Shown here piece by piece: positions 1 to 64,000 of a stretch of 64,000 nt of DNA (the first letter of the stretch is position 1; each line of letters begins with the position of its first letter). Source of the DNA: Mesorhizobium sp. Z1-4 (lineage in GTDB: Bacteria > Pseudomonadota > Alphaproteobacteria > Rhizobiales > Rhizobiaceae); assembly GCF_004000235.1 (NCBI RefSeq), contig NZ_RCIO01000001.1, forward strand, positions 682,001 through 746,000. The letters are read 5' to 3'. A program made the position numbers and the translations under genes. The notes beneath the pieces are model-generated. The model did no database searches and was not told the origin of the DNA. It was given only the letters and a program-made list of their open reading frames with translations.

Positions 1-546
1 GTCGATGCCGACCTCGGCAAGGGTCTTGCCCTCCAGTTCTTCCACCTTGCGATCCAGCAGCGCCGCCAGCACACGGTTGGCGTAAACGATACGCCCTTCG
101 CGGTCGCGGTGGACAACGATATCGCCCAGAGCATCGACGAGACCTCGGAAGCGTTCCTCGCTTTCCTCGAGCTCCCAGAGGCGGTCGGCCAGTTCTTCGA
201 TTTCGCGCTGTTCGCGTTGCTGCGCGTTTGCTTCGACCGCCTGCGAGCGGGCCGCCATGCTGCGCATGCGGGCGACTGTGCCTGCTCCCAGGACGCCCAC
301 CGCCGCCGCCAGCGCCTGCAGCAGAAGCGGCGCCCCCGCATATACGCTGAACCCGGCAGCTGCCACGCTTGCCGCGACCAGGGTTGCCTGCATCGCGATA
401 TCGAGCGTGTTGGTTCCGGCGCCCGGCAGCATCTGCACGGGCAGCCGGTGTTTTGGGTCATTGCGGGTGTTTTCGACACGCGAAGACGCCGGCGTTCCAG
501 ACGCCGGCTCGCGCGCCGTCCCCGCCAGGTCGAGCTCCGCCAACAT
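1..546 (-). CDS. PAS-domain membrane sensor protein (probable histidine kinase), 3' part outside window
   Basis: The reading frame is open for 182 residues from ATG 546 and runs off the left edge. Residues about 47-92 contain two hydrophobic stretches separated by a short turn, consistent with a membrane hairpin. Residues about 97-130 are rich in charged residues, E and Q, and look like a coiled-coil linker. A PAS fold starts near residue 131, with the typical pattern DxxGRIVYANRVLAALL. Sensor kinases with this N-terminal plan are common in Hyphomicrobiales; the kinase domain itself is not visible here, so the class is inferred. The gene lies downstream of lspA-acuI on the same strand, 88 bases away. 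No good ribosome binding site precedes ATG 546, so the start is uncertain. Confidence 0.6.
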   Translation of the reverse strand, partial: MLAELDLAGTAREPASGTPASSRVENTRNDPKHRLPVQMLPGAGTNTLDIAMQATLVAASVAAAGFSVYAGAPLLLQALAAAVGVLGAGTVARMRSMAARSQAVEANAQQREQREIEELADRLWELEESEERFRGLVDALGDIVVHRDREGRIVYANRVLAALLDRKVEELEGKTLAEVGID

Positions 547-634
547 AGGCAGGACGGTAACAGGCAGGCATTAGAGAAGCTTTTGGCAGTTCGCTCAAAT
601 TTTAACGGTGCGCCAAATCGTTTCCCGCGGCGGG

Positions 635-1624
635 CTACATCTCCACCACAACGCGGCCGCGCACCTTGCCCTCGACAATATCGCTGGCCGCCTGCGTGAT
701 CTCCTCGAAGGAAATCCGCTTGGAAAGCGCGGCAAGCTTCTTGTGGTCGAGATCGTTGACGATGCGCTTCCAGGCCTCGACGCGCAGCGATTTGGGCGCC
801 ATGACGGAATCGACACCAAGGAGCGAGACCCCGCGCAGGATAAACGGCGCGACGGATGCCGGCAGGTCCATTCCCTGCGCCAGCCCGCAGGCTGCGACCG
901 CGCCGCCATACTGGGTTTGCGCCAGGACATTAGCCAGCGTGTGGCTGCCGACAGCATCGATACCGCCCGCCCAACGCTCCTTGCCGAGCGGTTTGCCGGG
1001 CTCGGAAAGCTCGGCGCGATCGAGGATCTCGGCCGCCCCCAGTTCCTTCAGGTAGTCGGCTTCCGATGCACGCCCCGTGGAGGCGATCACGTGGTAACCC
1101 AGCTTGCCCAGAACAGCGACGGCGACTGAACCGACACCGCCTGCCGCCCCGGTCACCACGACCGGGCCGCGCTCCGGCATCACGCCGTGGCGTTCCAGCG
1201 CCATCACGCAAAGCATTGCCGTATAACCCGCAGTGCCCACGGCCATCGCGTCGGCCGCGCTCATGCCGTCGGGCAGCGGTACCAGCCAGTCGCCCGAAAC
1301 GCGGGCGCGTCCGGCATAAGCGCCGTAGTGGGTTTCGCCCACGCCCCAGCCATTCAGCACCACCTTGTCGCCCGGGTGCCAGTCGGCATGGTCCGAGGCC
1401 GTCACGGTGCCGGCGAAATCGATACCGGGGATCATCGGCCAGCGGCGCACGACAGGCGACTTGCCGGTGATCGCCAACCCGTCCTTGTAGTTCACCGTAG
1501 TGGCTTCCACCGCAACGGTGACGTCGCCTTCCATCAGTTCGTCCTCGGTCATGTCGACGATTTCGACCGATTGCGACTTGTCTTCGTTGCGCGATACGCG
1601 GATGGCCCTGAATGTCTCTGACAT
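635..1624 (-). CDS. acuI: Probable internal translation product: acrylyl-CoA reductase AcuI (MDR family)
   Basis: Within the LspA-AcuI frame, ATG 1624 opens a 329-residue protein that starts as AcuI/YhdH proteins usually do ([10 protein letters not shown]). An AGGAAA ribosome binding site lies six bases upstream. The protein has the MDR architecture: a GroES-like N-terminal domain with PGIDFAGTV near residue 65, then a Rossmann domain with [18 protein letters not shown]. The zinc-ligand cysteines of classical alcohol dehydrogenases are absent, as expected for this NADPH-dependent branch. The family reduces acryloyl-CoA to propionyl-CoA and acts on related enoyl compounds. This entry is an alternative product of the fused ORF, not an extra gene; only proteomics can tell which form exists. 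Confidence 0.55.
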
Positions 1625-2194
1625 ATCGTTTCCTGCGTGTTTGGCGGGTTCGTTGGAAATGTGCGGCGCGGCGGGCGCCGGGTCAACGGGCTGCGGTTCG
1701 GCGCCCGGCGCTGCCGCGGCTTCGGCACGGGTACGGCGACGCCAGTCGACAACTTCCTGCAGGATCACGAACCCGGCGCCCACCGTGATGGCGGCGTCGG
1801 CAAGATTGAACACCGCGAACGACCAGCTCGGCGTATGAAAAAGCACATAGTCGACGACATAACCGAGCATGGCGCGGTCGATCAGATTGCCAAGCGCGCC
1901 GCCCAGAATGAGCGCGAAGCCAATGCGCGCAATCCACTGATGCGCGGCAGATTTGAAGGCCAGCCAGGCGATGAACGCCAGCACCGCAAGAACAAGTCCG
2001 ATCAGACGCCAGTCGTCTGCGCCCGCGAACATGGAGAATGCGACGCCGGTGTTGTGGGTGCGAAAGAGCGACAGGAAAGGCAGCAGCACGATCTGCTCGT
2101 GCATACCCATGCCGGCCTCGACCAGATGCTTGATGATCTGATCGGCCACCACCACGACGGCGCCCAGCAACCCGTAGCCGAAGAGCGGCCGCAT
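635..2194 (-). CDS. lspA: Signal peptidase II fused in frame to an acrylyl-CoA-reductase-type MDR enzyme (LspA-AcuI)
   Basis: ATG 2194 overlaps the stop of the upstream methyltransferase gene (TGATG). Residues 1-155 are a complete lipoprotein signal peptidase: four hydrophobic segments and the conserved motifs NTGVAFSMF (48-56), GNLIDR with Asp106, and FNLAD with Asp133, the two catalytic aspartates of the family. No stop codon follows. The frame continues through an Ala/Pro-rich linker (about 156-190) into a full-length YhdH/AcuI-type quinone-oxidoreductase-like protein (191-519). LspA normally ends after about 160-170 residues with its C terminus in the cytoplasm, so a fused cytoplasmic enzyme is topologically possible. 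An internal ribosome binding site (see the acuI entry) may also give separate AcuI. Whether the fused protein is made is inferred from the open frame only. Confidence 0.8.
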
Positions 2195-3036
2195 CAGCCG
2201 GTCACCTTCAACGCGGCACGACGAACTTCGTAGAGCATCACACCGGTCGCTACGGAGAGATTGAGCGAATCCGCCCTGCCCGCCTGCGGGATCAGCACCA
2301 GCCGGTCGCATGCCTGTGCAAGGTCATCGGGCAGGCCCTGCTGCTCGTTGCCCATGAGCAGGATCACCGGGCCGGCATAATCCACTTCACGGTAGTCTAC
2401 CGCACCTTTGAGATGCGTGCCGACCATCATGCCGCCGGCGCCTCTTCGCCAGTCGAGAAATGCGGCGGCGTCGCACTTCGCCAGCCTTGTCGCGAATATG
2501 GAGCCCATGGAGGCGCGCACGGCCTCCAGCGAGTACGGGTCGGTCGTGTCGCCGACGAGGATCACGCCGGCTGCCCCCACAGCGTCCACCGTGCGGACGA
2601 TGGTGCCCAGATTGCCGGGATCGCGCACCCGGTCGAGCGCCACCCAGACCTCGCCCTCCGCCGGCTTTATGTCGGCAAGCGGCTGATATCTTTGCTCGAA
2701 GACCGCCAGCACCGCCTGCGGGTTGTCGCGGCGCGTGATACCGGTCAGCACCTTTTCGCTAACTTCCAGCACCAGACCGCCGGCGGCAACGGTGCGTGCC
2801 GCAACCTTGCCGACGGCAGCATTCGCCTTTTGAGACTTGGCGATCACCAGCGTGCGGATCTCCCAGCCGAGATCGAGCGCCTCGATGACGAGTTTTAGCC
2901 CCTCGGCCATGAAGGTGCCGCTCTGATCGCGGTATTTCTTCACGCCAAGCGCGCGAATGTCCTTCACGATCGGGTTGGCCAGGCTGGTGACTTCCTTCAC
3001 CTGGCCGGGGGCTCCCCTGCCGCGCTGCCCGCTCAT
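2194..3036 (-). CDS. TrmH/SpoU-family RNA 2'-O-methyltransferase
   Basis: This 280-residue protein has the SPOUT knot motifs in order: [19 protein letters not shown] (motif 1), [10 protein letters not shown] (motif 2) and [16 protein letters not shown] (motif 3). The N-terminal part resembles the substrate-binding SpoU domain ([10 protein letters not shown]...[15 protein letters not shown]). Members methylate the 2'-OH of ribose in rRNA or tRNA using SAM; the exact target cannot be read from sequence. ATG 3036 was chosen because it overlaps the stop of the upstream methyltransferase as ATGA, and the longer frame upstream of it is only the shadow of that gene. It overlaps lspA downstream by one base, so the three genes are probably translationally coupled. 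Confidence 0.88.
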
Positions 3037-4055
3037 TGCGCCACCCATCGCGCAAACATGGAGGTCGACAGCGCCCGGCCTGCAGTTTCCTCGCGGATGA
3101 TCAGTTCGCCCGATTCCACCACGCCGCCCTTGCCGGCCATAGCGCCGCGCAGAAGGCCGTGGATGGAAAAGAAGGACGAACGCACCGCATAGGCCGTCAG
3201 CACCATTGCAAGCGCCCTGTCGCTCAGTATTTCGCGGCACAGCGCCACCATTTCCGGCAGATCCTCGAAGAGTTGCCAGACCTCGCCCTTCGGGCCGCGC
3301 CCGAATGCCGGCGGGTCGAGCAGAATAATATCGTAGCGGTTTCCGCGGCGCACCTCGCGCTCGGCAAAACGCATCGCATCCTCGCATATCCAGCGCACCG
3401 GCTTGTTTTCCAGACGTGCTATCGCCTGGTTTTCGCGCGCCCAGCCGATCGCCTTCTTGGAAGCATCGACATGGGTGACCTCCGCTCCGGCTTCCGCCGC
3501 CACCAGCGAGGCAAGCCCCGTATAACCGAACAGGTTGAGCACCTTCACCGGGCGGCCGGCAGCGCCGATGAGCCCTGCCATATGGCGCCAGTGCGACGCC
3601 TGCTCGGGAAAGACGCCGACATGGCGGAAGGAGGTGAAACGGCCGAGATAATCGATGCCGTCATGGCGCATCGGCCAGGTTTCGCCGAGCGGCTGCCTGG
3701 GAAAACGCCAGCGTCCCAGGCCCTCCTCGTCGGTGTCGCCGGTGAAGACGGCATCGACGTTCTGCCACACATGCTGCGGCAGCGCGCGCGGCCAAATCGC
3801 CTGTCCCTCGGGGCGCACCACACGGTATTCACCGAAGCGCTCGAGCTTTTCGCCGTCGCCGGAATCGATCAGCGCATAGTTTTCGTCAGGCCCGACCTCC
3901 AGAATGATCGGCAGGCGCTCGGCCGGAAGCTCGCCCTGCCTGAAAGCAGGCCGCTGGCGTTCGCCGCCAACGGGCCTTGCCGCCGCCTGCTCGGCGGGGG
4001 GCTGGTTGCGCCCCGGCGGGCGGTTGCCGCGCTTCCTGTTCCTTGCTGGCTTCAA
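3033..4055 (-). CDS. Class I SAM-dependent rRNA methyltransferase (RlmI/RlmL-like)
   Basis: The protein is about 340 residues. It carries a class I SAM-binding motif (VLNLFGYTGLASLVAAEAGAEV), an acidic loop (HVDASKKAIGWARENQ) and a post-motif DIILLDPPAFGRGPKGEVW, typical of 23S rRNA cytosine-5 or guanine-N2 methyltransferases. No PUA domain is seen at the N terminus; the first 50 residues are basic and Pro/Arg-rich. The start is uncertain. TTG 4055 has GGAGA at 8-base spacing and is used here; ATG 4121 is an in-frame alternative with a weaker site. The gene is divergent from the caspase gene at 4205 and leads a tightly overlapping minus-strand run (methyltransferase, TrmH-like, lspA-acuI). 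Confidence 0.8.
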   Translation of the reverse strand: MKPARNRKRGNRPPGRNQPPAEQAAARPVGGERQRPAFRQGELPAERLPIILEVGPDENYALIDSGDGEKLERFGEYRVVRPEGQAIWPRALPQHVWQNVDAVFTGDTDEEGLGRWRFPRQPLGETWPMRHDGIDYLGRFTSFRHVGVFPEQASHWRHMAGLIGAAGRPVKVLNLFGYTGLASLVAAEAGAEVTHVDASKKAIGWARENQAIARLENKPVRWICEDAMRFAEREVRRGNRYDIILLDPPAFGRGPKGEVWQLFEDLPEMVALCREILSDRALAMVLTAYAVRSSFFSIHGLLRGAMAGKGGVVESGELIIREETAGRALSTSMFARWVAQ

Positions 4056-4204
4056 GCAAATGCTCTCCGGCTGGTCGCGGCGCTTTTGGCATAGGCCCGG
4101 AAGGCGCGCAACGGTTCGCATTGTTGCCCGCTGCCCCGCTTTCAGCCAATTTGGCGCATAGAAGGATTTCCGCGGCATTGGGAATGCAGGACGGGTTGGG
4201 CGGA

Positions 4205-5923
4205 ATGAGCATTCGAATGTGTCTGCGGGCTTTGGTGTCCGCCGCCTTTGCAATTGTCTTGATCGCCGGCCAGAGCGACAAAGCTTGGGCAGCAGCGGTG
4301 CTTCTCGACAGCAAGGAAATCGCGCGCCGGGAGGAAGCCAAGCAGGCGGATCGCGCAGCACGCGAAGCCGAGCTCAAGACACTGCTCGACTCGCTGAGCA
4401 CAGCTCCGACGATTGGTAGCAACGCAGGCAGCAACGGCCAAAAGCGGGTCGCGCTGGTTGTCGGCAACAACGACTATGCGGAGCTGAAAGACCTCGACAA
4501 GGCGGTCGGCGATGCCGGCACGATCGCCGATGCGCTCGAAGGTCTCGGTTTCACCGTGACCATGCTGGAAAACATGAACGTCGACGATTTCGACGTGGCG
4601 CTGTCGGCATTCTACGAGAGCATCGGCGAAGGCGATATCGCCTTCTTTTTCTATGCCGGCCACGGCATTGCGGCAGAGGGCGTGAACTATCTGCTGCCGG
4701 TCGACATGCCGGAAATCAAACCGTCGGAAGTGCGTCGGGTTGAGCGCAACGCAATCGATGCGACGCGCATCGTTTCCGAAATCACGGCGCGCGGCGCGCA
4801 ACTCGCCTTCGTGGTGCTCGACGCCTGCCGCGACGATCCGTTTCCGCAGCACGACACGCGCGGAGCGTCGCGGCTTGGCGGCCTTGCGCGCATGACGCCC
4901 GACCCCGGCGCATTCGTCATCTATTCCGCTGGCACCGGCCAGACCGCGCTCGATCGGCTTTCGCCGCAGGATGAAGACCCGAATTCGATCTTCACACGCA
5001 AGTTTCATTCGATCCTGACGACGCCGGGCATGCCGATCGTGGAAATCGCCAAACGCACGCAAGTGGAAGTGAAAGCGCTGGCAGATCGCGTACGCCACGA
5101 CCAGGCCCCGGCCTATTACGATCAGGTGATCGGCCAGTTCTATTTCCGCAATCCGGAGCCGAAGCTCTACGGCCTCGTCATCGGCATCGATGAATACAAC
5201 CGCGCGCAGCAATTGCGCGGCGCGGTGAACGACGCGCGCTGGGTGGCCGGCGCGCTGCGTGACGCGGGGGCCGCCGACGTCATCGAAATCACCGACCGGG
5301 ACGCGCGGCCGCAATTCATCGAATTCGCCTGGAAGCGTCTCGTCGATCAGGCGAAGCCCGGCGACACGATCGTGTTTTCCTATGCCGGCGCCAGCTCGCA
5401 CGAAAATGTCGAGGGCAAGCCGGAGGAGCCGGACGGGCGCGACGAATATCTGGCGCTCGCCGATTTCGACTGGAATGTACTGCATCAGGCAGGCGAGCGG
5501 CCGGAAGCTTCGGCGGTTCTCTATGACGATGTGCTGACCGGCTGGATGGAAAAAGCTGCGGCGAAGAACCTCAACGTCATTCTGGTGGTCGACGGCTGTT
5601 ATGGCGGTGGTCTGCTTGACCGCGAGTTTGCCAATGTCAGCTTCATCGGCGGCAGCGCCGAGGACGAGGTTGTGCTCGAGTATGAAGTCGCCGGCGAGTA
5701 CCACGGCATCGTCAGCGCGCTTTTCTCCGACGCGATTGACGGCGCGGCCGACCGCAACAGCGACGGCTTCGTCTCACAGAAGGAGCTCTTCGCCCACATC
5801 CAGGCCCGCACCTTCGACTATGTCGGGTTCGACCAGACGCCACAGTTTTTCCCGGCCGTCGAAAGCTCGTCGACCGACCTGGCGCTGTTTCGCATCGGAA
5901 GCGCGAAAGCGCCGAAGGAATAA
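4205..5923 (+). CDS. Secreted tandem caspase-like (peptidase C14) protein with an EF-hand
   Basis: The 572-residue protein begins with a signal peptide (n-region Arg, hydrophobic core 9-22, AWA-A near 28-30) and a short charged helix. Caspase domain 1 (about 80-315) has VALVVGNNDY, the catalytic His153 in FFYAGHG and Cys208 in VLDACRDDPF. Domain 2 (about 320-545) restarts with LYGLVIGIDEY and keeps Cys465 in VVDGCYGGG, but the GHG position reads GASSHE (395-400). The usual catalytic His is therefore replaced by Ala396, with a nearby His399. The stretch EEPDGRDEYLALADFD resembles metacaspase type I acidic loops. Residues 516-527 (DRNSDGFVSQKE) fit the EF-hand calcium loop at positions 1, 3, 5, 6 and 12. 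Caspase-family proteins cleave after basic or acidic residues; the bacterial role is unknown. It ends one base before the convergent ornithine-cyclodeaminase-family gene. Confidence 0.85.
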   Translation: MSIRMCLRALVSAAFAIVLIAGQSDKAWAAAVLLDSKEIARREEAKQADRAAREAELKTLLDSLSTAPTIGSNAGSNGQKRVALVVGNNDYAELKDLDKAVGDAGTIADALEGLGFTVTMLENMNVDDFDVALSAFYESIGEGDIAFFFYAGHGIAAEGVNYLLPVDMPEIKPSEVRRVERNAIDATRIVSEITARGAQLAFVVLDACRDDPFPQHDTRGASRLGGLARMTPDPGAFVIYSAGTGQTALDRLSPQDEDPNSIFTRKFHSILTTPGMPIVEIAKRTQVEVKALADRVRHDQAPAYYDQVIGQFYFRNPEPKLYGLVIGIDEYNRAQQLRGAVNDARWVAGALRDAGAADVIEITDRDARPQFIEFAWKRLVDQAKPGDTIVFSYAGASSHENVEGKPEEPDGRDEYLALADFDWNVLHQAGERPEASAVLYDDVLTGWMEKAAAKNLNVILVVDGCYGGGLLDREFANVSFIGGSAEDEVVLEYEVAGEYHGIVSALFSDAIDGAADRNSDGFVSQKELFAHIQARTFDYVGFDQTPQFFPAVESSSTDLALFRIGSAKAPKE

Positions 5924-5924
5924 G

Positions 5925-6887
5925 TCAGGCGAGCCGGCCTGCGACGTAGATGGCGGCAGCGAGATCCTCCAGCGCCGCACCTACCGACTTGAAAAGTGTG
6001 ATCTCATCCGCCCCGCGCCGGCCTTCCACTTCGCCGCGGGCGAGCTGGAACAGATCGCCGGCAATCGCCTCTTCGGCAAGCGCCCCCGAGGAAATCGCCT
6101 GGACTATGTCGCCCGCCTCTTTCAGCGCGCCGCCGCGCGTGTCGACATAGACCCGCGCCCGGCGGATCGCATCGTCGTCGCTTTCGCGCATGGTGGGCGA
6201 AAAGGCGCCGACCAGATCGACATGCGTGCCTTCTTTCAATGCAGCGCCGTGGATCAGCGGCACGGTCGAGATCGTTGCCGCGGTGACGATGTCGGCATCT
6301 TCGAGAGCGGCATCGATGTCCTCGACCGCGCTGGCCTGAAAACCTTCTGAAGCGAGGTCTGCCGCCACACGCTCGGCGTTGTGCGGCGTGCGGTTCCAGA
6401 CCGCGATTTCGCGGATTGGTCTCAGGGCTGAGTGAGCGCGTGCCAGATAGGGTGACAGCGCACCGGCGCCCACCACCAGAAGGCGGCTAGCATCGGGCCG
6501 CGCCAGATAATCGGCGGCGAGTGCTGAGGCGGCAGCGGTACGCCAAAGCGTCAGGCTCGCGCCGTCGATCAATGCCTGCGGTTCGCCGGTGGTGCCGTCG
6601 AGCAGCAGATATTGCGCCATTACGGCCGGCTTGCCGATCTTATTGTTATCGGGCGAAACGCTGGCGATCTTAACGCCGATATGGCCGCTACCCTCAAAGC
6701 CGTCGGCGGCAAAGTCCGTCCATGCAGGCATCAGAAGCAGCGTCGTCGCTTCGCCCTGCGGCCGCTCGACGGTGTGGTGGTGCCGCACGGGCTGGATTGC
6801 GCCAAGGCGGAAGGCATCGCGCAAAACGTTGATCAACGCGCGAAAATCCAGCGTCTCATTCACCTCGGCTGCGGAGATAATGCGCAT
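5925..6887 (-). CDS. Ornithine cyclodeaminase / mu-crystallin family protein
   Basis: This 320-residue protein has the fold of the OCD/mu-crystallin family: an N-terminal substrate half with LLLMPAW and GVKIASVSPDNN, and an NAD-binding Rossmann half with LLVVGAGALSPYLARAHSAL, followed by EIAVWNRTPHNAERVAADL. Family members are ornithine cyclodeaminases, alanine dehydrogenases or ketimine reductases; the sequence alone does not decide between these. It is convergent with the tandem-caspase gene and 11 bases downstream of the LapA-domain gene on the same strand, which suggests one transcript with it. Confidence 0.85.
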   Translation of the reverse strand: MRIISAAEVNETLDFRALINVLRDAFRLGAIQPVRHHHTVERPQGEATTLLLMPAWTDFAADGFEGSGHIGVKIASVSPDNNKIGKPAVMAQYLLLDGTTGEPQALIDGASLTLWRTAAASALAADYLARPDASRLLVVGAGALSPYLARAHSALRPIREIAVWNRTPHNAERVAADLASEGFQASAVEDIDAALEDADIVTAATISTVPLIHGAALKEGTHVDLVGAFSPTMRESDDDAIRRARVYVDTRGGALKEAGDIVQAISSGALAEEAIAGDLFQLARGEVEGRRGADEITLFKSVGAALEDLAAAIYVAGRLA

Positions 6888-6898
6888 TCGGGCAAGCG

Positions 6899-7216
6899 CT
6901 ACGCGTTCGGTTTCGGCAGCGCGGTGGTAGACACTTGCGGCGGCTGATTGCGCAAGCTGCGGACCTCCGCGCCACGCTGCCGCGCCAGCTTGCGGTACTG
7001 GCCCTGTCGAATCCAGGTAATCACCGCGCCCAGCATGAGCCCCAGCGCCAGCGCCGCGAACAGGAACACGAACAGCGGCAGGTGAACCGTCAGCGCCGGG
7101 TTGCCGGGGTTGAAAGGATCAATTGTGAAGGGGACCGAGGTCCGGTTTGCCACGGCAAGGGCGATCAGCACCACGGCCAGCGGCAGAAAAACAACGAAAA
7201 CGAGAATCCGGTTCAT
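6899..7216 (-). CDS. LapA-domain (DUF1049) small membrane protein
   Basis: This is a 105-residue protein with two strong transmembrane segments (about 5-24 and 45-68) separated by a short periplasmic loop, followed by a basic cytoplasmic tail ending PPQVSTTALPKPNA. This is the layout of the LapA/YciS family, whose E. coli members help LPS assembly by scaffolding LapB. It lies downstream of ihfB on the same strand, the usual alphaproteobacterial neighbourhood, and just upstream of the ornithine-cyclodeaminase-family gene. Function is inferred from family only. Confidence 0.75.
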   Translation of the reverse strand: MNRILVFVVFLPLAVVLIALAVANRTSVPFTIDPFNPGNPALTVHLPLFVFLFAALALGLMLGAVITWIRQGQYRKLARQRGAEVRSLRNQPPQVSTTALPKPNA

Positions 7217-7272
7217 TGCGCGTCCATCACTTCAGGAAGTCGGTCCCGGAGCCGGCCTCCCGGTCGGGTTGC

Positions 7273-7560
7273 CTAACTACTGCCCCCGTTGAGGCGCTCG
7301 CGCAACTCCTTGCCGGTCTTAAAGAACGGAATCCACTTCTCCTCGACCTCGACGGACTCGCCGGTACGGGGATTGCGACCGACGCGGGCCGGCCGGTTCT
7401 TGACCGAGAATGCGCCGAAGCCGCGCAACTCGACGCGGTTGCCTTCGGCAAGCGCTGTGGTGATTTCCTCGAAAATCGCATTCACGATGTTTTCTACATC
7501 CCGCAGGAAGAGGTGCGGATTGCGATTAGCGATGGTCTGCACGAGTTCCGACTTGATCAT
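7273..7560 (-). CDS. ihfB: Integration host factor beta subunit
   Basis: This 95-residue protein is typical of IHF-beta: [15 protein letters not shown] at the N terminus, [12 protein letters not shown] helices, [10 protein letters not shown] and the DNA-kink arm [16 protein letters not shown] is a heterodimeric architectural DNA-bending protein used in replication, recombination and sigma-54 transcription. ATG 7560 was chosen over GTG 7566 because an AGGAGGGG ribosome binding site lies five bases upstream of it, and IHF-beta proteins start MIKSEL. It is 65 bases downstream of sppA on the same strand. Confidence 0.95.
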
Positions 7561-7625
7561 AGCCACCCCTCCTCGTTTGAGCGCCTTTGCCGCGTAGCGG
7601 AATGATTTTTAAGTGTTTATTCTGT

Positions 7626-8591
7626 TCAACGAGCTGTTTCAGGGTGCCAGACCGACACCAGACCGTCAAGGAAGATACGGTCCGCGCCGACCTCGGAGAG
7701 CAAGTCGCCACCGACCGGCAGTCCGAGCAGGCGCGCAATCGCGGCGGTCGCGCTACCGGCCGTAAGCCATGCCTGAGCGCCGGTATCGGCTTTCCATTCG
7801 ATGACTTTCAGGTTCTTGGCGAGCCCCTTGCCCTCAAGCCAGGCACGCGCCTCGTCTTCACCGCCAAGCGAGTCGACCAGTTTGTTTTCGAGCGCCTGGC
7901 GGCCGGTGAAAACCGAGCCATCGGCAAGCGCCAGCACCTCGGCGCGCGACAGCGGCCGGCGCTCCTCCACGAGGCCGACGAACCAGTCGTAACTGTCCAT
8001 GATCATGGCGCGGATCATTTCCCGCTCCTCGTCGGTGGTCGGCGAAAACGGCGACGGCTCTGCCTTGAGCGGCGACGACTTCACGCCTTCGAGCTTGACG
8101 CCGATCTTGTCCATCAGGCCGGTAACGTCGGGGAATTGGAACAGCACGCCTATCGACCCGACGATGGAAGACTGGCGCGCGACGATATGATCGCTCGCGC
8201 TTGAAATCATGTAGCCGGCGGAAGCGGCAAGTGTTCCAACCTGGGCGACAACCGGTTTCTGCGCAGAAATCTTGCGTACCGCCTCGTAGATTGCCTCGCC
8301 GCCGGCCGTTGTTCCGCCCGGTGAATCGACCGCCAGGATTACGCCTTTCACAGTCTGCGATTCCGCCACCGCCCTGAGGCGCTTCAGCAGTTCCTCGTCG
8401 TCGGTGATGGTGCCCTCGATGCGCACCTTGGCGATGTGGTCGGTGGCTTTTGGCCCTAAGCTGTCGGCGAAAAGGCCGAAACCGGACGCAATGATCGCAA
8501 TCGCGGCAATGGCCAGTGCAACCACACGCCAGAAGGTAAGCTTGCGGCGCAAACGGCGGCGATCGATGATCTCATCGGCGGTGTTGGGCAT
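7626..8591 (-). CDS. sppA: Signal peptide peptidase SppA (short, 36K type)
   Basis: The protein is 321 residues with one N-terminal transmembrane anchor (about 22-44) and a single S49 protease domain. The nucleophile is Ser124 in TLAASAGYM and the general base is Lys176 in SSPLKAEPS, the Ser-Lys dyad of the family. AVDSPGGT (88-94) forms the oxyanion loop. It degrades cleaved signal peptides in the membrane. ATG 8591 is preferred to the upstream GTG because GAGG sits six bases before it. Its length matches the half-size SppA of alphaproteobacteria rather than the 67-kDa E. coli enzyme. It is divergent from lptA. Confidence 0.9.
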   Translation of the reverse strand: MPNTADEIIDRRRLRRKLTFWRVVALAIAAIAIIASGFGLFADSLGPKATDHIAKVRIEGTITDDEELLKRLRAVAESQTVKGVILAVDSPGGTTAGGEAIYEAVRKISAQKPVVAQVGTLAASAGYMISSASDHIVARQSSIVGSIGVLFQFPDVTGLMDKIGVKLEGVKSSPLKAEPSPFSPTTDEEREMIRAMIMDSYDWFVGLVEERRPLSRAEVLALADGSVFTGRQALENKLVDSLGGEDEARAWLEGKGLAKNLKVIEWKADTGAQAWLTAGSATAAIARLLGLPVGGDLLSEVGADRIFLDGLVSVWHPETAR

Positions 8592-8845
8592 GTCGGGCCT
8601 CACAGGTGAACCAGAGCGCTGATGTAGAGCATCGCGGCCTCGGGTTGAAGGGCCGCAAGCGGCCGAGTTGACGCGCCATCGCGCGCGTTCCTTCCTTTCA
8701 TCCCAAAATAACCATAATGGGGTATAGGTTTCGGCTTCAATACGGTCGCCCGGGCTGAGCGGCCGAATGACGACATGTCGGGGGTTGCTTCACCTCTCAG
8801 GTTGGACAATCTCGAGCGCGGCATGCGATTCGTGGCGGGGCGCAG

Positions 8846-9415
8846 ATGACAGATGCATCACATTCCAGCATGACGGCCCGCCTCAGGGCCGCGGTGTTTG
8901 GCCTGACATTCGGCGCCGCAGCCGCCGTTACCCCGGTGCTTGCGCAGGACAATGGCGGCAATGGCTTCGTGTTGTCCGGCAACTCGCCCATCGAGATCGT
9001 CAGCGACAGGCTGGAAGTGCGCGAAATCGACAATACCGCGGTTTTCACCGGCAATGTGTCGCTGCAGCAGGACAATTTCCTGCTGCGCACGGTGCGGATG
9101 GTCGTCCACTACGTTAATTCGGGCGGCAGCTCTGGCGCTGCGGGCTCGACACAGGTCGAGCGGATCGAAGCCGAGGGCAAAGTCTATATCAAGTCGGACG
9201 AACAGGTGGCGACAGGCGACCGCGGCACTTTCGAAATGGCCAGCGGCATGATGGTACTGACCGGCAGCGAAGTGGTGCTCACCGAAGGCGACAATGTGGT
9301 GGTGGGATGCCGCCTGACAATGAATACGCGCAGCGGCGAATCCCAGATCGACGGCTGCGGTCGCGACACCGGACGTGTACGCATGCTCTTGCAGCCCGAA
9401 TCGGCGGAGAACTGA
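8846..9415 (+). CDS. lptA: LPS transport periplasmic protein LptA (OstA-like)
   Basis: This 189-residue protein has a signal peptide (cleavage near VLA, residue 33) and one OstA/LptA-N domain: [57 protein letters not shown], and repeated [12 protein letters not shown] strands. LptA bridges the periplasm for LPS on its way to the outer membrane. Its stop overlaps the lptB start (TGATG), so the two are coupled. The upstream lptC gene usual in this neighbourhood is absent; the 254 bases between sppA and lptA hold no LptC-like frame. Confidence 0.85.
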
Positions 9416-10218
9416 TGCTGCGGATGCTTTCATCCGGCGGCAAGAGCGACGCAGCTGTGAACGCACCCGACCAGGAAGCGCGGCGCGCTGCGTTCAAAGG
9501 CACGCTCGTCGCCAGCAAACTGACCAAGAGCTACAAGGGCCGCAACGTCGTCGCCGGCGTTTCGCTCGCGGTGCGGGCCGGCGAAGCCGTCGGGCTGCTT
9601 GGGCCCAATGGAGCGGGCAAAACCACCTGCTTCTATATGGTCACCGGCCTGGTTCCGGTCGATTCCGGCAACATCTTCATCGACGGCTACGACGTGACGG
9701 CGATGCCGATGTACCGGCGTGCGCGTCTTGGCATCGGCTATCTGCCGCAGGAAGCGTCGATTTTCCGGGGGCTTACTGTCGAGGGCAATGTCCGGGCGGT
9801 GCTCGAAGTCACCGAAAAGGACCGCCAGGCGCGCGAACGCAAACTCGACGAGCTGCTTGAGGAGTTTCATATCGCGCATCTGCGCAAGGCAATGGCGATT
9901 TCCCTCTCGGGCGGCGAAAGGCGGCGGCTGGAAATAGCGCGGGCACTGGCAAGCAACCCGAATTTCATGCTGCTCGACGAACCCTTTGCCGGCGTCGACC
10001 CGATCGCGGTGGCCGACATCCAGCAACTCGTGCGTCACCTGACGCAGCGCGGCATCGGGGTCCTCATCACCGATCACAATGTGCGCGAAACGCTCGGCCT
10101 CATCGATCGCGCCTATATCATCCATACCGGCAAATTGCTGACCCACGGAACGGCGTCGGAGATCGTCGCCAACGAGGACGTGCGCCGCTACTATCTGGGC
10201 GAACGGTTCAGCCTCTAA
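9415..10218 (+). CDS. lptB: LPS export ABC transporter ATP-binding protein LptB
   Basis: This 267-residue ABC ATPase has Walker [10 protein letters not shown] (63-71), signature [15 protein letters not shown], Walker [14 protein letters not shown] and the H-loop [26 protein letters not shown] is the characteristic LptB Q-loop region. It powers LPS extraction with LptFG, whose genes are not in this window. The N terminus has about 30 extra residues compared with E. coli LptB. ATG 9415 was chosen because it overlaps the lptA stop. rpoN follows 162 bases later, the conserved proteobacterial order. Confidence 0.95.
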
Positions 10219-10287
10219 CCCGACTTCTTCCCTGCCTCGGAACGCCCGATCGCAAGTGTAACGCTGCGGTAAGGCCTTTCGGTTAGC

Positions 10288-10316
10288 TTGACATGCAAAA
10301 GCCGGGCCAGTTTCAT
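10288..10316 (+). promoter_or_regulatory. Candidate sigma-70-type promoter for rpoN
   Basis: TTGACA at 10288-10293 is followed by a 17-base spacer and TTTCAT at 10311-10316. The -35 is perfect and the -10 is weak. It lies in the 162-base gap between lptB and rpoN, about 65 bases before the start codon. Confidence 0.35.
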
Positions 10317-10380
10317 CCCGGTGCCCTGATCGGCAATCGACCAAGGCTTTGCGTGCGTTCGCAGGAGTGGTCAGCGGAAG

Positions 10381-11895
10381 ATGGCACTTTCGGCCAAGCT
10401 TCAGTTACGGCAGTCGCAATCACTTGTGATGACGCCACAGCTCATGCAGTCGATCCGGCTGCTGCAGCTGACTCATCCCGAACTCGAGCGCTTCATCGAC
10501 GAAGAAATCGAGCGCAACCCGCTTCTCGACCGGGGAACGGACGACAGCAACCCCGTTCCGCCGCAGGACGCCGAAGCCGCCGACAGCGCGGAATGGAACG
10601 CCGAGGAGACGGAGTGGAGCTCCGAAGCGATGTCGGAGACCTTCGACAGTTCCATGGAAAACGTCTTCCCGGACGACCCGGGGCGTCGCGAGCAGGTCGG
10701 GCCGGATCTGAGTGCCCAATGGAAATCAGCCGGCGGCAGCGGGCGCGAGACAACCGGCAGCGGCGAGGGCTTCGACCTCGATGCCATGGTGGCCGCGCCG
10801 CAGTCGCTGGGCGACGTTCTGCTGGAGCAGATCGCCTTTGCCTTTGCCGATCCGCTTGAGCGCAACATCGCCGCCGCCCTCGCCGACGCGGTGGACGATG
10901 CCGGCTATCTCGATGGCGATGTCGAAGAATTTGCCGAGCGGCTCGGCGTCGAAGCACCTATCGTGGAAAAGGTGCTTGCCGCGTGCCAGCGCTTCGACCC
11001 GGCGGGCGTGTTCGCGCGCAATCTCGCCGAGTGCCTGTCGCTGCAGCTTGAGGCGCGCGGCCGGCTGGACCCGGCAATGAAGGCGCTGACGGCGCATCTA
11101 GAGCTGCTCGCCAAACGCGACTTCGCCGCGCTTTCGCGTATCTGCGGCGTCGGCAGCGACGATCTCGTGGACATGCTGGCGGAAATCAAACTGCTCGATC
11201 CGAAACCCGGCCTCGTCCATTCGAGCGGCACCAGCGAGCCGGTGATCCCGGATGTGGTCATATCTTCCGCGCCCGACGGAAGCTGGGCCGTCGAGCTCAA
11301 CCCCGACGCCTTGCCAAGGGTCCTGGTGGACAACGCTTATTACGCCGAGGTTTCCGGCCGAACCAAAGATGCGCAAGGGCGCGAATTCCTGGCCAACTGC
11401 CTGCAAAGCGCCAACTGGCTCACCCGCAGCCTCGACCAGCGCGCACGCACCATTCTCAAGGTCGCGACCGAGATCGTACGCCAGCAAGACGCCTTTCTCG
11501 TCCATGGCGTGCGGCACCTGAAGCCGCTCAACCTGAAGATGGTGGCCGACGCGATCGGCATGCATGAATCGACCGTCAGCCGCGTCACCGCCAACAAATA
11601 CATGCTCACGCCGCGCGGCGTATTCGAGCTGCGATATTTCTTCACCGCAGCCATATCGTCGGTCGAGGGGGAAGAAACACATTCTGCGGAAGCCGTGCGG
11701 GCGCGCATCCGCGAACTCATCGACGCCGAAAAGCCCGTCGATGTGCTGTCTGACGATGCGATTGTGGACATTCTGAAGAAAAACGGGGTCGATATCGCCC
11801 GCCGCACCGTGGCCAAATACCGGGAAACGATGAACATCCCCTCTTCGGTGCAGCGGCGCCGCGAAAAGCGCGCATTGGCGCGCCATGCTCATTGA
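10381..11895 (+). CDS. rpoN: RNA polymerase sigma-54 factor RpoN
   Basis: The protein is 504 residues with all sigma-54 regions: the Gln-rich activator-interacting region I (LQLRQSQSLVMTPQLMQSIRLLQL, 7-30), a long acidic region II (about 50-130), the core-binding domain (about 145-330), the HTH near KMVADAIGMHESTVSRV, and the RpoN box ARRTVAKYR (473-481), which reads the -24 element. It directs enhancer-dependent transcription of nitrogen, carbon and transport genes. Its location between lptB and hpf-ptsN is conserved in alphaproteobacteria; PtsN and Hpf are often co-regulated with it. Confidence 0.97.
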   Translation: MALSAKLQLRQSQSLVMTPQLMQSIRLLQLTHPELERFIDEEIERNPLLDRGTDDSNPVPPQDAEAADSAEWNAEETEWSSEAMSETFDSSMENVFPDDPGRREQVGPDLSAQWKSAGGSGRETTGSGEGFDLDAMVAAPQSLGDVLLEQIAFAFADPLERNIAAALADAVDDAGYLDGDVEEFAERLGVEAPIVEKVLAACQRFDPAGVFARNLAECLSLQLEARGRLDPAMKALTAHLELLAKRDFAALSRICGVGSDDLVDMLAEIKLLDPKPGLVHSSGTSEPVIPDVVISSAPDGSWAVELNPDALPRVLVDNAYYAEVSGRTKDAQGREFLANCLQSANWLTRSLDQRARTILKVATEIVRQQDAFLVHGVRHLKPLNLKMVADAIGMHESTVSRVTANKYMLTPRGVFELRYFFTAAISSVEGEETHSAEAVRARIRELIDAEKPVDVLSDDAIVDILKKNGVDIARRTVAKYRETMNIPSSVQRRREKRALARHAH

Positions 11896-11938
11896 GCGGC
11901 ACGCCAAACCACGGTTTTCCACCGTCTGAGGCGCTTCG

Positions 11939-11967
11939 TTGACAAGCGCATTTTTAGGGAATAGAAG
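11939..11967 (+). promoter_or_regulatory. Candidate promoter for hpf-ptsN
   Basis: TTGACA (11939-11944), a 17-base spacer, then TAGAAG (11962-11967) lie in the 242-base gap between rpoN and hpf. The -35 is perfect and the -10 matches 4 of 6. The resulting leader would be about 160 bases. Confidence 0.45.
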
Positions 11968-12137
11968 CCCGCCCGCAACCGGGATAACCGGCATGAAGAC
12001 GGGTCAGCATGTGAACGGCCTGTCGGCCCGGAGTGAATAAATCCGAATTGGTGCTGTGCGGGATTTCCCTTGGCGGGAGATGACCGGTATGGTTCAGCAC
12101 AGACAAATTGCCGTGCTTACAGGATCGTCGGTCTGAA

Positions 12138-12719
12138 ATGAATTTGCGCATATCGGGCAAGCATATGGACGTCGGCGATGCGTTTCGCTCCCGGATCGAA
12201 GATCGCATCGACGACGCCGTTAACAAATATTTCGATGGTGGCTACACCGGCCATGTAACGGTCGAGAAAGCGGGATCGCGTTTCTCAGCCGACTGCCTTG
12301 TGCGGCTCGATACCGGAATCGTGCTACAGGCCACTGGCCAGGCACAGGAACCACAGGCGGCGTTCGACGCCGCCGCGGAGCGCGTCGAGAAGCGCCTTCG
12401 CCGCTACAAGCGGCGGCTGAAGTCGCATAGCGGCGCAAGCAAGGAGGCTACCGAGTCGATCGATCTTGCCTACCGCGTGATTGCGCCGGTGGCCGACGAA
12501 GACGACGAGGTTCCCGAGGACTACGCTCCAGCCGTTATCGCGGAACAGACGGTCGAACTGCGGACCATGTCGGTTGCAGAAGCCGCGATCGAACTCGATA
12601 CCAAGGACAACCCCGTCTACATATTCCGCAATGCGGGCAATCGGCATGTGAGCATCGTCTACCGCCGGCCCGACGGAAATATTGGCTGGATCGACACAGC
12701 ATCGGCCGAAGGCCGGTAA
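12138..12719 (+). CDS. hpf: Long-form ribosome hibernation-promoting factor
   Basis: This 193-residue protein has an N-terminal S30AE/YfiA domain (MNLRISGKHMDVGDAFRSRIEDRI) and a C-terminal dimerisation domain (SVAEAAIELDTKDNPVYIFRN, HVSIVYRRPDGNIGWID). That makes it the long HPF that forms 100S ribosome dimers in stationary phase. ATG 12138 matches the family start; the ten extra upstream residues of the open frame are not family-like. It is followed by ptsN across a short hairpin-containing gap. Confidence 0.92.
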   Translation: MNLRISGKHMDVGDAFRSRIEDRIDDAVNKYFDGGYTGHVTVEKAGSRFSADCLVRLDTGIVLQATGQAQEPQAAFDAAAERVEKRLRRYKRRLKSHSGASKEATESIDLAYRVIAPVADEDDEVPEDYAPAVIAEQTVELRTMSVAEAAIELDTKDNPVYIFRNAGNRHVSIVYRRPDGNIGWIDTASAEGR

Positions 12720-12731
12720 ACCAACCCGTTG

Positions 12732-12757
12732 CGGCCCGCCGCTTGCCGAGCGGGCCG
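12732..12757. other. Intercistronic hairpin between hpf and ptsN
   Basis: CGGCCCGC (12732-12739) pairs perfectly with GCGGGCCG (12750-12757) across a 10-base loop. No T-run follows, so it looks like an RNA-processing or stability hairpin rather than a full terminator. Confidence 0.5.
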
Positions 12758-12785
12758 GACAAGGGCCAAGTCAAAGGACCCGATT

Positions 12786-13250
12786 ATGGATCTCAGCGAT
12801 CTGATCGATGTTTCGGCAGTCATGCCGACCCTGAAGGCCAATTCCAAGAAGCAGCTTCTGCAGCTGATGTCCGAACGCGCGGCGGCCATTACCGGGCTTC
12901 CGGAGCGCGAAGTCTTCGATACCATCCTGCAGCGCGAGCGCCTGGGTTCGACGGGCGTTGGCAACGGCATCGCCATTCCGCACGGCAAGCTGCCGGGCGT
13001 CGACAAGATTGTCGGCGTGTTTGCGCGGCTGGAGCAGCCGGTCGATTTCGAGGCGCTGGACGATCAGCCTGTCGATCTCATTTTCATGCTGCTGGCACCC
13101 GAAGGCGCAGGCGCAGACCACCTGAAGGCGCTTTCGCGTATTGCGCGCGTGTTGCGCGACGCCGAAACGGTGCAGAAAATCCGCGGCACCAGCGACGCGA
13201 CCGCGATCTACACGTTCCTGTCGCAGACACCGGCATCTCACGCCGCCTGA
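12786..13250 (+). CDS. ptsN: PTS IIA-like nitrogen regulatory protein PtsN (EIIA-Ntr)
   Basis: The 154-residue EIIA-Ntr protein has the phosphoacceptor His in GIAIPHGKLPG and the conserved LLQLMSERAAAITGL and FMLLAPEGAGADHLKALSRIARVL segments. It is the terminal acceptor of the regulatory PTS-Ntr chain and affects potassium, nitrogen and stress regulation by binding partners. ATG 12786 fits the family start MDLSDLI. It is the last gene of the rpoN-hpf-ptsN block. Confidence 0.93.
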   Translation: MDLSDLIDVSAVMPTLKANSKKQLLQLMSERAAAITGLPEREVFDTILQRERLGSTGVGNGIAIPHGKLPGVDKIVGVFARLEQPVDFEALDDQPVDLIFMLLAPEGAGADHLKALSRIARVLRDAETVQKIRGTSDATAIYTFLSQTPASHAA

Positions 13251-13345
13251 GGCGCCTCGCTGACGTCATCCTCGCCCTGTAGCGAGGCCGCCAGTCGGAA
13301 TCTTTCACGAACAGCTTCGCCGCCCAGGCGTGGATATCATCGCAG

Positions 13346-13368
13346 ATCCTCGGGACAGGCCCGAGGAT
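13346..13368. repeat. Palindromic intergenic repeat, copy 1
   Basis: ATCCTCGGG (13346-13354) and CCCGAGGAT (13360-13368) form a perfect 9-base stem with the 5-base loop ACAGG. The same stem recurs at 54953-54975. It lies in the 164-base gap between the convergent ptsN and DUF1150 genes, where a hairpin would suit as a bidirectional terminator or a dispersed repeat. Confidence 0.75.
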
Positions 13369-13414
13369 GACGGGTGAAACCGAAGCCGCTCACCCCGGCG
13401 GAAACGAACGCGCC

Positions 13415-13672
13415 CTAGTGTACGCTGACCGGTGTCAGATCGTTCTGCATGGCGCCGGCAAGCGCGCTTGCCTGTGCATCTGCCAGCAGAATGGGCGTGC
13501 CGTTGGCCGCAAAAACAGCCCAGAGCCTGGTGCCGGGCGCCATTTCGGGCGCGTCGGGGAAACGTTCCTTTAGTTCGGCGCTGTCGAATTCGCGAAGATA
13601 GGCCACGGTGCCTTCGCCAAGATGCGCCAGCTCCTCTTCGGAGAGGACATTTCTGGTCTCAAATTCAGTCAT
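13415..13672 (-). CDS. DUF1150 family protein
   Basis: This 85-residue soluble protein (EEELAHLGEGTVAYLREFDSAE, GTRLWAVFAANGTPILLADAQ) belongs to the alphaproteobacterial DUF1150 family, whose function is unknown. ATG 13672 has a strong AAGGAGG five bases upstream. It is directly downstream of hsp20 (73-base gap), an arrangement common in rhizobia. Co-expression with heat shock is inferred from this linkage. Confidence 0.85.
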   Translation of the reverse strand: MTEFETRNVLSEEELAHLGEGTVAYLREFDSAELKERFPDAPEMAPGTRLWAVFAANGTPILLADAQASALAGAMQNDLTPVSVH

Positions 13673-13745
13673 GCAAGCCTCCTTGCGTGCAGGAAGTCCC
13701 TTCTGACCAACCCGCTACAGAGCTTAATTTCGTGCGGGGCTGTAA

Positions 13746-14171
13746 TCAGTCTCGCACCGAAATGTTGATTTTTCGTACCAGCTTCTCGGGCTGGGGACGG
13801 TCGAGGTCGATGGACAACAGACCGTTCTTCAGCTCCGCGCCGGTGACGCGCATGCCTTCGGCCAGGACGAAGGTGCGCTGAAACTGCCGGGCGGCGATGC
13901 CGCGATGCAGAAATTCGCGCTCGGTGTCGTCGGCCTGGCGGCCACGTACGATCAGCTGGCTCTCTTCGGTCGACACGTCGAGCTCCTCGTCGGAGAACCC
14001 GGCCACTGCAAGCGTGATGCGCAGCTTGTCGGTGCCGCCTTCGGCGCCACGGATGCGCTCGATATTGTAGGGCGGGTAGCCGTCGGCTGATTTGGCGACG
14101 CGCTCGAGCGTCTTTTCCATCGTATCGAACCCCAGAAGCAGCGGGCTCGAGAAAGTCGACATACGTGTCAT
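13746..14171 (-). CDS. Hsp20 (alpha-crystallin family) small heat-shock protein
   Basis: The protein is 141 residues. It contains an alpha-crystallin domain (YNIERIRGAEGGTDKLRITLAVAGF, ELDVSTEESQLIVRGRQ, FLHRGIAARQFQRTFVLAEGM) with the GLLSIDL end motif and a C-terminal IxI-like KINISV. This class A rhizobial sHsp holds unfolded proteins for refolding. GAGGA sits seven bases before ATG 14171. An RpoH-type promoter is seen upstream (14237-14265). The nucleoside hydrolase gene is divergent. Confidence 0.92.
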   Translation of the reverse strand: MTRMSTFSSPLLLGFDTMEKTLERVAKSADGYPPYNIERIRGAEGGTDKLRITLAVAGFSDEELDVSTEESQLIVRGRQADDTEREFLHRGIAARQFQRTFVLAEGMRVTGAELKNGLLSIDLDRPQPEKLVRKINISVRD

Positions 14172-14236
14172 ACCGTGTCCTCAAAGAGCGACGTGGACAG
14201 ACGCAAACCCTTGTGGCGTTTTCGTCTTTGACACTG

Positions 14237-14265
14237 ATATGGTCCGCCGCAATTTCGAGTTCAAG
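14237..14265 (-). promoter_or_regulatory. Candidate RpoH (sigma-32) promoter for hsp20
   Basis: Read on the minus strand, CTTGAA (14265-14260) is followed by 17 bases and CCATAT (14242-14237). CTTGAA is the sigma-32 -35 consensus and CCATAT fits the CCCCATNT -10. It predicts a leader of about 60 bases before ATG 14171. Confidence 0.5.
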
Positions 14266-14285
14266 GGCAAGGAGTTGGGTTGAAC

Positions 14286-15230
14286 ATGAGCGGCGCGCGC
14301 AAGATCATTATCGATACGGACCCGGGGCAGGACGATGCGGTGGCGATACTGCTTGCGCTGGCCAGCCCGGAACTCGACGTCGTCGGGATCACCGCGGTCG
14401 CGGGCAATGTGCCGCTTTCGTTCACCGAAAAGAACGCCCGCAAGATCTGCGAACTCGCCGGCCAGCCGGAAACACCCGTCTTTGCCGGTGCGGACCGGCC
14501 GCTTGAGCGGAAACTCGTGACTGCGGAGCATGTGCACGGCAAGACCGGGCTCGACGGCCCCGAGTTACCTGAACCCGCAATGCAGCTGCAGGACAGGCAT
14601 GCGGTGGATTTCATCGTGGAGACGCTCATGGCGGCCGAACCCGGGGAGATCACACTCTGCCCGCTCGGCCCGCTCACCAATATCGCACTGGCGCTGCGCA
14701 AGGAGCCGGCCATTGCGCCGCGCATCCGCGAGATCGTCCTCATGGGCGGCGGCTTCTTCGAGGGCGGCAACATCACACCGACGGCCGAGTTCAACATCTA
14801 TGTCGATCCGGAAGCGGCCGACATCGTTTTCCGCTCCGGCATACCGGTTACCATGATGCCGCTCGACGTGACCCACAAGGCGCTCTCGAGGGCCACGCGG
14901 GTCGAGGCCTTCCGCGACATCGGCAACCGTGCAGGGACCGCCGTCAGCGAGATGCTGTCCTTCTCGGAACGCTTCGACGAGGAAAAATACGGTACCGACG
15001 GCGGCCCGCTTCACGATCCCTGTGTGATCGCCTGGCTGATCAGGCCCGAGCTGTTCTCCGGCCGCGACTGCAATGTGGCAATCGAGCTGAAGTCCGAGCT
15101 GACGCTCGGCATGACGGTCATCGACTGGTGGCAGGTCACCAGCCGTCCGCACAATGCGCATGTGGTTCGCGACATCGACGCGGACGGCTTTTTCGCGCTG
15201 CTGACCGAGCGGCTGGCAAAGCTGCCCTAG
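14286..15230 (+). CDS. Inosine-uridine-preferring nucleoside hydrolase family protein
   Basis: This 314-residue hydrolase carries the Ca2+-binding signature DTDPGQDDAVA, followed by LCPLGPLTNIALAL and IVLMGGGFFEGGNITPTAEFN; HDPCVIA is the second metal/ribose site. The enzyme splits N-glycosidic bonds of nucleosides to base plus ribose in salvage. ATG 14286 gives the family-like start MSGARKIIIDTDPG. TTG 14280 is an alternative with better spacing (5 bases) from AAGGAG. Its 3' end overlaps that of the convergent ribokinase gene by four bases, and ribokinase is the next step for the ribose released. Confidence 0.92.
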   Translation: MSGARKIIIDTDPGQDDAVAILLALASPELDVVGITAVAGNVPLSFTEKNARKICELAGQPETPVFAGADRPLERKLVTAEHVHGKTGLDGPELPEPAMQLQDRHAVDFIVETLMAAEPGEITLCPLGPLTNIALALRKEPAIAPRIREIVLMGGGFFEGGNITPTAEFNIYVDPEAADIVFRSGIPVTMMPLDVTHKALSRATRVEAFRDIGNRAGTAVSEMLSFSERFDEEKYGTDGGPLHDPCVIAWLIRPELFSGRDCNVAIELKSELTLGMTVIDWWQVTSRPHNAHVVRDIDADGFFALLTERLAKLP

Positions 15231-16135
15231 GCCGAAACCCCGGCTAGCGCGGTATCGACCTCCGCGGCAAGTGGAATGGCGGGCTGCGCGCCGGGCTTGA
15301 GGCAGGCGAGCGAGCCCGCCGCGGCTGCGCGGCGCAGTGCATCGGCCAGGCCAAGGCCGGCATCGAGCCCGGCTGCCAGGTAACCGCAGAAGGTATCGCC
15401 CGCCCCGACCGTGTCGACTGGCGTGATCGGCAGCGCGGGCACGCTGAACTCATCGTCCGGCGTCACGGCCAGCACACCGTCGCCCCCGAGCGTGACGATC
15501 AGCGCACCTCCGGTCCTGGCCACGAATGCGCGCATGCGCTGTTTGCGCTCGCCCGCTTCCAGACCCAGCGCATCGGCATAAAGATCGAACTCGGTTTCGT
15601 TGGCGACGACATAGTCGGCGCGTGGCAGGAGCGGTGCCGCCGAAGCCACGAACGGCGCCGTGTTGAGCACCGACACCGCGCCTGCCTTGCGCGCGGCGCC
15701 TAGGGCCGCTGCCACGGTCTCGACCGGGATCTCGTGCTGCAGAAGCAGATGGTCGCCGCGCGTAATCGGGCTCCCGGCCAGATCGCCTTCGGCAACCAGC
15801 CCGTTCGCACCGGGCACCACGGCAATCATGTTCTCGCCGTCGCCTCCGACAAGAATGAGTGCCGTGCCGGTCGCCGTTTCGGCTTTTTTCACGCTGGAGA
15901 GGTCCACGCCTGCCTCGTCCAGCAGTGCCAGCGCTTCGCCGGCGAAGGCGTCCTTTCCGACCGCGCCGACCATGCATACCCTTGCGCCGGCGCGGCGCGC
16001 GGCGAGTGCCTGGTTCGCTCCCTTGCCGCCGGGGGCGGTCGCGAATTGCGAGCCCGGTACGGTTTCGCCTGGCCCGGGCAGCCGCCCGACATTGGCAATG
16101 AGATCGAGATTGATTGAGCCGACGACGATGATCAT
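15227..16135 (-). CDS. rbsK: Ribokinase
   Basis: The 302-residue PfkB-family sugar kinase has both signatures: GGKGANQALAARRAGA near residue 36 and DTVGAGDTFCGYLAAGL near 240, with the catalytic Asp in GAGD. The N-terminal GSINLDLIANVGRLPGPGET matches ribokinases. It makes ribose-5-phosphate from ribose and ATP. It is convergent with and overlaps the nucleoside hydrolase gene, which fits a nucleoside-salvage pairing even though the two are not in one operon. Confidence 0.93.
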   Translation of the reverse strand: MIIVVGSINLDLIANVGRLPGPGETVPGSQFATAPGGKGANQALAARRAGARVCMVGAVGKDAFAGEALALLDEAGVDLSSVKKAETATGTALILVGGDGENMIAVVPGANGLVAEGDLAGSPITRGDHLLLQHEIPVETVAAALGAARKAGAVSVLNTAPFVASAAPLLPRADYVVANETEFDLYADALGLEAGERKQRMRAFVARTGGALIVTLGGDGVLAVTPDDEFSVPALPITPVDTVGAGDTFCGYLAAGLDAGLGLADALRRAAAAGSLACLKPGAQPAIPLAAEVDTALAGVSA

Positions 16136-16197
16136 GAACGCACCCGTTAGATTCGCGCCGCCAAAAGAGCAGCTGCGCGCCGCTTTGGCCAGTGCCG

Positions 16198-16671
16198 CTA
16201 TTCACATCGCACAAGGACCTGCGCCTGGTAACTGCCGGCCGGAAACGTTCCCGCGGCTCGGCTCGCCGTGAGATCGACTGCGACCGTGTAGGTGCCGTTG
16301 ACCAGCCGCGTCACGACGGCCCCGCTGACCGGCGCTCCGCCATCCACCGCATAGGAGGAAGCGTAGGTGACGCTGTCGCCGCCACCGGCCGGAGCCGACA
16401 GAAATGCAGCAGGCGGCGGCGCGGACAGTCCGTAGCAGTCGAGCAGATTGAGGATCGAACAGACCAGCGAGTCCGGTTCCACGGTAACAACCGCCGCGTT
16501 ACCGCCAGCCTGGTTAGAGGCCAGAACATTGAGGGCGCCGTTCGTGGTCATCGTGCCTGCGTTGACCACGGTGATCGTGCAGGTGCCGATGATCGCCGCC
16601 TGCGCCTGCGGGCCGAGTGCTGCCTGCAGCGTCATGCAGCTCACCAGCCCGGCAAGGCTGCACCGCCTCAT
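16198..16671 (-). CDS. Spore coat protein U (SCPU) domain secreted protein
   Basis: This 157-residue protein has a signal peptide (cleavage near AQA-A, residue 25) and a single SCPU/pilin-like domain of beta strands ending in the diagnostic GSYQAQVLVRCE. SCPU proteins are subunits of archaic-type chaperone-usher fibres. ATG 16671 overlaps the stop of the gene upstream (ATGA). It is the last gene of a four-gene cluster that includes a second SCPU protein and a chaperone-like protein, but no usher. Confidence 0.8.
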   Translation of the reverse strand: MRRCSLAGLVSCMTLQAALGPQAQAAIIGTCTITVVNAGTMTTNGALNVLASNQAGGNAAVVTVEPDSLVCSILNLLDCYGLSAPPPAAFLSAPAGGGDSVTYASSYAVDGGAPVSGAVVTRLVNGTYTVAVDLTASRAAGTFPAGSYQAQVLVRCE

Positions 16672-17114
16672 TTGTCGCGGCCGCTGGACCAGCCTTCATT
16701 CGCCCAGCCGGCGTCGACCTGCTGGGCGCCGCCATGCCCCATGCCCATTTTCAGCATGCGGATTTCCATCTCCAGCCGCTGGATCTCAAGCGCATACAGC
16801 CTTGAACAATCGATGCGGGACGGGCGCCGTCCCAGCGGCACCACGACACGGCCATAGGTCGCCATGCCCTCGGTGGCCGAGCGCCCGCCAACCACGCCGA
16901 CATCGAGATATGCACCGCTGCCTGAAATCGAGGAGCGGCAGGTCGTGCCGTCCGCGGCACGCACCTCGTCCTGGCCCTGCGGCAGAGACACGCCCGGCAG
17001 GGTGAAGCCGGTCTGGTTGAGATTGTAGACGTCGTTGGCCGCCGCGGGCGCCGAAACCATGGCTGCCAGCGCCGCCAGCAGCGCTACATGCGCCGCGCGA
17101 GAAACTTTCCACAT
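16668..17114 (-). CDS. Secreted protein of unknown function in the SCPU cluster
   Basis: This 148-residue protein has a signal peptide (about 1-26, SAPAAA-N), a segment DGTTCRSSISGSGAYLDVGVVG, then YGRVVVPLGRRPSRIDCSRLYALEIQRLEMEIRMLKMG, which looks like a short beta region followed by a helix. I do not recognise the family. Its start overlaps the end of the chaperone-like gene by 31 bases and its end overlaps the next SCPU gene, so it almost certainly belongs to the same system. Confidence 0.65.
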   Translation of the reverse strand: MWKVSRAAHVALLAALAAMVSAPAAANDVYNLNQTGFTLPGVSLPQGQDEVRAADGTTCRSSISGSGAYLDVGVVGGRSATEGMATYGRVVVPLGRRPSRIDCSRLYALEIQRLEMEIRMLKMGMGHGGAQQVDAGWANEGWSSGRDK

Positions 17115-17461
17115 ATCTGCGCCTTTATCTGAGTTTGCTGCCCTGGGAATGGAACGCTTTCGGTACAGATACGCACTTTGCGGGACGCAGCGCCCTCAAA
17201 GGGCACAATGACGAGAACGGGGCGCGACGCCTGCCCGCCGAGCATGAAACTCGACGGCGTAATGCGGGCCGCGACTGGCGCGAAATCCTGATCGTAGACC
17301 CGCACCTCCACGCGAATGCGATGGCCGTAAGGGTTGGCGGGATGAACCCGCACGGCAAAGACGTCGGTGAAGCTGGTCACCACGCCGCGCATCGGGCTCA
17401 TCGACTGGCCGAGCGCGGGCAGCGCGGCGAACAAGAAGCTGATAGCGAGAGCTATTCGCAT
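17084..17461 (-). CDS. Small PapD-like periplasmic chaperone-domain protein
   Basis: This 125-residue secreted protein has a signal peptide about 1-18 (ALG-Q). The body reads like one immunoglobulin-like domain of a pilus chaperone: SPMRGVVTSFTDV, a strand with RIRVEVRVYDQ, ITPSSFMLGGQASRPVLVIVPF and KVRICTES. Normal PapD-type chaperones have two such domains and about 230 residues, so this one is half-size. It lies between the SCPU gene and the unknown gene with short overlaps. The chaperone role is inferred from motif resemblance and context. Confidence 0.6.
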   Translation of the reverse strand: MRIALAISFLFAALPALGQSMSPMRGVVTSFTDVFAVRVHPANPYGHRIRVEVRVYDQDFAPVAARITPSSFMLGGQASRPVLVIVPFEGAASRKVRICTESVPFPGQQTQIKAQICGKFLARRM

Positions 17462-17919
17462 CGCACTGTCACCGTCGCCTGATAGTTGCCGGAGGTGAAA
17501 CGGTCGCTGCCGCCCTTGGCGCCGACCAGATGCACGGTCACTGTCGAGAGGCCCGGATCGTTCAGCGTGGTGGAACCGCCCGTCTCGGCGACCGTGTGCG
17601 TGCCGGCGGCGGAGTAGGTCGGGGTCCAGGTGGTTGCCGAAATGTCAGCCGGTGGCGCGGTCACCACCGTGACCGGGTCGACGCTCAGATCGACACCACC
17701 GGTGGTTGCAAGCGTGACACTGCCCGACGCGCCGCCGCCAAGCTTCGAACTCAGCGTCTGCAGGTCCGGGCTCGCCACGAGCGTGCCGTTGGAGACGATG
17801 GTCAAAGTGCAGGTCGGCGCGATCGTGGCGTTGAACAGCACGTTCTGCGTCGCAGCTATCGCGCCTGCGCCAGCCAGGGCGATCGAGACAGTTGTTGCCA
17901 GAAACAGGCCGGCGCGCAT
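17452..17919 (-). CDS. Spore coat protein U (SCPU) domain secreted protein, first gene of cluster
   Basis: The 155-residue protein has a clear signal peptide from ATG 17919 (MRAGLFLATTVSIALAGAGAIAA). It contains an SCPU domain with NVLFNATIAPTCTLTIVSNG, a serine/glycine/threonine-rich strand region, VTVHLVGAKGG, and the terminal GNYQATVTVRCE. The longer in-frame GTG start at 17946 would spoil the signal peptide. A CtrA-type box lies about 55 bases upstream. Confidence 0.8.
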   Translation of the reverse strand: MRAGLFLATTVSIALAGAGAIAATQNVLFNATIAPTCTLTIVSNGTLVASPDLQTLSSKLGGGASGSVTLATTGGVDLSVDPVTVVTAPPADISATTWTPTYSAAGTHTVAETGGSTTLNDPGLSTVTVHLVGAKGGSDRFTSGNYQATVTVRCE

Positions 17920-17974
17920 TGTTTGCACTCTTAAGTTGTATATCAACCCTAGTGCAACCTTAGATATTTTATGG

Positions 17975-17989
17975 TTAAGCCATGGTTAA
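17975..17989. promoter_or_regulatory. Full CtrA-type binding site upstream of the SCPU cluster
   Basis: TTAA (17975-17978), seven bases, TTAA (17986-17989); read on the minus strand it is TTAA-N7-TTAAC, the full CtrA consensus. It lies in the 80-base gap upstream of the SCPU cluster and downstream of the Ada-like gene. The minus strand also shows TTAACCAT repeated at 11-base spacing. Confidence 0.5.
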
Positions 17990-17999
17990 AGCCGCGAGG

Positions 18000-18881
18000 T
18001 CACCCCGCGGCGAGTTGGCCTGCCTCCCAGCCCAGGATCGCGCGTTTGCGGGTCAGCCCCCAGTGATAGCCGGTCAGCGCGCCGGATTTGCCGAGCGCGC
18101 GGTGGCACGGCACGACAAAGGAAATCGGGTTCGCTCCCACCGCCGCGCCAACAGCGCGGCTTGCGCTCGGCGAACCGATGGTCTGGGCGATATCGGAATA
18201 GGCACAGGCCTTGCCCATCGGGATGCGCAGCAGCGCTTCCCACACCCGCACCTGAAAGTCGGTGCCGATGAGCACGACGCGCAGCGGTTCCTCCGAGCGC
18301 CAGCGGCCCGGTTCGAAGATGCGCGCCGCGTAAGGCTGTGTGGCCGAAAGGTCCTCGACATAACCGGCATTCGGCCAGCGGCCGCGCATGTCGTCCAGCG
18401 CAGCGCGCTCTTCGCCCGGATCGCAGAAGGCAAGACCGGCCAGGCCGCGGTCGGTGACCATCACGAGCGCAATGCCGAAAGGCGATACATGCCAGCCGTA
18501 GCGGATCACCAGACCTTCGCCGCGCAGCTTGTAGTCGCCAGGCGACATCGCCTCGTGGGTGACGAAGAGATCATGCAGGCGGCCCGGCCCAGACATGCCA
18601 AGTTCATAAGAGGCGTCAAGCAGCGGCATGCCTTCGCCGAGCAGCCGCCGCGCATGGTCCAGCGTGACCGCCTGCAGAAAGCTCTTCGGCGACAGCCCGG
18701 CCCAGCGGGTAAACAGCTTCTGCAACCCGGTCGGCGTTTCGCCGACATCGGCAGCGAGCTCTTCCAGCGAAGGCTGGTCGCGATAATCGAGGCTGATCTT
18801 CTCGATCACACGCCGCACGATCTCGTAGTCGATGCCTTCAGGCGTGATGTCGTTTTGAAGAATTGCTGTCATTGCGTTCAT
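18000..18881 (-). CDS. AraC-type HTH / O6-methylguanine-DNA methyltransferase (Ada-like)
   Basis: This 293-residue fusion has an AraC HTH domain (about 30-120), then the methyltransferase N-terminal region and the catalytic module with the acceptor Cys259 in FVVPCHRALG. The zinc-binding phosphotriester-repair domain of E. coli Ada is absent. It transfers alkyl groups from O6-methylguanine to itself and may regulate its own gene. ATG 18881 is preceded by AAGGAG at seven bases. A DUF2244 gene lies upstream on the same strand. Confidence 0.9.
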   Translation of the reverse strand: MNAMTAILQNDITPEGIDYEIVRRVIEKISLDYRDQPSLEELAADVGETPTGLQKLFTRWAGLSPKSFLQAVTLDHARRLLGEGMPLLDASYELGMSGPGRLHDLFVTHEAMSPGDYKLRGEGLVIRYGWHVSPFGIALVMVTDRGLAGLAFCDPGEERAALDDMRGRWPNAGYVEDLSATQPYAARIFEPGRWRSEEPLRVVLIGTDFQVRVWEALLRIPMGKACAYSDIAQTIGSPSASRAVGAAVGANPISFVVPCHRALGKSGALTGYHWGLTRKRAILGWEAGQLAAG

Positions 18882-18942
18882 GGTCGTTCTCCTTGTCCGC
18901 ACATATCGCGCGCATGAGAGCCGACCGCCACCCGATTCCTGA

Positions 18943-19428
18943 CTATCTGCCCTTTGCTGTCGCAAGAGCGCGGCCGAAGGCCGACGCAAAGCTTTCCCGG
19001 TCGTCCGGGTTGAGAAAACCGCCGATGGAGACCTGGCGTCCTTCGGCTTCGACCGCCATCCGGGTGATGCCGATCTCTTCATGGCGGCGCACCGAAAAAC
19101 GGGCCCAGAACGGGTTGAAACTGTGTGCCTCGGCGCGGCCGGACGGTGCAACCTTGCGGATGTCGAGGCTGGTGCGCGATACCGTCACTTCCTCGCGCGC
19201 CCTTGCGGCCCGATAATTCCAGCGGAAGGCGAAATAGATCGCCAGAACGTCCAGCCCGAAAAAACCGAAGACCGGCCAGGCTCCGATCCGCCAGAAGGCG
19301 ATGCCAATACCGATCCAGATCGCGATCAGCGCGCCCATCAGCACCGCAAAGCCCCGCTTGCCCAGCGAGCGGTGCGGTCTCAGCAGCGCGCTGAAAAGCG
19401 TTTCGTCGGCGGCATGACTTGTGGCCAT
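18943..19428 (-). CDS. DUF2244 family membrane protein
   Basis: The 161-residue protein has two adjacent transmembrane segments (about 26-68: GFAVLMGALIAIWIGIGIAF, then VFGFFGLDVLAIYFAF) and a soluble C-terminal domain (REEVTVSRTSLDIRKV, VSIGGFLNPDDRESFASAF). This is the DUF2244 layout, of unknown function. It often neighbours nth, which here is divergent, 21 bases away. ATG 19428 was chosen since the longer frame is antisense to nth. Confidence 0.82.
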   Translation of the reverse strand: MATSHAADETLFSALLRPHRSLGKRGFAVLMGALIAIWIGIGIAFWRIGAWPVFGFFGLDVLAIYFAFRWNYRAARAREEVTVSRTSLDIRKVAPSGRAEAHSFNPFWARFSVRRHEEIGITRMAVEAEGRQVSIGGFLNPDDRESFASAFGRALATAKGR

Positions 19429-19449
19429 AACCCGGATTATAGAGGGCGC

Positions 19450-20220
19450 ATGACAAAGCCCAAGACCAAAAGACAGCCTGCGGCAAAAACCACCGCACAA
19501 CGCAGCGGCGCCAAATCCAAGCCGAGGCAGCGGCGCGCGCCTGCCACACGCTACAGCCCGGCGGAGATCGAGGAGATCTTCCGCCGCTTTTCGGTGCAGC
19601 GGCCCGAACCGAAGGGCGAGCTGGAGCACGTCAACGCATTTACGCTGCTGGTGGCGGTGGTGCTGTCGGCGCAAGCAACCGATATCGGCGTCAACCGCGC
19701 CACGCGCGCGCTGTTTGAAATCGCCGAAACGCCTCAGAAGATGGCGGCGCTCGGCGAGGAAAAGGTCGGCGAACACATCCGCACCATCGGGCTGTGGCGC
19801 AACAAGGCGAAAAACGTCATCGCGCTGTCACAGTCGCTGATCGCGGAACATAACAGCGAGGTGCCGGCCGACCGCGATTTGCTGACCAGACTGCCCGGCG
19901 TCGGGCGCAAGACCGCGAATGTCGTGCTCAACATGGCGTTCGGCCAGCCGACAATGGCGGTCGACACCCACATTCTGCGCATTGGCAACCGGCTTGGCCT
20001 CGCGCCCGGCAAGACGCCAGAACAGGTGGAAGCGACGCTGGTTCGCGTAATCCCCGAATATTATCTGCGCCACGCCCATCACTGGCTCATCCTGCACGGG
20101 CGCTATGTCTGCAAGGCGCGCAAGCCCGACTGCGAAGCCTGCGTCATCGCCGATATCTGCAAATGGCCGGAGAAAAGCTGCAACAGCCCGGCACCGCTGG
20201 TGGAGCTTCAAACCCCGTAG
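19450..20220 (+). CDS. nth: Endonuclease III
   Basis: The 256-residue DNA glycosylase/AP lyase has a helix-hairpin-helix LPGVGRKTANVVLNMAFG with the catalytic Lys, the catalytic Asp in AVDTHILRI, and a C-terminal [4Fe-4S] motif C-x6-C-x2-C-x5-C. It removes oxidised pyrimidines. The first 30 residues are a basic Lys/Arg-rich tail longer than in E. coli. GAGGG precedes ATG 19450. Its end overlaps the convergent DUF2214 gene by 13 bases. Confidence 0.95.
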   Translation: MTKPKTKRQPAAKTTAQRSGAKSKPRQRRAPATRYSPAEIEEIFRRFSVQRPEPKGELEHVNAFTLLVAVVLSAQATDIGVNRATRALFEIAETPQKMAALGEEKVGEHIRTIGLWRNKAKNVIALSQSLIAEHNSEVPADRDLLTRLPGVGRKTANVVLNMAFGQPTMAVDTHILRIGNRLGLAPGKTPEQVEATLVRVIPEYYLRHAHHWLILHGRYVCKARKPDCEACVIADICKWPEKSCNSPAPLVELQTP

Positions 20221-20657
20221 CCGCGGGCCATCATCGCCGCGAAGCCGATCACCAGGGCGAGCACCAGCACCTCCAGCCAGAGATAGCGGCGGGTCGCCGC
20301 GATTTCGGCTTCGGGTACGGCATAGTCGGGCTCAGCTGCCGCCCTGTTCCAGCGAATGATACGCAAAGTGGGCGGAACGGAGAGCAGCCCGACGATCAGG
20401 AAGGCGCCCATCTTGGCCCAGAATACGTGATTGTAGACGTAATATTCCCAGCCCTTCAGCCCGAAATAGACACGGGCCACGCCGACGACGATGATCGCGC
20501 CGGCCAGTGCGCCGTAATAGCGGTCGATGCCGCCAAGCAGTTTCAGTTGGCGCCGGCCGATTCCCGGCCGCAGCAGCGCAATTTCGGCGGCAAGAAGTGC
20601 TGCGATCACAAACACCAGCCAATGGTGCAGGACAGCAAGTAGCAGGTCCGTCGTCAT
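20208..20657 (-). CDS. DUF2214 family membrane protein
   Basis: This 149-residue protein has four predicted transmembrane segments (about 4-26, 47-66, 79-98, 125-147) and the conserved RYYGALAGAIIVVGVARVYFG and FWAKMGAFLIVGLLSVPPT segments of DUF2214. Function is unknown. ATG 20657 is preceded by a GGGAGGGG ribosome binding site. It follows the EI24 gene on the same strand by 29 bases. Confidence 0.85.
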   Translation of the reverse strand: MTTDLLLAVLHHWLVFVIAALLAAEIALLRPGIGRRQLKLLGGIDRYYGALAGAIIVVGVARVYFGLKGWEYYVYNHVFWAKMGAFLIVGLLSVPPTLRIIRWNRAAAEPDYAVPEAEIAATRRYLWLEVLVLALVIGFAAMMARGYGV

Positions 20658-20686
20658 TTTCCCCTCCCCGGCCCTTGGGCCAACGT

Positions 20687-21403
20687 CTAGGCCCGCGCGC
20701 GCGAACGCTCCGCAGCCGACACCATCTTGTGCAGATGAACCATCATCGCCGCTGCAAACAGCGGCGTCAGCAGATTGACCAGCGGTATGGCCATGAAGGC
20801 CGCGATCACGATACCGGCCAGAAACACCGTGCCGCCATTGCGCCGGCGCATCGCCTTGGCGTCGGGTTCGGAACGGAAACGCATCGCCGCGAATTCGAAG
20901 AATTCACGCCCCAGCAGATAGCCGTTAACGAGGAAAAACGCCGCGATATTGACGCCGGGCACCAGAAGCAGAAGCAAGGCGCCGAGATTGGCGAGAAGCA
21001 CGACCCCCAGAAATTTCGCCGAAAGCACGATGCCGCGCACAAGCGGTACCGCCTTGCCGGGCGGGTCCTGCGGATAATCCCGCGCCTCCACCACTTGCGC
21101 CACATCGTCGATGAAAAGGCCCGCAATCGCCGCCGTTACGGGCGCGATCAGGAATGCCAGTCCGACGGCAATGCCCAGTGAGGCAGCAACACCCGCCAGC
21201 ACGCCGAACCAGCTCGTCCAGTCGGGCATGCTGGGCAAAAACGCGTCGATCCACGGGAATACAAAGCCGGTGAGCACACCGCGCAACGCCAGCCAGGCCA
21301 GCACCAGCAAAAGCAGCGTCAGGCCCAGCGACTTGAAGAACACGCCGCGGAATTCCGGCGTGAGCAGGCGCGAAACTGCGGCGCGCGCGGCGTCTAGGAT
21401 CAT
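20687..21403 (-). CDS. EI24-domain membrane protein (CysZ-like)
   Basis: This protein of about 238 residues has four to five hydrophobic segments and the EI24/CysZ hallmark region (FLVNGYLLGREFFEFAAMR, FRSEPDAKAMRRRNGGTVFLAGIVIAAFMAIPLVNLLTPLFAAAMMVHL). CysZ of enterics imports sulfate; alphaproteobacterial EI24 proteins are less characterised, so the substrate is open. ATG 21403 (MILDAARAAVSRLL) has GGGAG eight bases upstream; an in-frame start nine codons earlier is possible. Confidence 0.8.
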   Translation of the reverse strand: MILDAARAAVSRLLTPEFRGVFFKSLGLTLLLLVLAWLALRGVLTGFVFPWIDAFLPSMPDWTSWFGVLAGVAASLGIAVGLAFLIAPVTAAIAGLFIDDVAQVVEARDYPQDPPGKAVPLVRGIVLSAKFLGVVLLANLGALLLLLVPGVNIAAFFLVNGYLLGREFFEFAAMRFRSEPDAKAMRRRNGGTVFLAGIVIAAFMAIPLVNLLTPLFAAAMMVHLHKMVSAAERSRARA

Positions 21404-21531
21404 CGACAGGCTCCCTTTTGCGTTTTGCACATAGGTGCGCCAACGGGCCGCTGCAACGCGCGGGTTTGCAAATGCCGGTCCAGCGGCTAAACCCGCGCGG
21501 GGATTTTCACTGCCACCGCCCGGAGACCTTC

Positions 21532-22524
21532 ATGGCCAAGTATGACGTGCTGTGCATCGGCAACGCGATTGTCGACATCATTGCGCGCTGCGACGAGACG
21601 TTTCTCGCCGACCACGGCATCATCAAAGGGGCGATGAACCTGATCGACGCCGAACGCGCCGAACTGCTCTACAGCCATATGGGACCCGCGATCGAGGCCT
21701 CGGGCGGAAGTGCCGGCAACACGGCGGCCGGCATTGCGAGCTTCGGCGGCAAGGCGGCCTATTTCGGCAAGGTGTGCAACGATCACCTGGGCCATATTTT
21801 CGCGCATGACATCCGCGCGCAGGGTGTTGCGTTCGACACCCGGCCTCTCGACAGCGAACCGCCGACCGCAAGGTCGATGATCTTCGTCACGCCGGACGGC
21901 GAACGCTCGATGAACACCTATCTGGGAGCCTGCGTGGAGCTCGGCCCCGATGACGTGGAGGTCGAAAAAGCCAGCGGCTCCAAGGTGGTCTATTTCGAGG
22001 GCTATCTCTGGGATCCGCCGCTTGCCAAGGAAGCGATCCGCATGACGGCGCGCCATGCGCACGGCGCCGGGCACGAAGTGGCCATGACGCTGTCCGATCC
22101 GTTTTGCGTCGACCGCTACCGGGGCGAATTCCTGGAGCTGATGAGGTCGGGAACCGTCGACATCGTGTTCGCCAATGAGAGCGAACTGATATCGCTTTAC
22201 CAGACGTCGTCATTCGAGGAGGCGCTGAAACTCGTTGCCGGCGACTGCAAGCTTGCCGCAGTCACACGCTCCGAAAAGGGCTCGGTCGTGGTGCGCGGCG
22301 ATCAGAAGGTCGTGGTCGACGCCATCGAAATTTCAGAGCTGGTCGACACCACGGGTGCCGGCGACCTTTACGCGGCCGGGTTCCTCTATGGCTACACGCA
22401 AAACCGTAGCCTGGCCGATTGCGGCAAGCTCGGTTCGCTGGCTGCCGGCCTCGTGATCCAGCAGATCGGCCCGCGTCCGCGCCAGAATCTGCTCCAGGAA
22501 GCCGAACAGCGCGGACTGGTCTAG
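21532..22524 (+). CDS. PfkB-family adenosine kinase
   Basis: The 330-residue sugar kinase resembles the adenosine kinase branch found in rhizobia: MAKYDVLCIGNAIVDIIARCDE, ASGGSAGNTAAGIASFGGKAAYFGK, and the PfkB C-terminal signature DTTGAGDLYAAGFLYG with the catalytic Asp. It phosphorylates adenosine to AMP in salvage. ATG 21532 gives the family start. It ends four bases inside the convergent TRIC gene. Confidence 0.85.
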   Translation: MAKYDVLCIGNAIVDIIARCDETFLADHGIIKGAMNLIDAERAELLYSHMGPAIEASGGSAGNTAAGIASFGGKAAYFGKVCNDHLGHIFAHDIRAQGVAFDTRPLDSEPPTARSMIFVTPDGERSMNTYLGACVELGPDDVEVEKASGSKVVYFEGYLWDPPLAKEAIRMTARHAHGAGHEVAMTLSDPFCVDRYRGEFLELMRSGTVDIVFANESELISLYQTSSFEEALKLVAGDCKLAAVTRSEKGSVVVRGDQKVVVDAIEISELVDTTGAGDLYAAGFLYGYTQNRSLADCGKLGSLAAGLVIQQIGPRPRQNLLQEAEQRGLV

Positions 22525-23153
22525 GGAATATCCTCCGGCCTGCGGCCCGGCCGGCTGCGGTAGGGCGGGATAGACCAGCCGAAACGCAACGCTCCGCCCC
22601 GGATCGCGAACGCGGCGGCGAACCCGAGCAAGGCCGACAGAAAGAGCTCGACATCGAATATCGCGGCCGTCGTGTAGACACCGGCACCGGCAAGTGCTGC
22701 CGTGACATAGATTTCCGGCCGCAAAAGTACACTTTGCTCACCAGCCAGCATGTCGCGCAGAACGCCTCCGAAAGTGGCGGTCAGCACCCCGGTCACCACC
22801 GCGACCAGCGGCGAGCCCGTCAAGGTCAGCCCCTTCCAGGCGCCAAACACGCAATAGGCGGAGATGCCCACCGCATCGAGCCACAGGAGGAGTTTGTAGC
22901 GCGACTCAAAAAGATGCGCAGTGAAAAAGACGGCGACCGCAACCACCGCCGGTATGATCAGATAGTCGGTGTTCTCGACCCAGAAAACCGGCGCGTCGAG
23001 CACGATGTCGCGCAAGGTGCCGCCGCCGATCGCGGTCACGCCGGCAAAGAACAGGAAGCCGACAATGTCGAGCTCCTTGCGCGAGGCAGCCAGCGCGCCC
23101 GTCGCAGCAAACACGGCAATGCCCGCATAGTCGAAAAAGACGATAGGATTCAT
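22521..23153 (-). CDS. Trimeric intracellular cation (TRIC) channel family protein
   Basis: This 210-residue membrane protein has seven hydrophobic helices and the duplicated UPF0126/TRIC signatures: GVTAIGGGTLRDIVL in the first half and GVLTATFGGVLRDMLAGE in the second. Bacterial TRIC homologues are potassium-permeable trimers. The C-terminal tail (PPYRSRPGRRPEDIP) is basic and soluble. It is convergent with the adenosine kinase gene. Confidence 0.9.
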   Translation of the reverse strand: MNPIVFFDYAGIAVFAATGALAASRKELDIVGFLFFAGVTAIGGGTLRDIVLDAPVFWVENTDYLIIPAVVAVAVFFTAHLFESRYKLLLWLDAVGISAYCVFGAWKGLTLTGSPLVAVVTGVLTATFGGVLRDMLAGEQSVLLRPEIYVTAALAGAGVYTTAAIFDVELFLSALLGFAAAFAIRGGALRFGWSIPPYRSRPGRRPEDIP

Positions 23154-23212
23154 GCGCCCCTCCGCGGCCTTTAGTAACCGAGAGGTGGCGCTGACGGTAG
23201 TCAGGACGTCGT

Positions 23213-23869
23213 TCAGGCGTCCTTTTCGGCTTCCGGCGCGGGCGGGCCGGGTTCGGCTGCCTCTGCGGCTTTCGGTCCGCCCTTGGATACGCCGACCATG
23301 GCAGGGCGCAGTACGCGGTCGCCGATCACATAGCCGGTCTGGACCACCTGCACGACCGTGTTCGACGCCACGTCCTCGCGCGGCACCTCGAACATTGCCT
23401 GGTGGAAATTCGGATCGAACCTCTCGCCTTCGGGATCGAGCTTCTTCACGCCGTGACGTTCCAATGTCGAATGCATTGCACGCTCGGTCATCTCCACGCC
23501 CTCGATCAGCGCGGTGAACCCCTGATCGCCCGCTTCGCGCGCTTCCTGTGGAATCGCCTCGATAGCGCGGCGCAGATTGTCGGAAACCGACAGCATGTCG
23601 CGGGCGAAATTCGCAATCGCATAATTGCGCGCATCATGAACGTCGCGGGTGGTACGGCGGCGCAGGTTTTCCATCTCCGCCGCGGCGCGCAGCCGCGCGT
23701 CCTTCAGCTCCTCGTTTTCAGCCATCAGGCGCAACAGCACCTCGTGATCGTCCACGGGCGCTTCCGCCGCTTCGGCGGCGGCGTTGGCTTCCGAAACAGA
23801 CGCCTCGGTGTATTCCTCGTTCATATCGTCCTTGCCGGGCGCAGGCTTGTTGTTGGGCTCGTCGCTCAT
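23213..23869 (-). CDS. grpE: Nucleotide exchange factor GrpE
   Basis: The protein is about 218 residues: an acidic disordered start, a long coiled coil ([37 protein letters not shown]) and the beta domain with [31 protein letters not shown]. It releases ADP from DnaK. ATG 23869 gives the usual start [11 protein letters not shown] 23881 is four codons upstream. A small monooxygenase gene separates it from hrcA, whereas the common order is hrcA-grpE. Confidence 0.93.
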
Positions 23870-23992
23870 CGCCTCGTCCATTATCTCGGGAGTTGTCACA
23901 TTTGCGCCCGATATCGAGGTTCGGCGCACGAAAATCAAGAGCAGGTGGGCCCGGGACGGCGAGCGCGAGGCAGATCGCCCGAGAGACAGCTT

Positions 23993-24292
23993 CTAACCGG
24001 GCGGAAGCCCCGCGCCGCCAAGCGGCGCAGTCACGATCTGGCTTTCAAAGCCGGCGATCAGCGGACGCCCCACCGCGATCGCGGCCTGAACTTCGGGAAG
24101 CTGGAGCGAGGCGCGGTGGCTGGTTTCGTCCTGCCAGACCTCGGTGATCCACAACGCATCGGTGTCCACGACATCGTTTGCGATGATATAGCTCAGGCAG
24201 CCGGGCATGGTGTCGGTGCCCTGAAGCAGAATTGCCGCCAGTTCGTCGCGTTTGCCGGGCTGCGCCCGCATCTTGCCAATCAGACCGTACAT
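23993..24292 (-). CDS. Putative quinol monooxygenase (ABM domain)
   Basis: This 99-residue single antibiotic-biosynthesis-monooxygenase domain reads MYGLIGKMRAQPGKRDELAAILL, GCLSYIIANDVVDTDALWITEVWQDETSHRASLQLPEV. YgiN-type members oxidise quinols or act in haem or aromatic metabolism, usually as dimers; the substrate here is unknown. It lies 20 bases downstream of hrcA on the same strand and so may share its transcript. Confidence 0.8.
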   Translation of the reverse strand: MYGLIGKMRAQPGKRDELAAILLQGTDTMPGCLSYIIANDVVDTDALWITEVWQDETSHRASLQLPEVQAAIAVGRPLIAGFESQIVTAPLGGAGLPPG

Positions 24293-24312
24293 TTCGTCCT
24301 CGCAAATGGAAG

Positions 24313-25383
24313 TCAGCGCAACAGCCGCGAAATCACCTGTGCGGTGTAGTCCACCATCGGCACAATACGCGCATAGTTCAACCTGGTCGGCCCGATGACG
24401 CCCAATGCGCCAATGACGCGTGAATCCTGATCCCGGTATGGCGCGACCACCAGCGACGAACCCGACAGCGAAAACAGCTTGTTTTCGGAACCGATGAAGA
24501 TGCGCACGCCGGCACCGCCCTCGGCGAGATCGAGAAGCTGAATCAGTCCTTCCTTGGTCTCCAGATCCTCAAACAGATGGCGCAGCAGGTCGAGATCGGC
24601 CCCATCGCCGATATTCTGGAGCAGATTGGCGCGCCCGCGCACGATCAGCCGTGCAGGTGCAGCTCCTTCCGCGCCGGCCCAGACCGCCAGACCGCGTTCC
24701 ACAAGGTCCTGCGACAGCTCATCGAGAGCAGCGCGGGTTTCGTCCTTCAGCCGCGCTATCTCCTGCCTGGCCTCGGCCAGCGTGCGGCCGCGAATATGCG
24801 CGTTGAGGAAGTTCGACGCCTCATGCAGCTGCGACAGCGTCACGCCCACCGGCAGGTCGAGCACGCGGTTTTCGACATCGCCATTCTGTGCAACCAGCAC
24901 GGCCAGAGCCTTGCCGGGTTCGAGCTGGATAAACTCGATGTGCTTCAGCGCGAGTTCGCTTTTCGACGCCAGCACAAGACCTGCGCCGCGCGACATGCCC
25001 GACAGCATCTGGCTCGCCTCGGTCAGCATGTGCTCCAGCGTGCGGCCATTGCCGGAGGCCAGCACCTGCGCCTCGATGACGCGGCGTTCCTCGTCGGAAA
25101 GATCGCCGATTTCCATGAAGGCATCGATGAAGAAACGCAGGCCAAGCTGCGTCGGCAGGCGGCCGGCGGAAATGTGCGGCGAATAGATGAGACCGAGCTG
25201 TTCGAGATCGCTCATCACATTGCGCACGGTGGCCGGCGACAGCGACTGCGGCAACAGGCGCGACAGGTTGCGCGAACCCAGCGGGTCGCCGTCGCGCAGA
25301 TAGTTTTCCACGATCGCCCGGAAAATCTCGCGCGAGCGCTGGTCAAGCAGCTGGGCGCCGGGCTCGGTCGCTGGCATCGTCAT
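24313..25383 (-). CDS. hrcA: Heat-inducible transcription repressor HrcA
   Basis: The 356-residue repressor has an N-terminal winged helix (RSREIFRAIVENYLRDGDPLGSRNLSR, SPATVRNVMSDLEQLGLI, SAGRLPTQLGLRFFIDAFM) and the GAF-like central domain ending IGPTRLNYARIVPMVDYTAQ. It represses groESL and related operons through CIRCE sites. ATG 25383 was chosen because the predicted promoter -10 (25416-25421) leaves the alternative upstream ATG 25413 too close to the transcription start. No CIRCE inverted repeat was found in its own upstream region. Confidence 0.93.
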   Translation of the reverse strand: MTMPATEPGAQLLDQRSREIFRAIVENYLRDGDPLGSRNLSRLLPQSLSPATVRNVMSDLEQLGLIYSPHISAGRLPTQLGLRFFIDAFMEIGDLSDEERRVIEAQVLASGNGRTLEHMLTEASQMLSGMSRGAGLVLASKSELALKHIEFIQLEPGKALAVLVAQNGDVENRVLDLPVGVTLSQLHEASNFLNAHIRGRTLAEARQEIARLKDETRAALDELSQDLVERGLAVWAGAEGAAPARLIVRGRANLLQNIGDGADLDLLRHLFEDLETKEGLIQLLDLAEGGAGVRIFIGSENKLFSLSGSSLVVAPYRDQDSRVIGALGVIGPTRLNYARIVPMVDYTAQVISRLLR

Positions 25384-25415
25384 GCGTGGTGCTCGAAATT
25401 CGACATGTGACAAAG

Positions 25416-25443
25416 ATATAGACGGGCATTGGAGGCACGCAAG
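25416..25443 (-). promoter_or_regulatory. Candidate promoter for hrcA
   Basis: On the minus strand CTTGCG (25443-25438) is followed by 16 bases and CTATAT (25421-25416), matching the rhizobial housekeeping form CTTGAC/CTATAT at most positions. Confidence 0.45.
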
Positions 25444-25551
25444 CGCCGCGGTTCCGGCATCGTGCCGGTATTTGAGCTGTTTGGCTTTGCATCGCCGGGC
25501 ACGTGAGCTACAAGCCCCCGCCTAAATCAATGACAGCGGGTGAACCTGAAA

Positions 25552-26268
25552 ATGCGGCCATCGGGGCGAAAAGCCGACGAAATGCGCGCCATCTCTTTCG
25601 AGCGCAACATCTCCAAACACGCGGAAGGCTCCTGCCTCGTCAAATTCGGCGACACGCAAGTTCTGTGCACCGCCAGCCTGGAGGAGCGCGTGCCGCCATG
25701 GCTGCGCAATGCCGGCAAGGGCTGGGTGACGGCCGAATACGGCATGCTGCCGCGCTCCACCGGCGACCGGATGCGGCGCGAGGCTTCTAGCGGCAAGCAG
25801 GGCGGGCGAACGCTCGAAATCCAGCGCCTGATCGGCCGTTCGCTGCGCGCGGTGGTCGATTTGAAACAGCTCGGCGAAGTGCAGATCACCGTCGACTGCG
25901 ATGTCATCCAGGCCGACGGCGGCACACGGACCGCCGCAATCACTGGCGGCTTTGTCGCGCTTCACGACTGCATCTCGTGGATGGAACAGCGCAAGATGAC
26001 CACCGTACAGCATGTCATCAAAGACCATGTAGCGGCGATCTCCTGCGGCATATCCAATGGCGAAGCGGTCATCGACCTCGATTATATCGAGGACTCAGCC
26101 GCAGAGACCGACGCCAATTTCGTGATGACCGGCAAGGGCGGCATCGTCGAGGTTCAGGGCACCGCGGAAGGCGAGCCGTTTTCGGAAGACCAGTTCAACC
26201 AGCTCATGGCAATGGCGAAAACCGGCATTGCGCGCCTCGTCGACCTGCAGAAGATGGCGCTCGGTTAG
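25552..26268 (+). CDS. rph: Ribonuclease PH
   Basis: This 238-residue phosphorolytic exoribonuclease trims tRNA 3' ends. It has [19 protein letters not shown] at the start, the catalytic-face RxxxR segment ([12 protein letters not shown]), and [22 protein letters not shown]. The length is exactly that of the family when ATG 25552 is used; a GTG four codons upstream is less likely. Divergence from hrcA is the standard alphaproteobacterial arrangement. It leads a plus-strand run with the VOC gene, rdgB and hemW. Confidence 0.95.
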
Positions 26269-26280
26269 GCTCAAGCGGCC

Positions 26281-26691
26281 ATGACCCCCTCCGCCATACT
26301 GGAAACGGCGATCTACGCGGATGACCTCGACGCCGCCGAATCGTTTTATGGTGGTGTGCTGGCGCTGGAGAAAATTTCCCGCGCCGGCAACCGTCATGTG
26401 TTTTTCAGATGCGGAAACAGCGTGCTGCTTGTCTTCAACCCGGCCGAGACGGTGAAGCCGCCTGCGCCCGACGCCAGGCTGCCCGTGCCGCCGCATGGAA
26501 CGCGGGGCGACGGGCATGTGTGCTTCCGCGCCAGCGAGGCCGAGATCGACGGCTGGAAAAAGCGGCTGAGCGAAGCCGGTGTCGCGATCGAAGCGGAATT
26601 CGAGTGGCCGCAGGGCGGACGTTCCATCTATCTGCGCGACCCGGCCGGCAATTCGGTCGAGTTCGCCAATCCGGCCATCTGGGGGCTTTGA
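26281..26691 (+). CDS. VOC (glyoxalase/bleomycin-resistance) family protein
   Basis: This 136-residue single vicinal-oxygen-chelate domain reads [53 protein letters not shown] and [21 protein letters not shown]. Metal ligands expected in this fold (His near the start of strand 4, Glu in VEF) are present in part. The substrate is unknown. Its stop overlaps the rdgB start (TGATG), so the two are translationally coupled. Confidence 0.85.
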
Positions 26692-27344
26692 TGCGCAAAC
26701 TCGAAGGCAAGGCGATTGTCGTCGCCAGCCACAACAAGGGCAAGATCGCCGAGATCGTGGAGCTGATCGCGCCTTATGGGCTCGACGCCAAATCGGCGGC
26801 CGATTTCAACCTGCCCGAGCCGGCCGAGGAAGGCACGACCTTCGAGGAAAACGCCTATACCAAAGCGTTCGCTGCGGCGTCTGCTACCGGCCTGCCGGCA
26901 CTCTCCGACGATTCCGGCCTTGTGGTCGACGCACTCGACGGCGCGCCCGGCGTCTACACCGCCGACTGGGCGGAAAAGCCGGACGGCTCCGGTCGCGACT
27001 TCCTGATGGCGATGACCAGGGTCGAAGATGAACTGAAAGCAAAGGGCGCCAGCGACCCCGCGCAGCGCACGGGCCGCTTCGTTGCCGTGCTGTGCATGGC
27101 CTGGCCCGACGGCCACGCGGAATATTTCCGCGGCGAGGTCGAGGGAACGCTGGTGTGGCCGCCAAAGGGCGACAACGGTTTCGGCTACGACCCGGTGTTC
27201 AGGCCGGACGGCTATGAACAGACATTCGGCGAAATGAGCGCCAGCGAAAAACACGGCTGGGAAGCCGGGCGCGGCGATCTCGGCCTTTCGCACCGGGCAC
27301 GCGCCTTCGCGCGCTTCGCGACCGCGATGCTTTCAGCGCAATGA
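26691..27344 (+). CDS. rdgB: RdgB/HAM1 family non-canonical purine NTP pyrophosphatase
   Basis: The protein is 217 residues. [14 protein letters not shown] is the nucleotide-binding start, followed by [21 protein letters not shown] and the substrate loop FGYDPVF. It hydrolyses dITP, XTP and similar to keep them out of DNA. ATG 26691 overlaps the VOC gene stop and the end overlaps the hemW start (ATGA). The rph-(VOC)-rdgB-hemW order is typical of Hyphomicrobiales. Confidence 0.95.
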
Positions 27345-28501
27345 ACGACAGTTCGGCCGATCCCGGCTTCGGCCTCTACGTTCACTGGCCTTTCTGCGCG
27401 GCCAAGTGCCCCTATTGCGATTTCAACAGCCATGTCCGCCACCAGCCGGTGGATCAGCCGCGCTTTGCAGCCGCACTGGCGCGCGAGATGGCAGCGATCC
27501 GGCAGCGCACCGGGCCGCGGACATTGACCTCGATCTTTCTCGGCGGCGGCACGCCGTCGCTCATGGACCCTGCAACCGTTGGCGCCGTGCTCGATGCCGC
27601 TGCGGCCAACTGGGACATGCCTGCCAATATCGAAATCACGATGGAGGCGAACCCCTCCTCGGTGGAGGCGGAGCGCTTCCGCGGCTATCGCGACACGGGC
27701 GTGAACCGTCTTTCGCTCGGCGTGCAGGCGTTGAACGACACCGATCTGCGTTTCCTCGGCCGGCTGCATAATGTGGAGGCCGCGCTCGGCGCGATCCGGC
27801 TGGCGCGCGACATCTTCCCGCGCATGTCCTTCGACCTCATCTACGCCCGGCCGGGGCAGACGCCGGAAGCATGGGCGGCGGAACTCGGCGAGGCGATCGG
27901 CTACGCCGCCGACCATCTGTCGCTTTACCAGCTCACCATCGAGGAAGGCACGCCCTTCTTTGCGCTGCATGCGGCCGGCAAGATACCGGTGCCCGATCAG
28001 GACGCCGCCGCGGCGCTTTATGAAATCACCCAGGAGGTGACCGCCGCGCATGGGCTACCCGCCTACGAGATTTCCAACCACGCCCGTCCAGGCGCGGAAA
28101 GCCGGCATAATCTCGTTTACTGGCGTTATGGCGAATATGCCGGCGTCGGCCCCGGCGCGCATGGTCGCTTCATCGAAAGCGGCAAACGCGTCGTTACCTT
28201 CACCGAAAGATCGCCGGAGGGCTGGCGCGACCTTGTGGAAGCGAAAGGCCACGGCGTGATCGGCGGCGAAACGCTGACGCGGCCGGAAGAGGCGGACGAA
28301 TTTCTGCTCATGGGCCTCAGGCTGCGCGAAGGTATCGACCTCGTGCGCTACGAAACGCTTGCCGGCCGGCCGCTGCCGGCCAAACGCATATCCGATCTGC
28401 GCGACGACGGGCTGGTGGAACCGCTCGGCAATTCGCGGCTGCGCGCCACACCTGCCGGCATGGCCGTACTCGACGCGGTGGTTGCCGACCTGGCGCGTTA
28501 G
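27341..28501 (+). CDS. hemW: Radical SAM family haem chaperone HemW
   Basis: The 386-residue protein has the radical-SAM CxxxCxxC motif in [36 protein letters not shown], and [35 protein letters not shown]. It lacks the extra Cys of HemN after the cluster motif (CDF rather than CxC), which fits HemW, a haem chaperone, rather than coproporphyrinogen dehydrogenase. It is coupled to rdgB by a four-base overlap. Confidence 0.92.
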
Positions 28502-28518
28502 CTGCTCTTGGCCCTGCG

Positions 28519-29418
28519 TCAGCCGCCGCCCAGCAGACGGCCCATGGAGCGGTCGTAATCGCCACGCAGGCAGCCCAGCGTGTAGGGGAAGTCCCAGGTC
28601 GCGTGATAGTGGTACATCTCCACCCGGCGGCCGTCCCAATCGACTTCATGCGTGTGGCCGTGACACTCGTCGAGATCGGACGAACTCAGCGCCTCGCCGC
28701 CAACATCCTTGCGGCCGAAAATGCCGAAACCGTCGATCGCGTAGCCAACCAAAGCCGAGTGCCCGTCAGACTGGGTCTCGGTATCAACGCAAGTGGAAAC
28801 ACTGTGGTAGTGATAGACGCCCGTGCGCTGCGGGTGGCCCTGGCATTTGTCCTGCGTTTCCCAGGCGACCGCGTCGCGGCCGGGTTCGTCGAGTGGGCTG
28901 AACAGCACCGTACCCGAAAGCAGAATTCCCACCGCGCCTGGCAGACATTTGGGCTGGCCGATTTTCGGCTCTGCCGGCAGCGTGAAAGAGATGCTCTGTT
29001 CTTCGATGCTGTTCGGGTTGCGGTCGTATTTGTAGGCTTCAGAATTCCGGTCGACCGGGTAAACGCCTGTGCCGTGATTGGGCAAATCGTTGGTTGAGAA
29101 CACGCGGTCGCTGCCGCGCTTTTCAATCGCGAATTTCGGGTTCCAGGAAACGTTGCCGGGCACGATCGCCTTGGCGGTCAGGTCATAGGTGCCGTCGCCG
29201 TTGAACCACGGGCCCTGCTTGTACGCGCCGCCCGCCGTGGGATCGACCCGGCACGCCCATGCCCAGCCGACCCTGGCGCCGCTGTCGGTAACGTAATCAT
29301 CGCCCACCGGAAGCCGTTTCAGATCCACCTCATGCGCGGACGCGCCTCCACAGGCCATCCCTGCAAAGACCGCCGCCGCGACGGCACCCGCAGCAAATCT
29401 CAGCGTCGATTTCAACAT
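28519..29418 (-). CDS. Secreted YHYH-domain protein
   Basis: This 299-residue protein has a signal peptide (about 1-28, GASA-H) and two copies of the YHYH motif: TGVYHYHSVSTC and VEMYHYHATWDF. Further His-rich clusters (DECHGHTHEVD, CQGHPQRTG) and several Cys suggest metal binding and disulfides in the periplasm. The YHYH family is uncharacterised; metal binding is inferred from residue content. ATG 29418 fits the signal peptide. It is convergent with hemW (17-base gap) and divergent from rsmI. Confidence 0.78.
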   Translation of the reverse strand: MLKSTLRFAAGAVAAAVFAGMACGGASAHEVDLKRLPVGDDYVTDSGARVGWAWACRVDPTAGGAYKQGPWFNGDGTYDLTAKAIVPGNVSWNPKFAIEKRGSDRVFSTNDLPNHGTGVYPVDRNSEAYKYDRNPNSIEEQSISFTLPAEPKIGQPKCLPGAVGILLSGTVLFSPLDEPGRDAVAWETQDKCQGHPQRTGVYHYHSVSTCVDTETQSDGHSALVGYAIDGFGIFGRKDVGGEALSSSDLDECHGHTHEVDWDGRRVEMYHYHATWDFPYTLGCLRGDYDRSMGRLLGGG

Positions 29419-29532
29419 TCTTTGTCCCTCTCTTGCCCTGAAGGACCCCCTCCCGGTCTTTTTCGCATCCGGCGTCCCACGGATCAAGAACGCGGCTTTG
29501 CCGGCCAATGTGCGCATGCCATAAGTTCGGCC

Positions 29533-30450
29533 ATGAAACCGGCATCCAACCCAGAGCCCGGCCGCGGCTTCATGATCGGCCAGGCGCCAATGCGCGCAAA
29601 GCAGCTGGAGCCCGCGCTCTATCTGGTCGCCACGCCGATCGGCAATCTGGGCGACGTTACTTTGCGGGCGCTCGAGGTGCTGGCTGCCTCGGACGTGCTT
29701 GCCTGCGAAGATACGCGCGTGACGCGGGTGCTTCTGGAGCGCTACGGCATCCGCCGCAGGACGACCGCCTATCACGAACACAACGCCGCGGATGCCGGAC
29801 CGCGCCTCATTGCCGAACTCGAGGCCGGCAAAAGCGTCGCGCTGGTCTCGGACGCCGGCACCCCGTTGATTTCCGATCCCGGCTTTCGCCTTGTGGATGC
29901 CGCTGTGAATGCCGGCATCAAGGTTGTCCCCGTTCCAGGTCCATCGTCGCTATTGGCCGCGCTTGCGGCATCCGGCCTGCCTACAGACGCATTCTTCTTT
30001 GCCGGCTTTCTTCCTGTAAAGAATGGACAACGTAAGTCGATACTTACTGAAATGACAACCATCCCGGGAAGTCTGATCTTTCTGGAATCGCCGCGCCGGC
30101 TCGCAGCATCGCTCGCTGCGATGGCGGAGGTTTTCGCAGGCCGCCCCGCTGCCGTCTGCCGCGAGCTTACAAAGGCGTTTGAGGAAATCCGGCGCGGCTC
30201 CATCTCCGAACTTGCCGCGCACTATGAAAGCGCCGGTGCGCCAAAGGGCGAGATCGTCATTTGCGTAGGCCCGCCGGCGGCGGGGACCGAAGCACGGAGC
30301 CAGGACGACATCGACAAGGTGCTGCTTTCGCTCGCCGCCGAGATGCCGGCCGCCAAGGCAGCTGCGGAAGCGGCGCGCATGACCGGCGGCCGAAAAGGCG
30401 ACCTTTACCGCCGCCTGCTCGCGCTCAGAGACGATGGCCAACAGGCCTGA
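29533..30450 (+). CDS. rsmI: 16S rRNA (cytidine1402-2'-O)-methyltransferase RsmI
   Basis: The 305-residue tetrapyrrole-methylase-fold protein has [58 protein letters not shown] and [27 protein letters not shown], all RsmI hallmarks. It modifies 16S rRNA C1402. The first 22 residues before LEPALYL are variable in the family; ATG 29533, 29572 and 29590 are all in frame. The end overlaps yraN by 17 bases, the classic rsmI-yraN pair. Confidence 0.93.
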
Positions 30451-30805
30451 AAAGCTCGCCGCCTACCGGCGCGGACATCGCGGCGAATGGTTCGCCGCAC
30501 TGGCGCTTTCGCTCAAGGGCTTCCGCATTCTGGCAAGGCGCTACCGCACGCCTGCGGGGGAGATCGACCTTATCGCGCGGCGCGGCAATCTGGTCATCAT
30601 GGTCGAAGTAAAGGCCCGGCCCACTCTTCTGGCCGCGATGGAGGCGGTGACCTACAGTGCGGAACGGCGCATCGAGGCTGCCGCCGATTTGTGGCTCTCA
30701 AGGCGCTCGGATTATGCCAAACTGTCGGTTCGTTTCGATCTCGTCGCCATATTGCCGCGCCGCTGGCCAGTTCATGTTCCGAACCTGTTTCAGGGACGCG
30801 ACTAG
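30434..30805 (+). CDS. YraN (UPF0102) family predicted nuclease-fold protein
   Basis: The 123-residue protein has the Holliday-junction-resolvase-like core: [49 protein letters not shown]. The Glu-x(n)-Asp and EVK residues fit a PD-(D/E)xK active site. The function is unproven. It is translated with an overlap from rsmI and followed, nine bases later, by a GMC oxidoreductase gene instead of the glutathione synthetase gene often found here. Confidence 0.88.
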
Positions 30806-30813
30806 GAGGTTTC

Positions 30814-32424
30814 ATGGCCACCTATGACTACGTCATCGCCGGCGGCGGTTCGGCCGGCTCCGTGCTGGCCGCCCGCCTTTCGGAAGATCCCGCGGTTTCG
30901 GTCTGTCTGGTCGAAGCCGGCGGCGACGGCACAAGCGCCGTCATCCGCATGCCGGCGGGAGCGGCCGCGCTGCTGCCGGGTTATCTGAAGGGCGGCAACT
31001 GGGCTTTCCAGACCGAACCGCAGGCCGGGCTCAACGGGCGACGCGGCTACCAGCCGCGCGGGCGTGCGCTCGGCGGCTCAAGTACGATCAACGCCATGCT
31101 CTATGTGCGCGGGCATCCGTCCGATTACGACGAATGGGCCAATCTCGGCTGCGAAGGCTGGGACTGGAAAAGCGTGCTGCCCTATTTCCGCAAGGCCGAA
31201 CGCAACCAGCACGGCGAAGACAAGCTGCATGGCGGCGAAGGGCCGCTGCAGGTTGGAGACCAGCAGGAGCCGAGGCCTGTCACGCATGCGTTTCTCGAGG
31301 CCTGCGAACAGAGCCAGGTCAGGCTCAACAAGGATTTCAACGGTCCAAGCCAGGAGGGTGCGGGGCTTTATCAAGTCACGCAGTTCTTCGATGGCGCAAA
31401 GCGCGGCGAGCGCTGTTCGGCGGCAGCGGCCTATCTGCACCCGCAGATGGAGCGGCCCAACCTCACCGTCATCACCGGCGCGCATGCCAGCAAGGTGGAA
31501 CTCAAACGCAAGCGCGCGGTGGCGCTGCGATACCTGAAAGGCGGCAAGGAACACAGGGCCGAGGCGAAGCGCGAGATCATTCTGTGCGGCGGCGCGTTCG
31601 GCTCGCCGCAATTGCTGCTTCTGTCCGGTATCGGCCCCGCGGTGGAGCTTGCCGCGCATGGCGTGCCGCTTGCGCATGAACTGCCAGGCGTGGGGCGCAA
31701 CCTGCAGGACCATCTCGACTTCATTCATCTGTGGAAGTCGAAAGACCGCGACATGATCGGCATCAGCCCGCAAGGCACGCTGGCGCTGGCCAAAGCCACG
31801 CAGCAATGGCGACGCGACGGCACCGGGCTACTGACTACGCCCTATGCCGAAGCCGGGGCGTTCCTGAAATCCGACCCGGCGCTCAAGCGGCCCGACCTGC
31901 AGCTTCATTTCGTCATTGCGCTTGTGGACGACCATTCGCGCAAACTGCACATGGGGCACGGCTATTCCTGCCATGTCTGCGTGCTGCGCCCTTTTTCGCG
32001 CGGCGAAGTCGGCCTGCAAGACGCAAATCCCCGATCGGCGCCCCGCATCGACCCGCGGTTCCTGTCCGACAAACGTGACGCGGAATTGCTTCTGAAGGGC
32101 GCCAAGATCACGCGCGATATTCTGAGCGCCCCGGCGCTTGCACCGTACCGCGACCAGCAGCTCTACCTCACAGGGGAAGAGACCGACGCCGAACTGATGG
32201 AGCACATCCGTGCCCGCGCCGACACGATCTACCACCCGGTCGGCACCTGCCGCATGGGCACCGGCAGCGATGCCGTGGTCGATCCGCAATTGCGCGTCCG
32301 CGGCATCAAGGGGCTGCGCGTCGCCGACGCCTCGATCATGCCGACGCTTGTCGGCGGCAACACCAATGCGCCAACGATCATGATCGCGGAAAAGGCAGCT
32401 GACCTGATCCGAAACGCCGGCTGA
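30814..32424 (+). CDS. GMC-family FAD oxidoreductase (choline dehydrogenase-like)
   Basis: The 536-residue flavoenzyme has the N-terminal ADP-binding motif [22 protein letters not shown] signature 1 ([19 protein letters not shown]) and signature 2 ([16 protein letters not shown]), and the C-terminal active-site HPVGTCRMG...[17 protein letters not shown]. The catalytic His-Asn pair is present. The alcohol substrate cannot be deduced; BetA-like choline or polyethylene-glycol dehydrogenases are the nearest types. AGGAGG sits five bases before ATG 30814. Confidence 0.88.
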
Positions 32425-32733
32425 GCGCTTTCGCCGCCCCCGCATTGCATGTGCGGCCGGCCATCGGTGCTTGACTTCTTGTGCCGGAGCCACAACATGT
32501 CGCTCATGTATATGATCGACCACCGCCGCTTCACTTTCTGCAGGGTGTGCCCTATCGCGGGCACCTGACCCCCGGCCCGGTCGCGTCGCGCCCCGGCCGC
32601 GGGGCATCAGACAGGCTCGCATTCCTGCGTAATGTAGCCTGATCTCCAAAGCGGCAATCAACCACCAGACACAGATCGCAGAGACGCCGACGATGCGTCC
32701 CGCGAGTACATTTATCGCCAGGAGGCTCGAAAC
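32425..32733. other. 309-base intergenic region without a gene
   Basis: No frame here has a plausible start and ribosome binding site. TTGACT near 32472 is followed 17 bases later by AACATG, a weak promoter-like pair; the AGGAGG before rnk is the only clear signal. Confidence 0.4.
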
Positions 32734-33183
32734 ATGGCTTCTGAAAACAAGAATGGGCGCAAGCCCGCCATTACCCTCACCCGCAGCGACCACGAGCGGC
32801 TGTTTCGGCTGGCGCAATCCTATTCCAGCCGAAACCACGACGTCGCCGAAGTGCTCATGGAGGAGCTCGACCGGGCGCGCGTGGTCAAGGACGACCACAG
32901 CCGCACCGATTTCGTGCGCATGGGGTCCACGCTGCGGTTCACAAGCGACCTCGGCGAAGACCGGACCGTGACGCTGGTCTTCCCCGCCGAGGCAGATATC
33001 GCGGAAGGAAAAGTCTCGATTCTCACGCCCATCGGAGCGGCCCTGATTGGATTGTCTGCCGGACAGTCGATCGACTGGGCTTCGCGCGACGGCCGGGTTC
33101 ATCGGCTGACCGTCGAAAGCGTGGAAACGCCACGGCAAACGCCGCCATCGGAGACCACGGCCGAATTGGAGGCCGCGCCGTGA
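32734..33183 (+). CDS. rnk: Nucleoside diphosphate kinase regulator (Rnk family)
   Basis: The 149-residue protein has an N-terminal helical region (ITLTRSDHERLFRLAQSYSSRNHDVAEVLMEELDRARVV) and a GreA/GreB-C-like domain (VRMGSTLRFTSD, RTVTLVFPAEADIAEGKVSILTPIGAALIGLSAGQSIDW). Rnk proteins bind RNA polymerase near the secondary channel. AGGAGG precedes ATG 32734. A second Rnk-like gene follows. Confidence 0.85.
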   Translation: MASENKNGRKPAITLTRSDHERLFRLAQSYSSRNHDVAEVLMEELDRARVVKDDHSRTDFVRMGSTLRFTSDLGEDRTVTLVFPAEADIAEGKVSILTPIGAALIGLSAGQSIDWASRDGRVHRLTVESVETPRQTPPSETTAELEAAP

Positions 33184-33245
33184 TGGGCCTTCCCCCACCC
33201 AGCCGCCTCTCGCTGTTCGGAGGCTGCCTGATCGCAGGATCGTAG

Positions 33246-33290
33246 CCCCTGCGCCGCCAAGCGCGGCCAGGGGATTTCTCCTTTTTGTTT
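33246..33290 (+). terminator. Candidate rho-independent terminator after rnk
   Basis: CCCCTG (33246-33251) plus GCCGC (33253-33257) pair with GCGGC (33263-33267) plus CAGGGG (33268-33273), with one bulged base and a five-base loop. A T-rich stretch (33281-33290) follows after eight bases. Confidence 0.4.
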
Positions 33291-33332
33291 CAACGCAACC
33301 GCCCTGCCGGGACGGAGCGATGGAGAACTGCG

Positions 33333-33872
33333 ATGACAGACGACATATGCATGCTGACGACCAAGGACTTCACGATACTTGAGGTGATGCGCGAACGCTG
33401 CCTGGGGCGCGACGATCCTCTCGCACCCCTGCTGGACAGGAAGCTCGAATGCGCAACGGTCGTGTTCAGTGACGACATTCCCGAAAACGTTGCCACGCTG
33501 AACAGCCGGGTCACATTCCGCGCCGGCGACAACGATCCCGATACGCGGATCCTGTCACACGACCAGATGCAACATGCGCCTGTCGGCATGTACCTGCCGA
33601 TCAACTCACTACGCGGGCTGGCGCTGCTTGGGCTAGGCGAAGGGCAGGAAATCGTTCTGCCAGGCAACCACGGCGTGCAAGAGCGTATTGCGCTGCAAAA
33701 AGTACGATACCAGCCGGAGGCGGCGAAACGCGAGCGGACGTCCGAAGCTCTGGCCGCGCAAGCATTCCGTAGGCCAAAACTTACTCTTGTCCATGACGCA
33801 ACCAGGGATTTGAAGCCCTCGCCCGGTGCCGGGCCCGACGGGTTCGGCGGTCCGGGCCCGACAGCGGCATGA
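33333..33872 (+). CDS. Second Rnk/GreA-C-like regulator
   Basis: This 179-residue protein resembles the first Rnk in outline: TTKDFTILEVMRERCLGRDDPLAPLLDRKLECATVVFSDDIP, VATLNSRVTFRAGD, HAPVGMYLPINSLRGLALLGLGEGQEIVL, and VQERIALQKVRYQPEA. It adds a low-complexity Gly/Pro tail of about 25 residues. It may bind RNA polymerase like Rnk; this is inferred. GGAG lies seven bases before ATG 33333. It follows rnk by 149 bases with a possible terminator between. Confidence 0.75.
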   Translation: MTDDICMLTTKDFTILEVMRERCLGRDDPLAPLLDRKLECATVVFSDDIPENVATLNSRVTFRAGDNDPDTRILSHDQMQHAPVGMYLPINSLRGLALLGLGEGQEIVLPGNHGVQERIALQKVRYQPEAAKRERTSEALAAQAFRRPKLTLVHDATRDLKPSPGAGPDGFGGPGPTAA

Positions 33873-33969
33873 CCATAACGCCAGCGGCGCGGCGGGTTTG
33901 CCGCCGCGCCGCTGCAAGGCCGGGCGGATTTGCCCGGCAGTACCGGAATCAGCAATCGGAAAGATCATC

Positions 33970-35229
33970 ATGAAGGTATTGGTACTGGGGGGCGGGGTCA
34001 TCGGCGTCACGACCGCCTACTATCTCGCGCAGGCCGGGCACGAAGTCGAAGTGATCGAGCAAAGCGAGGGGCCGGCCACCCAGACCAGCTTTGCCAATGC
34101 CGGCCAGATTTCGCCCGGCTATGCCTCGCCGTGGGCCGGGCCGGGCGTTCCGCTGAAGGCGATGAAATGGCTGACGATGCGCCATGGCCCGCTGGTCGTA
34201 CGCCCGAAGCTCGATCCGGCCATGTGGACGTGGATGTTGCGTATGCTGCGCAACTGTACCTCCAGCCGGTATGCCCTCAACAAGGCCCGTATGGTGCCGC
34301 TCGCCGAGTACAGCCGCGACTGCCTGCGCGATCTGCGCGCCGAGACCGGCATTTCCTACGACGAGCGCAGCCTTGGCACGCTGCAGCTCTTTCGCACGCA
34401 GCGGCAGCTCGACGACGTCTCGAAGGATGTCGACGTTCTGCGCGAATTTGGCGTCGACTATGAAGTTCTGGACCGCGAAGGCTGTATCGCCGCCGAACCC
34501 GGATTGGCCAATGCATCTACCGAATTCGTCGGCGGCCTGCGCCTGCCTGGAGACGAGACCGGCGACTGCCAGCTGTTCTCGGCGCGGCTTGCCGATATGG
34601 CGGCCGCCAAAGGGGTCCGCTTTACCTACGACACACAGTTCCTCCGCTTCCAGCGACAAGGCAGCACGGTTACGGGCGCGGTCACCTCGCGCGGCACGCA
34701 TAGCGCTGACGCCTGCGTGGTGGCCCTGGGCAGCGGGAGCCCCGCAGTGGCCAGAACCGTAGGCGTCAAGCTGCCCATCTACCCGGTCAAGGGATATTCA
34801 CTGACTATCCCGATCCGCGAAGAAGGCGCCGCGCCCGTATCCACCGTCATGGACGAAACATACAAAACGGCGATCACCCGGCTTGGCGACAGAATTCGCG
34901 TCGGCGGCACCGCGGAGCTGACCGGTTTCGACCGTACACTCGGTCCCGCGCGCAGGGCCGCACTTGAGCATTCCTTTTCGCAACTGTTCCCGGGCAGCGG
35001 AGATTTGTCCCAGGCGACCTATTGGTGCGGACTGCGGCCCATGACGCCGGACGGGCCGCCCATCGTATGCGCAGCACCCGTCCCCGGCCTTTTCATCAAT
35101 TCCGGCCACGGCACTCTTGGATGGACCATGGCGTGCGGATCAGGCCGGGTCATTGCCGATATCATCGGCGGCGGGAAACCCGACATAGACCCGCAAGCGC
35201 TGAGTTTCAGCAGGTACCATCGCCCCTAG
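33970..35229 (+). CDS. dadA: D-amino-acid dehydrogenase small subunit
   Basis: This 419-residue FAD-dependent DAO-family enzyme starts MKVLVLGGGVIGVTTAYYLAQAGHEVEVIEQ and has SFANAGQISPGYASPWAGPGVPLKAMKWL, highly characteristic of DadA. KGYSLTIPI and GHGTLGWTMACGSGRVIADII complete the family features. It oxidises D-alanine and other D-amino acids to keto acids at the inner membrane. Its end overlaps the convergent RES toxin gene by four bases. Confidence 0.93.
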   Translation: MKVLVLGGGVIGVTTAYYLAQAGHEVEVIEQSEGPATQTSFANAGQISPGYASPWAGPGVPLKAMKWLTMRHGPLVVRPKLDPAMWTWMLRMLRNCTSSRYALNKARMVPLAEYSRDCLRDLRAETGISYDERSLGTLQLFRTQRQLDDVSKDVDVLREFGVDYEVLDREGCIAAEPGLANASTEFVGGLRLPGDETGDCQLFSARLADMAAAKGVRFTYDTQFLRFQRQGSTVTGAVTSRGTHSADACVVALGSGSPAVARTVGVKLPIYPVKGYSLTIPIREEGAAPVSTVMDETYKTAITRLGDRIRVGGTAELTGFDRTLGPARRAALEHSFSQLFPGSGDLSQATYWCGLRPMTPDGPPIVCAAPVPGLFINSGHGTLGWTMACGSGRVIADIIGGGKPDIDPQALSFSRYHRP

Positions 35230-35999
35230 GCAGATGGGAGCCGGCTAATTATACTGGAGATCCGAGTGTCGCTTGCAAAGTCGGCCAGCGCAAATCCGAG
35301 CCGTATTTCCGATCTGTCGCAGAGCGCCGTGGCGCCTTTGTCCGAAAGAGCGATGCGCCATGTATCGTAAGCCGTGGGTTGCCCAGCGGCAAAGACGGTG
35401 CAGCGCAAGATAGCCAGATTTGCGCGGCCTTTCGGGTCGCGCACCGAACGGTAACGAATGATCCCGAGCCCGGCTTCGTGCGCGGCATCGGCGAGACTAA
35501 GACACGCCGCGTAGTCGCTCGGATGGGTCCAGCGCTCCTCGTCGGCACTGAAGGGCGGCACCATCAGGTCGATGGCCTTCTCCGTTGCGTAAGCTGCTTC
35601 GAACGCAGTGAATTCGAGCGGATTGCGCGGCCAGGGCGTATCGGGGCTCTCGGCGAAGAACAGCAGGCGGTAGAATACCGTCTCCGCGACCGCCGTTTCG
35701 GCTGCATCGCTGGCGTAGAAAACGCCCGGCGAATAGCCCTCGCGGCGGAAGCGCGAATTGCCCGGGTAGCGCCCGCAGCGGAAAGGCGTTGCGAGCAGAT
35801 AGTGCAGGCCGGCGCATTCGGACGGCACGGGCGGCTTGGTGCGCTCGATCTCTTCTTCGAGCAACGCCTGCTCCTCCAGCGTGTCGACGAGTTTCATGGT
35901 GGAAACGCGGTGCTGCGCTTCCACCAGCCGCCAACCCGAACCCGCGGCCGGCCGGGCCTCAGACCGGAGCGCGGCGGGCGTCCAGATAGGCGAGGACAT
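35226..35999 (-). CDS. RES-domain toxin of a Xre-RES type II toxin-antitoxin pair
   Basis: This 257-residue protein has a RES domain with its polar residues in FRCGRYPGNSRFRREGYS, GVFYASDAAETAVAETV and RYRSVRDPKGRANLAIL. RES toxins deplete NAD+ by phosphorolysis or hydrolysis and are neutralised by a Xre antitoxin. The N-terminal stretch SGWRLVEAQHRVSTMKLVDTLEEQALLEEEIE fits the longer RES subgroup. Its start lies 41 bases inside the antitoxin gene, so synthesis is coupled. It is convergent with dadA. Confidence 0.82.
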   Translation of the reverse strand: MSSPIWTPAALRSEARPAAGSGWRLVEAQHRVSTMKLVDTLEEQALLEEEIERTKPPVPSECAGLHYLLATPFRCGRYPGNSRFRREGYSPGVFYASDAAETAVAETVFYRLLFFAESPDTPWPRNPLEFTAFEAAYATEKAIDLMVPPFSADEERWTHPSDYAACLSLADAAHEAGLGIIRYRSVRDPKGRANLAILRCTVFAAGQPTAYDTWRIALSDKGATALCDRSEIRLGFALADFASDTRISSIISRLPSA

Positions 36000-36345
36000 G
36001 GGTCAGCCCGTCGATGGTGCGAATGCGTGAAAGCGGTGCGCCGCCAAGCGCGGTGTTTTCAGCCCGCATCCAGCGCCGCGAAACGGCATCGTCGCCGCCG
36101 GCGATCGCATCCAGCGAGCGGTAGAGCCTGATGAACAGCAGCGCCAGCTCATAGGGCTTGCCGGTCAGCCCTGCCTGGCCCTGGCCTTTCTTCAGCCGCG
36201 ACAGCGTGGCTTCCGAAACGCCAATGACGGCGGAAAGCTCCTTCGCCGACATGCCGAGCAGGTCGGCGGCGCGCAGCATCGCCTTCGACACCGTCGCGCG
36301 ACGGTCGCTCGATCCTGCGTCTGGCTGCAATTGCGCTAACGCCAT
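35959..36345 (-). CDS. Xre/MbcA/ParS-type antitoxin of the RES toxin
   Basis: The 128-residue antitoxin has a Xre HTH (SKAMLRAADLLGMSAKELSAVIGVSEATLSRLKKG, about 20-56) and the C-terminal toxin-binding domain (GKPYELALLFIRLYRSLDAIAGGDDAVSRRWMRAENTALGGAPL, then LTHVLAYLDARR). ATG 36345 has AAAGGAAAT upstream; the ATG five codons earlier would overlap the operator. It is transcribed from its own promoter between it and the P450 gene. Confidence 0.85.
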   Translation of the reverse strand: MALAQLQPDAGSSDRRATVSKAMLRAADLLGMSAKELSAVIGVSEATLSRLKKGQGQAGLTGKPYELALLFIRLYRSLDAIAGGDDAVSRRWMRAENTALGGAPLSRIRTIDGLTHVLAYLDARRAPV

Positions 36346-36354
36346 CTCATTTCC

Positions 36355-36398
36355 TTTCACATGAAAGAAAATATAGATAATGTTTCATGTGAAATCAA
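36355..36398 (-). promoter_or_regulatory. Promoter and twin operator of the Xre-RES operon
   Basis: On the minus strand, -35 TTGATT (36398-36393), a 17-base spacer and -10 TATATT (36375-36370). Two mirrored boxes, TTTCATGTGAAA (36383-36394) in the spacer and TTTCACATGAAA (36355-36366) past the start site, lie 28 bases apart centre to centre. This is the expected layout of an autorepressed antitoxin promoter. Confidence 0.7.
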
Positions 36399-36399
36399 C

Positions 36400-37773
36400 T
36401 CACCGCGCCGTCACGCGCATCGGCAGGCCGCCATCCGGCTGCGTCGTCAGCTTCTGCACCGGCCAGGGTTTGGTTTCGGGCAGCGTGTCGAAACGGTAGC
36501 GCGACATCAGCACAGCCAGAATGATCATCGCCTCCTGCATGGCGAAGCTGGCGCCTATGCACACGCGCGGGCCGGCGCCAAACGGGAGATACTGGAACCG
36601 GTCCATCTGCTCCCGCGCGCCAGGCTGGAAGCGCTCGGGCAGGAAGGCGTTGGGCTTTTCCCAGAGCTTGCGGTGGCGGTGGATCGTCCAGGGCATGATC
36701 AGCACCTGGGCGCCCTTCACGATTTCCAGCCCCTCGTAGCGGTCGGCCTCGATTGCTTCGCGGTTGATCGAGGGTGCGGGCGGGTAGAGCCGCATCGCCT
36801 CTTCGAAAGCGGCGCGGGTGAGCGGCATTTTTTCGAGCCATTTCGACGGGTCGGGCTCGCTCGCCACGACAGCGTCGATCTCGGCCTCCACCGCTTCGCG
36901 TTCCCAGGGCGCTTCGGCCAGGCAATAAAGCGTCCAGCCCAGCGCGCGGGCCGTCGTTTCGTGGCCGGCACCTATGAAGGTGATGATATTGTCCTCGATC
37001 TCGGCGCGCTGCAGGCCGTCCGGCCCTTCGGCGCGCAGAAGCAGCGTCAGGAAATCGGTCGGCACGGCATCCGGATCGCCACGCATGCGGCTTTCGCGCA
37101 TTGCGATGGTGTCGGAGACAATTTTGCGGAAGAACTTCATCACCTTGCGGCCGCGAATGCGGGTGATGCGCGGCAGCCAGTCGGGCGCTGCCAGAATATC
37201 GAGCGGGTCGACGCGCGCCATCGTCTCGAACAACCGGTCGATGTGATGCGCAAACGAACCCGGTTCGCCCGCGATCTCGTTGGTGAACAGCGTTTCGGCC
37301 AGAATATCGTAGGTGAGCATGGTCATGTCGCGCGCCATGTCCACCCTGCCCGCCTCGCCTTCGTAGCGCGCGGCAAAAGCCTCGCTGCGCTCCAGCATCG
37401 GCCTGGCGAATGTGTTGATGTGGCGTGGCGTGAACACCGGCGCCATTGCCTTTCGCGAGCGCTTCCACACATCGCCTTCGGCGGTCAGCAGCCCGTCGCG
37501 CAGGATCGGCCGCAGGATCTTCTGGCGCACGCGCGCCATCCTGTAGTTGGCGGCGTTCTCCACCAGCACATGGCGCACGAGCCCCGGATCGTTGGCGATC
37601 ACCAGCGGTCCGCCGACGCCGGTGCGGATCGAAATCCAGGGCTGGTTGTAGGACGGCTCGCCCCACAGCTCGAGCGGGTTCTTGTAGACGATGCCCATCA
37701 TCTGGATCAGCGAAGGCGGGCTGGTGCGCGGCGTTGGCGCCGGCGGCTCGAATGGCTGCGGTTTTGTGTCCAT
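36400..37773 (-). CDS. Cytochrome P450
   Basis: The 457-residue P450 has the I-helix GAGHETT (268-274), the K-helix EAMR (325-328), the PERF-like segment LPERFQPG, and the haem loop FGAGPRVCIG with Cys405. There is no N-terminal membrane anchor, so it is probably soluble. Its redox partner (ferredoxin or reductase) is not encoded next to it. The substrate is unknown. The ribosome binding site GGAG is part of a stable hairpin arm just upstream (37791-37816). Confidence 0.92.
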   Translation of the reverse strand: MDTKPQPFEPPAPTPRTSPPSLIQMMGIVYKNPLELWGEPSYNQPWISIRTGVGGPLVIANDPGLVRHVLVENAANYRMARVRQKILRPILRDGLLTAEGDVWKRSRKAMAPVFTPRHINTFARPMLERSEAFAARYEGEAGRVDMARDMTMLTYDILAETLFTNEIAGEPGSFAHHIDRLFETMARVDPLDILAAPDWLPRITRIRGRKVMKFFRKIVSDTIAMRESRMRGDPDAVPTDFLTLLLRAEGPDGLQRAEIEDNIITFIGAGHETTARALGWTLYCLAEAPWEREAVEAEIDAVVASEPDPSKWLEKMPLTRAAFEEAMRLYPPAPSINREAIEADRYEGLEIVKGAQVLIMPWTIHRHRKLWEKPNAFLPERFQPGAREQMDRFQYLPFGAGPRVCIGASFAMQEAMIILAVLMSRYRFDTLPETKPWPVQKLTTQPDGGLPMRVTAR

Positions 37774-37790
37774 GAAACGTCTCCGGCCGA

Positions 37791-37816
37791 CCCCGTCAAT
37801 CTAGGGCCGGCCGGAG
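37791..37816 (-). other. Hairpin between tctA and the P450 gene, overlapping the P450 ribosome binding site
   Basis: CTCCGGCCG (37791-37799) pairs with CGGCCGGAG (37808-37816), a 9-base stem with an 8-base loop. On the minus strand the downstream arm contains GGAG seven bases before ATG 37773. It could terminate tctCBA transcripts or hinder P450 translation. Confidence 0.5.
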
Positions 37817-37841
37817 CAAATGTCAGCGCTGCCGCGTCGTT

Positions 37842-39380
37842 TTAGTCAGGATCGCTGCCTTCCGCCTTGGTCTCGTCGGCGATCTTCGGCCGGAAATAAC
37901 GGCCGACGATCAGCGGCGCGATGAAGCCCAGTATCGCCAGCGTCCAAAGCCCGATCGCCAGCGGCGAGGCAACCAGTGCGGTCCAGTCGCCATCGGAAAT
38001 GGTGAGCGCACGGCGCAGGTTCTTTTCCATCTGGTCGCCCAGAAGCACGCCAAGGATCACCGGCACCAGCGGCACGTCCAGCTTGCGCAGCACCCAGCCG
38101 AGCACGCCGAAGATGATCATCACCTGCAGATCGAAGGACGATCCCGAAATGCCGTAAATGCCCACAAAGGAGATCATTGCCACCGCCGGCATCAGATATT
38201 TCGGCGGCACCAGCAGCACACGTACGAACATCGTCACCAGCGGTATGTTCATCGCCAGCAGCATGAGGTTGCCGATGAACAGCGCCGCGATCAGGCCCCA
38301 GACGACATCCGGGTTCGACTGGAAGAGCAGCGGGCCGGGCGTGATGTTGAGCGCAAGCAGCATGGCCAGAAGCACGGCCGTGGTGCCCGAACCCGGCACG
38401 CCCAGCGCCAGCATCGGCACCAGCGCGCCGCCGGCGGCGGCGTTGTTGCCGGCCTCCGGGGCGGCCACACCGCGCGGATCGCCCTTGCCGAAAGTGCCCT
38501 TGCGGTCGGAATAGCGCTTCTCGAATGTGTAGGCGATGAAGGAGCCCAGCGAGGCACCCGCACCCGGCAGAACCCCGGCGATGAAACCCAGCACCGTCGA
38601 GCGCGACATCGCACCCCAAGTCTTGTTGAGCATCGACATGGGCGGCGTCACACGCCCGATTTTCATCGATTCCGCAGTCGCCTCCGCCGCCGTCCCACGA
38701 CGCTCGAGAAACACAAACACCTCCGAAAGCGCGAACAGGCCGACGATCGCCACCAGGAAATCGATGCCGTCATAAAGATGCACTTCGCCGAATGTGAAGC
38801 GCGGCACGCCGGTCTGTCCGTCAACGCCGATGGTCGCGATACCCAGACCGAGCGCGGCCGCCAATGCCGCCTTGGCCTGGTTGCGGCTGGCGATGCCGCC
38901 AAGCGTGGCAAAGGCCAGCGTGAACAGGGCAAAATATTCGGCTGGACCGAACAGAAGCGCCACCTTCACCAGCTGCGGCGCTAGGAAAACCAGACCCCAG
39001 GTGGCGAAGAACGCACCGACAAACGAAGCGATGCCCGACAGCGCCAGCGCTTCGCCAGCCATGCCCTGTTTGGCCATCGGGTGGCCGTCGAGCGTCGTCA
39101 TCAGCGCCGGCTCGTCGCCCGGAATGTTGAGCAGGATCGATGAAATTCGGCCGCCATACATGGCGCCGTAATAGACGCTGGTGAGCAGGATCAGCGCCGG
39201 TGCCGCCGGCAGGCCGAGCGTGAAGGCAAGCGGAATGAGAATGGCAACGCCATTCGAGGGACCGAGGCCCGGCAGCGCGCCGAACACGGTGCCGAGAAAG
39301 CAGCCGAGCAGAGCCAGGCCGAGATTCTGCCAGGTGAGCGCGACGGCAAAACCATCTGCGAGAGCGGAAAGCGTTTCCAT
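37842..39380 (-). CDS. tctA: Tripartite tricarboxylate transporter large permease TctA
   Basis: The 512-residue permease has about 10-12 transmembrane helices and the TctA signatures GALPGLGPSNGVAILIPLAF and NIPGDEPALMTTLDGHPMAKQG, plus GVLPGAGASLGSFIAYTFEKR and LGVPGSGTTAVLLAMLLALNI in the second half. It takes up tricarboxylates or other small organic acids with TctB and TctC. Its start is two bases after the tctB stop. A short soluble tail ends DETKAEGSDPD. Confidence 0.93.
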   Translation of the reverse strand: METLSALADGFAVALTWQNLGLALLGCFLGTVFGALPGLGPSNGVAILIPLAFTLGLPAAPALILLTSVYYGAMYGGRISSILLNIPGDEPALMTTLDGHPMAKQGMAGEALALSGIASFVGAFFATWGLVFLAPQLVKVALLFGPAEYFALFTLAFATLGGIASRNQAKAALAAALGLGIATIGVDGQTGVPRFTFGEVHLYDGIDFLVAIVGLFALSEVFVFLERRGTAAEATAESMKIGRVTPPMSMLNKTWGAMSRSTVLGFIAGVLPGAGASLGSFIAYTFEKRYSDRKGTFGKGDPRGVAAPEAGNNAAAGGALVPMLALGVPGSGTTAVLLAMLLALNITPGPLLFQSNPDVVWGLIAALFIGNLMLLAMNIPLVTMFVRVLLVPPKYLMPAVAMISFVGIYGISGSSFDLQVMIIFGVLGWVLRKLDVPLVPVILGVLLGDQMEKNLRRALTISDGDWTALVASPLAIGLWTLAILGFIAPLIVGRYFRPKIADETKAEGSDPD

Positions 39381-39382
39381 GA

Positions 39383-39814
39383 TCAGAACCCCCAGGGGCC
39401 GCGTGCGAGCGACAGGCCCAGCACGAGATGGAACATGACATAGATGCCGAGCGAGGTGACAATGCCGGCGATAACAGCCGCAATCGCGTGCGCTCCCAGA
39501 CGCCAGGCCAGAAAGGCGGCGGCAACGGCGGTGGACACGACAAATCCCGCCTCGGGCAGCGCCATCGTGTAGCCGACCATGACCGCGACGGCGAAGCCGA
39601 TCTCCGCCAGCCGGCCGATTGCCGGCCACTCAGGCTCGGTATCTGGACGCCAGATGAAATAAGCCGCCGACAGCAAAACCACCGTGCCGATGATGAGCGG
39701 AAACGCCTTCGGTCCAACGGGGTCGGATAAAAAACTCTCTTCGATGATTGTGGCCCGCCAGATGTACAGAACACCCAGCAAAAAGGCACATGCGCCCAAT
39801 ATCCGGTCGCTCAT
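39383..39814 (-). CDS. tctB: Tripartite tricarboxylate transporter small permease TctB
   Basis: This 143-residue protein has four transmembrane helices in the order expected for TctB: one at the start (LGACAFLLGVLYIW), PVGPKAFPLIIGTVVLLSAAYF, then two helices around 70-135. It forms the membrane part with TctA. It sits between tctC and tctA; a strong hairpin separates it from tctC. Confidence 0.88.
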   Translation of the reverse strand: MSDRILGACAFLLGVLYIWRATIIEESFLSDPVGPKAFPLIIGTVVLLSAAYFIWRPDTEPEWPAIGRLAEIGFAVAVMVGYTMALPEAGFVVSTAVAAAFLAWRLGAHAIAAVIAGIVTSLGIYVMFHLVLGLSLARGPWGF

Positions 39815-39843
39815 TGTCGTGTCCTCCCCACGCCAAGATACAA

Positions 39844-39880
39844 TTCGGCCCCCGCTGCCACAAGAACTGCGGGGGCCGAA
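39844..39880 (-). other. Strong intercistronic hairpin between tctC and tctB
   Basis: TTCGGCCCCCGC (39844-39855) and GCGGGGGCCGAA (39869-39880) form a perfect 12-base stem with a 13-base loop. No T-run follows on the minus strand. Such hairpins downstream of binding-protein genes usually protect the upstream message or attenuate the downstream genes. Confidence 0.65.
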
Positions 39881-39888
39881 GGGAAATC

Positions 39889-40869
39889 CTACTTGAGGAT
39901 GCCGATCTTCTTCGAAAGGTCGGTGATGGATGCTACGGATTCGGCAACGAAAGCCTGGAACTCATCGCCGCGCAGGTTAAGCGGGGCTAGGCCGTTCTGT
40001 GCCATGACCTCTTTCCACTCCGCCGAATCGTAGACCTTGCCGACGGATTCGACCCAGTAGTCGTAGGCGTCGTCGGACATGCCGCCCGGCGCGTAGAAGC
40101 CGCGCCAGTTGGCGCCAACCACGTCAATGCCCTGCTCCTTGGCCGTCGGGAAGGACGCGAAGTCGCCTTCCAGGCGTTCCGGTGCAAGCACCGCGATCAC
40201 GCGAATGTCGCCGGAGTCGACAAAACCCTTGGCTTCCGAAGCGTCGCCGGTGAAGGCCTGCACGGAACCAGCGAGCAGCTGCGTCACGGCCTCGCCGCCG
40301 CCGTCGAAGGCAACATATTTGATGACACGGACGTCATCGATGCCGGCCTTGTTGGCTGCGAGCAACACCTTGAGGTGATCCCAGCCGCCAACGGCCGAGC
40401 CGCCGGCGATCGACACGGAGGTCGGATCGGCCTTGATCATGTCGATCAGCTCGGGGAGCGTCTGGACCGGCGAATCCTTGGCAACGGCGATGATGCCGTA
40501 GTCGGCGCCAACCGAAGCGACCCAGCGAACCTGATCCATGGTGTTGCCGGGGTATGCGCCCTGCGCGAGGCGCGTCGAGGTGGCCGAAGATGCCGCAACG
40601 ATGAGGTTGTTCTCGTTGTTGCGCTTGTTGACGACCTCGGCGTAAGCGACGCCGCCGCCGCCGCCGGCGAGGTTGACGACCTGCATGGTGCCCGGGACGA
40701 GCGACAGATCCTGCAACGTCTTGCCGACCTGGCGGCAGGTGAAGTCCCAGCCACCGCCCGGGTTAGCAGGTGCGATACATTCGGTGTTTGCGGGATCGAA
40801 GGCAAAAGCCGACGTAGCCAGTGACGCCGCGACCACCGCTGCGGCCGCAGTTATTTTTGCGAATTTCAT
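39889..40869 (-). CDS. tctC: Tripartite tricarboxylate transporter substrate-binding protein (TctC/Bug)
   Basis: This 326-residue periplasmic protein has a signal peptide (1-23, SAFA-F) and the Bug-family features: ECIAPANPGGGWDFTCRQVGKTL at the ligand-cradle start, NLAGGGGGVAYAEVVNK, and GGSAVGGWDHLKVLLAANKAGI. It captures an organic acid for TctAB. GGGAGGAAG lies before ATG 40869. It is divergent from tctD, whose product probably regulates it. Confidence 0.92.
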   Translation of the reverse strand: MKFAKITAAAAVVAASLATSAFAFDPANTECIAPANPGGGWDFTCRQVGKTLQDLSLVPGTMQVVNLAGGGGGVAYAEVVNKRNNENNLIVAASSATSTRLAQGAYPGNTMDQVRWVASVGADYGIIAVAKDSPVQTLPELIDMIKADPTSVSIAGGSAVGGWDHLKVLLAANKAGIDDVRVIKYVAFDGGGEAVTQLLAGSVQAFTGDASEAKGFVDSGDIRVIAVLAPERLEGDFASFPTAKEQGIDVVGANWRGFYAPGGMSDDAYDYWVESVGKVYDSAEWKEVMAQNGLAPLNLRGDEFQAFVAESVASITDLSKKIGILK

Positions 40870-40896
40870 ATCTTCCTCCCATGAGCGACGAGCGCA

Positions 40897-40951
40897 TTGC
40901 GCGCCCGCTCAGGCAGTTCCTATAATCAGTCCAGCTGTCATGAAGCTGTCA
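40897..40951 (+). promoter_or_regulatory. tctD promoter with a direct-repeat regulator site
   Basis: TTGCGC (40897-40902), an 18-base spacer and TATAAT (40921-40926) precede tctD. Immediately downstream AGCTGTCA occurs twice (40933-40940 and 40944-40951), 11 bases apart, the spacing of OmpR-type regulator dimers. It probably is the TctD box for both divergent transcripts. Confidence 0.5.
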
Positions 40952-40963
40952 GCGGGAGGAAAT

Positions 40964-41647
40964 GTGCGGCTGCTTGTTGTTGAAGATGCTGGCGACGTCG
41001 CCGACGCCATAACGGCGCGGCTGTCCCGCCACGGCCATGTCTGCGACAAGGCCGGTACGCTGGACGAGGCGCGGCAGCTGATTGCCGTGCAGCCGCTCGA
41101 CCTCATTATTCTCGACATCAACTTGCCCGACGGATCCGGCTTCGACCTCGTGCGCGAACTGCGCCGCCAGGGCAACGAGACGCCGGTGCTGGTGCTGTCG
41201 GCCCGCATGGGCGTGGATGACCGTATCGACGCGCTCGATTCAGGCGCCGACGATTACCTGGTTAAACCGTTCGACCTGCGCGAACTTGAGGCACGCGTGC
41301 GTGCGGTGGCGCGCCGGCGCCATGGCGAGACGGACGCGGTGCTTGAGGCCGGCGATATTCGTTTCAACACCGCGACCCGGCAAGTGACTGTGGGCGGGAC
41401 GGCATGCGAACTCACGCGGCGCGAGCAGACGGTGCTGGAAATCCTGCTCAATGCGCGCGGGCGCGTCATCCCGAAGGAGGACCTGCACGCACGCCTGTTC
41501 GGCCTCGACGAGGAAGCCGGGCTCAATGCAGTCGAGGTCTATGTTGCGCGGCTGCGCAAGAAAATCCCCTCCGATTCGCTCGACATACGTACCCTGCGCG
41601 GTCTCGGTTATCAGGCTTTCGTGAAATCGAATGACACCCGCATCTGA
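40964..41647 (+). CDS. tctD: Two-component response regulator TctD
   Basis: The 227-residue OmpR-family regulator has a receiver domain with acidic pocket residues near 7-10, phosphoacceptor Asp51 in LIILDINLPDGSG, and KPFDLRELEARV. The C-terminal winged helix has ELTRREQTVLEILLNARGRV and VEVYVARLRKKI. GTG 40964 is preferred over the in-frame ATG 40940 because GGAGG precedes it and MRLLVVED is the family start. It overlaps tctE by 17 bases. Confidence 0.9.
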   Translation: MRLLVVEDAGDVADAITARLSRHGHVCDKAGTLDEARQLIAVQPLDLIILDINLPDGSGFDLVRELRRQGNETPVLVLSARMGVDDRIDALDSGADDYLVKPFDLRELEARVRAVARRRHGETDAVLEAGDIRFNTATRQVTVGGTACELTRREQTVLEILLNARGRVIPKEDLHARLFGLDEEAGLNAVEVYVARLRKKIPSDSLDIRTLRGLGYQAFVKSNDTRI

Positions 41648-43040
41648 GGCCCTGAATACGGCGCGGCCGGCGCGGCGCAAGCCGTCGCTTGCGCTCAGAA
41701 TCGGCGTCGCCGTCACGCTGGTCGTTGCGCTGGCCGCAACGGCTGCGCTGTTTTCGGCCTGGCGTTATGGCTGGCAGGCCGCTAACGAGGCGTTCGACCG
41801 GCTGCTGACCGGTGCGTCGCTGCAGATCGTCGAGCGCATTGGCGTGGTCGACGACAGCATCGTCGTCGACATTCCGGCCTCGGCCTTCGAACTTCTGGCA
41901 CTGGCGCGGGAAGACCGCGTCTTCTATCGCGTCATCGGCCCTGACGGCACAACTCTGACCGGTTATGACGACCTGCCGGCGCTCGAGGTGCCGGAAGATG
42001 GCGGCACCGAAATCTACGAGACGCAATATTCGGGCGAGACGGTGCGCGCCGCCGTTACCGGACGGCAGCTTGTGGAGCGCAATGTCAGCGGGCTGGTCAC
42101 GGTCGTCGTTGCGCATACGATGCGCGAGCGCACGGTGCTTGCGCATGATATTGCGACCAAGGCAGCGATCCTGGTCGGCGCAGCCTCTCTGGCCATCATC
42201 GCGCTGGCGCTGGCCGGCGTGCTTTATGGCCTTTCGCCGCTGACGCGGGTGGAGCGGGCATTGCTGTCGCGCGATCCCAACGATCTGTCGCCCTTCGAGA
42301 TCGAGACGCCGCGCGAAATCGAGACCGTTGTCGATGCGATCAACCGGTTCACACGCCGTCTCGACCGCCGCATAGGTTCCGTGCAGGCGTTCGTTGCCGA
42401 TGCGGCACATCAATTGCGTACACCGATCACCGCCATTCGGGCGCAGGCCGAAATCGCGGCGGAAGAGAAAGACCCGGAGCGGTTGGCGCGGCTCAACAAG
42501 CGTATTCTCGACCGTGCGATCGGCGTCAGCCGCCTTGCGGACCAGCTGCTGAGCCATGCCATGGTGACGCACCGCGCCGACGCGGAGCCGCGCGAGCTGC
42601 TCGATCTCAGGCGCATTGCCATGGAGGCGGAAGAAGAAAGCCAGAGGCTCGGCGATGCCGACCTGCCGCCGCCGAAACTCGATCTACCGGACGAGGAGGT
42701 GCTGATTGCCGGCGACCGGTTCAGCCTGCGCGAGGCGGTGAAGAACCTGATCAACAACGCGCAGACGCACGGCAAGGCGCCGGTTTCGATCAACGTGCGC
42801 ATGCTCGATGGGTTTGCCCGGGTCAGCGTCAGCGATTTCGGCCGCGGCATACCGGCAGACAGGCGCGACCAGGCCGGTGAACGGTTCCGCGGCGGCGGTG
42901 CGTCCCGCACGGGAGCGGGGCTCGGCCTTGCCATCGTAGCCGAGGTGGCGCAATCGCATGGCGGCAAGCTCGAGTTCGCCGACCTGCCCGGCGGCGCTTT
43001 CGAGGCTGCGATCATCTTGCCGACAAAGGCTGATCAATGA
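41631..43040 (+). CDS. tctE: Sensor histidine kinase TctE
   Basis: This 469-residue kinase has TM1 (about 22-44), a periplasmic sensor domain (about 45-176, a 2CSK-N-type fold with REDRVFYRVIGPDGTTLTGYDDLP), TM2 (about 177-200), a HAMP-like linker and the HisKA H-box FVADAAHQLRTPI with His260. The N (NLINNAQTHG), G1 (VSDFGRGIP) and G2 (GAGLGLAIV) boxes are present. It senses a carboxylate-type signal and phosphorylates TctD. It overlaps the next gene by four bases. Confidence 0.92.
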   Translation: MTPASEALNTARPARRKPSLALRIGVAVTLVVALAATAALFSAWRYGWQAANEAFDRLLTGASLQIVERIGVVDDSIVVDIPASAFELLALAREDRVFYRVIGPDGTTLTGYDDLPALEVPEDGGTEIYETQYSGETVRAAVTGRQLVERNVSGLVTVVVAHTMRERTVLAHDIATKAAILVGAASLAIIALALAGVLYGLSPLTRVERALLSRDPNDLSPFEIETPREIETVVDAINRFTRRLDRRIGSVQAFVADAAHQLRTPITAIRAQAEIAAEEKDPERLARLNKRILDRAIGVSRLADQLLSHAMVTHRADAEPRELLDLRRIAMEAEEESQRLGDADLPPPKLDLPDEEVLIAGDRFSLREAVKNLINNAQTHGKAPVSINVRMLDGFARVSVSDFGRGIPADRRDQAGERFRGGGASRTGAGLGLAIVAEVAQSHGGKLEFADLPGGAFEAAIILPTKADQ

Positions 43041-44101
43041 TGCGGTTCGTCGTCCCTGTGCTCGCCTGCCTCATGCCTTGCGTGTGCGCGGCGGAAGACT
43101 ATTCGTTTCCAGCCATCGCCGATGAAGGAAGCCGCCTCGTAATCGGCAGCACCACCGATATCGGTGTCATACGGACCGTGATCGACGCCTTTCAGGTGTT
43201 AAATCCAGGCATCGCCATTACTTACCGCGAGGAAACAACCCAGCAGCTATTCGTTGAGGCGGGGGAAGCCTGCGCGGGCAACCGCCGGGCCGACGACCTC
43301 ATCATTTCGTCGGCAATGGACCTGCAGGTGAAACTGGTCAACGACGGCTGCGCCAGCGAGATCGCAGCCACCGCGCTTACCGCCCTGCCCGACCACGCAC
43401 GCTGGCGCGACGAGCTGTTCGGGCTCACCTACGAACCGGCGGTCATTGTCTACAACCGCAAGCTGATCGCGCCGTCGGAAGCGCCGCTCGACCATATCGC
43501 GCTCGCCGACCTTCTGCGCCAGCCCGACCGTTTCCACGGCAAGATCGGCACCTATGATATCGAGCAGTCCGGCGTCGGCTATCTGTTCGCGACCTTCGAT
43601 GCCGCGCAGTCTTCCACCTGGGGCCGGCTGATCGAGGGCATGGGCCGCAACGCGGTTCAGCTGTTCTGCTGCACCTCGGACGTGCTCGACCGTGTCGCCG
43701 ACGGGCGGCTTGCCATCGGCTACAATGTACTCGGCTCCTATGCGCTGACGGAGGCCGAACGGTATCCCGACATGGCAATCGTGGTGCCGAGCGACTATGC
43801 GCTGGTGCTTTCGCGTGCCGCCTTTATCCCCGTCGGCGCTTCGAACAGCGGCGACGCGCTGAAGTTTCTGGAGTTCACCCAGTCGCCCCAGGGGCGTGCC
43901 GTGCTTGACCGGGACGCGCGGCTGTTTTCGCCCGTCAATGGCGCCGAGCAGCTGCTCGACGTAGCGGGGATGGCTGAAAACGCCCACCAGTCGCTGCGCC
44001 CCATCCCGCTCGGCACATCGCTTCTGGTGGGCCTCGACGCGATGAAGCGCCGGCAGTTTCTGAAGCTTTGGCGGGACTCGCTGGCGACCGGCCGCGACTG
44101 A
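43037..44101 (+). CDS. Periplasmic substrate-binding protein linked to tctDE
   Basis: The 354-residue protein has a signal peptide (about 1-18, VCA-A) and an extracellular solute-binding fold like iron(III)/Fbp-type binding proteins: LVIGSTTDIGVIRTVIDAFQVLNPGIAITYRE, DDLIISSAMDLQVKLVNDG, FGLTYEPAVIVYNRKLI, VPSDYALVLSRAAFIPVGA. No permease or ATPase gene is beside it. ATGATG at 43037 overlaps the tctE stop, so it is part of the regulatory operon and probably an accessory sensor that presents ligand to TctE; this role is inferred. Confidence 0.78.
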   Translation: MMRFVVPVLACLMPCVCAAEDYSFPAIADEGSRLVIGSTTDIGVIRTVIDAFQVLNPGIAITYREETTQQLFVEAGEACAGNRRADDLIISSAMDLQVKLVNDGCASEIAATALTALPDHARWRDELFGLTYEPAVIVYNRKLIAPSEAPLDHIALADLLRQPDRFHGKIGTYDIEQSGVGYLFATFDAAQSSTWGRLIEGMGRNAVQLFCCTSDVLDRVADGRLAIGYNVLGSYALTEAERYPDMAIVVPSDYALVLSRAAFIPVGASNSGDALKFLEFTQSPQGRAVLDRDARLFSPVNGAEQLLDVAGMAENAHQSLRPIPLGTSLLVGLDAMKRRQFLKLWRDSLATGRD

Positions 44102-44183
44102 GGCACGGCCCGCGAAATTGCCGCCCGGCCGACTTGCCATCGCCGCATTCGCGGGCAAGATGTTCCGCGGGCTTGGGTTTTTG

Positions 44184-47100
44184 ATGCGCTTTATCGTCGG
44201 ATTTCTGTTTTTTCTCCTGATCGGCAGCTGCGGCGCACACGCAGAGCGGCGTGTGGCGCTTGTCATGGGTGCGGACGGCTACGAAACCATCCGGCCGCTG
44301 GACAATGCAGTCTCCGACGCCATCGCCATGAAGGACGCACTGGAGACGCTTGGTTTTGAGGTGTTCCTCGAAACCGACCGCGACCTGAGGCGCATGCGCC
44401 GGGCGCTGGAGGATTTCGTCTACGACGCGGAGAAGGCCGACGTCGCGCTCGTTTTCTTCGCCGGTCATGGCGTCGAGATCGACGGGCGCAACAGACTGTT
44501 GCCGGTGGATGCCGACGCAAGCTCGCTCGAAGCGCTGGAAAAAAGCACGCTGGCGCTTGAGGAGGTCCGCGACACCGTGGCCGAGATTGCGCCGATCGGC
44601 CTGATCGTGCTCGATGCCTGCCGCGACGACCCATTCGGCGCGCCGGGCGATGCCGGAGGGCGCGGAGCAACCGCGTTGTCCGCCCCTGAGTTGCCGGCGT
44701 CGGTGAAACCTGGCCTTGGCCGCATGGGGCGTTCGGAAAACGTCCTGTTCGCATTCGCGGCGGCACCGGGCGAAACGGCAGCGGACGGGACCGGAGACAA
44801 TTCGCCATTCACCGCGGCACTGACCAAATACCTCGCCACGGACGGGCTCGAAATCCGCTCGGTTCTGACGCTTGTCCAGCAGGAGGTTTACGACAGGACA
44901 CGCGGCCGCCAGCTCCCTTATGTCGAGAGCGGTCTGCCGAAGACGTTCTTTGCCTCGACCTCACGCGATGAACTGCCTGAGCGCGAGCGCCTGTTGCTGG
45001 CGATGGCGGATGTGACGCCGCAGATGCGCGATGAGGTCGAGCGCATCGCGGCGGAAAACGACATGCCGCTCGCGCCGCTCTATGGCGCTCTGGTCGGATC
45101 CGACCTGGTCGGGCTTTCCATCGACGACAGGCGCGCCAAGCTGACGGAAGCGGCCGTGGCCTTCGGCGAAACCCGCAACAGGCTGCGGCTATTGTCGTCA
45201 AGCGATCCCCAGGTGACACAGCTGCGGCTTCAGGCCGAGGACAGCCTGTCCCTCGGTGCGCTTGCCGAAGCGGGCGATCTACTTGAGCACGCCATCGCCA
45301 TAGACGACGAATCTCGGCGCACCGTCGGCAATGCCTTTCTGGAAAGAACATTGTCGCAGGCGGCCTCGCTGCAGGCGCGCGCCGGCGTGGCGCGAACCGC
45401 GCTCGCGCATACAGCTGCGATCGCCGCATTGGAGGATGCCGCCGAGCTTCACCGGCAGATCGCTGCGCTCGACGTTGCCGACGGCGCGCGCGGCGACCGC
45501 AACCTGCTTCTGATGGAACTCGGCAATCTCTACAGGCTCGTCGGCGATACGACGAAGGCGCTCGATGCGTTCCAGCGCATGCGCGATGCGGCGACCCGAA
45601 GAGCTGAAGCCTCGCCGGAAAATCCGGCTGCAAGACTTGACCTATCGACAAGCCACAACGGGATCGGTTCGCTCCTACTGGCGCGCGGCGATCTCGCCGG
45701 TGCGCTGGAGGCTTACCGGGAAGCCACTGCCATTCGCGAGCGCCTCGCCGCCGCGTATCCCGACAACTACAGCCTGCAGGGCGACCTTTCCGAGAACCTG
45801 AGCAGACTGGCCCGCGTGCTGGCCGAGCAGGGTAACCGCGCCGAAGCACTCGATTCATACGGGGCCAGCCTCGCCATTCGCCAGCGGCTGGCCGAAATCG
45901 ATCCCGGCAACGCCGACTGGAAGCGTGCACTCGCAATCACTCACAGCCGCATGGGCGATCTTCATGCGACGTTCGGCGACTTGCGCCGTGCAACTGCCGA
46001 CTATGAGGCGAGCCTCGCGATCTCCATGCAGCTGGCGGACCAAAACCCGGTCAACACCGACTGGCAGCATGGGCTTGCGCTTGGTCATGCCAAGATGGGC
46101 GATGTGCTGGCGAGGCAGGGTTTTCTCACACACGCGCTGACAGCCTACCGCGCCAGCCTCGATACGCAGTCGCGGCTCGTTGCGTCTGACCCCGCGAACA
46201 CGACCTGGCAGCGCGATCTGTCGGTGATGCAGAACGAAATCGGCAACGTGTTCGCAAAGATGGCGAACTACGCCGAGGCGCTGGCTGCCCACCGAGACAG
46301 CCTTGCGACCCAGGCGCGGCTCGTCGCGCTCGATCCCACCAATACGACCTGGAAACGCGATTATGCGCTAGGCCAGGTAAGTTATGGTGATCTGCTGTCG
46401 GCGACCGGCGATCTTGACGGAGCGCTGGCTGCCTTCCGTGCAGGTCAGGCTCTGCTGCAGCAGCTTGCGGCGGTCGATCCCGGCAACATGTTCTGGCAAT
46501 GGGATATCGCCAGCGGCCACGACCGCATCGGCGATGCACTTCTGGCGCGGCGCGACCCGGAAGGAGCCATAAGCGCTTATCGGAGCGCACTAGAGATTGC
46601 CGAGCGGCTCGTTGCGGCGGATCCCGGCAATATGGAGCTGCAATTCAGCCTTTCGTCGGTCCATATCAGCATCGGGGATGCGCTCAGCCAGGACGGAAAC
46701 CACGCCGAAGCGTTGAAAATCTACGAGGCCGCGCTTGCTGTTCGCCAGCGGGTGGTCGCCTCCAATCCCACCAATTCCGGCTGGCAGCACGGCCTCGCAA
46801 TCGCATACGAGAGGGTTGGCGATGCGCGGCGCAGGTCGGGCGATGCTGCCGGTGCACTGGCGGCATACCGCGCCGATCTGGCAATCATCGAAGGCCTGGC
46901 ATCGGCGGAACCTGCCAACGCCGCCTGGCAGAACAGCCTCTTGCTGGTTCAGGTCAGGATCGGCGACGCGCTCAGGGCGCGCGGCGACCGAGAAGGCGCA
47001 CTGGCGGCCTATCAGGAAGCTCTCGCCATCCGCGAACGCCTGGCCGCCGCAAACCCCGGACAGGCCGTGCTGCAACATCGCCTTTCGGTTCGCCAGGTCG

Positions 47101-47402
47101 TCGTCGGCGACATGCTGCGCGAACTGGGCAAGCCGGAAAGCGCGCTGAAATATTATCGGGCCAGTCTGGCCATTCACGAAACGCTTCTGGCCGCCGACCC
47201 GCACAATGGCGCGCGCCAGCGCGACCTGCTCATTTCGCATTACAAGATCGCAAAAGCCGGGGGCGAACCGCATAAGCATTTCCGCGCCGCGCTCGACATC
47301 GCCGAAAGGATGGAAAAGGCCGGTCGTCTGGCGCCAGCCGACCGCTCGATGCCGGACATTTTGCGGGCGGAACTCGACGCGCTCGGCGCTGCCGCCGACT
47401 AG
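44184..47402 (+). CDS. Secreted caspase-like protein with twelve 48-residue TPR-type repeats
   Basis: The 1072-residue protein has a signal peptide (MRFIVGFLFFLLIGSCGAHA-E). A caspase (C14) domain spans about 22-270, with VALVMGADGYETIRPLDNAVSDA, His95 in VFFAGHG and Cys146 in VLDACRDDPFG. An intervening helical region (about 280-440) follows. Residues 444-1019 are exactly twelve tandem 48-residue TPR-like units with no insertion or deletion, typically IGDxLxARGDxxGALAAYR...DPxN. The C-terminal 53 residues are helical. It is probably periplasmic, with the repeats binding a partner and the caspase acting as protease; no substrate is known. ATG 44160 is an alternative start. It follows the tctDE-linked binding protein gene by 82 bases. 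Confidence 0.85.
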   Translation: MRFIVGFLFFLLIGSCGAHAERRVALVMGADGYETIRPLDNAVSDAIAMKDALETLGFEVFLETDRDLRRMRRALEDFVYDAEKADVALVFFAGHGVEIDGRNRLLPVDADASSLEALEKSTLALEEVRDTVAEIAPIGLIVLDACRDDPFGAPGDAGGRGATALSAPELPASVKPGLGRMGRSENVLFAFAAAPGETAADGTGDNSPFTAALTKYLATDGLEIRSVLTLVQQEVYDRTRGRQLPYVESGLPKTFFASTSRDELPERERLLLAMADVTPQMRDEVERIAAENDMPLAPLYGALVGSDLVGLSIDDRRAKLTEAAVAFGETRNRLRLLSSSDPQVTQLRLQAEDSLSLGALAEAGDLLEHAIAIDDESRRTVGNAFLERTLSQAASLQARAGVARTALAHTAAIAALEDAAELHRQIAALDVADGARGDRNLLLMELGNLYRLVGDTTKALDAFQRMRDAATRRAEASPENPAARLDLSTSHNGIGSLLLARGDLAGALEAYREATAIRERLAAAYPDNYSLQGDLSENLSRLARVLAEQGNRAEALDSYGASLAIRQRLAEIDPGNADWKRALAITHSRMGDLHATFGDLRRATADYEASLAISMQLADQNPVNTDWQHGLALGHAKMGDVLARQGFLTHALTAYRASLDTQSRLVASDPANTTWQRDLSVMQNEIGNVFAKMANYAEALAAHRDSLATQARLVALDPTNTTWKRDYALGQVSYGDLLSATGDLDGALAAFRAGQALLQQLAAVDPGNMFWQWDIASGHDRIGDALLARRDPEGAISAYRSALEIAERLVAADPGNMELQFSLSSVHISIGDALSQDGNHAEALKIYEAALAVRQRVVASNPTNSGWQHGLAIAYERVGDARRRSGDAAGALAAYRADLAIIEGLASAEPANAAWQNSLLLVQVRIGDALRARGDREGALAAYQEALAIRERLAAANPGQAVLQHRLSVRQVVVGDMLRELGKPESALKYYRASLAIHETLLAADPHNGARQRDLLISHYKIAKAGGEPHKHFRAALDIAERMEKAGRLAPADRSMPDILRAELDALGAAAD
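45513..47240 (+). repeat. Twelve tandem 144-base coding repeats (48-residue TPR units)
   Basis: From Met444 of the caspase-TPR protein the sequence divides into twelve units of exactly 144 bases, each carrying G at position 4, a GD-type turn near 11-12, ALxxY at 16-20 and P near 35. Units are diverged from each other in DNA, so the array is old, not a recent slippage product. Confidence 0.8.
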
Positions 47403-47481
47403 CCGCCGCGCAAATCCCGCCGGCGCTGCGCTGCCGCCCCGTGCCGCGGGCATTTCCTCCCCACCCAAATCGCCGGCAAAC

Positions 47482-47510
47482 CTTCCAAAACGGGGCCTGA
47501 ATCCCTATAT
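47482..47510 (+). promoter_or_regulatory. Candidate promoter for gyrB
   Basis: CTTCCA (47482-47487), a 17-base spacer and CTATAT (47505-47510), the rhizobial -10 form, lie in the 182-base gap before gyrB. The -35 is weak. Confidence 0.35.
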
Positions 47511-47548
47511 CTTGGGGACCTGAATCAATGCGATTCGCCGCACTTTGA

Positions 47549-50059
<2,511 letters not shown>

Positions 50060-50089
50060 GCGACGCTAGTAGAACTGCAACCGGCATCG

Positions 50090-53000
50090 CTACCAGCCAC
50101 GCAGCCGGCGCCGTACCTTCGCTTCGGTATCTTCCCACTGAGCCTCGCGCTCGTAGGAGTCCGCGATACTGCTCAGAACGTTCGCGACATACGGAAACTC
50201 ATATCCAAGCTTCGTTGCCCAGCCTCGGTATTTCGCCGCAAGCTCGCGTTCTTGGTCACCGCCTTCGCCTCGCCAATGAACGCCGCGGCTGTTTCTGGTT
50301 CCAACCTGGAAACCGCTACTGACTTCAGGCGAGCTCATCCATTCCAGAGCATCGCACACTGCACGGCATGGCCAGACACCATCGTCATCGGCAGGCGCCT
50401 TGCAAAGTAGTTGCCCGATCCGCCCGTCGGTGACATCAGCCCTCGCCAATTCGTTGGCTTGCTCGCGAACTGCCATAAGCCAGTCCCTAAGTTTGTCGGG
50501 CTGAATCACCCCGTTCTTATCCGTTCCCGGAATCTTTCGCATGCGCTCCAGCAGGTGGAACGCCGATCGCGCCATGTCAGCGCCGCGCTCGGGATCGACT
50601 TGAAGCTCTTCCGGATCGTCACTTTCATCGTCGCGCTTGAAGACATAGGCGATTGCTTGAACGAACAGACTCGGCGATTCCGCGATCTGATTCTCCAGAT
50701 TAGGAATGCCATGTTCCGAGTCTTCAAGTACGCGCAGATAAATGAACTCGAGTTGCGCCATCTCGTCGGGCCTAATCCCGGGGCGACCGTTGAGTTCCTT
50801 GATCGCTTCACCAATGTCATAGGCGGACAGTTGGTGTGTAGTTACGCTCTCGGGTTCGGTCGTGGCCAACGCACGAAGCAGGCGTTTGAGGCGAGATGTT
50901 TCTATCTTTTTCCAATCCAGGTGGAGAACGTTGAATGCTGCCGCTGGCCTATCGACCTCCAATAGCCGGTCGACAATTTCATTGACTTCGTCCGACCGGT
51001 GGTCGGCCCAATATGCGTTCACCTGCCGCCAATAGTCGCTGCGGAAAGCCTCAGGCTTGGCGTCCATCAACCGCCAAGTTTGCTCGCGAAAGGGCATCGA
51101 CAGGAAAAAGAAGAGCACTTCATCCTGTCCAAATGATTTCTCCACCTCAGTTGCCAGGAATGATACACGGTCTTCGTCGAGCTTGCCCCGAAGCAGGCCA
51201 CCCAGGCAGTCCGCAAATTTTGCTCGCAACTCCCCGGACGCGGCAGTGACACAATTCTTCGCGAACTCTGCCAGTGCCTCCCGGCCCTTCAGAAGCTCGA
51301 CCATCAACTGGCCGACAATGTGAGGTGCGCCACTTCCCGCAACCAAATGCTTGATGCCGTCAAAACCCCGCGCTTTCCAGATTTCACGCAACGCTTCCAG
51401 CCGCTGATCATGGATCAGTTTGTGCCGGTTCTCGAAGCTGAAATCCTCGTCCTCGTATTCGCCATAAGACGGTTCGATCCAATGCGCTGCAAACAGCCAC
51501 GCATGGCGGGCAACAAGATCGTTGGGTAGCAGCTTCTCGAGAACCTTTGCTGCGCGATCGGCGTGGGCCTTCGTTATTCCTCTCTTGCGGCTTCTCCTGG
51601 ATAGCGTATGACGACGGATGCGCTCGCGCATTGTCGCCTTGGCGTCTTCACTCGCCGTTCCATCCGCCCACTTTTCCACCAAGTCCCAAACCTTGGCTTG
51701 ATCTTCCGGTGCGAGAACGGTCAGCCGTTCAATGAGATCGCCAAGAGTCGATTCATCATGGTTGGGCCAACCCAACGCAATATCGACCGCGCGCAGAACG
51801 AATTGGTTTCGCTCACCCACCGTAATTGGCTGGCCGGCACCGGAGGCGTCGGCACGCCAACGCGGACGATGATTATAGTGGCCAACCTCCGAATGAGCCC
51901 GAAATTGTGCCATACAAATCTTCCAGCCGACATCGGGGTATCGCTTGACCAGTAGATTGAGCGCGCTGATCCGATCGACCAGTCGGGCAGCTGTTTGCGG
52001 CATCCATGATCGAAAGATCGATCGCAGCGTTTCCTCAGGCTTGTTGACCCAATTGTCGTCGATCTTCGGTCGCGACAACTGCGCCAGAATGTCTATGACC
52101 CGCGTCAGATGGGCCGGGTCCCATGCGATATTCTCCAATGCCCACAGCAGGCCAGTACGGGCCGGACTGCTTCCAAAAACCGAGTTGTCAACCGGCTTCA
52201 AGAGGCCGAAAATAACTGGCGCGGGACTCGCTAGGTCCTCCTCCAATAGCCGCAAGAACACGTGCGGGGCGGCCTCGGCATAATTCGGCAAATCGCTGTT
52301 TTGTGAGTGGAACTTGTCGAGCGAAAGTGGCTTCATGAGGCTGCGGACCAAGGCCTTGACCTCGCTGTCGGCGTCGAACCCAAGCCGCTCAAAGAAGAGC
52401 GTGTTACCGTGAACGGCAAGCAAGACGAGCGTCTCGCAAACCCCACTTCTCAGTGCTGACGAATGATCGCGTACCTTGCCATAGACACCCGCCATCCAGC
52501 GCTGATCTTCCGGTAGGTCAAGTGCGGGGTCCCGCTCAGACAAGACGTATTCTGCAGCCACCAGGAAGTCGCGAAGGTCCTTGTTAGTGATCGACCCAGC
52601 GATGGCAAACAGCGCATCAATCTTCGACGTCACGCCGCGATACTGGCCCGCGGACCAGAGAGGTGGATCATCAAACTTCAAAAAGCGCGGTATCTCGGCC
52701 TCAAAAGCGTCGTATTCGATTCCGGCCAGAAGCGAGACCACTTCTCGATCCGCCTTTGAACTGGCATGCCACGCGCCGATGAGGACAGCAGGAATGAGCC
52801 TACGGGCGACATCGTCGTTCTGCGCCCATTCCGGCGTTCGAATGCTGCCAGGATGATGCAGACGGCGGCGGAGTATCGTGGGGGAGCGGGCCGACTCGCG
52901 CGCGAGGCGATCGGCGGCATCTCCCTCGATTCCCATGTCTCCCAGTGCCTTCTCAAAATCCTCCGATCTCAGGAGGTCCAGACTTGCGTCGGGGTCGGAG

Positions 53001-54166
53001 TCCACGGCATTGCGCGGTCGAACGATAACGCAGTGGAACTTCTTGAACAGGGGTGCCAGCTCCCGCTCGATTTCGGGCTGCTCCGCAATGGCGACGAATG
53101 ATCCCGAAGATGCCTTCGACATCATTCGCACGGCTTCCACTGTATCAAAGACGATCGAATCGTCCCCGGAGCGCGGAGCCGTCATCTTTTCGGAATCAAC
53201 TAGGCAAGCCAGAAAGGCCAGTGCCTCTGCGCGGGAATCGGCGGCAACCATGAACGGCCTGCTGGGTGGCTGGCTCAGCCAGCGCGAGAACGTCTCCGCG
53301 TAGCTGTTAATGGCCGGTGCGAAAAGTAGAGGCGACAATTCATAGTCGCCTGCCGGAGCCCAATTAGCCCAACACTGGCTGAGCGATCGATACCCGGTCG
53401 TCGGCTTTCCGAGCCGCTCGGCCAACCAAACCTGAACAGGGGCCGACTGTTCCAACCACTGTTCGATATCGCTGGCATCAAATGCCTTTACATCTTTCCA
53501 CTCCCCCAGTGCTTTCTTCGCCTGCGCCCACTCCTTCTTTGCCGGCCAGTTGCGCGGCGTGAAAAAGACGAAGGTGGTTTCCGTGCGTTCCTTGGCAGGA
53601 ATTGACGCAACCCGCGCATCAAAATCCCCGTCGGCCTTGGTCTTGGGGTTCTTGTTGCATCCGAACTCCCATCCTGATTTTCCCTGTGGAATCCAAGGGG
53701 TCGGTGAACCGGCCTCAACAAACCCGTCCCATCCCTTGCGCTCTGCATTATCAAACGCGGGAAAATCAACCGTTGTCAGATCAAGGCCTGTCGAATTGAC
53801 GAGCCTTCTCAGCAAGGCGGGCAGTTCGGACCTTGCAGCAATGTCATCCGCCCATGCGGAAAGTTCTGCCGCTTTGGTCAAGGCGACCGTCGGCGTGTAC
53901 CCACGGATCACGACAGGCTTGCTTGTATCTTCCTTGGCCCGCGCGTCGAAGCGGCTCTGCATTTCGATGAGCTTGTTTCGATCTGCACCAAACGCTTTCT
54001 CAAGTCGCGCTGCCATCTCTGTTGAGAGCGCTGCCTTGCCGTTGAGAAAATTCGAAAGGGCCGGGCGGCCGACACCCAAAAGTTTTGCCGCGTCTTTCAC
54101 CGTCACGTCCCGGGGAATGACGTGCTCCTTTACAAACGCGCCGGGATGGCCGGCATTTGCAGGCAT
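50090..54166 (-). CDS. Giant HTH-fused protein with putative nuclease-like and NTPase-like regions; unknown, defence/toxin-like
   Basis: The frame encodes 1358 residues. Residues 19-60 are a HigA/Xre-type HTH (DAAKLLGVGRPALSNFLNGK). About 110-253 contains a block with D147 (GWDGF), E167 (GWEFG), K176/K178 and a TFVFFTPRNWPAKKEW strand, then FDASDIEQWLEQS; it resembles a diverged PD-(D/E)xK-like nuclease region, but the motif is not canonical. About 265-390 (FMVAADSRAEALAFLACLVD, SFVAIAEQPEIERELAPLF) looks like an NTPase core that lacks a Walker A. The remaining 900 residues look largely helical with no motif I know. Two hand-counted lines (52381, 53641) gave 55% and 52% GC against 70% in one gyrB line, suggesting transfer. 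ATG 54166 has GAGAGG seven bases upstream. I do not recognise the family; a defence or toxin-like role is inference from the HigA fusion and the foreign look. Confidence 0.8.
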   Translation of the reverse strand: MPANAGHPGAFVKEHVIPRDVTVKDAAKLLGVGRPALSNFLNGKAALSTEMAARLEKAFGADRNKLIEMQSRFDARAKEDTSKPVVIRGYTPTVALTKAAELSAWADDIAARSELPALLRRLVNSTGLDLTTVDFPAFDNAERKGWDGFVEAGSPTPWIPQGKSGWEFGCNKNPKTKADGDFDARVASIPAKERTETTFVFFTPRNWPAKKEWAQAKKALGEWKDVKAFDASDIEQWLEQSAPVQVWLAERLGKPTTGYRSLSQCWANWAPAGDYELSPLLFAPAINSYAETFSRWLSQPPSRPFMVAADSRAEALAFLACLVDSEKMTAPRSGDDSIVFDTVEAVRMMSKASSGSFVAIAEQPEIERELAPLFKKFHCVIVRPRNAVDSDPDASLDLLRSEDFEKALGDMGIEGDAADRLARESARSPTILRRRLHHPGSIRTPEWAQNDDVARRLIPAVLIGAWHASSKADREVVSLLAGIEYDAFEAEIPRFLKFDDPPLWSAGQYRGVTSKIDALFAIAGSITNKDLRDFLVAAEYVLSERDPALDLPEDQRWMAGVYGKVRDHSSALRSGVCETLVLLAVHGNTLFFERLGFDADSEVKALVRSLMKPLSLDKFHSQNSDLPNYAEAAPHVFLRLLEEDLASPAPVIFGLLKPVDNSVFGSSPARTGLLWALENIAWDPAHLTRVIDILAQLSRPKIDDNWVNKPEETLRSIFRSWMPQTAARLVDRISALNLLVKRYPDVGWKICMAQFRAHSEVGHYNHRPRWRADASGAGQPITVGERNQFVLRAVDIALGWPNHDESTLGDLIERLTVLAPEDQAKVWDLVEKWADGTASEDAKATMRERIRRHTLSRRSRKRGITKAHADRAAKVLEKLLPNDLVARHAWLFAAHWIEPSYGEYEDEDFSFENRHKLIHDQRLEALREIWKARGFDGIKHLVAGSGAPHIVGQLMVELLKGREALAEFAKNCVTAASGELRAKFADCLGGLLRGKLDEDRVSFLATEVEKSFGQDEVLFFFLSMPFREQTWRLMDAKPEAFRSDYWRQVNAYWADHRSDEVNEIVDRLLEVDRPAAAFNVLHLDWKKIETSRLKRLLRALATTEPESVTTHQLSAYDIGEAIKELNGRPGIRPDEMAQLEFIYLRVLEDSEHGIPNLENQIAESPSLFVQAIAYVFKRDDESDDPEELQVDPERGADMARSAFHLLERMRKIPGTDKNGVIQPDKLRDWLMAVREQANELARADVTDGRIGQLLCKAPADDDGVWPCRAVCDALEWMSSPEVSSGFQVGTRNSRGVHWRGEGGDQERELAAKYRGWATKLGYEFPYVANVLSSIADSYEREAQWEDTEAKVRRRLRGW

Positions 54167-54187
54167 TTCGAGTCCTCTCGCAGCTTG

Positions 54188-54237
54188 AATTGGTGTAAAC
54201 TTTAGCCAATTATATCGTGTTGCGTCACACGCTACAA
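54188..54237 (-). promoter_or_regulatory. Promoter with overlapping operator for the giant HTH gene
   Basis: On the minus strand, -35 TTGTAG (54237-54232), a 17-base spacer and a perfect -10 TATAAT (54214-54209). An inverted repeat AATTGG/CCAATT (arms 54206-54211 and 54188-54193), with inner TAAA/TTTA, overlaps the -10 and the start point. It fits autorepression by the N-terminal HTH. Confidence 0.65.
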
Positions 54238-54454
54238 GTTCTTTCTTTGTACTGAATTAGTGCTGAATTGGGCGAGGATATTGCCTGCAGTAAATGTCGC
54301 CCAACCCTTTGCCCCGCCTGACAATCGCATTTTTCGCCCGCCGATTTATCCCCGCCCTTTCCACCTCCATTACGCTTCTCCGCAGTTCTTCTCGCGGGAA
54401 CGCCGATCATGTCGGAGCGGGCGCTGGAGGCGATCAATCGACAACGAGGCAGGC

Positions 54455-54886
54455 ATGATGGAAGGCGCAATAGAGCAGGAACGGGCGGCGCTGATGCGTA
54501 TCATCACTCTGCTGCTTGCGCTGGCCGGTCTGGCCGAGCGCGCGGCCGCCCGTTCGCCTGCCATGCGCGGTTTCGTGCTCTGGGTCCTGCGCCGTGCCGA
54601 GGCCGTGGCGCGGGATTTCGTCGCCTGCGGCCACGATGCGCCATCGATGCCACCGGCGGGCACGCGCCCGGCGGACGCGATGCGACTCGCCCTCAGCCTT
54701 CGCAGGCTCGCGCGGCAGCTAAAACGGCAGATAAAACGTCAGGCCAAGCTGTTGATTGCGGCCCGTAGCGCGGGCTCCGCCGGGACACACGCGCGGCAAC
54801 CGGTGCCGGCCATACACGACGTCGCGCATGCACTGACCATGCTCATGGGCCTCGCCTGGCCGATCCCCGCGCCCGACACGTCATAA
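54455..54886 (+). CDS. Hypothetical protein, Arg/Ala-rich with a possible membrane segment
   Basis: The 143-residue protein has a hydrophobic helix near 14-30 (RIITLLLALAGLAERAAARS), WVLRRAEAVARDF, and a basic helix with repeated KRQIKRQAKLL. I do not recognise the family. GAGG lies five bases before ATG 54455, and the frame stays open in a high-GC context, which alone is weak evidence. It is divergent from the giant HTH gene by 288 bases. It may be a genus-level hypothetical. Confidence 0.5.
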   Translation: MMEGAIEQERAALMRIITLLLALAGLAERAAARSPAMRGFVLWVLRRAEAVARDFVACGHDAPSMPPAGTRPADAMRLALSLRRLARQLKRQIKRQAKLLIAARSAGSAGTHARQPVPAIHDVAHALTMLMGLAWPIPAPDTS

Positions 54887-54952
54887 CCGGGCGAGGAAGC
54901 GATAGAGCTCGAAATTCTGAAAGGTGAGTGGGTCGTCAGCGCTCAGGCATGG

Positions 54953-54975
54953 ATCCTCGGGTCAAGCCCGAGGAT
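54953..54975. repeat. Palindromic intergenic repeat, copy 2
   Basis: ATCCTCGGG (54953-54961), loop TCAAG, CCCGAGGAT (54967-54975): the same 9-base stem as at 13346-13368 with a different loop. Both copies are followed by GACG. It lies in the 265-base gap before rpsU, which holds no gene. Confidence 0.75.
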
Positions 54976-55105
54976 GACGACCGCTATTCGCCGCGATGGC
55001 ACACGACCGAAGGCCGAGCGCGCGACTGCGCGCCGCAAGCCGCGATGCGCAGCGAAGCATAGCACGCAATACGGAGAAAGTTCGGCGCCCCCGCGGGGCC
55101 GGTGA

Positions 55106-55124
55106 CCCCGGACGTGTTCCGGGG
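55106..55124. repeat. Short palindrome in the gap before rpsU
   Basis: CCCCGGA (55106-55112), loop CGTGT, TCCGGGG (55118-55124). The architecture (GC-rich stem, five-base loop) is like the two ATCCTCGGG elements, about 130 bases from copy 2. It lies downstream of rpsU on the minus strand and could help terminate it. Confidence 0.5.
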
Positions 55125-55151
55125 GAACTCGGCGTGAGCGAAATAAAGCGC

Positions 55152-55391
55152 CTAGCGGCGGCCGCCGGCGGCGGATTTCTTCTTGGGCAGCAGGCCTTCG
55201 CGCTGCGCCTGTTTGCGGGCCAGCTTGCGCATACGGCGCACGGCCTCGGCGCGCTGGCGCGCGCGGCGTTCGGACGGCTTTTCGTAAGAGCGGCGTGCCT
55301 TCATCTCGCGGAACACACCTTCGCGCTGCATCTTCTTCTTCAGGACCTTCAGCGCCTGGTCGACATTGTTATCGCGTACGAGAACCTGCAA
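55152..55391 (-). CDS. rpsU: 30S ribosomal protein S21
   Basis: The 79-residue S21 reads [52 protein letters not shown], then a Lys/Arg-rich tail. No ATG is available at the family start; TTG 55391 gives the usual length and has AAGGA seven bases upstream, so a TTG start is called. S21 helps mRNA start-site recognition by the 30S subunit. Confidence 0.92.
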
Positions 55392-55649
55392 TTGTTCGTC
55401 CTTCTGTTGGGCGGCAAAAAGAGATGCGCCGCCGGCATGGGGGTCAGCCGCTTCGGTATCCGAGAGAAACGACAAGCAAAGGCGCGGGAAGCTTCCGTGA
55501 AGGCGCCGCCACCTCGAATCGGCGGCGCGGAGCCCGCGCAACGTGGCCGGAACATAGGGTTTCAGGCGCGAAAGGCAACCCCTGCGGGACCAACAATCGG
55601 GCTTTGGCGGGGCAAAAAACGCCCCAATTACAGCCGGCGAGGGCGGGAT

Positions 55650-56180
55650 TCAGCCTGCGGCGCGGCGGCGCCAGGCATACCCGCCGGTCTTGTCGGATGC
55701 CTTCGCGGTCGGCTGATACTGATGCGCGATGCCGCCCGTCTCGCCCTTTTCCAGCCGCTTCAGCGTCGCCGGATTGGCGATTTCGAGTTCCGAAAAGCCG
55801 GTACGGATCATATGCGCCACCTGGTCGATCAGCACGTCGCCGGCCGCGCGCAGCGGCCCCTGATAGCCGTGGCGCGTGCGCAAGAGCTCGGCCTTGGAGT
55901 AGCTGCGCCCGTCGCCAAAGGCAGGGAAGGTCAGCGAGATCAGCGCGACATCTTCCAGAAACGGCAGCAGAGCATCCAGCGCTTCGCCGGGCGCGACCTC
56001 GACGCCGATGCGGCCGGCAAATTCGGCGCGGCTGTTGTCGCCCAGCGCCAGGAACGCGCCAAGCGGCAGCAGGTAGCGCCCATCGCCAGCATGTGCCGGC
56101 AGATCGTCGACGCGCTGCCAGCTGTCGTCGCGAAACCCTTCGGCCGGCGTCCAGAGCCGGGTGTCGTTCTGTTCGGTCAT
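55650..56180 (-). CDS. DUF934 family protein of the sulfate-assimilation operon
   Basis: This 176-residue protein has LPLGAFLALGDNSRAEFAGRIGVEVAPGEALDALLPFLEDVALISLTFPAFGDGRSYSKAELLRTRHGYQGPLRAAGDVLIDQ, the DUF934 core. It is nearly always adjacent to cysH/cysI in proteobacteria and is thought to support sulfite reduction, perhaps as an electron-transfer partner; the role is unproven. It follows cysH by six bases. Confidence 0.88.
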   Translation of the reverse strand: MTEQNDTRLWTPAEGFRDDSWQRVDDLPAHAGDGRYLLPLGAFLALGDNSRAEFAGRIGVEVAPGEALDALLPFLEDVALISLTFPAFGDGRSYSKAELLRTRHGYQGPLRAAGDVLIDQVAHMIRTGFSELEIANPATLKRLEKGETGGIAHQYQPTAKASDKTGGYAWRRRAAG

Positions 56181-56186
56181 GCTCGC

Positions 56187-56936
56187 CTAGTTCTGCCGTG
56201 ATGAGAGCGAGCTTTCCAGCCCGGTCAGGTGAATGCCGCATTCGGTCTTGGCCTGCCCCGCCCAGCGGCCGGAGCGCGCATCGCCGCCGGCTTCCACCGG
56301 CTGCGTGCAGGGGAAGCAGCCGATCGACAGATAACCATAGGCCACCAGCGGGTTTTCGCGCAGATCGTGCGCGCGCATATAGGCGGCGAGATCTTCGGTG
56401 GTCCAGTCGGCAATCGGGTTGATGCGGATGCGCTCGCCCACCGCCTCGAACACCGGCATCGTCGAACGCGTTGACGCCTGGTGGCGCTTGCGGCCGGTGA
56501 ACCATGCCTTGTAAGGCTCGACGGCACGCGCCATCGGCTCCACCTTGCGGATGTCGCAGCAGGCCGTGGTGTCGGACTGATGCAGCAGCCCGTCGTGATC
56601 GCCCGCAAGCAGTGCGTCGTCCAGCGGGTGGATGATCTGAACGTTGGTCAGGCCCAGATCGTCGGCGAGCTGGTCGCGATATTGCAGCGTTTCGCCGAAA
56701 TGCTTGCCCGTATCGAGAAAGGCGACCGGCACCGAAGGGTCGACATCGGCGATCAGCTTCAACAGCACGGCCGAATCCGCGCCGAAGGACGACACCACGG
56801 CGATCTCGCCGGGAAACCATTCGGTGATGGCCCGCTTGATCAGCTCATGCGCGTCGAGTGCGGCAAAACCCGCCTCAAGGTCGGCCGCTCTGGCGGCGGC
56901 GCCTGCGGCGTCAGGCTGCGCGAACTTCACGTCCAT
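56187..56936 (-). CDS. cysH: Assimilatory adenylyl-sulfate (APS) reductase, CysH family
   Basis: The 249-residue enzyme has the SSFGADSA P-loop-like site (49-56), the cluster ligands CC (126-127) and CxxC (207-210), and the catalytic Cys233 in TECGIH. The CC/CxxC pair binds a [4Fe-4S] cluster and marks the APS-type enzyme rather than the PAPS-type of E. coli. It reduces APS to sulfite with thioredoxin. ATG 56936 lies 26 bases inside the end of cysI, so the two are translated together. Confidence 0.92.
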   Translation of the reverse strand: MDVKFAQPDAAGAAARAADLEAGFAALDAHELIKRAITEWFPGEIAVVSSFGADSAVLLKLIADVDPSVPVAFLDTGKHFGETLQYRDQLADDLGLTNVQIIHPLDDALLAGDHDGLLHQSDTTACCDIRKVEPMARAVEPYKAWFTGRKRHQASTRSTMPVFEAVGERIRINPIADWTTEDLAAYMRAHDLRENPLVAYGYLSIGCFPCTQPVEAGGDARSGRWAGQAKTECGIHLTGLESSLSSRQN

Positions 56937-58587
56937 AAAGCGCCTCCTTGAACGGTGCCGCGCCCAGCCGACGATAGGCGGCGAGGAAGTCTTCGGCCTT
57001 GTCGGTGCGCTTGGCAAGATAGGTCTCGACCACGGTCTCGATCGCGTCGGTGATTTCCTCCGCCGCGAAGCCGCGCCCGACGATCTCGCCGATCGAGGTG
57101 TTCTCGTCGGCCGAGCCGCCCAGCGTGATCTGGTAGAGCTCGGTGCCCTTCTTCTCGACGCCAAGTATGCCGATATGGCCGACATGGTGGTGGCCGCAAG
57201 CGTTGATGCAGCCCGAAATCTTGATCTTCAGATCGCCGATTTCCTCCTGCCGCTCCTGCGCGCCGAAGCGCGTGGAGATTTCCTGCGCCACCGAAATCGA
57301 TCGCGCATTGGCGAGCGCACAATAATCGAGGCCGGGGCAGGCGATGATGTCAGTCACCAGCCCGGCGTTGGGTGTGTGCAGGCCGATTGCAACCAGCGCG
57401 TCGTAGACGGCCTTCAGGTCGGCGCGCGCGACATGCGGCAGGATGAGGTTCTGCTCGTGGCTGACACGGATTTCGTCGAAAGCGAGCTGTTCGGCGAGAT
57501 CGGCAACCGCATCCATCTGCGTGTCGGTCGCATCGCCCGGCACTTCGCCGATGCCCTTCAGCGAGATCGTCACCGAGGCGTAGTCAGGGTGACGGTGCTC
57601 GTGGACATTGCGGCGCAGCCATGCGTCGAAGCCGGCGTCTGCCTTGCGCTCAGCGGCGACAGCCGCCCAGCCATCGGCACGCTCGGCAAGTGCCGGCGGT
57701 GCGAAGTAGCTTTCGATGGCGCGGATGTCGGCCTCGGGCAGCTTCAGCTCCTCGCCGGAAAGTTTCAGCGCCGCGAACTCCGCTTCCACCTGCCGGGTCA
57801 GCTCCTCGGTGCCGGTTTCGTGCACCAGTATCTTGATGCGGGCCTTGTACTTGTTGTCGCGGCGGCCGTTCAGATTGTACACGCGCATGATCGCGGTGGT
57901 GTAGGTCAGCAGGTCTTCCTCGGGCAGGAAGTCGCGGATCAGCTTGGCGACCATCGGGGTGCGGCCCTGTCCGCCGCCGACATAGACGGCGAAGCCAAGC
58001 TTGCCGCTGTCGTTCTTCTTCACATGCAGGCCGATGTCATGCGTCTGGATCGCAGCGCGGTCGTGCTCGGCACCGGTCACCGCGATTTTGAACTTGCGCG
58101 GCAGGTAGGAAAATTCAGGGTGCACGGACGACCACTGGCGCAGAATTTCCGCGTAGGGCCTCGGGTCCGCAAATTCGTCGGCAGCGGCACCGGCGAAATG
58201 ATCCGCGGTGACATTGCGAATGCAGTTACCCGACGTCTGGATGGCATGCATCTCGACGCTCGCCAGCTCTTCGAGGATCGCGGGAATGTCCTTCAGCGCC
58301 GGCCAGTTGAACTGCAGGTTCTGGCGTGTGGTGAAATGGCCGTAGCCCTTGTCGTATGTGCGCGCGATATGCGCCAGCATGCGCATCTGCTTCGACGACA
58401 GCGTGCCGTAGGGGATCGCGATCCGAAGCATGTAGGCGTGAAGCTGCAGGTAGACGCCGTTCATCAGCCGCAGCGGCTTGAACTGATCCTCGGTCAGTTC
58501 ACCGGCCAGCCGGCGCTCCGCCTGATCGCGGAACTGGGCAACGCGCTCAGCTACAAAGGCATGATCGAACTCATCGTAACGGTACAT
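56911..58587 (-). CDS. cysI: Nitrite/sulfite reductase, haemoprotein subunit (CysI)
   Basis: The 558-residue sirohaem enzyme has two sulfite-reductase half domains and the cluster motifs CPGLDYC and GCINACGHHHVGHIG (C-x5-C and C-x3-C) that hold the coupled [4Fe-4S]-sirohaem. FTTRQNLQFNWPALKDIPAILEEL is the conserved substrate-side segment. It reduces sulfite to sulfide. No separate flavoprotein CysJ is in the window, so ferredoxin is a likely donor. It is between the DUF2849 and cysH genes. Confidence 0.93.
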   Translation of the reverse strand: MYRYDEFDHAFVAERVAQFRDQAERRLAGELTEDQFKPLRLMNGVYLQLHAYMLRIAIPYGTLSSKQMRMLAHIARTYDKGYGHFTTRQNLQFNWPALKDIPAILEELASVEMHAIQTSGNCIRNVTADHFAGAAADEFADPRPYAEILRQWSSVHPEFSYLPRKFKIAVTGAEHDRAAIQTHDIGLHVKKNDSGKLGFAVYVGGGQGRTPMVAKLIRDFLPEEDLLTYTTAIMRVYNLNGRRDNKYKARIKILVHETGTEELTRQVEAEFAALKLSGEELKLPEADIRAIESYFAPPALAERADGWAAVAAERKADAGFDAWLRRNVHEHRHPDYASVTISLKGIGEVPGDATDTQMDAVADLAEQLAFDEIRVSHEQNLILPHVARADLKAVYDALVAIGLHTPNAGLVTDIIACPGLDYCALANARSISVAQEISTRFGAQERQEEIGDLKIKISGCINACGHHHVGHIGILGVEKKGTELYQITLGGSADENTSIGEIVGRGFAAEEITDAIETVVETYLAKRTDKAEDFLAAYRRLGAAPFKEALYGREVRAA

Positions 58588-58599
58588 GGTTTCTCTCTT

Positions 58600-58908
58600 T
58601 CAGGCGGCGCTTTCAGCGCCCAGCCATGCCTGCTTGCCGAGGTCGCGGCGATTGGTCGGGCCGGCGGCGCGAATGCGCTCGCGCAGACGGATCGGAACTG
58701 CCTTGCCATCGACCATTTCGACATCGACGAAATTGACATCGACGACGAGATTGGCGGCGATTCCCTGCGCGCCGATGGCTTCCATACGGGCCTCCGCGTC
58801 AGGATTCGCCGCGACATCGGCATGGGCGATGGTCTCGGCCCAGCTGTGATCGGCGGCCAGCCACACGGCCTCGCCATCGACGAGACGATTAGCGGTGAGG
58901 ATTTTCAT
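58600..58908 (-). CDS. DUF2849 family protein of the sulfate-assimilation operon
   Basis: This 102-residue protein reads MKILTANRLVDGEAVWLAADHSWAETIAHADVAA, NPDAEARMEAIGAQGIAANLVVDVNFVDVEMVDGKAVPIRLRERIRAAGPT, a family seen between cysG and cysI in alphaproteobacteria. Function is unknown. Its start overlaps the cysG stop as ATGA and it ends 12 bases before cysI. Confidence 0.87.
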   Translation of the reverse strand: MKILTANRLVDGEAVWLAADHSWAETIAHADVAANPDAEARMEAIGAQGIAANLVVDVNFVDVEMVDGKAVPIRLRERIRAAGPTNRRDLGKQAWLGAESAA

Positions 58909-60350
58909 CGCGAGGCTCCACAGTCGGCGGTTACATTGCGCCGGGCGGCGATCGGCTCCGAGCGGTCGAAGCGAGCGCCGGCAACCGTGTCGCCGATAAT
59001 CGTCATCACCGGACCGGTAAGTTCCGTGCGCTCGGCCAGTGCCGGGAGATCGGTCAGTGTTCCGTGCAGCAGGCGGCGGCCCGGCTGACCGGCGTTTTCG
59101 ACAACCGCGACGCCGGTGTCGGGCGAGAGGCCAGCCTTGATCAGGCGCAGCGCCACGTCAGCAGCATTGGAGCGGCCCATATAGACAGCGACGGTAGCGC
59201 CATCGATTGCAAGACGCGCCCAGTCGGGCAGGCTGGCGCCTTTGAGATCGTGGCCGGTGGTGAAGACCATCGAGGAAGCAACGCCGCGCAAGGTGAGCGG
59301 CAGCTCGAAATCGGCGGCAGCGGCAAATGCGGCCGTTACGCCCGGCACGACTTCATAAGAGATATTGGCGTCGCGCAACGCCTGCATTTCCTCGCCGGCA
59401 CGGCCGAAGACCAGCGGATCGCCGGCCTTGAGGCGAACGACACGCTTGCCGGACAGCGCCAGCGAAACCAGCAATTCGTTGATCTCGGCCTGCGATTTGG
59501 AGTGGCAGCCCTTGCGCTTGCCAGCTGCAATGCGCTCGGCGTCGCGGCGGCCGAGCGAGACGACCGCTTCGGGAACCAGAGCGTCATGGACGATGACATC
59601 GGCTTCCATCAGAAGCCGGTGCGCGCGCAAGGTGATCAGGTCTTCGGCACCCGGGCCAGCGCCCACCAGCGCGACATGGCCGGTGGCTTCCTCGGGATGA
59701 AGCAGGAGCTGATCGGCGGCGCGGCGGGCGCTCTCAATATCGCCTTGCTCGACGTTCCGCGCGGCTTCGCCGGCAAAGAAGGCGTTCCAGAAACGGCGGC
59801 GGGGCTGACCCTTTTCAACCAGCTGCTCGGCGAGGGAGCGATAGCCGGTTGCAAGTGCTGCAAGCGCACCGAGCGACGGCGGCAACAGGCGCTCGATGCG
59901 CGCCCGCACCTTCTGGGCGAGAACGGGGCCTGCACCTTCCGTACCGATCGCGACAGCGAGCGGCGCGCGATTGACGAGCGCCGGCGTGAAGAAATCGCAG
60001 AGTTCGGGGCGGTCAACGGCGTTGGCGGGAATACCGGCCGCCCGCGCGGCCTCGACCACCCGGCGGTCGGCGGCTTCATCTCCGGTCGCGGCAAAGACAA
60101 GTGCTGCGCCTTTAAGTAAGGCTGCATCGAAAGGTTGGCCGAGCAGCGCGATTTCGTTTTTCGCCAGCCAGTCGGCGAAAGCCGGCTCTACCTGTTCGGC
60201 AACGACGACCAGCTCCGCGCTCGACTGGGCAAGCAGCCGCGCCTTGGCGAATGCCTCCTCGCCGCCGCCGACAATGATGACAGCACGGCCAGCCACCCGC
60301 ATGAAGACGGGAAAAGCATTCAGTTTGTGAACAGGCTCAAGCGCGCCCAA
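58905..60350 (-). CDS. cysG: Sirohaem synthase CysG (trifunctional)
   Basis: The 481-residue protein has an N-terminal precorrin-2 dehydrogenase/ferrochelatase (FMRVAGRAVIIVGGGEEAFAKARLL, VFAATGDEAADRRVV) and a C-terminal uroporphyrinogen III methyltransferase (HVALVGAGPGAEDLITLRAHRLL, ADVIVHDALV, VRLKAGDPLVFGRAGEEM, PGVTAAFAAAA). It supplies sirohaem to the sulfite reductase encoded downstream. The start TTG 60350 has AAGGAG seven bases upstream. It is the first gene of the cys operon. Confidence 0.93.
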   Translation of the reverse strand: MGALEPVHKLNAFPVFMRVAGRAVIIVGGGEEAFAKARLLAQSSAELVVVAEQVEPAFADWLAKNEIALLGQPFDAALLKGAALVFAATGDEAADRRVVEAARAAGIPANAVDRPELCDFFTPALVNRAPLAVAIGTEGAGPVLAQKVRARIERLLPPSLGALAALATGYRSLAEQLVEKGQPRRRFWNAFFAGEAARNVEQGDIESARRAADQLLLHPEEATGHVALVGAGPGAEDLITLRAHRLLMEADVIVHDALVPEAVVSLGRRDAERIAAGKRKGCHSKSQAEINELLVSLALSGKRVVRLKAGDPLVFGRAGEEMQALRDANISYEVVPGVTAAFAAAADFELPLTLRGVASSMVFTTGHDLKGASLPDWARLAIDGATVAVYMGRSNAADVALRLIKAGLSPDTGVAVVENAGQPGRRLLHGTLTDLPALAERTELTGPVMTIIGDTVAGARFDRSEPIAARRNVTADCGASR

Positions 60351-60523
60351 CGTAGTTCTCCTTGTCGGGCGGCATCATCGTGCCAGGCAACAGATTTCAG
60401 AAGGTACGCGCTGGCGCGCCAGTGGGCGGCGCGAAATCGGTTTTCTCCGCGGATCGTGAAACGCGAAATGCGATTCCCGTAAACCGGCCGCGACGAACAT
60501 TCCAGGCCGGAATTCCGCCTTTG

Positions 60524-61084
60524 CTACTGCGGCATCGTGCTCAGATGCGAGAGCAGTTCGGCGACATTGCCGGCGCCGTATTTCTTCAGAAGCCGGGCGC
60601 GATATGCCTCGACGGTGCGCGGCGAAATCGACAGCGTGCGCGCGATTTCCTTCGAGGTACGCCCCTCGCCCAGATGCATGACGATCTGACGTTCGCGCGT
60701 GGTCAGCTGCCCGACGGGACGATAGTCGGACAGGTCGGCGAAGCTCCACACGGCTTCACGCAGCGGGTCATCGTCGGGCGTGAGCGTGTGCCCCCTCACC
60801 CTGCACCAGAACAGCGAGCCATCCTTGCGTGCCATGATGCGCTCGTCCGAATAGCGGTTGAACCGCTTCAGCGGTTCGACGCCGACATCGCGAATGCGCA
60901 CGAACTCCTCGATCGTGGGATAGAGGATCGCGAAGGATTTATCGAAGAGCTCTTCGCACTTGTAACCGAACATCCCGGCAAATGCCGGGTTGCAGGTTTT
61001 GATCATTCTTTGCGCCGTCATCACAATGCCGATGGGCGAGTGATGGAAGGCTGCAAGGTTCAGTTCTTCGCGTGTGCTCGACAT
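60524..61084 (-). CDS. PAS-LuxR transcriptional regulator
   Basis: The 186-residue protein has an N-terminal PAS domain (AAFHHSPIGIVMTAQRMIKTCNPAFAGMFGYKCEELFDKSF, with the R.NRYSDERIMARKDGSLFWCRVRG segment) and a C-terminal LuxR HTH (LTTRERQIVMHLGEGRTSKEIARTLSISPRTVEAYRARLLKKYGA). No receiver domain is present, so it probably senses a ligand or redox state by PAS. It is divergent from the ABC-transporter binding-protein gene, which it may control; the 256-base gap would hold its site. Confidence 0.82.
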   Translation of the reverse strand: MSSTREELNLAAFHHSPIGIVMTAQRMIKTCNPAFAGMFGYKCEELFDKSFAILYPTIEEFVRIRDVGVEPLKRFNRYSDERIMARKDGSLFWCRVRGHTLTPDDDPLREAVWSFADLSDYRPVGQLTTRERQIVMHLGEGRTSKEIARTLSISPRTVEAYRARLLKKYGAGNVAELLSHLSTMPQ

Positions 61085-61340
61085 GCGTATTTATACGATA
61101 TTGCAGTGCAATCGACCCCTTGCCGATAATACAGGCCAGCTTGCAGCACTCCAAGAGTTCATCGCTCCGGAGTGTGCCGGCAAGCTGCGGGAGGAAAGCC
61201 AACATCGCCAATCGCGCCGCCATTCGGGGCAGCGCGCACCCGGCGTTCCATTCCGCGAACAACCAATCTTGCGCACCGGCCATGCCGACGGGACCGGCTG
61301 CGCATCCGGCATTGTTACGTCGCGCTTCGGAGGAATGGCT

Positions 61341-62537
61341 ATGAAAAAGCTCTTTGCCGCACTGACGCTTACCGCCGCCGTGTTGGCCACGCCCTATGCG
61401 GGCGCGCAGGACGGCCCGGCCAAAATCGCACTGGTTCACGGGCTGTCCGGCTCGGCGTTCGAGGTGTTTTCCAAACAGACCACGACGGGGTTCAACCTCG
61501 GTCTCGAATACGCCACCAACGGCACCATGGAGATCAAGGGCCGCAAGATCGAGGTTATTGAAAAGGACACCCAGTTCAAGCCTGACGTCGCGCGCTCGGT
61601 GCTCGCCGAAGCTTATGGCGACGATGACGTTCTGATCGCGGTGGGCGGAACCTCGTCCGGCGTGACGACAGCTATGCTGCCGATCGCGGAGGAATATGAG
61701 CGCATCCTTCTGGTCGAGCCTGCGGTGGCGGACTCGCTTACCGGACCGGATTCCAACCGCTACGTCTTCAAGACCTCACGCAACTCGTCGATGGACATGC
61801 AGGCGCAGGCGCTGGCCCTGAAGCCCGACGCGAACCTTTATGTCGCGACGCTGGCGGAAGACTACGCTTTCGGCAAGGACGGCATTGCCGCCTTCAAGAA
61901 GGCGCTCGAAGGCACCGGCGCAACCGTGGTGACCGAAGAATACGTGCCGCAGAAGACGACCGATTACACCGCAACCATCGAACGGCTGTTCAACGCGCTC
62001 AAGGACAAGGACGGCCGCAAGGTCGTGCTGATCTACGTCGCAGGTTCGGGCGACCCGATGGGTGCGCTGGCCTCGGCCGAGCCGGAGCGTTTCGGCATCG
62101 AGATTTCAACCGGCGGACACATCCTGCCCGTGCTTCCGACCTACAAGCGGGTGCCCGGCATGGAAGGCGCGATCTACTACTATTACGAAGCGCCGAAGAA
62201 CGAGATCAACGACTGGCTGGTGGCCGAGCACCAGAAGCGCTTCGGCAGCCCGCCCGACTTCTTCACCGCAGGCGGCATGGCGGCGGCACTCGCGATCGCC
62301 AAGGCGCTGGAAACGGCGGACGACTGGGAAACCGAAACGCTGATCTCGACCATGGAAGGCATGAGCTGGGAAACGCCGAAGGGCACCATGACTTTCCGGC
62401 CTGAAGACCACCAGGCGCTGCAGTCGATGTTCCACTTCAAGATCCGCGTGGACGACAATGTCGACTGGGCGATCCCGGACCTCGTGCGCGAGATCAAGCC
62501 CGAGGAAATGGATATCCCGATCGGGCGGAACAACTGA
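61341..62537 (+). CDS. Branched-chain-amino-acid-type ABC transporter substrate-binding protein
   Basis: This 398-residue periplasmic protein has a signal peptide (MKKLFAALTLTAAVLATPYAGA-Q) and the Leu/Ile/Val-binding fold: KIALVHGLSGSAFEVFSKQTTTGFNLGLEYA, VLIAVGGTSSGVTTAMLPIAEEY, ATLAEDYAFGKDGIAAFKKALEG. GGAGG lies seven bases before ATG 61341. The ligand may be an amino acid, urea or an amide. A hairpin separates it from the ATPase genes, a layout that gives excess binding protein. Confidence 0.88.
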   Translation: MKKLFAALTLTAAVLATPYAGAQDGPAKIALVHGLSGSAFEVFSKQTTTGFNLGLEYATNGTMEIKGRKIEVIEKDTQFKPDVARSVLAEAYGDDDVLIAVGGTSSGVTTAMLPIAEEYERILLVEPAVADSLTGPDSNRYVFKTSRNSSMDMQAQALALKPDANLYVATLAEDYAFGKDGIAAFKKALEGTGATVVTEEYVPQKTTDYTATIERLFNALKDKDGRKVVLIYVAGSGDPMGALASAEPERFGIEISTGGHILPVLPTYKRVPGMEGAIYYYYEAPKNEINDWLVAEHQKRFGSPPDFFTAGGMAAALAIAKALETADDWETETLISTMEGMSWETPKGTMTFRPEDHQALQSMFHFKIRVDDNVDWAIPDLVREIKPEEMDIPIGRNN

Positions 62538-62552
62538 GCAGGGCAACAGGTG

Positions 62553-62626
62553 AGTAGGGCAGTAAGGCAATAGGAATTTTCCACCTGGCCACGCTGCCCT
62601 ACTGCCCTACTGCCTTATTGCCCTCG
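62553..62626. repeat. Intercistronic hairpin built from 8-base repeats
   Basis: The left arm (62553-62569) pairs with the right arm (62595-62611) at 16 of 17 positions across a 25-base loop. The right side is four tandem 8-mers: TGCCCTAC, TGCCCTAC, TGCCTTAT, TGCCCTCG (62595-62626); the left arm carries the complement GTAGGGCA/GTAAGGCA. It lies between the binding-protein gene and the ATPase genes. Confidence 0.7.
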
Positions 62627-62654
62627 CGACCCTGCTGACAGGCGCTCAACTTCG

Positions 62655-63419
62655 ATGACCCCTTCTCTTCGCACCGAAAACCTGACAATACGCTTCGGCG
62701 GGCATGCCGCGGTGAACGATGTCACCTGCGCGTTTCAGCCAGGCGAGCTGACGGTCATCGTGGGGCCGAACGGCGCCGGCAAGACGACGTGGTTCAACCT
62801 CGTGTCGGGTCAGCTCACGCCAAGCGCGGGGCGCATTTTCAAGGGCGACGAGGAAATCACCCGGCTTTCGCCGTCGGCTCGCGCCGGCATGGGGATTGGC
62901 CGCGCCTTCCAGCTCACCAGCCTGTTTCCGAAACTCTCCGTGGAAGAAAATGTGCGGCTTGCCGTGCAGGCGAACCACAAGGCCGGTTTCCAGATTTTCC
63001 GCCGCGCCGCAGCGCTGACCGAGCTGCGTGACGCAGCGCATGAGTTTCTCGCCCGCGCCAGACTTCAGAACGTGGCGCACCTGCCCGCGGCGACGCTGCC
63101 GCATGGCGACCAGCGCAAGCTTGAAGTGGCGATGCTGATGGCGATGCAGCCCGACATCTACATGTTCGACGAACCGACCGCCGGCATGTCGGTGGACGAG
63201 GCGCCTGTCATTCTCGACCTGATCGCCGAGATCAAGAAGGACAGCTCGAAGACGATCCTGCTTGTCGAGCACAAGATGGATGTGGTGCGCGCACTCGCCG
63301 ACCGTATTGTGGTGCTGCACAATGGCGAGCTGATTGCCGACGGCAAACCCGACGAGGTGATGGCGCTGCCGATCGTGCGCGAAATCTATCTCGGCATTTC
63401 GCAGGAGAAAGCGGCATGA
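62655..63419 (+). CDS. livG: Branched-chain-amino-acid-type ABC transporter ATP-binding protein LivG-like
   Basis: The 254-residue ABC ATPase has Walker [13 protein letters not shown], Walker B DIYMFDEPTAGMSV, and an atypical signature LPHGDQRKLEVAMLM, where the usual LSGGQ is HGDQ, a form known in LivG-type proteins. It powers uptake with LivF and the LivH/LivM permeases, which must lie beyond the window. It ends overlapping the next gene (ATGA). Confidence 0.9.
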   Translation: MTPSLRTENLTIRFGGHAAVNDVTCAFQPGELTVIVGPNGAGKTTWFNLVSGQLTPSAGRIFKGDEEITRLSPSARAGMGIGRAFQLTSLFPKLSVEENVRLAVQANHKAGFQIFRRAAALTELRDAAHEFLARARLQNVAHLPAATLPHGDQRKLEVAMLMAMQPDIYMFDEPTAGMSVDEAPVILDLIAEIKKDSSKTILLVEHKMDVVRALADRIVVLHNGELIADGKPDEVMALPIVREIYLGISQEKAA

Positions 63420-64000
63420 GCGACGCGATCCTGCGGCTCGACGATGTGCACACCGACATCGCGCAATACCGTATTCTGCACGGGGTGAGCTTCGATGTGC
63501 CGGAAGGCGGCGTGCACGTGCTTCTTGGCCGTAACGGCGCCGGCAAGACAACGACGCTGCGCACGATCATGGGGCTCTGGCGGGCACGCTCCGGCGCCAT
63601 CGTCTTTCGCCATCACGACATCACGGCGGTTCGCACGCCCGACATTTCGCGGCTGGGCATTGCTTATGTTCCGGAGAATATGGGCATTTTCGGCGGACTG
63701 ACGGTCGAGGAAAACATGCGGCTGGCCTCGGCCACCGGCGCGTTCGACGCAGCAAGGCTCAAGCGGATCTACCAGCTGTTTCCGGCCATGGAAAAGTTCT
63801 GGGACAAGCAGGCCTTCGCGCTTTCGGGCGGCCAGAAACAGATGCTGGCGATTTCGCGGGCGATCATCGAGCCGCGCGATCTCATCCTGATCGACGAGCC
63901 GACCAAGGGGCTGGCGCCGTCGATCATCAACGCGATGATCGAGGCATTCCAGGAAATCGGCAGGGATACGACCATCCTGCTGGTGGAACAGAATTTCCAT
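63416..64000 (+). CDS. livF: Branched-chain-amino-acid-type ABC transporter ATP-binding protein LivF-like, partial
   Basis: The first 195 residues are present and the frame runs off the right edge. They include Walker A GRNGAGKTTTLRTIMGLW, Q-loop YVPENMGIFGGLTVEENM, signature LSGGQKQMLAISRAI and Walker B LILIDEPTKGLAP. This is the second ATPase of the transporter. It is coupled to livG by a four-base overlap. Confidence 0.92.
   Translation, partial: MSDAILRLDDVHTDIAQYRILHGVSFDVPEGGVHVLLGRNGAGKTTTLRTIMGLWRARSGAIVFRHHDITAVRTPDISRLGIAYVPENMGIFGGLTVEENMRLASATGAFDAARLKRIYQLFPAMEKFWDKQAFALSGGQKQMLAISRAIIEPRDLILIDEPTKGLAPSIINAMIEAFQEIGRDTTILLVEQNFH

What the first reader, a model, noticed from the sequence alone, without database searches (positions are those of the whole stretch)
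44184..47402. Secreted caspase with twelve exact 48-residue TPR units next to a sensory operon
Twelve units with no indel from residue 444 to 1019 is striking regularity. The protein has an intact His95/Cys146 pair and lies 82 bases after the tctDE-binding-protein genes. It is the second secreted caspase-family protein in the window; bacterial caspase-TPR proteins have few known roles.
Basis: partly seen in the sequence, partly recalled or inferred. Interest (0 to 1): 0.6.

Follow-up and report, generated by a model that had tools for sequence, protein, structure and literature searches.

The report
Exported caspase-like protease with helical-repeat tail
A bacterium related to rhizobia carries a gene for a probably exported caspase-like protease with a long, very regular helical-repeat tail; it is a new example of a known kind of protein, and the sensory genes beside it look like unrelated neighbours.

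Summary
ORF 44184-47402 (1072 aa) has an export-signal-like N-terminus, a Peptidase C14 caspase domain with His95/Cys146, and twelve indel-free 48-residue TPR units at 444-1019. "Exact" is true of unit length only: units are 17-58% identical. The predicted model makes each unit two antiparallel helices of 20-21 residues. D45 and D144 align with MALT1's acidic S1 residues, D201 only weakly, so cleavage after Arg/Lys is expected.

The "sensory operon" link is not supported. Of 20 orthologous loci read, 17 have the caspase beside gyrB; none of the 20 shows the tct/two-component/binding-protein block in the DNA fetched. Two same-genus genomes (GyrB 98% identical) keep the sensory block but lack the caspase; two others lack both. 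The 48-residue period is conserved, the number is not (about 1 to 12). The regularity belongs to the repeat class: a protein with no caspase match has twelve hits at strict 48 spacing, a TIR protein nine.

Best reading: an exported caspase-type protease with a TPR docking scaffold, sporadic in its family (15 of 297 genomes). Substrate unknown.

The parts
44184..44243 (+). Export signal of residues 1-20 (MRFIVGFLFFLLIGSCGAHA), likely cut before Glu21; Cys16 also fits a loose lipobox (lipobox rule recalled)
   Evidence: Read from sequence. The pattern A-x-A then E[RK]R is in all 10 relatives printed (12 were asked; G296 and G154 were not caught by the search pattern).
44247..44951 (+). Caspase (Peptidase C14) domain, residues 22-256, His95/Cys146 dyad, Asp45/Asp144/Asp201 as putative S1 pocket
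   Evidence: Pfam PF00656 E 1.6e-38; alignment to MALT1; fold match to MALT1.
44952..45218 (+). Conserved linker, residues 257-345 (PERERLLLAMADVTPQMR... PLAPLYGAL), helical in the model, a signature of this ortholog family
   Evidence: 50 of 89 positions invariant among the window protein and five Mesorhizobium-type orthologs; no Pfam match listed in this stretch.
45219..45512 (+). Degenerate helical region, residues 346-443, leading into the repeat array
   Evidence: Helices in the model; only weak hits to the repeat profile.
45513..47240 (+). Twelve 48-residue TPR units, residues 444-1019
   Evidence: predicted two helices of 20-21 residues per unit, 10-residue block means of pLDDT 74 or more from residue 441 to 1070.
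47241..47399 (+). C-terminal cap, residues 1020-1072
   Evidence: Helical in the model; GRLAP-type motif shared with Mesorhizobium-type orthologs.
47459..47585 (+). gyrB upstream block with CCTATAT, between the caspase stop and the gyrB start; marks gyrB as having its own promoter
   Evidence: CCTATAT block present upstream of gyrB in 12 of 12 loci printed, with and without a caspase; the consensus scanner, however, reported no sigma-70 match here.
47585..50059 (+). gyrB, the conserved neighbour
   Evidence: Pfam; adjacent in 17 of 20 orthologous loci.
37842..44101 (.). tctA, tctC (minus strand), response regulator, histidine kinase, binding protein (plus strand): neighbours, not part of the conserved unit
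   Evidence: Pfam; present without the caspase in G001 and G005.

Best explanation
The gene makes an exported (periplasmic or secreted) caspase-type cysteine protease. Shown: C14 domain, intact His/Cys dyad, regular long-helix TPR array, a conserved signal-like N-terminus, orthologs at a gyrB-adjacent locus. Inferred: after export and signal cleavage before Glu21, the C14 domain cleaves proteins after Arg or Lys, using an acidic S1 pocket (D45, D144, probably D201); the twelve-unit TPR superhelix holds a substrate or an activating partner so that cleavage is selective; the gene is transcribed on its own or as a tail of whatever lies upstream, not as a dedicated output of the tctDE pair. The ortholog is an accessory gene, often kept beside gyrB by common descent rather than by a joint function. 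Substrate and phenotype are unknown.
For: C14 domain E 1.6e-38 and TPRs. Dyad intact in 19 of 20 rows (window plus 18 relatives); the twentieth, G157, is cut off by its contig end before these residues. D45 and D144 align with MALT1 D365 and D462 (residue roles seen in passages of PMC4357240); D45 lies in NA/P-x-x-D in 17 rows by pattern and in two more by eye. A C14-part model (mean pLDDT 68, pTM 0.65) matches MALT1 best (E 1.9e-12, TM 0.51 by query). Solenoid predicted well. A-x-A/E signal pattern in 10 of 10 relatives printed. After residue 25 the only Cys is Cys146, as in 13 of 18 relatives with a readable active site, which suits an oxidising compartment but is weak evidence. Independence of the sensory genes.
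Against: No enzymatic or localisation data. D201 to E500 rests on a 0.3-bit segment. The caspase part of the full-length model is poor (many residues below pLDDT 50). No consensus promoter was found in 43950-44350, and the one terminator-like site before the gene is no more than chance (1 against 0.6 expected), so read-through from the binding-protein gene is open. Four of 21 loci (G032, G004 third copy, G154, G630) show no gyrB in the DNA fetched, so the gyrB site is not universal. One copy (G297) carries an in-frame TAG.
Confidence: 0.6

Rival explanations
1. The caspase is the dedicated output or partner of the sensory operon: the TctDE-like pair and the binding protein sense a ligand and switch on the protease.
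For: Same strand, 82-base gap; no clear promoter or terminator in the gap.
Against: The five sensory/tct genes are absent from all 20 orthologous loci read (stretches of about 10-20 kb, some cut by contig ends); G001 and G005 have the sensory block without the caspase.
Confidence: 0.1
2. The protein is not exported but stays in the cytoplasm or is held at the membrane (uncleaved helix or lipoprotein through Cys16), acting as an intracellular effector like other caspase-TPR proteins.
For: TPR arrays of this unit also occur in a TIR protein without an obvious signal (L021). Residues 13-17 (IGSCG) allow a lipoprotein reading.
Against: Hydrophobic N-terminus and A-x-A/E kept in 10 of 10 relatives printed, none of them with a Cys at the window's place.
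Confidence: 0.15
3. The C14 domain is mainly a binding or scaffold module and the protein is not a working protease.
For: Pseudo-enzyme caspases with TPRs exist in Alphaproteobacteria (FS variants; passages of PMC6426788).
Against: His and Cys kept in 19 of 19 rows that reach the site, and the C14 part is the best-kept part (153 of 235 positions invariant against 98 of 384 in 444-827).
Confidence: 0.08
4. The conserved gyrB neighbourhood reflects a joint function, for example stress control of gyrase expression or of cell death.
For: 17 of 20 loci hold gyrB, 14 of them with the caspase upstream on the same strand.
Against: Two loci are convergent and one divergent; gyrB keeps its own upstream block with or without a caspase; an exported protein could hardly act on GyrB; G001, G002, G003 and G005 do without it.
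Confidence: 0.05

Closest known systems
Bacterial caspase homologues of family C14 (orthocaspases/bacterial metacaspases) with TPRs
   Same: C14 domain, His-Cys dyad, protein-binding repeats; TPR_1 and TPR_2 are among the four commonest extra domains of bacterial metacaspases (passages of PMC3501461).
   Different: Long-helix 48-residue units, twelve of them; conserved signal; family-specific linker 257-345; gyrB site.
Orthologs in Mesorhizobium (L050, L051, L053, L054) and L052 ('Bacterium M00...')
   Same: 47-48% identical over the whole protein, same layout, same gyrB neighbour.
   Different: 7-8 main units instead of 12; no sensory block.
MALT1 paracaspase
   Same: Closest solved relative by sequence and by model; acidic S1 pocket.
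   Different: Human, with Ig domains (recalled); no TPR array.
48-residue TPR arrays of other alphaproteobacterial proteins (L017, L021 TIR, L033)
   Same: Same unit and period: L017 12 hits, L021 9 in row, L033 6 in row.
   Different: Other N-terminal parts; L021 has a TIR domain, L017 has no caspase match.
TPR-CHAT of type III-E CRISPR (Craspase)
   Same: Caspase-like peptidase joined to TPRs (recalled).
   Different: Not tested here by search; the window protein has an export signal and no CRISPR gene was among those identified by Pfam nearby.

Membership tests
Peptidase family C14 (caspase domain) | Match to the C14 profile over its length | tested here: met
   PF00656, 133 bits against cut-off 21.4, profile 1-233 of 233.
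Peptidase family C14 (caspase domain) | His-Cys catalytic dyad | tested here: met
   H95 and C146, aligned with MALT1.
Peptidase family C14 (caspase domain) | Proteolytic activity | not testable with these tools
   Needs enzyme assay.
Orthocaspase (p20 without p10, as defined in PMC6426788) | No p10 subunit domain | tested here: inconclusive
   The Pfam match covers the whole C14 model and a profile of this protein finds the p10 part of caspase-7 (positions 164-241, E 3.1e-6), so a p10-like half may be present.
Orthocaspase/metacaspase (Arg/Lys specificity) | Acidic S1 pocket | tested here: met
   By alignment only: D45 and D144, D201 weakly; structural roles from PMC4357240 passages.
Tetratricopeptide repeat | Tandem helix-turn-helix units with TPR profile match | tested here: met
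   Several TPR models over cut-off; two helices per unit; fold matches to TPR superhelices such as 1w3b, though with large rmsd.
EACC1-associated caspase (NCBIfam NF047832) | Score over curated cut-off | tested here: not met
   50.7 bits against 140.
Anti-phage defence caspase (PADLOC) | Strong match to a defence-system caspase model | tested here: inconclusive
   PDLC02987 at 25.8 bits, E 1.4e-6, partial; neighbours named by Pfam show no defence genes, but not every window gene was scanned (24 proteins scanned by Pfam).

The most novel reading that the evidence does not exclude
An exported caspase whose repeat array is a fast-changing recognition module: the protease half is kept (about 77% identity with G077) while the array gains, loses and re-sorts units (1 to 12), so that each lineage's copy may recognise a different extracellular or envelope target. 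It would be a secreted, Arg/Lys-cutting effector or envelope quality-control protease with swappable specificity, kept or lost at a standing site beside gyrB.
Probability: 0.12. Interest if true: 0.55.

Novelty: new member of a known kind. Interest (0 to 1): 0.3.

Why it matters
Roles of bacterial caspase homologues are largely unknown, and exported ones least of all. This family offers a natural comparison: very close same-genus genomes with and without the gene at the same site, which makes a simple deletion or gain test in a laboratory strain informative. It also shows how a repeat pattern and an accidental neighbour can suggest a sensory-protease circuit that comparison does not bear out.

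Tried and rejected
Sensory-operon output: rejected as the main reading.

Recent tandem amplification of the array: rejected; the closest DNA identity between units is 63%, and units 2-12 are on average 38% identical within the protein against 40% to the units of G077. Only the first unit has a clear partner in G077 (58%).

Gain or loss of the caspase in the window lineage: left open. The GyrB tree puts the window with G005, G001 and G002, all lacking the ortholog, and the caspase tree pairs it with G077 (100/98), whose GyrB falls in the next clade (94/96). This fits either repeated loss or one regain at the old site; most deeper forks of the caspase tree are unresolved.

Functional link with gyrB: considered and thought unlikely.

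Defence system: only a weak PADLOC match. EACC1 type: below cut-off.

How common the unit is: at E 1e-15 a 192-residue piece of the array (four units' length) found matches in 6 of 96 class-wide genomes, the own one included, so close versions are not widespread.

Papers: searches (two gave none). I found no paper in those listings on this family's function; the library holds open-licence papers only. PMC6426788, PMC3501461, PMC5756287, PMC4357240: passages only. Others: listing only.

Failures: script error; L018 gave no useful frame; G297 and G300 were missed by the pattern used for repeat counting and left out of it; G157 was left out of the caspase tree and G004 out of the GyrB tree; one search scored only 5 candidates per genome, up to 12.

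Full report
What is there. The ORF at 44184-47402 encodes 1072 residues. Pfam finds Peptidase_C14 at 22-256 and many TPR models behind it. Residues 444-1019 are twelve units of 48 with no indel; identity at lag 48 is 0.386 against at most 0.117 in 1000 shuffles. Units are 17-58% identical in protein and 34-63% in DNA, so they are regular in length, not copies of one sequence, and not recently amplified. A weak thirteenth follows at an offset of 42.

Structure. The full-length prediction (6 sequences; mean pLDDT 73, pTM 0.51) gives 10-residue block means of 74 or more from residue 441 to 1070 and two helices of 20-21 residues per unit; the caspase part is poor in that model. The caspase and linker alone give mean pLDDT 68 and pTM 0.65 and match MALT1 best (E 1.9e-12, TM-score 0.51 by query). 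The full model matches TPR superhelices such as the OGT domain 1w3b, with large rmsd as expected for long solenoids.

Active site. H95 and C146 align with the MALT1 catalytic residues; D45 and D144 align with D365 and D462; D201 faces E500 only in a 0.3-bit segment. The MALT1 S1 roles were seen in passages of PMC4357240; that alignment columns carry those MALT1 numbers is my count from the catalytic His. Passages of PMC5756287 state that the C14 members characterised, other than caspases, prefer Arg or Lys at P1. The dyad is intact in 19 of 20 rows; the other, G157, is cut by its contig end.

Export. The N-terminus is hydrophobic and ends A-H-A before E21. Ten of ten relatives printed (12 asked) have A-x-A followed by E[RK]R. 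No predictor was available. Cys16 allows a lipoprotein reading in the window protein.

Relatives. At E 1e-65 with residues 1-443 the ortholog is in 15 of 297 genomes of the family and 3 of 297 in an order-wide draw (own, G296 and G630). A genome-collection scan gave five further loci, four titled Mesorhizobium, 47-48% identical over the whole length. Repeat counts by profile: 12 in the window, about 8 in G077, 7 in G096 and G240, 7-8 in the Mesorhizobium-type set, 9 in one G004 copy, about 10 in G154, one in G032 (19 relatives, G297 and G300 not included). G630 has units with mixed spacing. So the period is conserved and the number is not. The C14 part has 153 of 235 positions invariant in the six-row alignment, residues 444-827 have 98 of 384; C14-part identity to G077 is 191 of 248 columns.

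The same unit elsewhere. L017 (854-residue frame, no caspase match in Pfam) has twelve profile hits at a strict spacing of 48, the two end ones weak; L021, with a TIR domain, has nine in row; L033 has six in row. The regularity is therefore a feature of this TPR class. At E 1e-15, however, a 192-residue piece of the array matched in only 6 of 96 class-wide genomes, own included.

Neighbourhood. Twenty orthologous loci were read. Seventeen hold gyrB: 14 with the caspase upstream on the same strand (in G297 with a gap of about 2.2 kb), two convergent (G096, G240) and one divergent (G004, where two caspases lie in tandem). L045 (G004), L046 (G032) and L081 (G154) show no gyrB in the fetched DNA, nor does G630. 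A P450 gene like that at 36400 is in 13 of the 20 (L043, L050-L054, L080, L082-L087). None of tctA, tctC, RR, HK or SBP is found in any of the 20, even at E 1e-5. Some stretches are short because contigs end.

Same genus. All six genus genomes have gyrB. G001 and G005 (GyrB 97.6% and 98.3%) have P450, tctA, tctC, RR, HK, SBP and then gyrB, without caspase; the SBP stop is followed within about 25 bases by the gyrB upstream block. G002 and G003 have P450 and gyrB side by side with neither block (G002 read). G004 (85% complete, fragmented) has three ortholog copies; its sensory block was not sought outside the two stretches read. So the two blocks come and go separately. The CCTATAT block before gyrB is in 12 of 12 loci printed, although the sigma-70 scanner reported no match.

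Mechanism. I commit to an exported Arg/Lys-type caspase protease whose TPR superhelix recruits substrate or partner (0.6). Export, specificity and recruitment are inferred; fold, dyad, array and neighbourhood are shown. Rivals are listed with their tests.

Known or new. Caspase homologues with TPRs are known: TPR_1 in 7.0% and TPR_2 in 5.8% of the bacterial metacaspases of PMC3501461, and 46 single-domain sequences there carry an N-terminal helix that may be a signal peptide (passages). Strict orthocaspase status (no p10) is inconclusive. I rate it a new member of a known kind, interest 0.3.

Noticed in passing
window 3977-5923 (+): Second caspase protein of the window: signal-like stretch, then two C14 stretches; the first has GHG and DACR, the second lacks the GHG motif (reads YAGASSHE) but keeps a Cys (DGCYGG).
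   Followed up: partly
window 50090-54166 (-): 1358-aa protein with an N-terminal helix-turn-helix and lower third-position GC (0.64), just downstream of gyrB; no match in the 24 loci searched at E 1e-5, G001 and G005 stretches included.
   Followed up: partly
window 635-2311 (-): One frame matches signal peptidase II at its start and zinc-type alcohol dehydrogenase behind it: a fusion or a sequence artefact.
   Followed up: no
L047 (own genome, contig C12), 3379-7008 and 11911-15594, minus strand: Two further large caspase proteins of 1210 and 1228 aa frames, about 5 kb apart, about 30% identical to the window protein, without the regular 48-residue array.
   Followed up: partly
L044 (G004) 8188-14571: Two tandem orthologs next to a divergent gyrB; a third copy lies on another contig (L045).
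   Followed up: partly
L084 (G297): Ortholog frame with one in-frame TAG and a 2.2 kb gap to gyrB; probably a decayed copy in that assembly.
   Followed up: no
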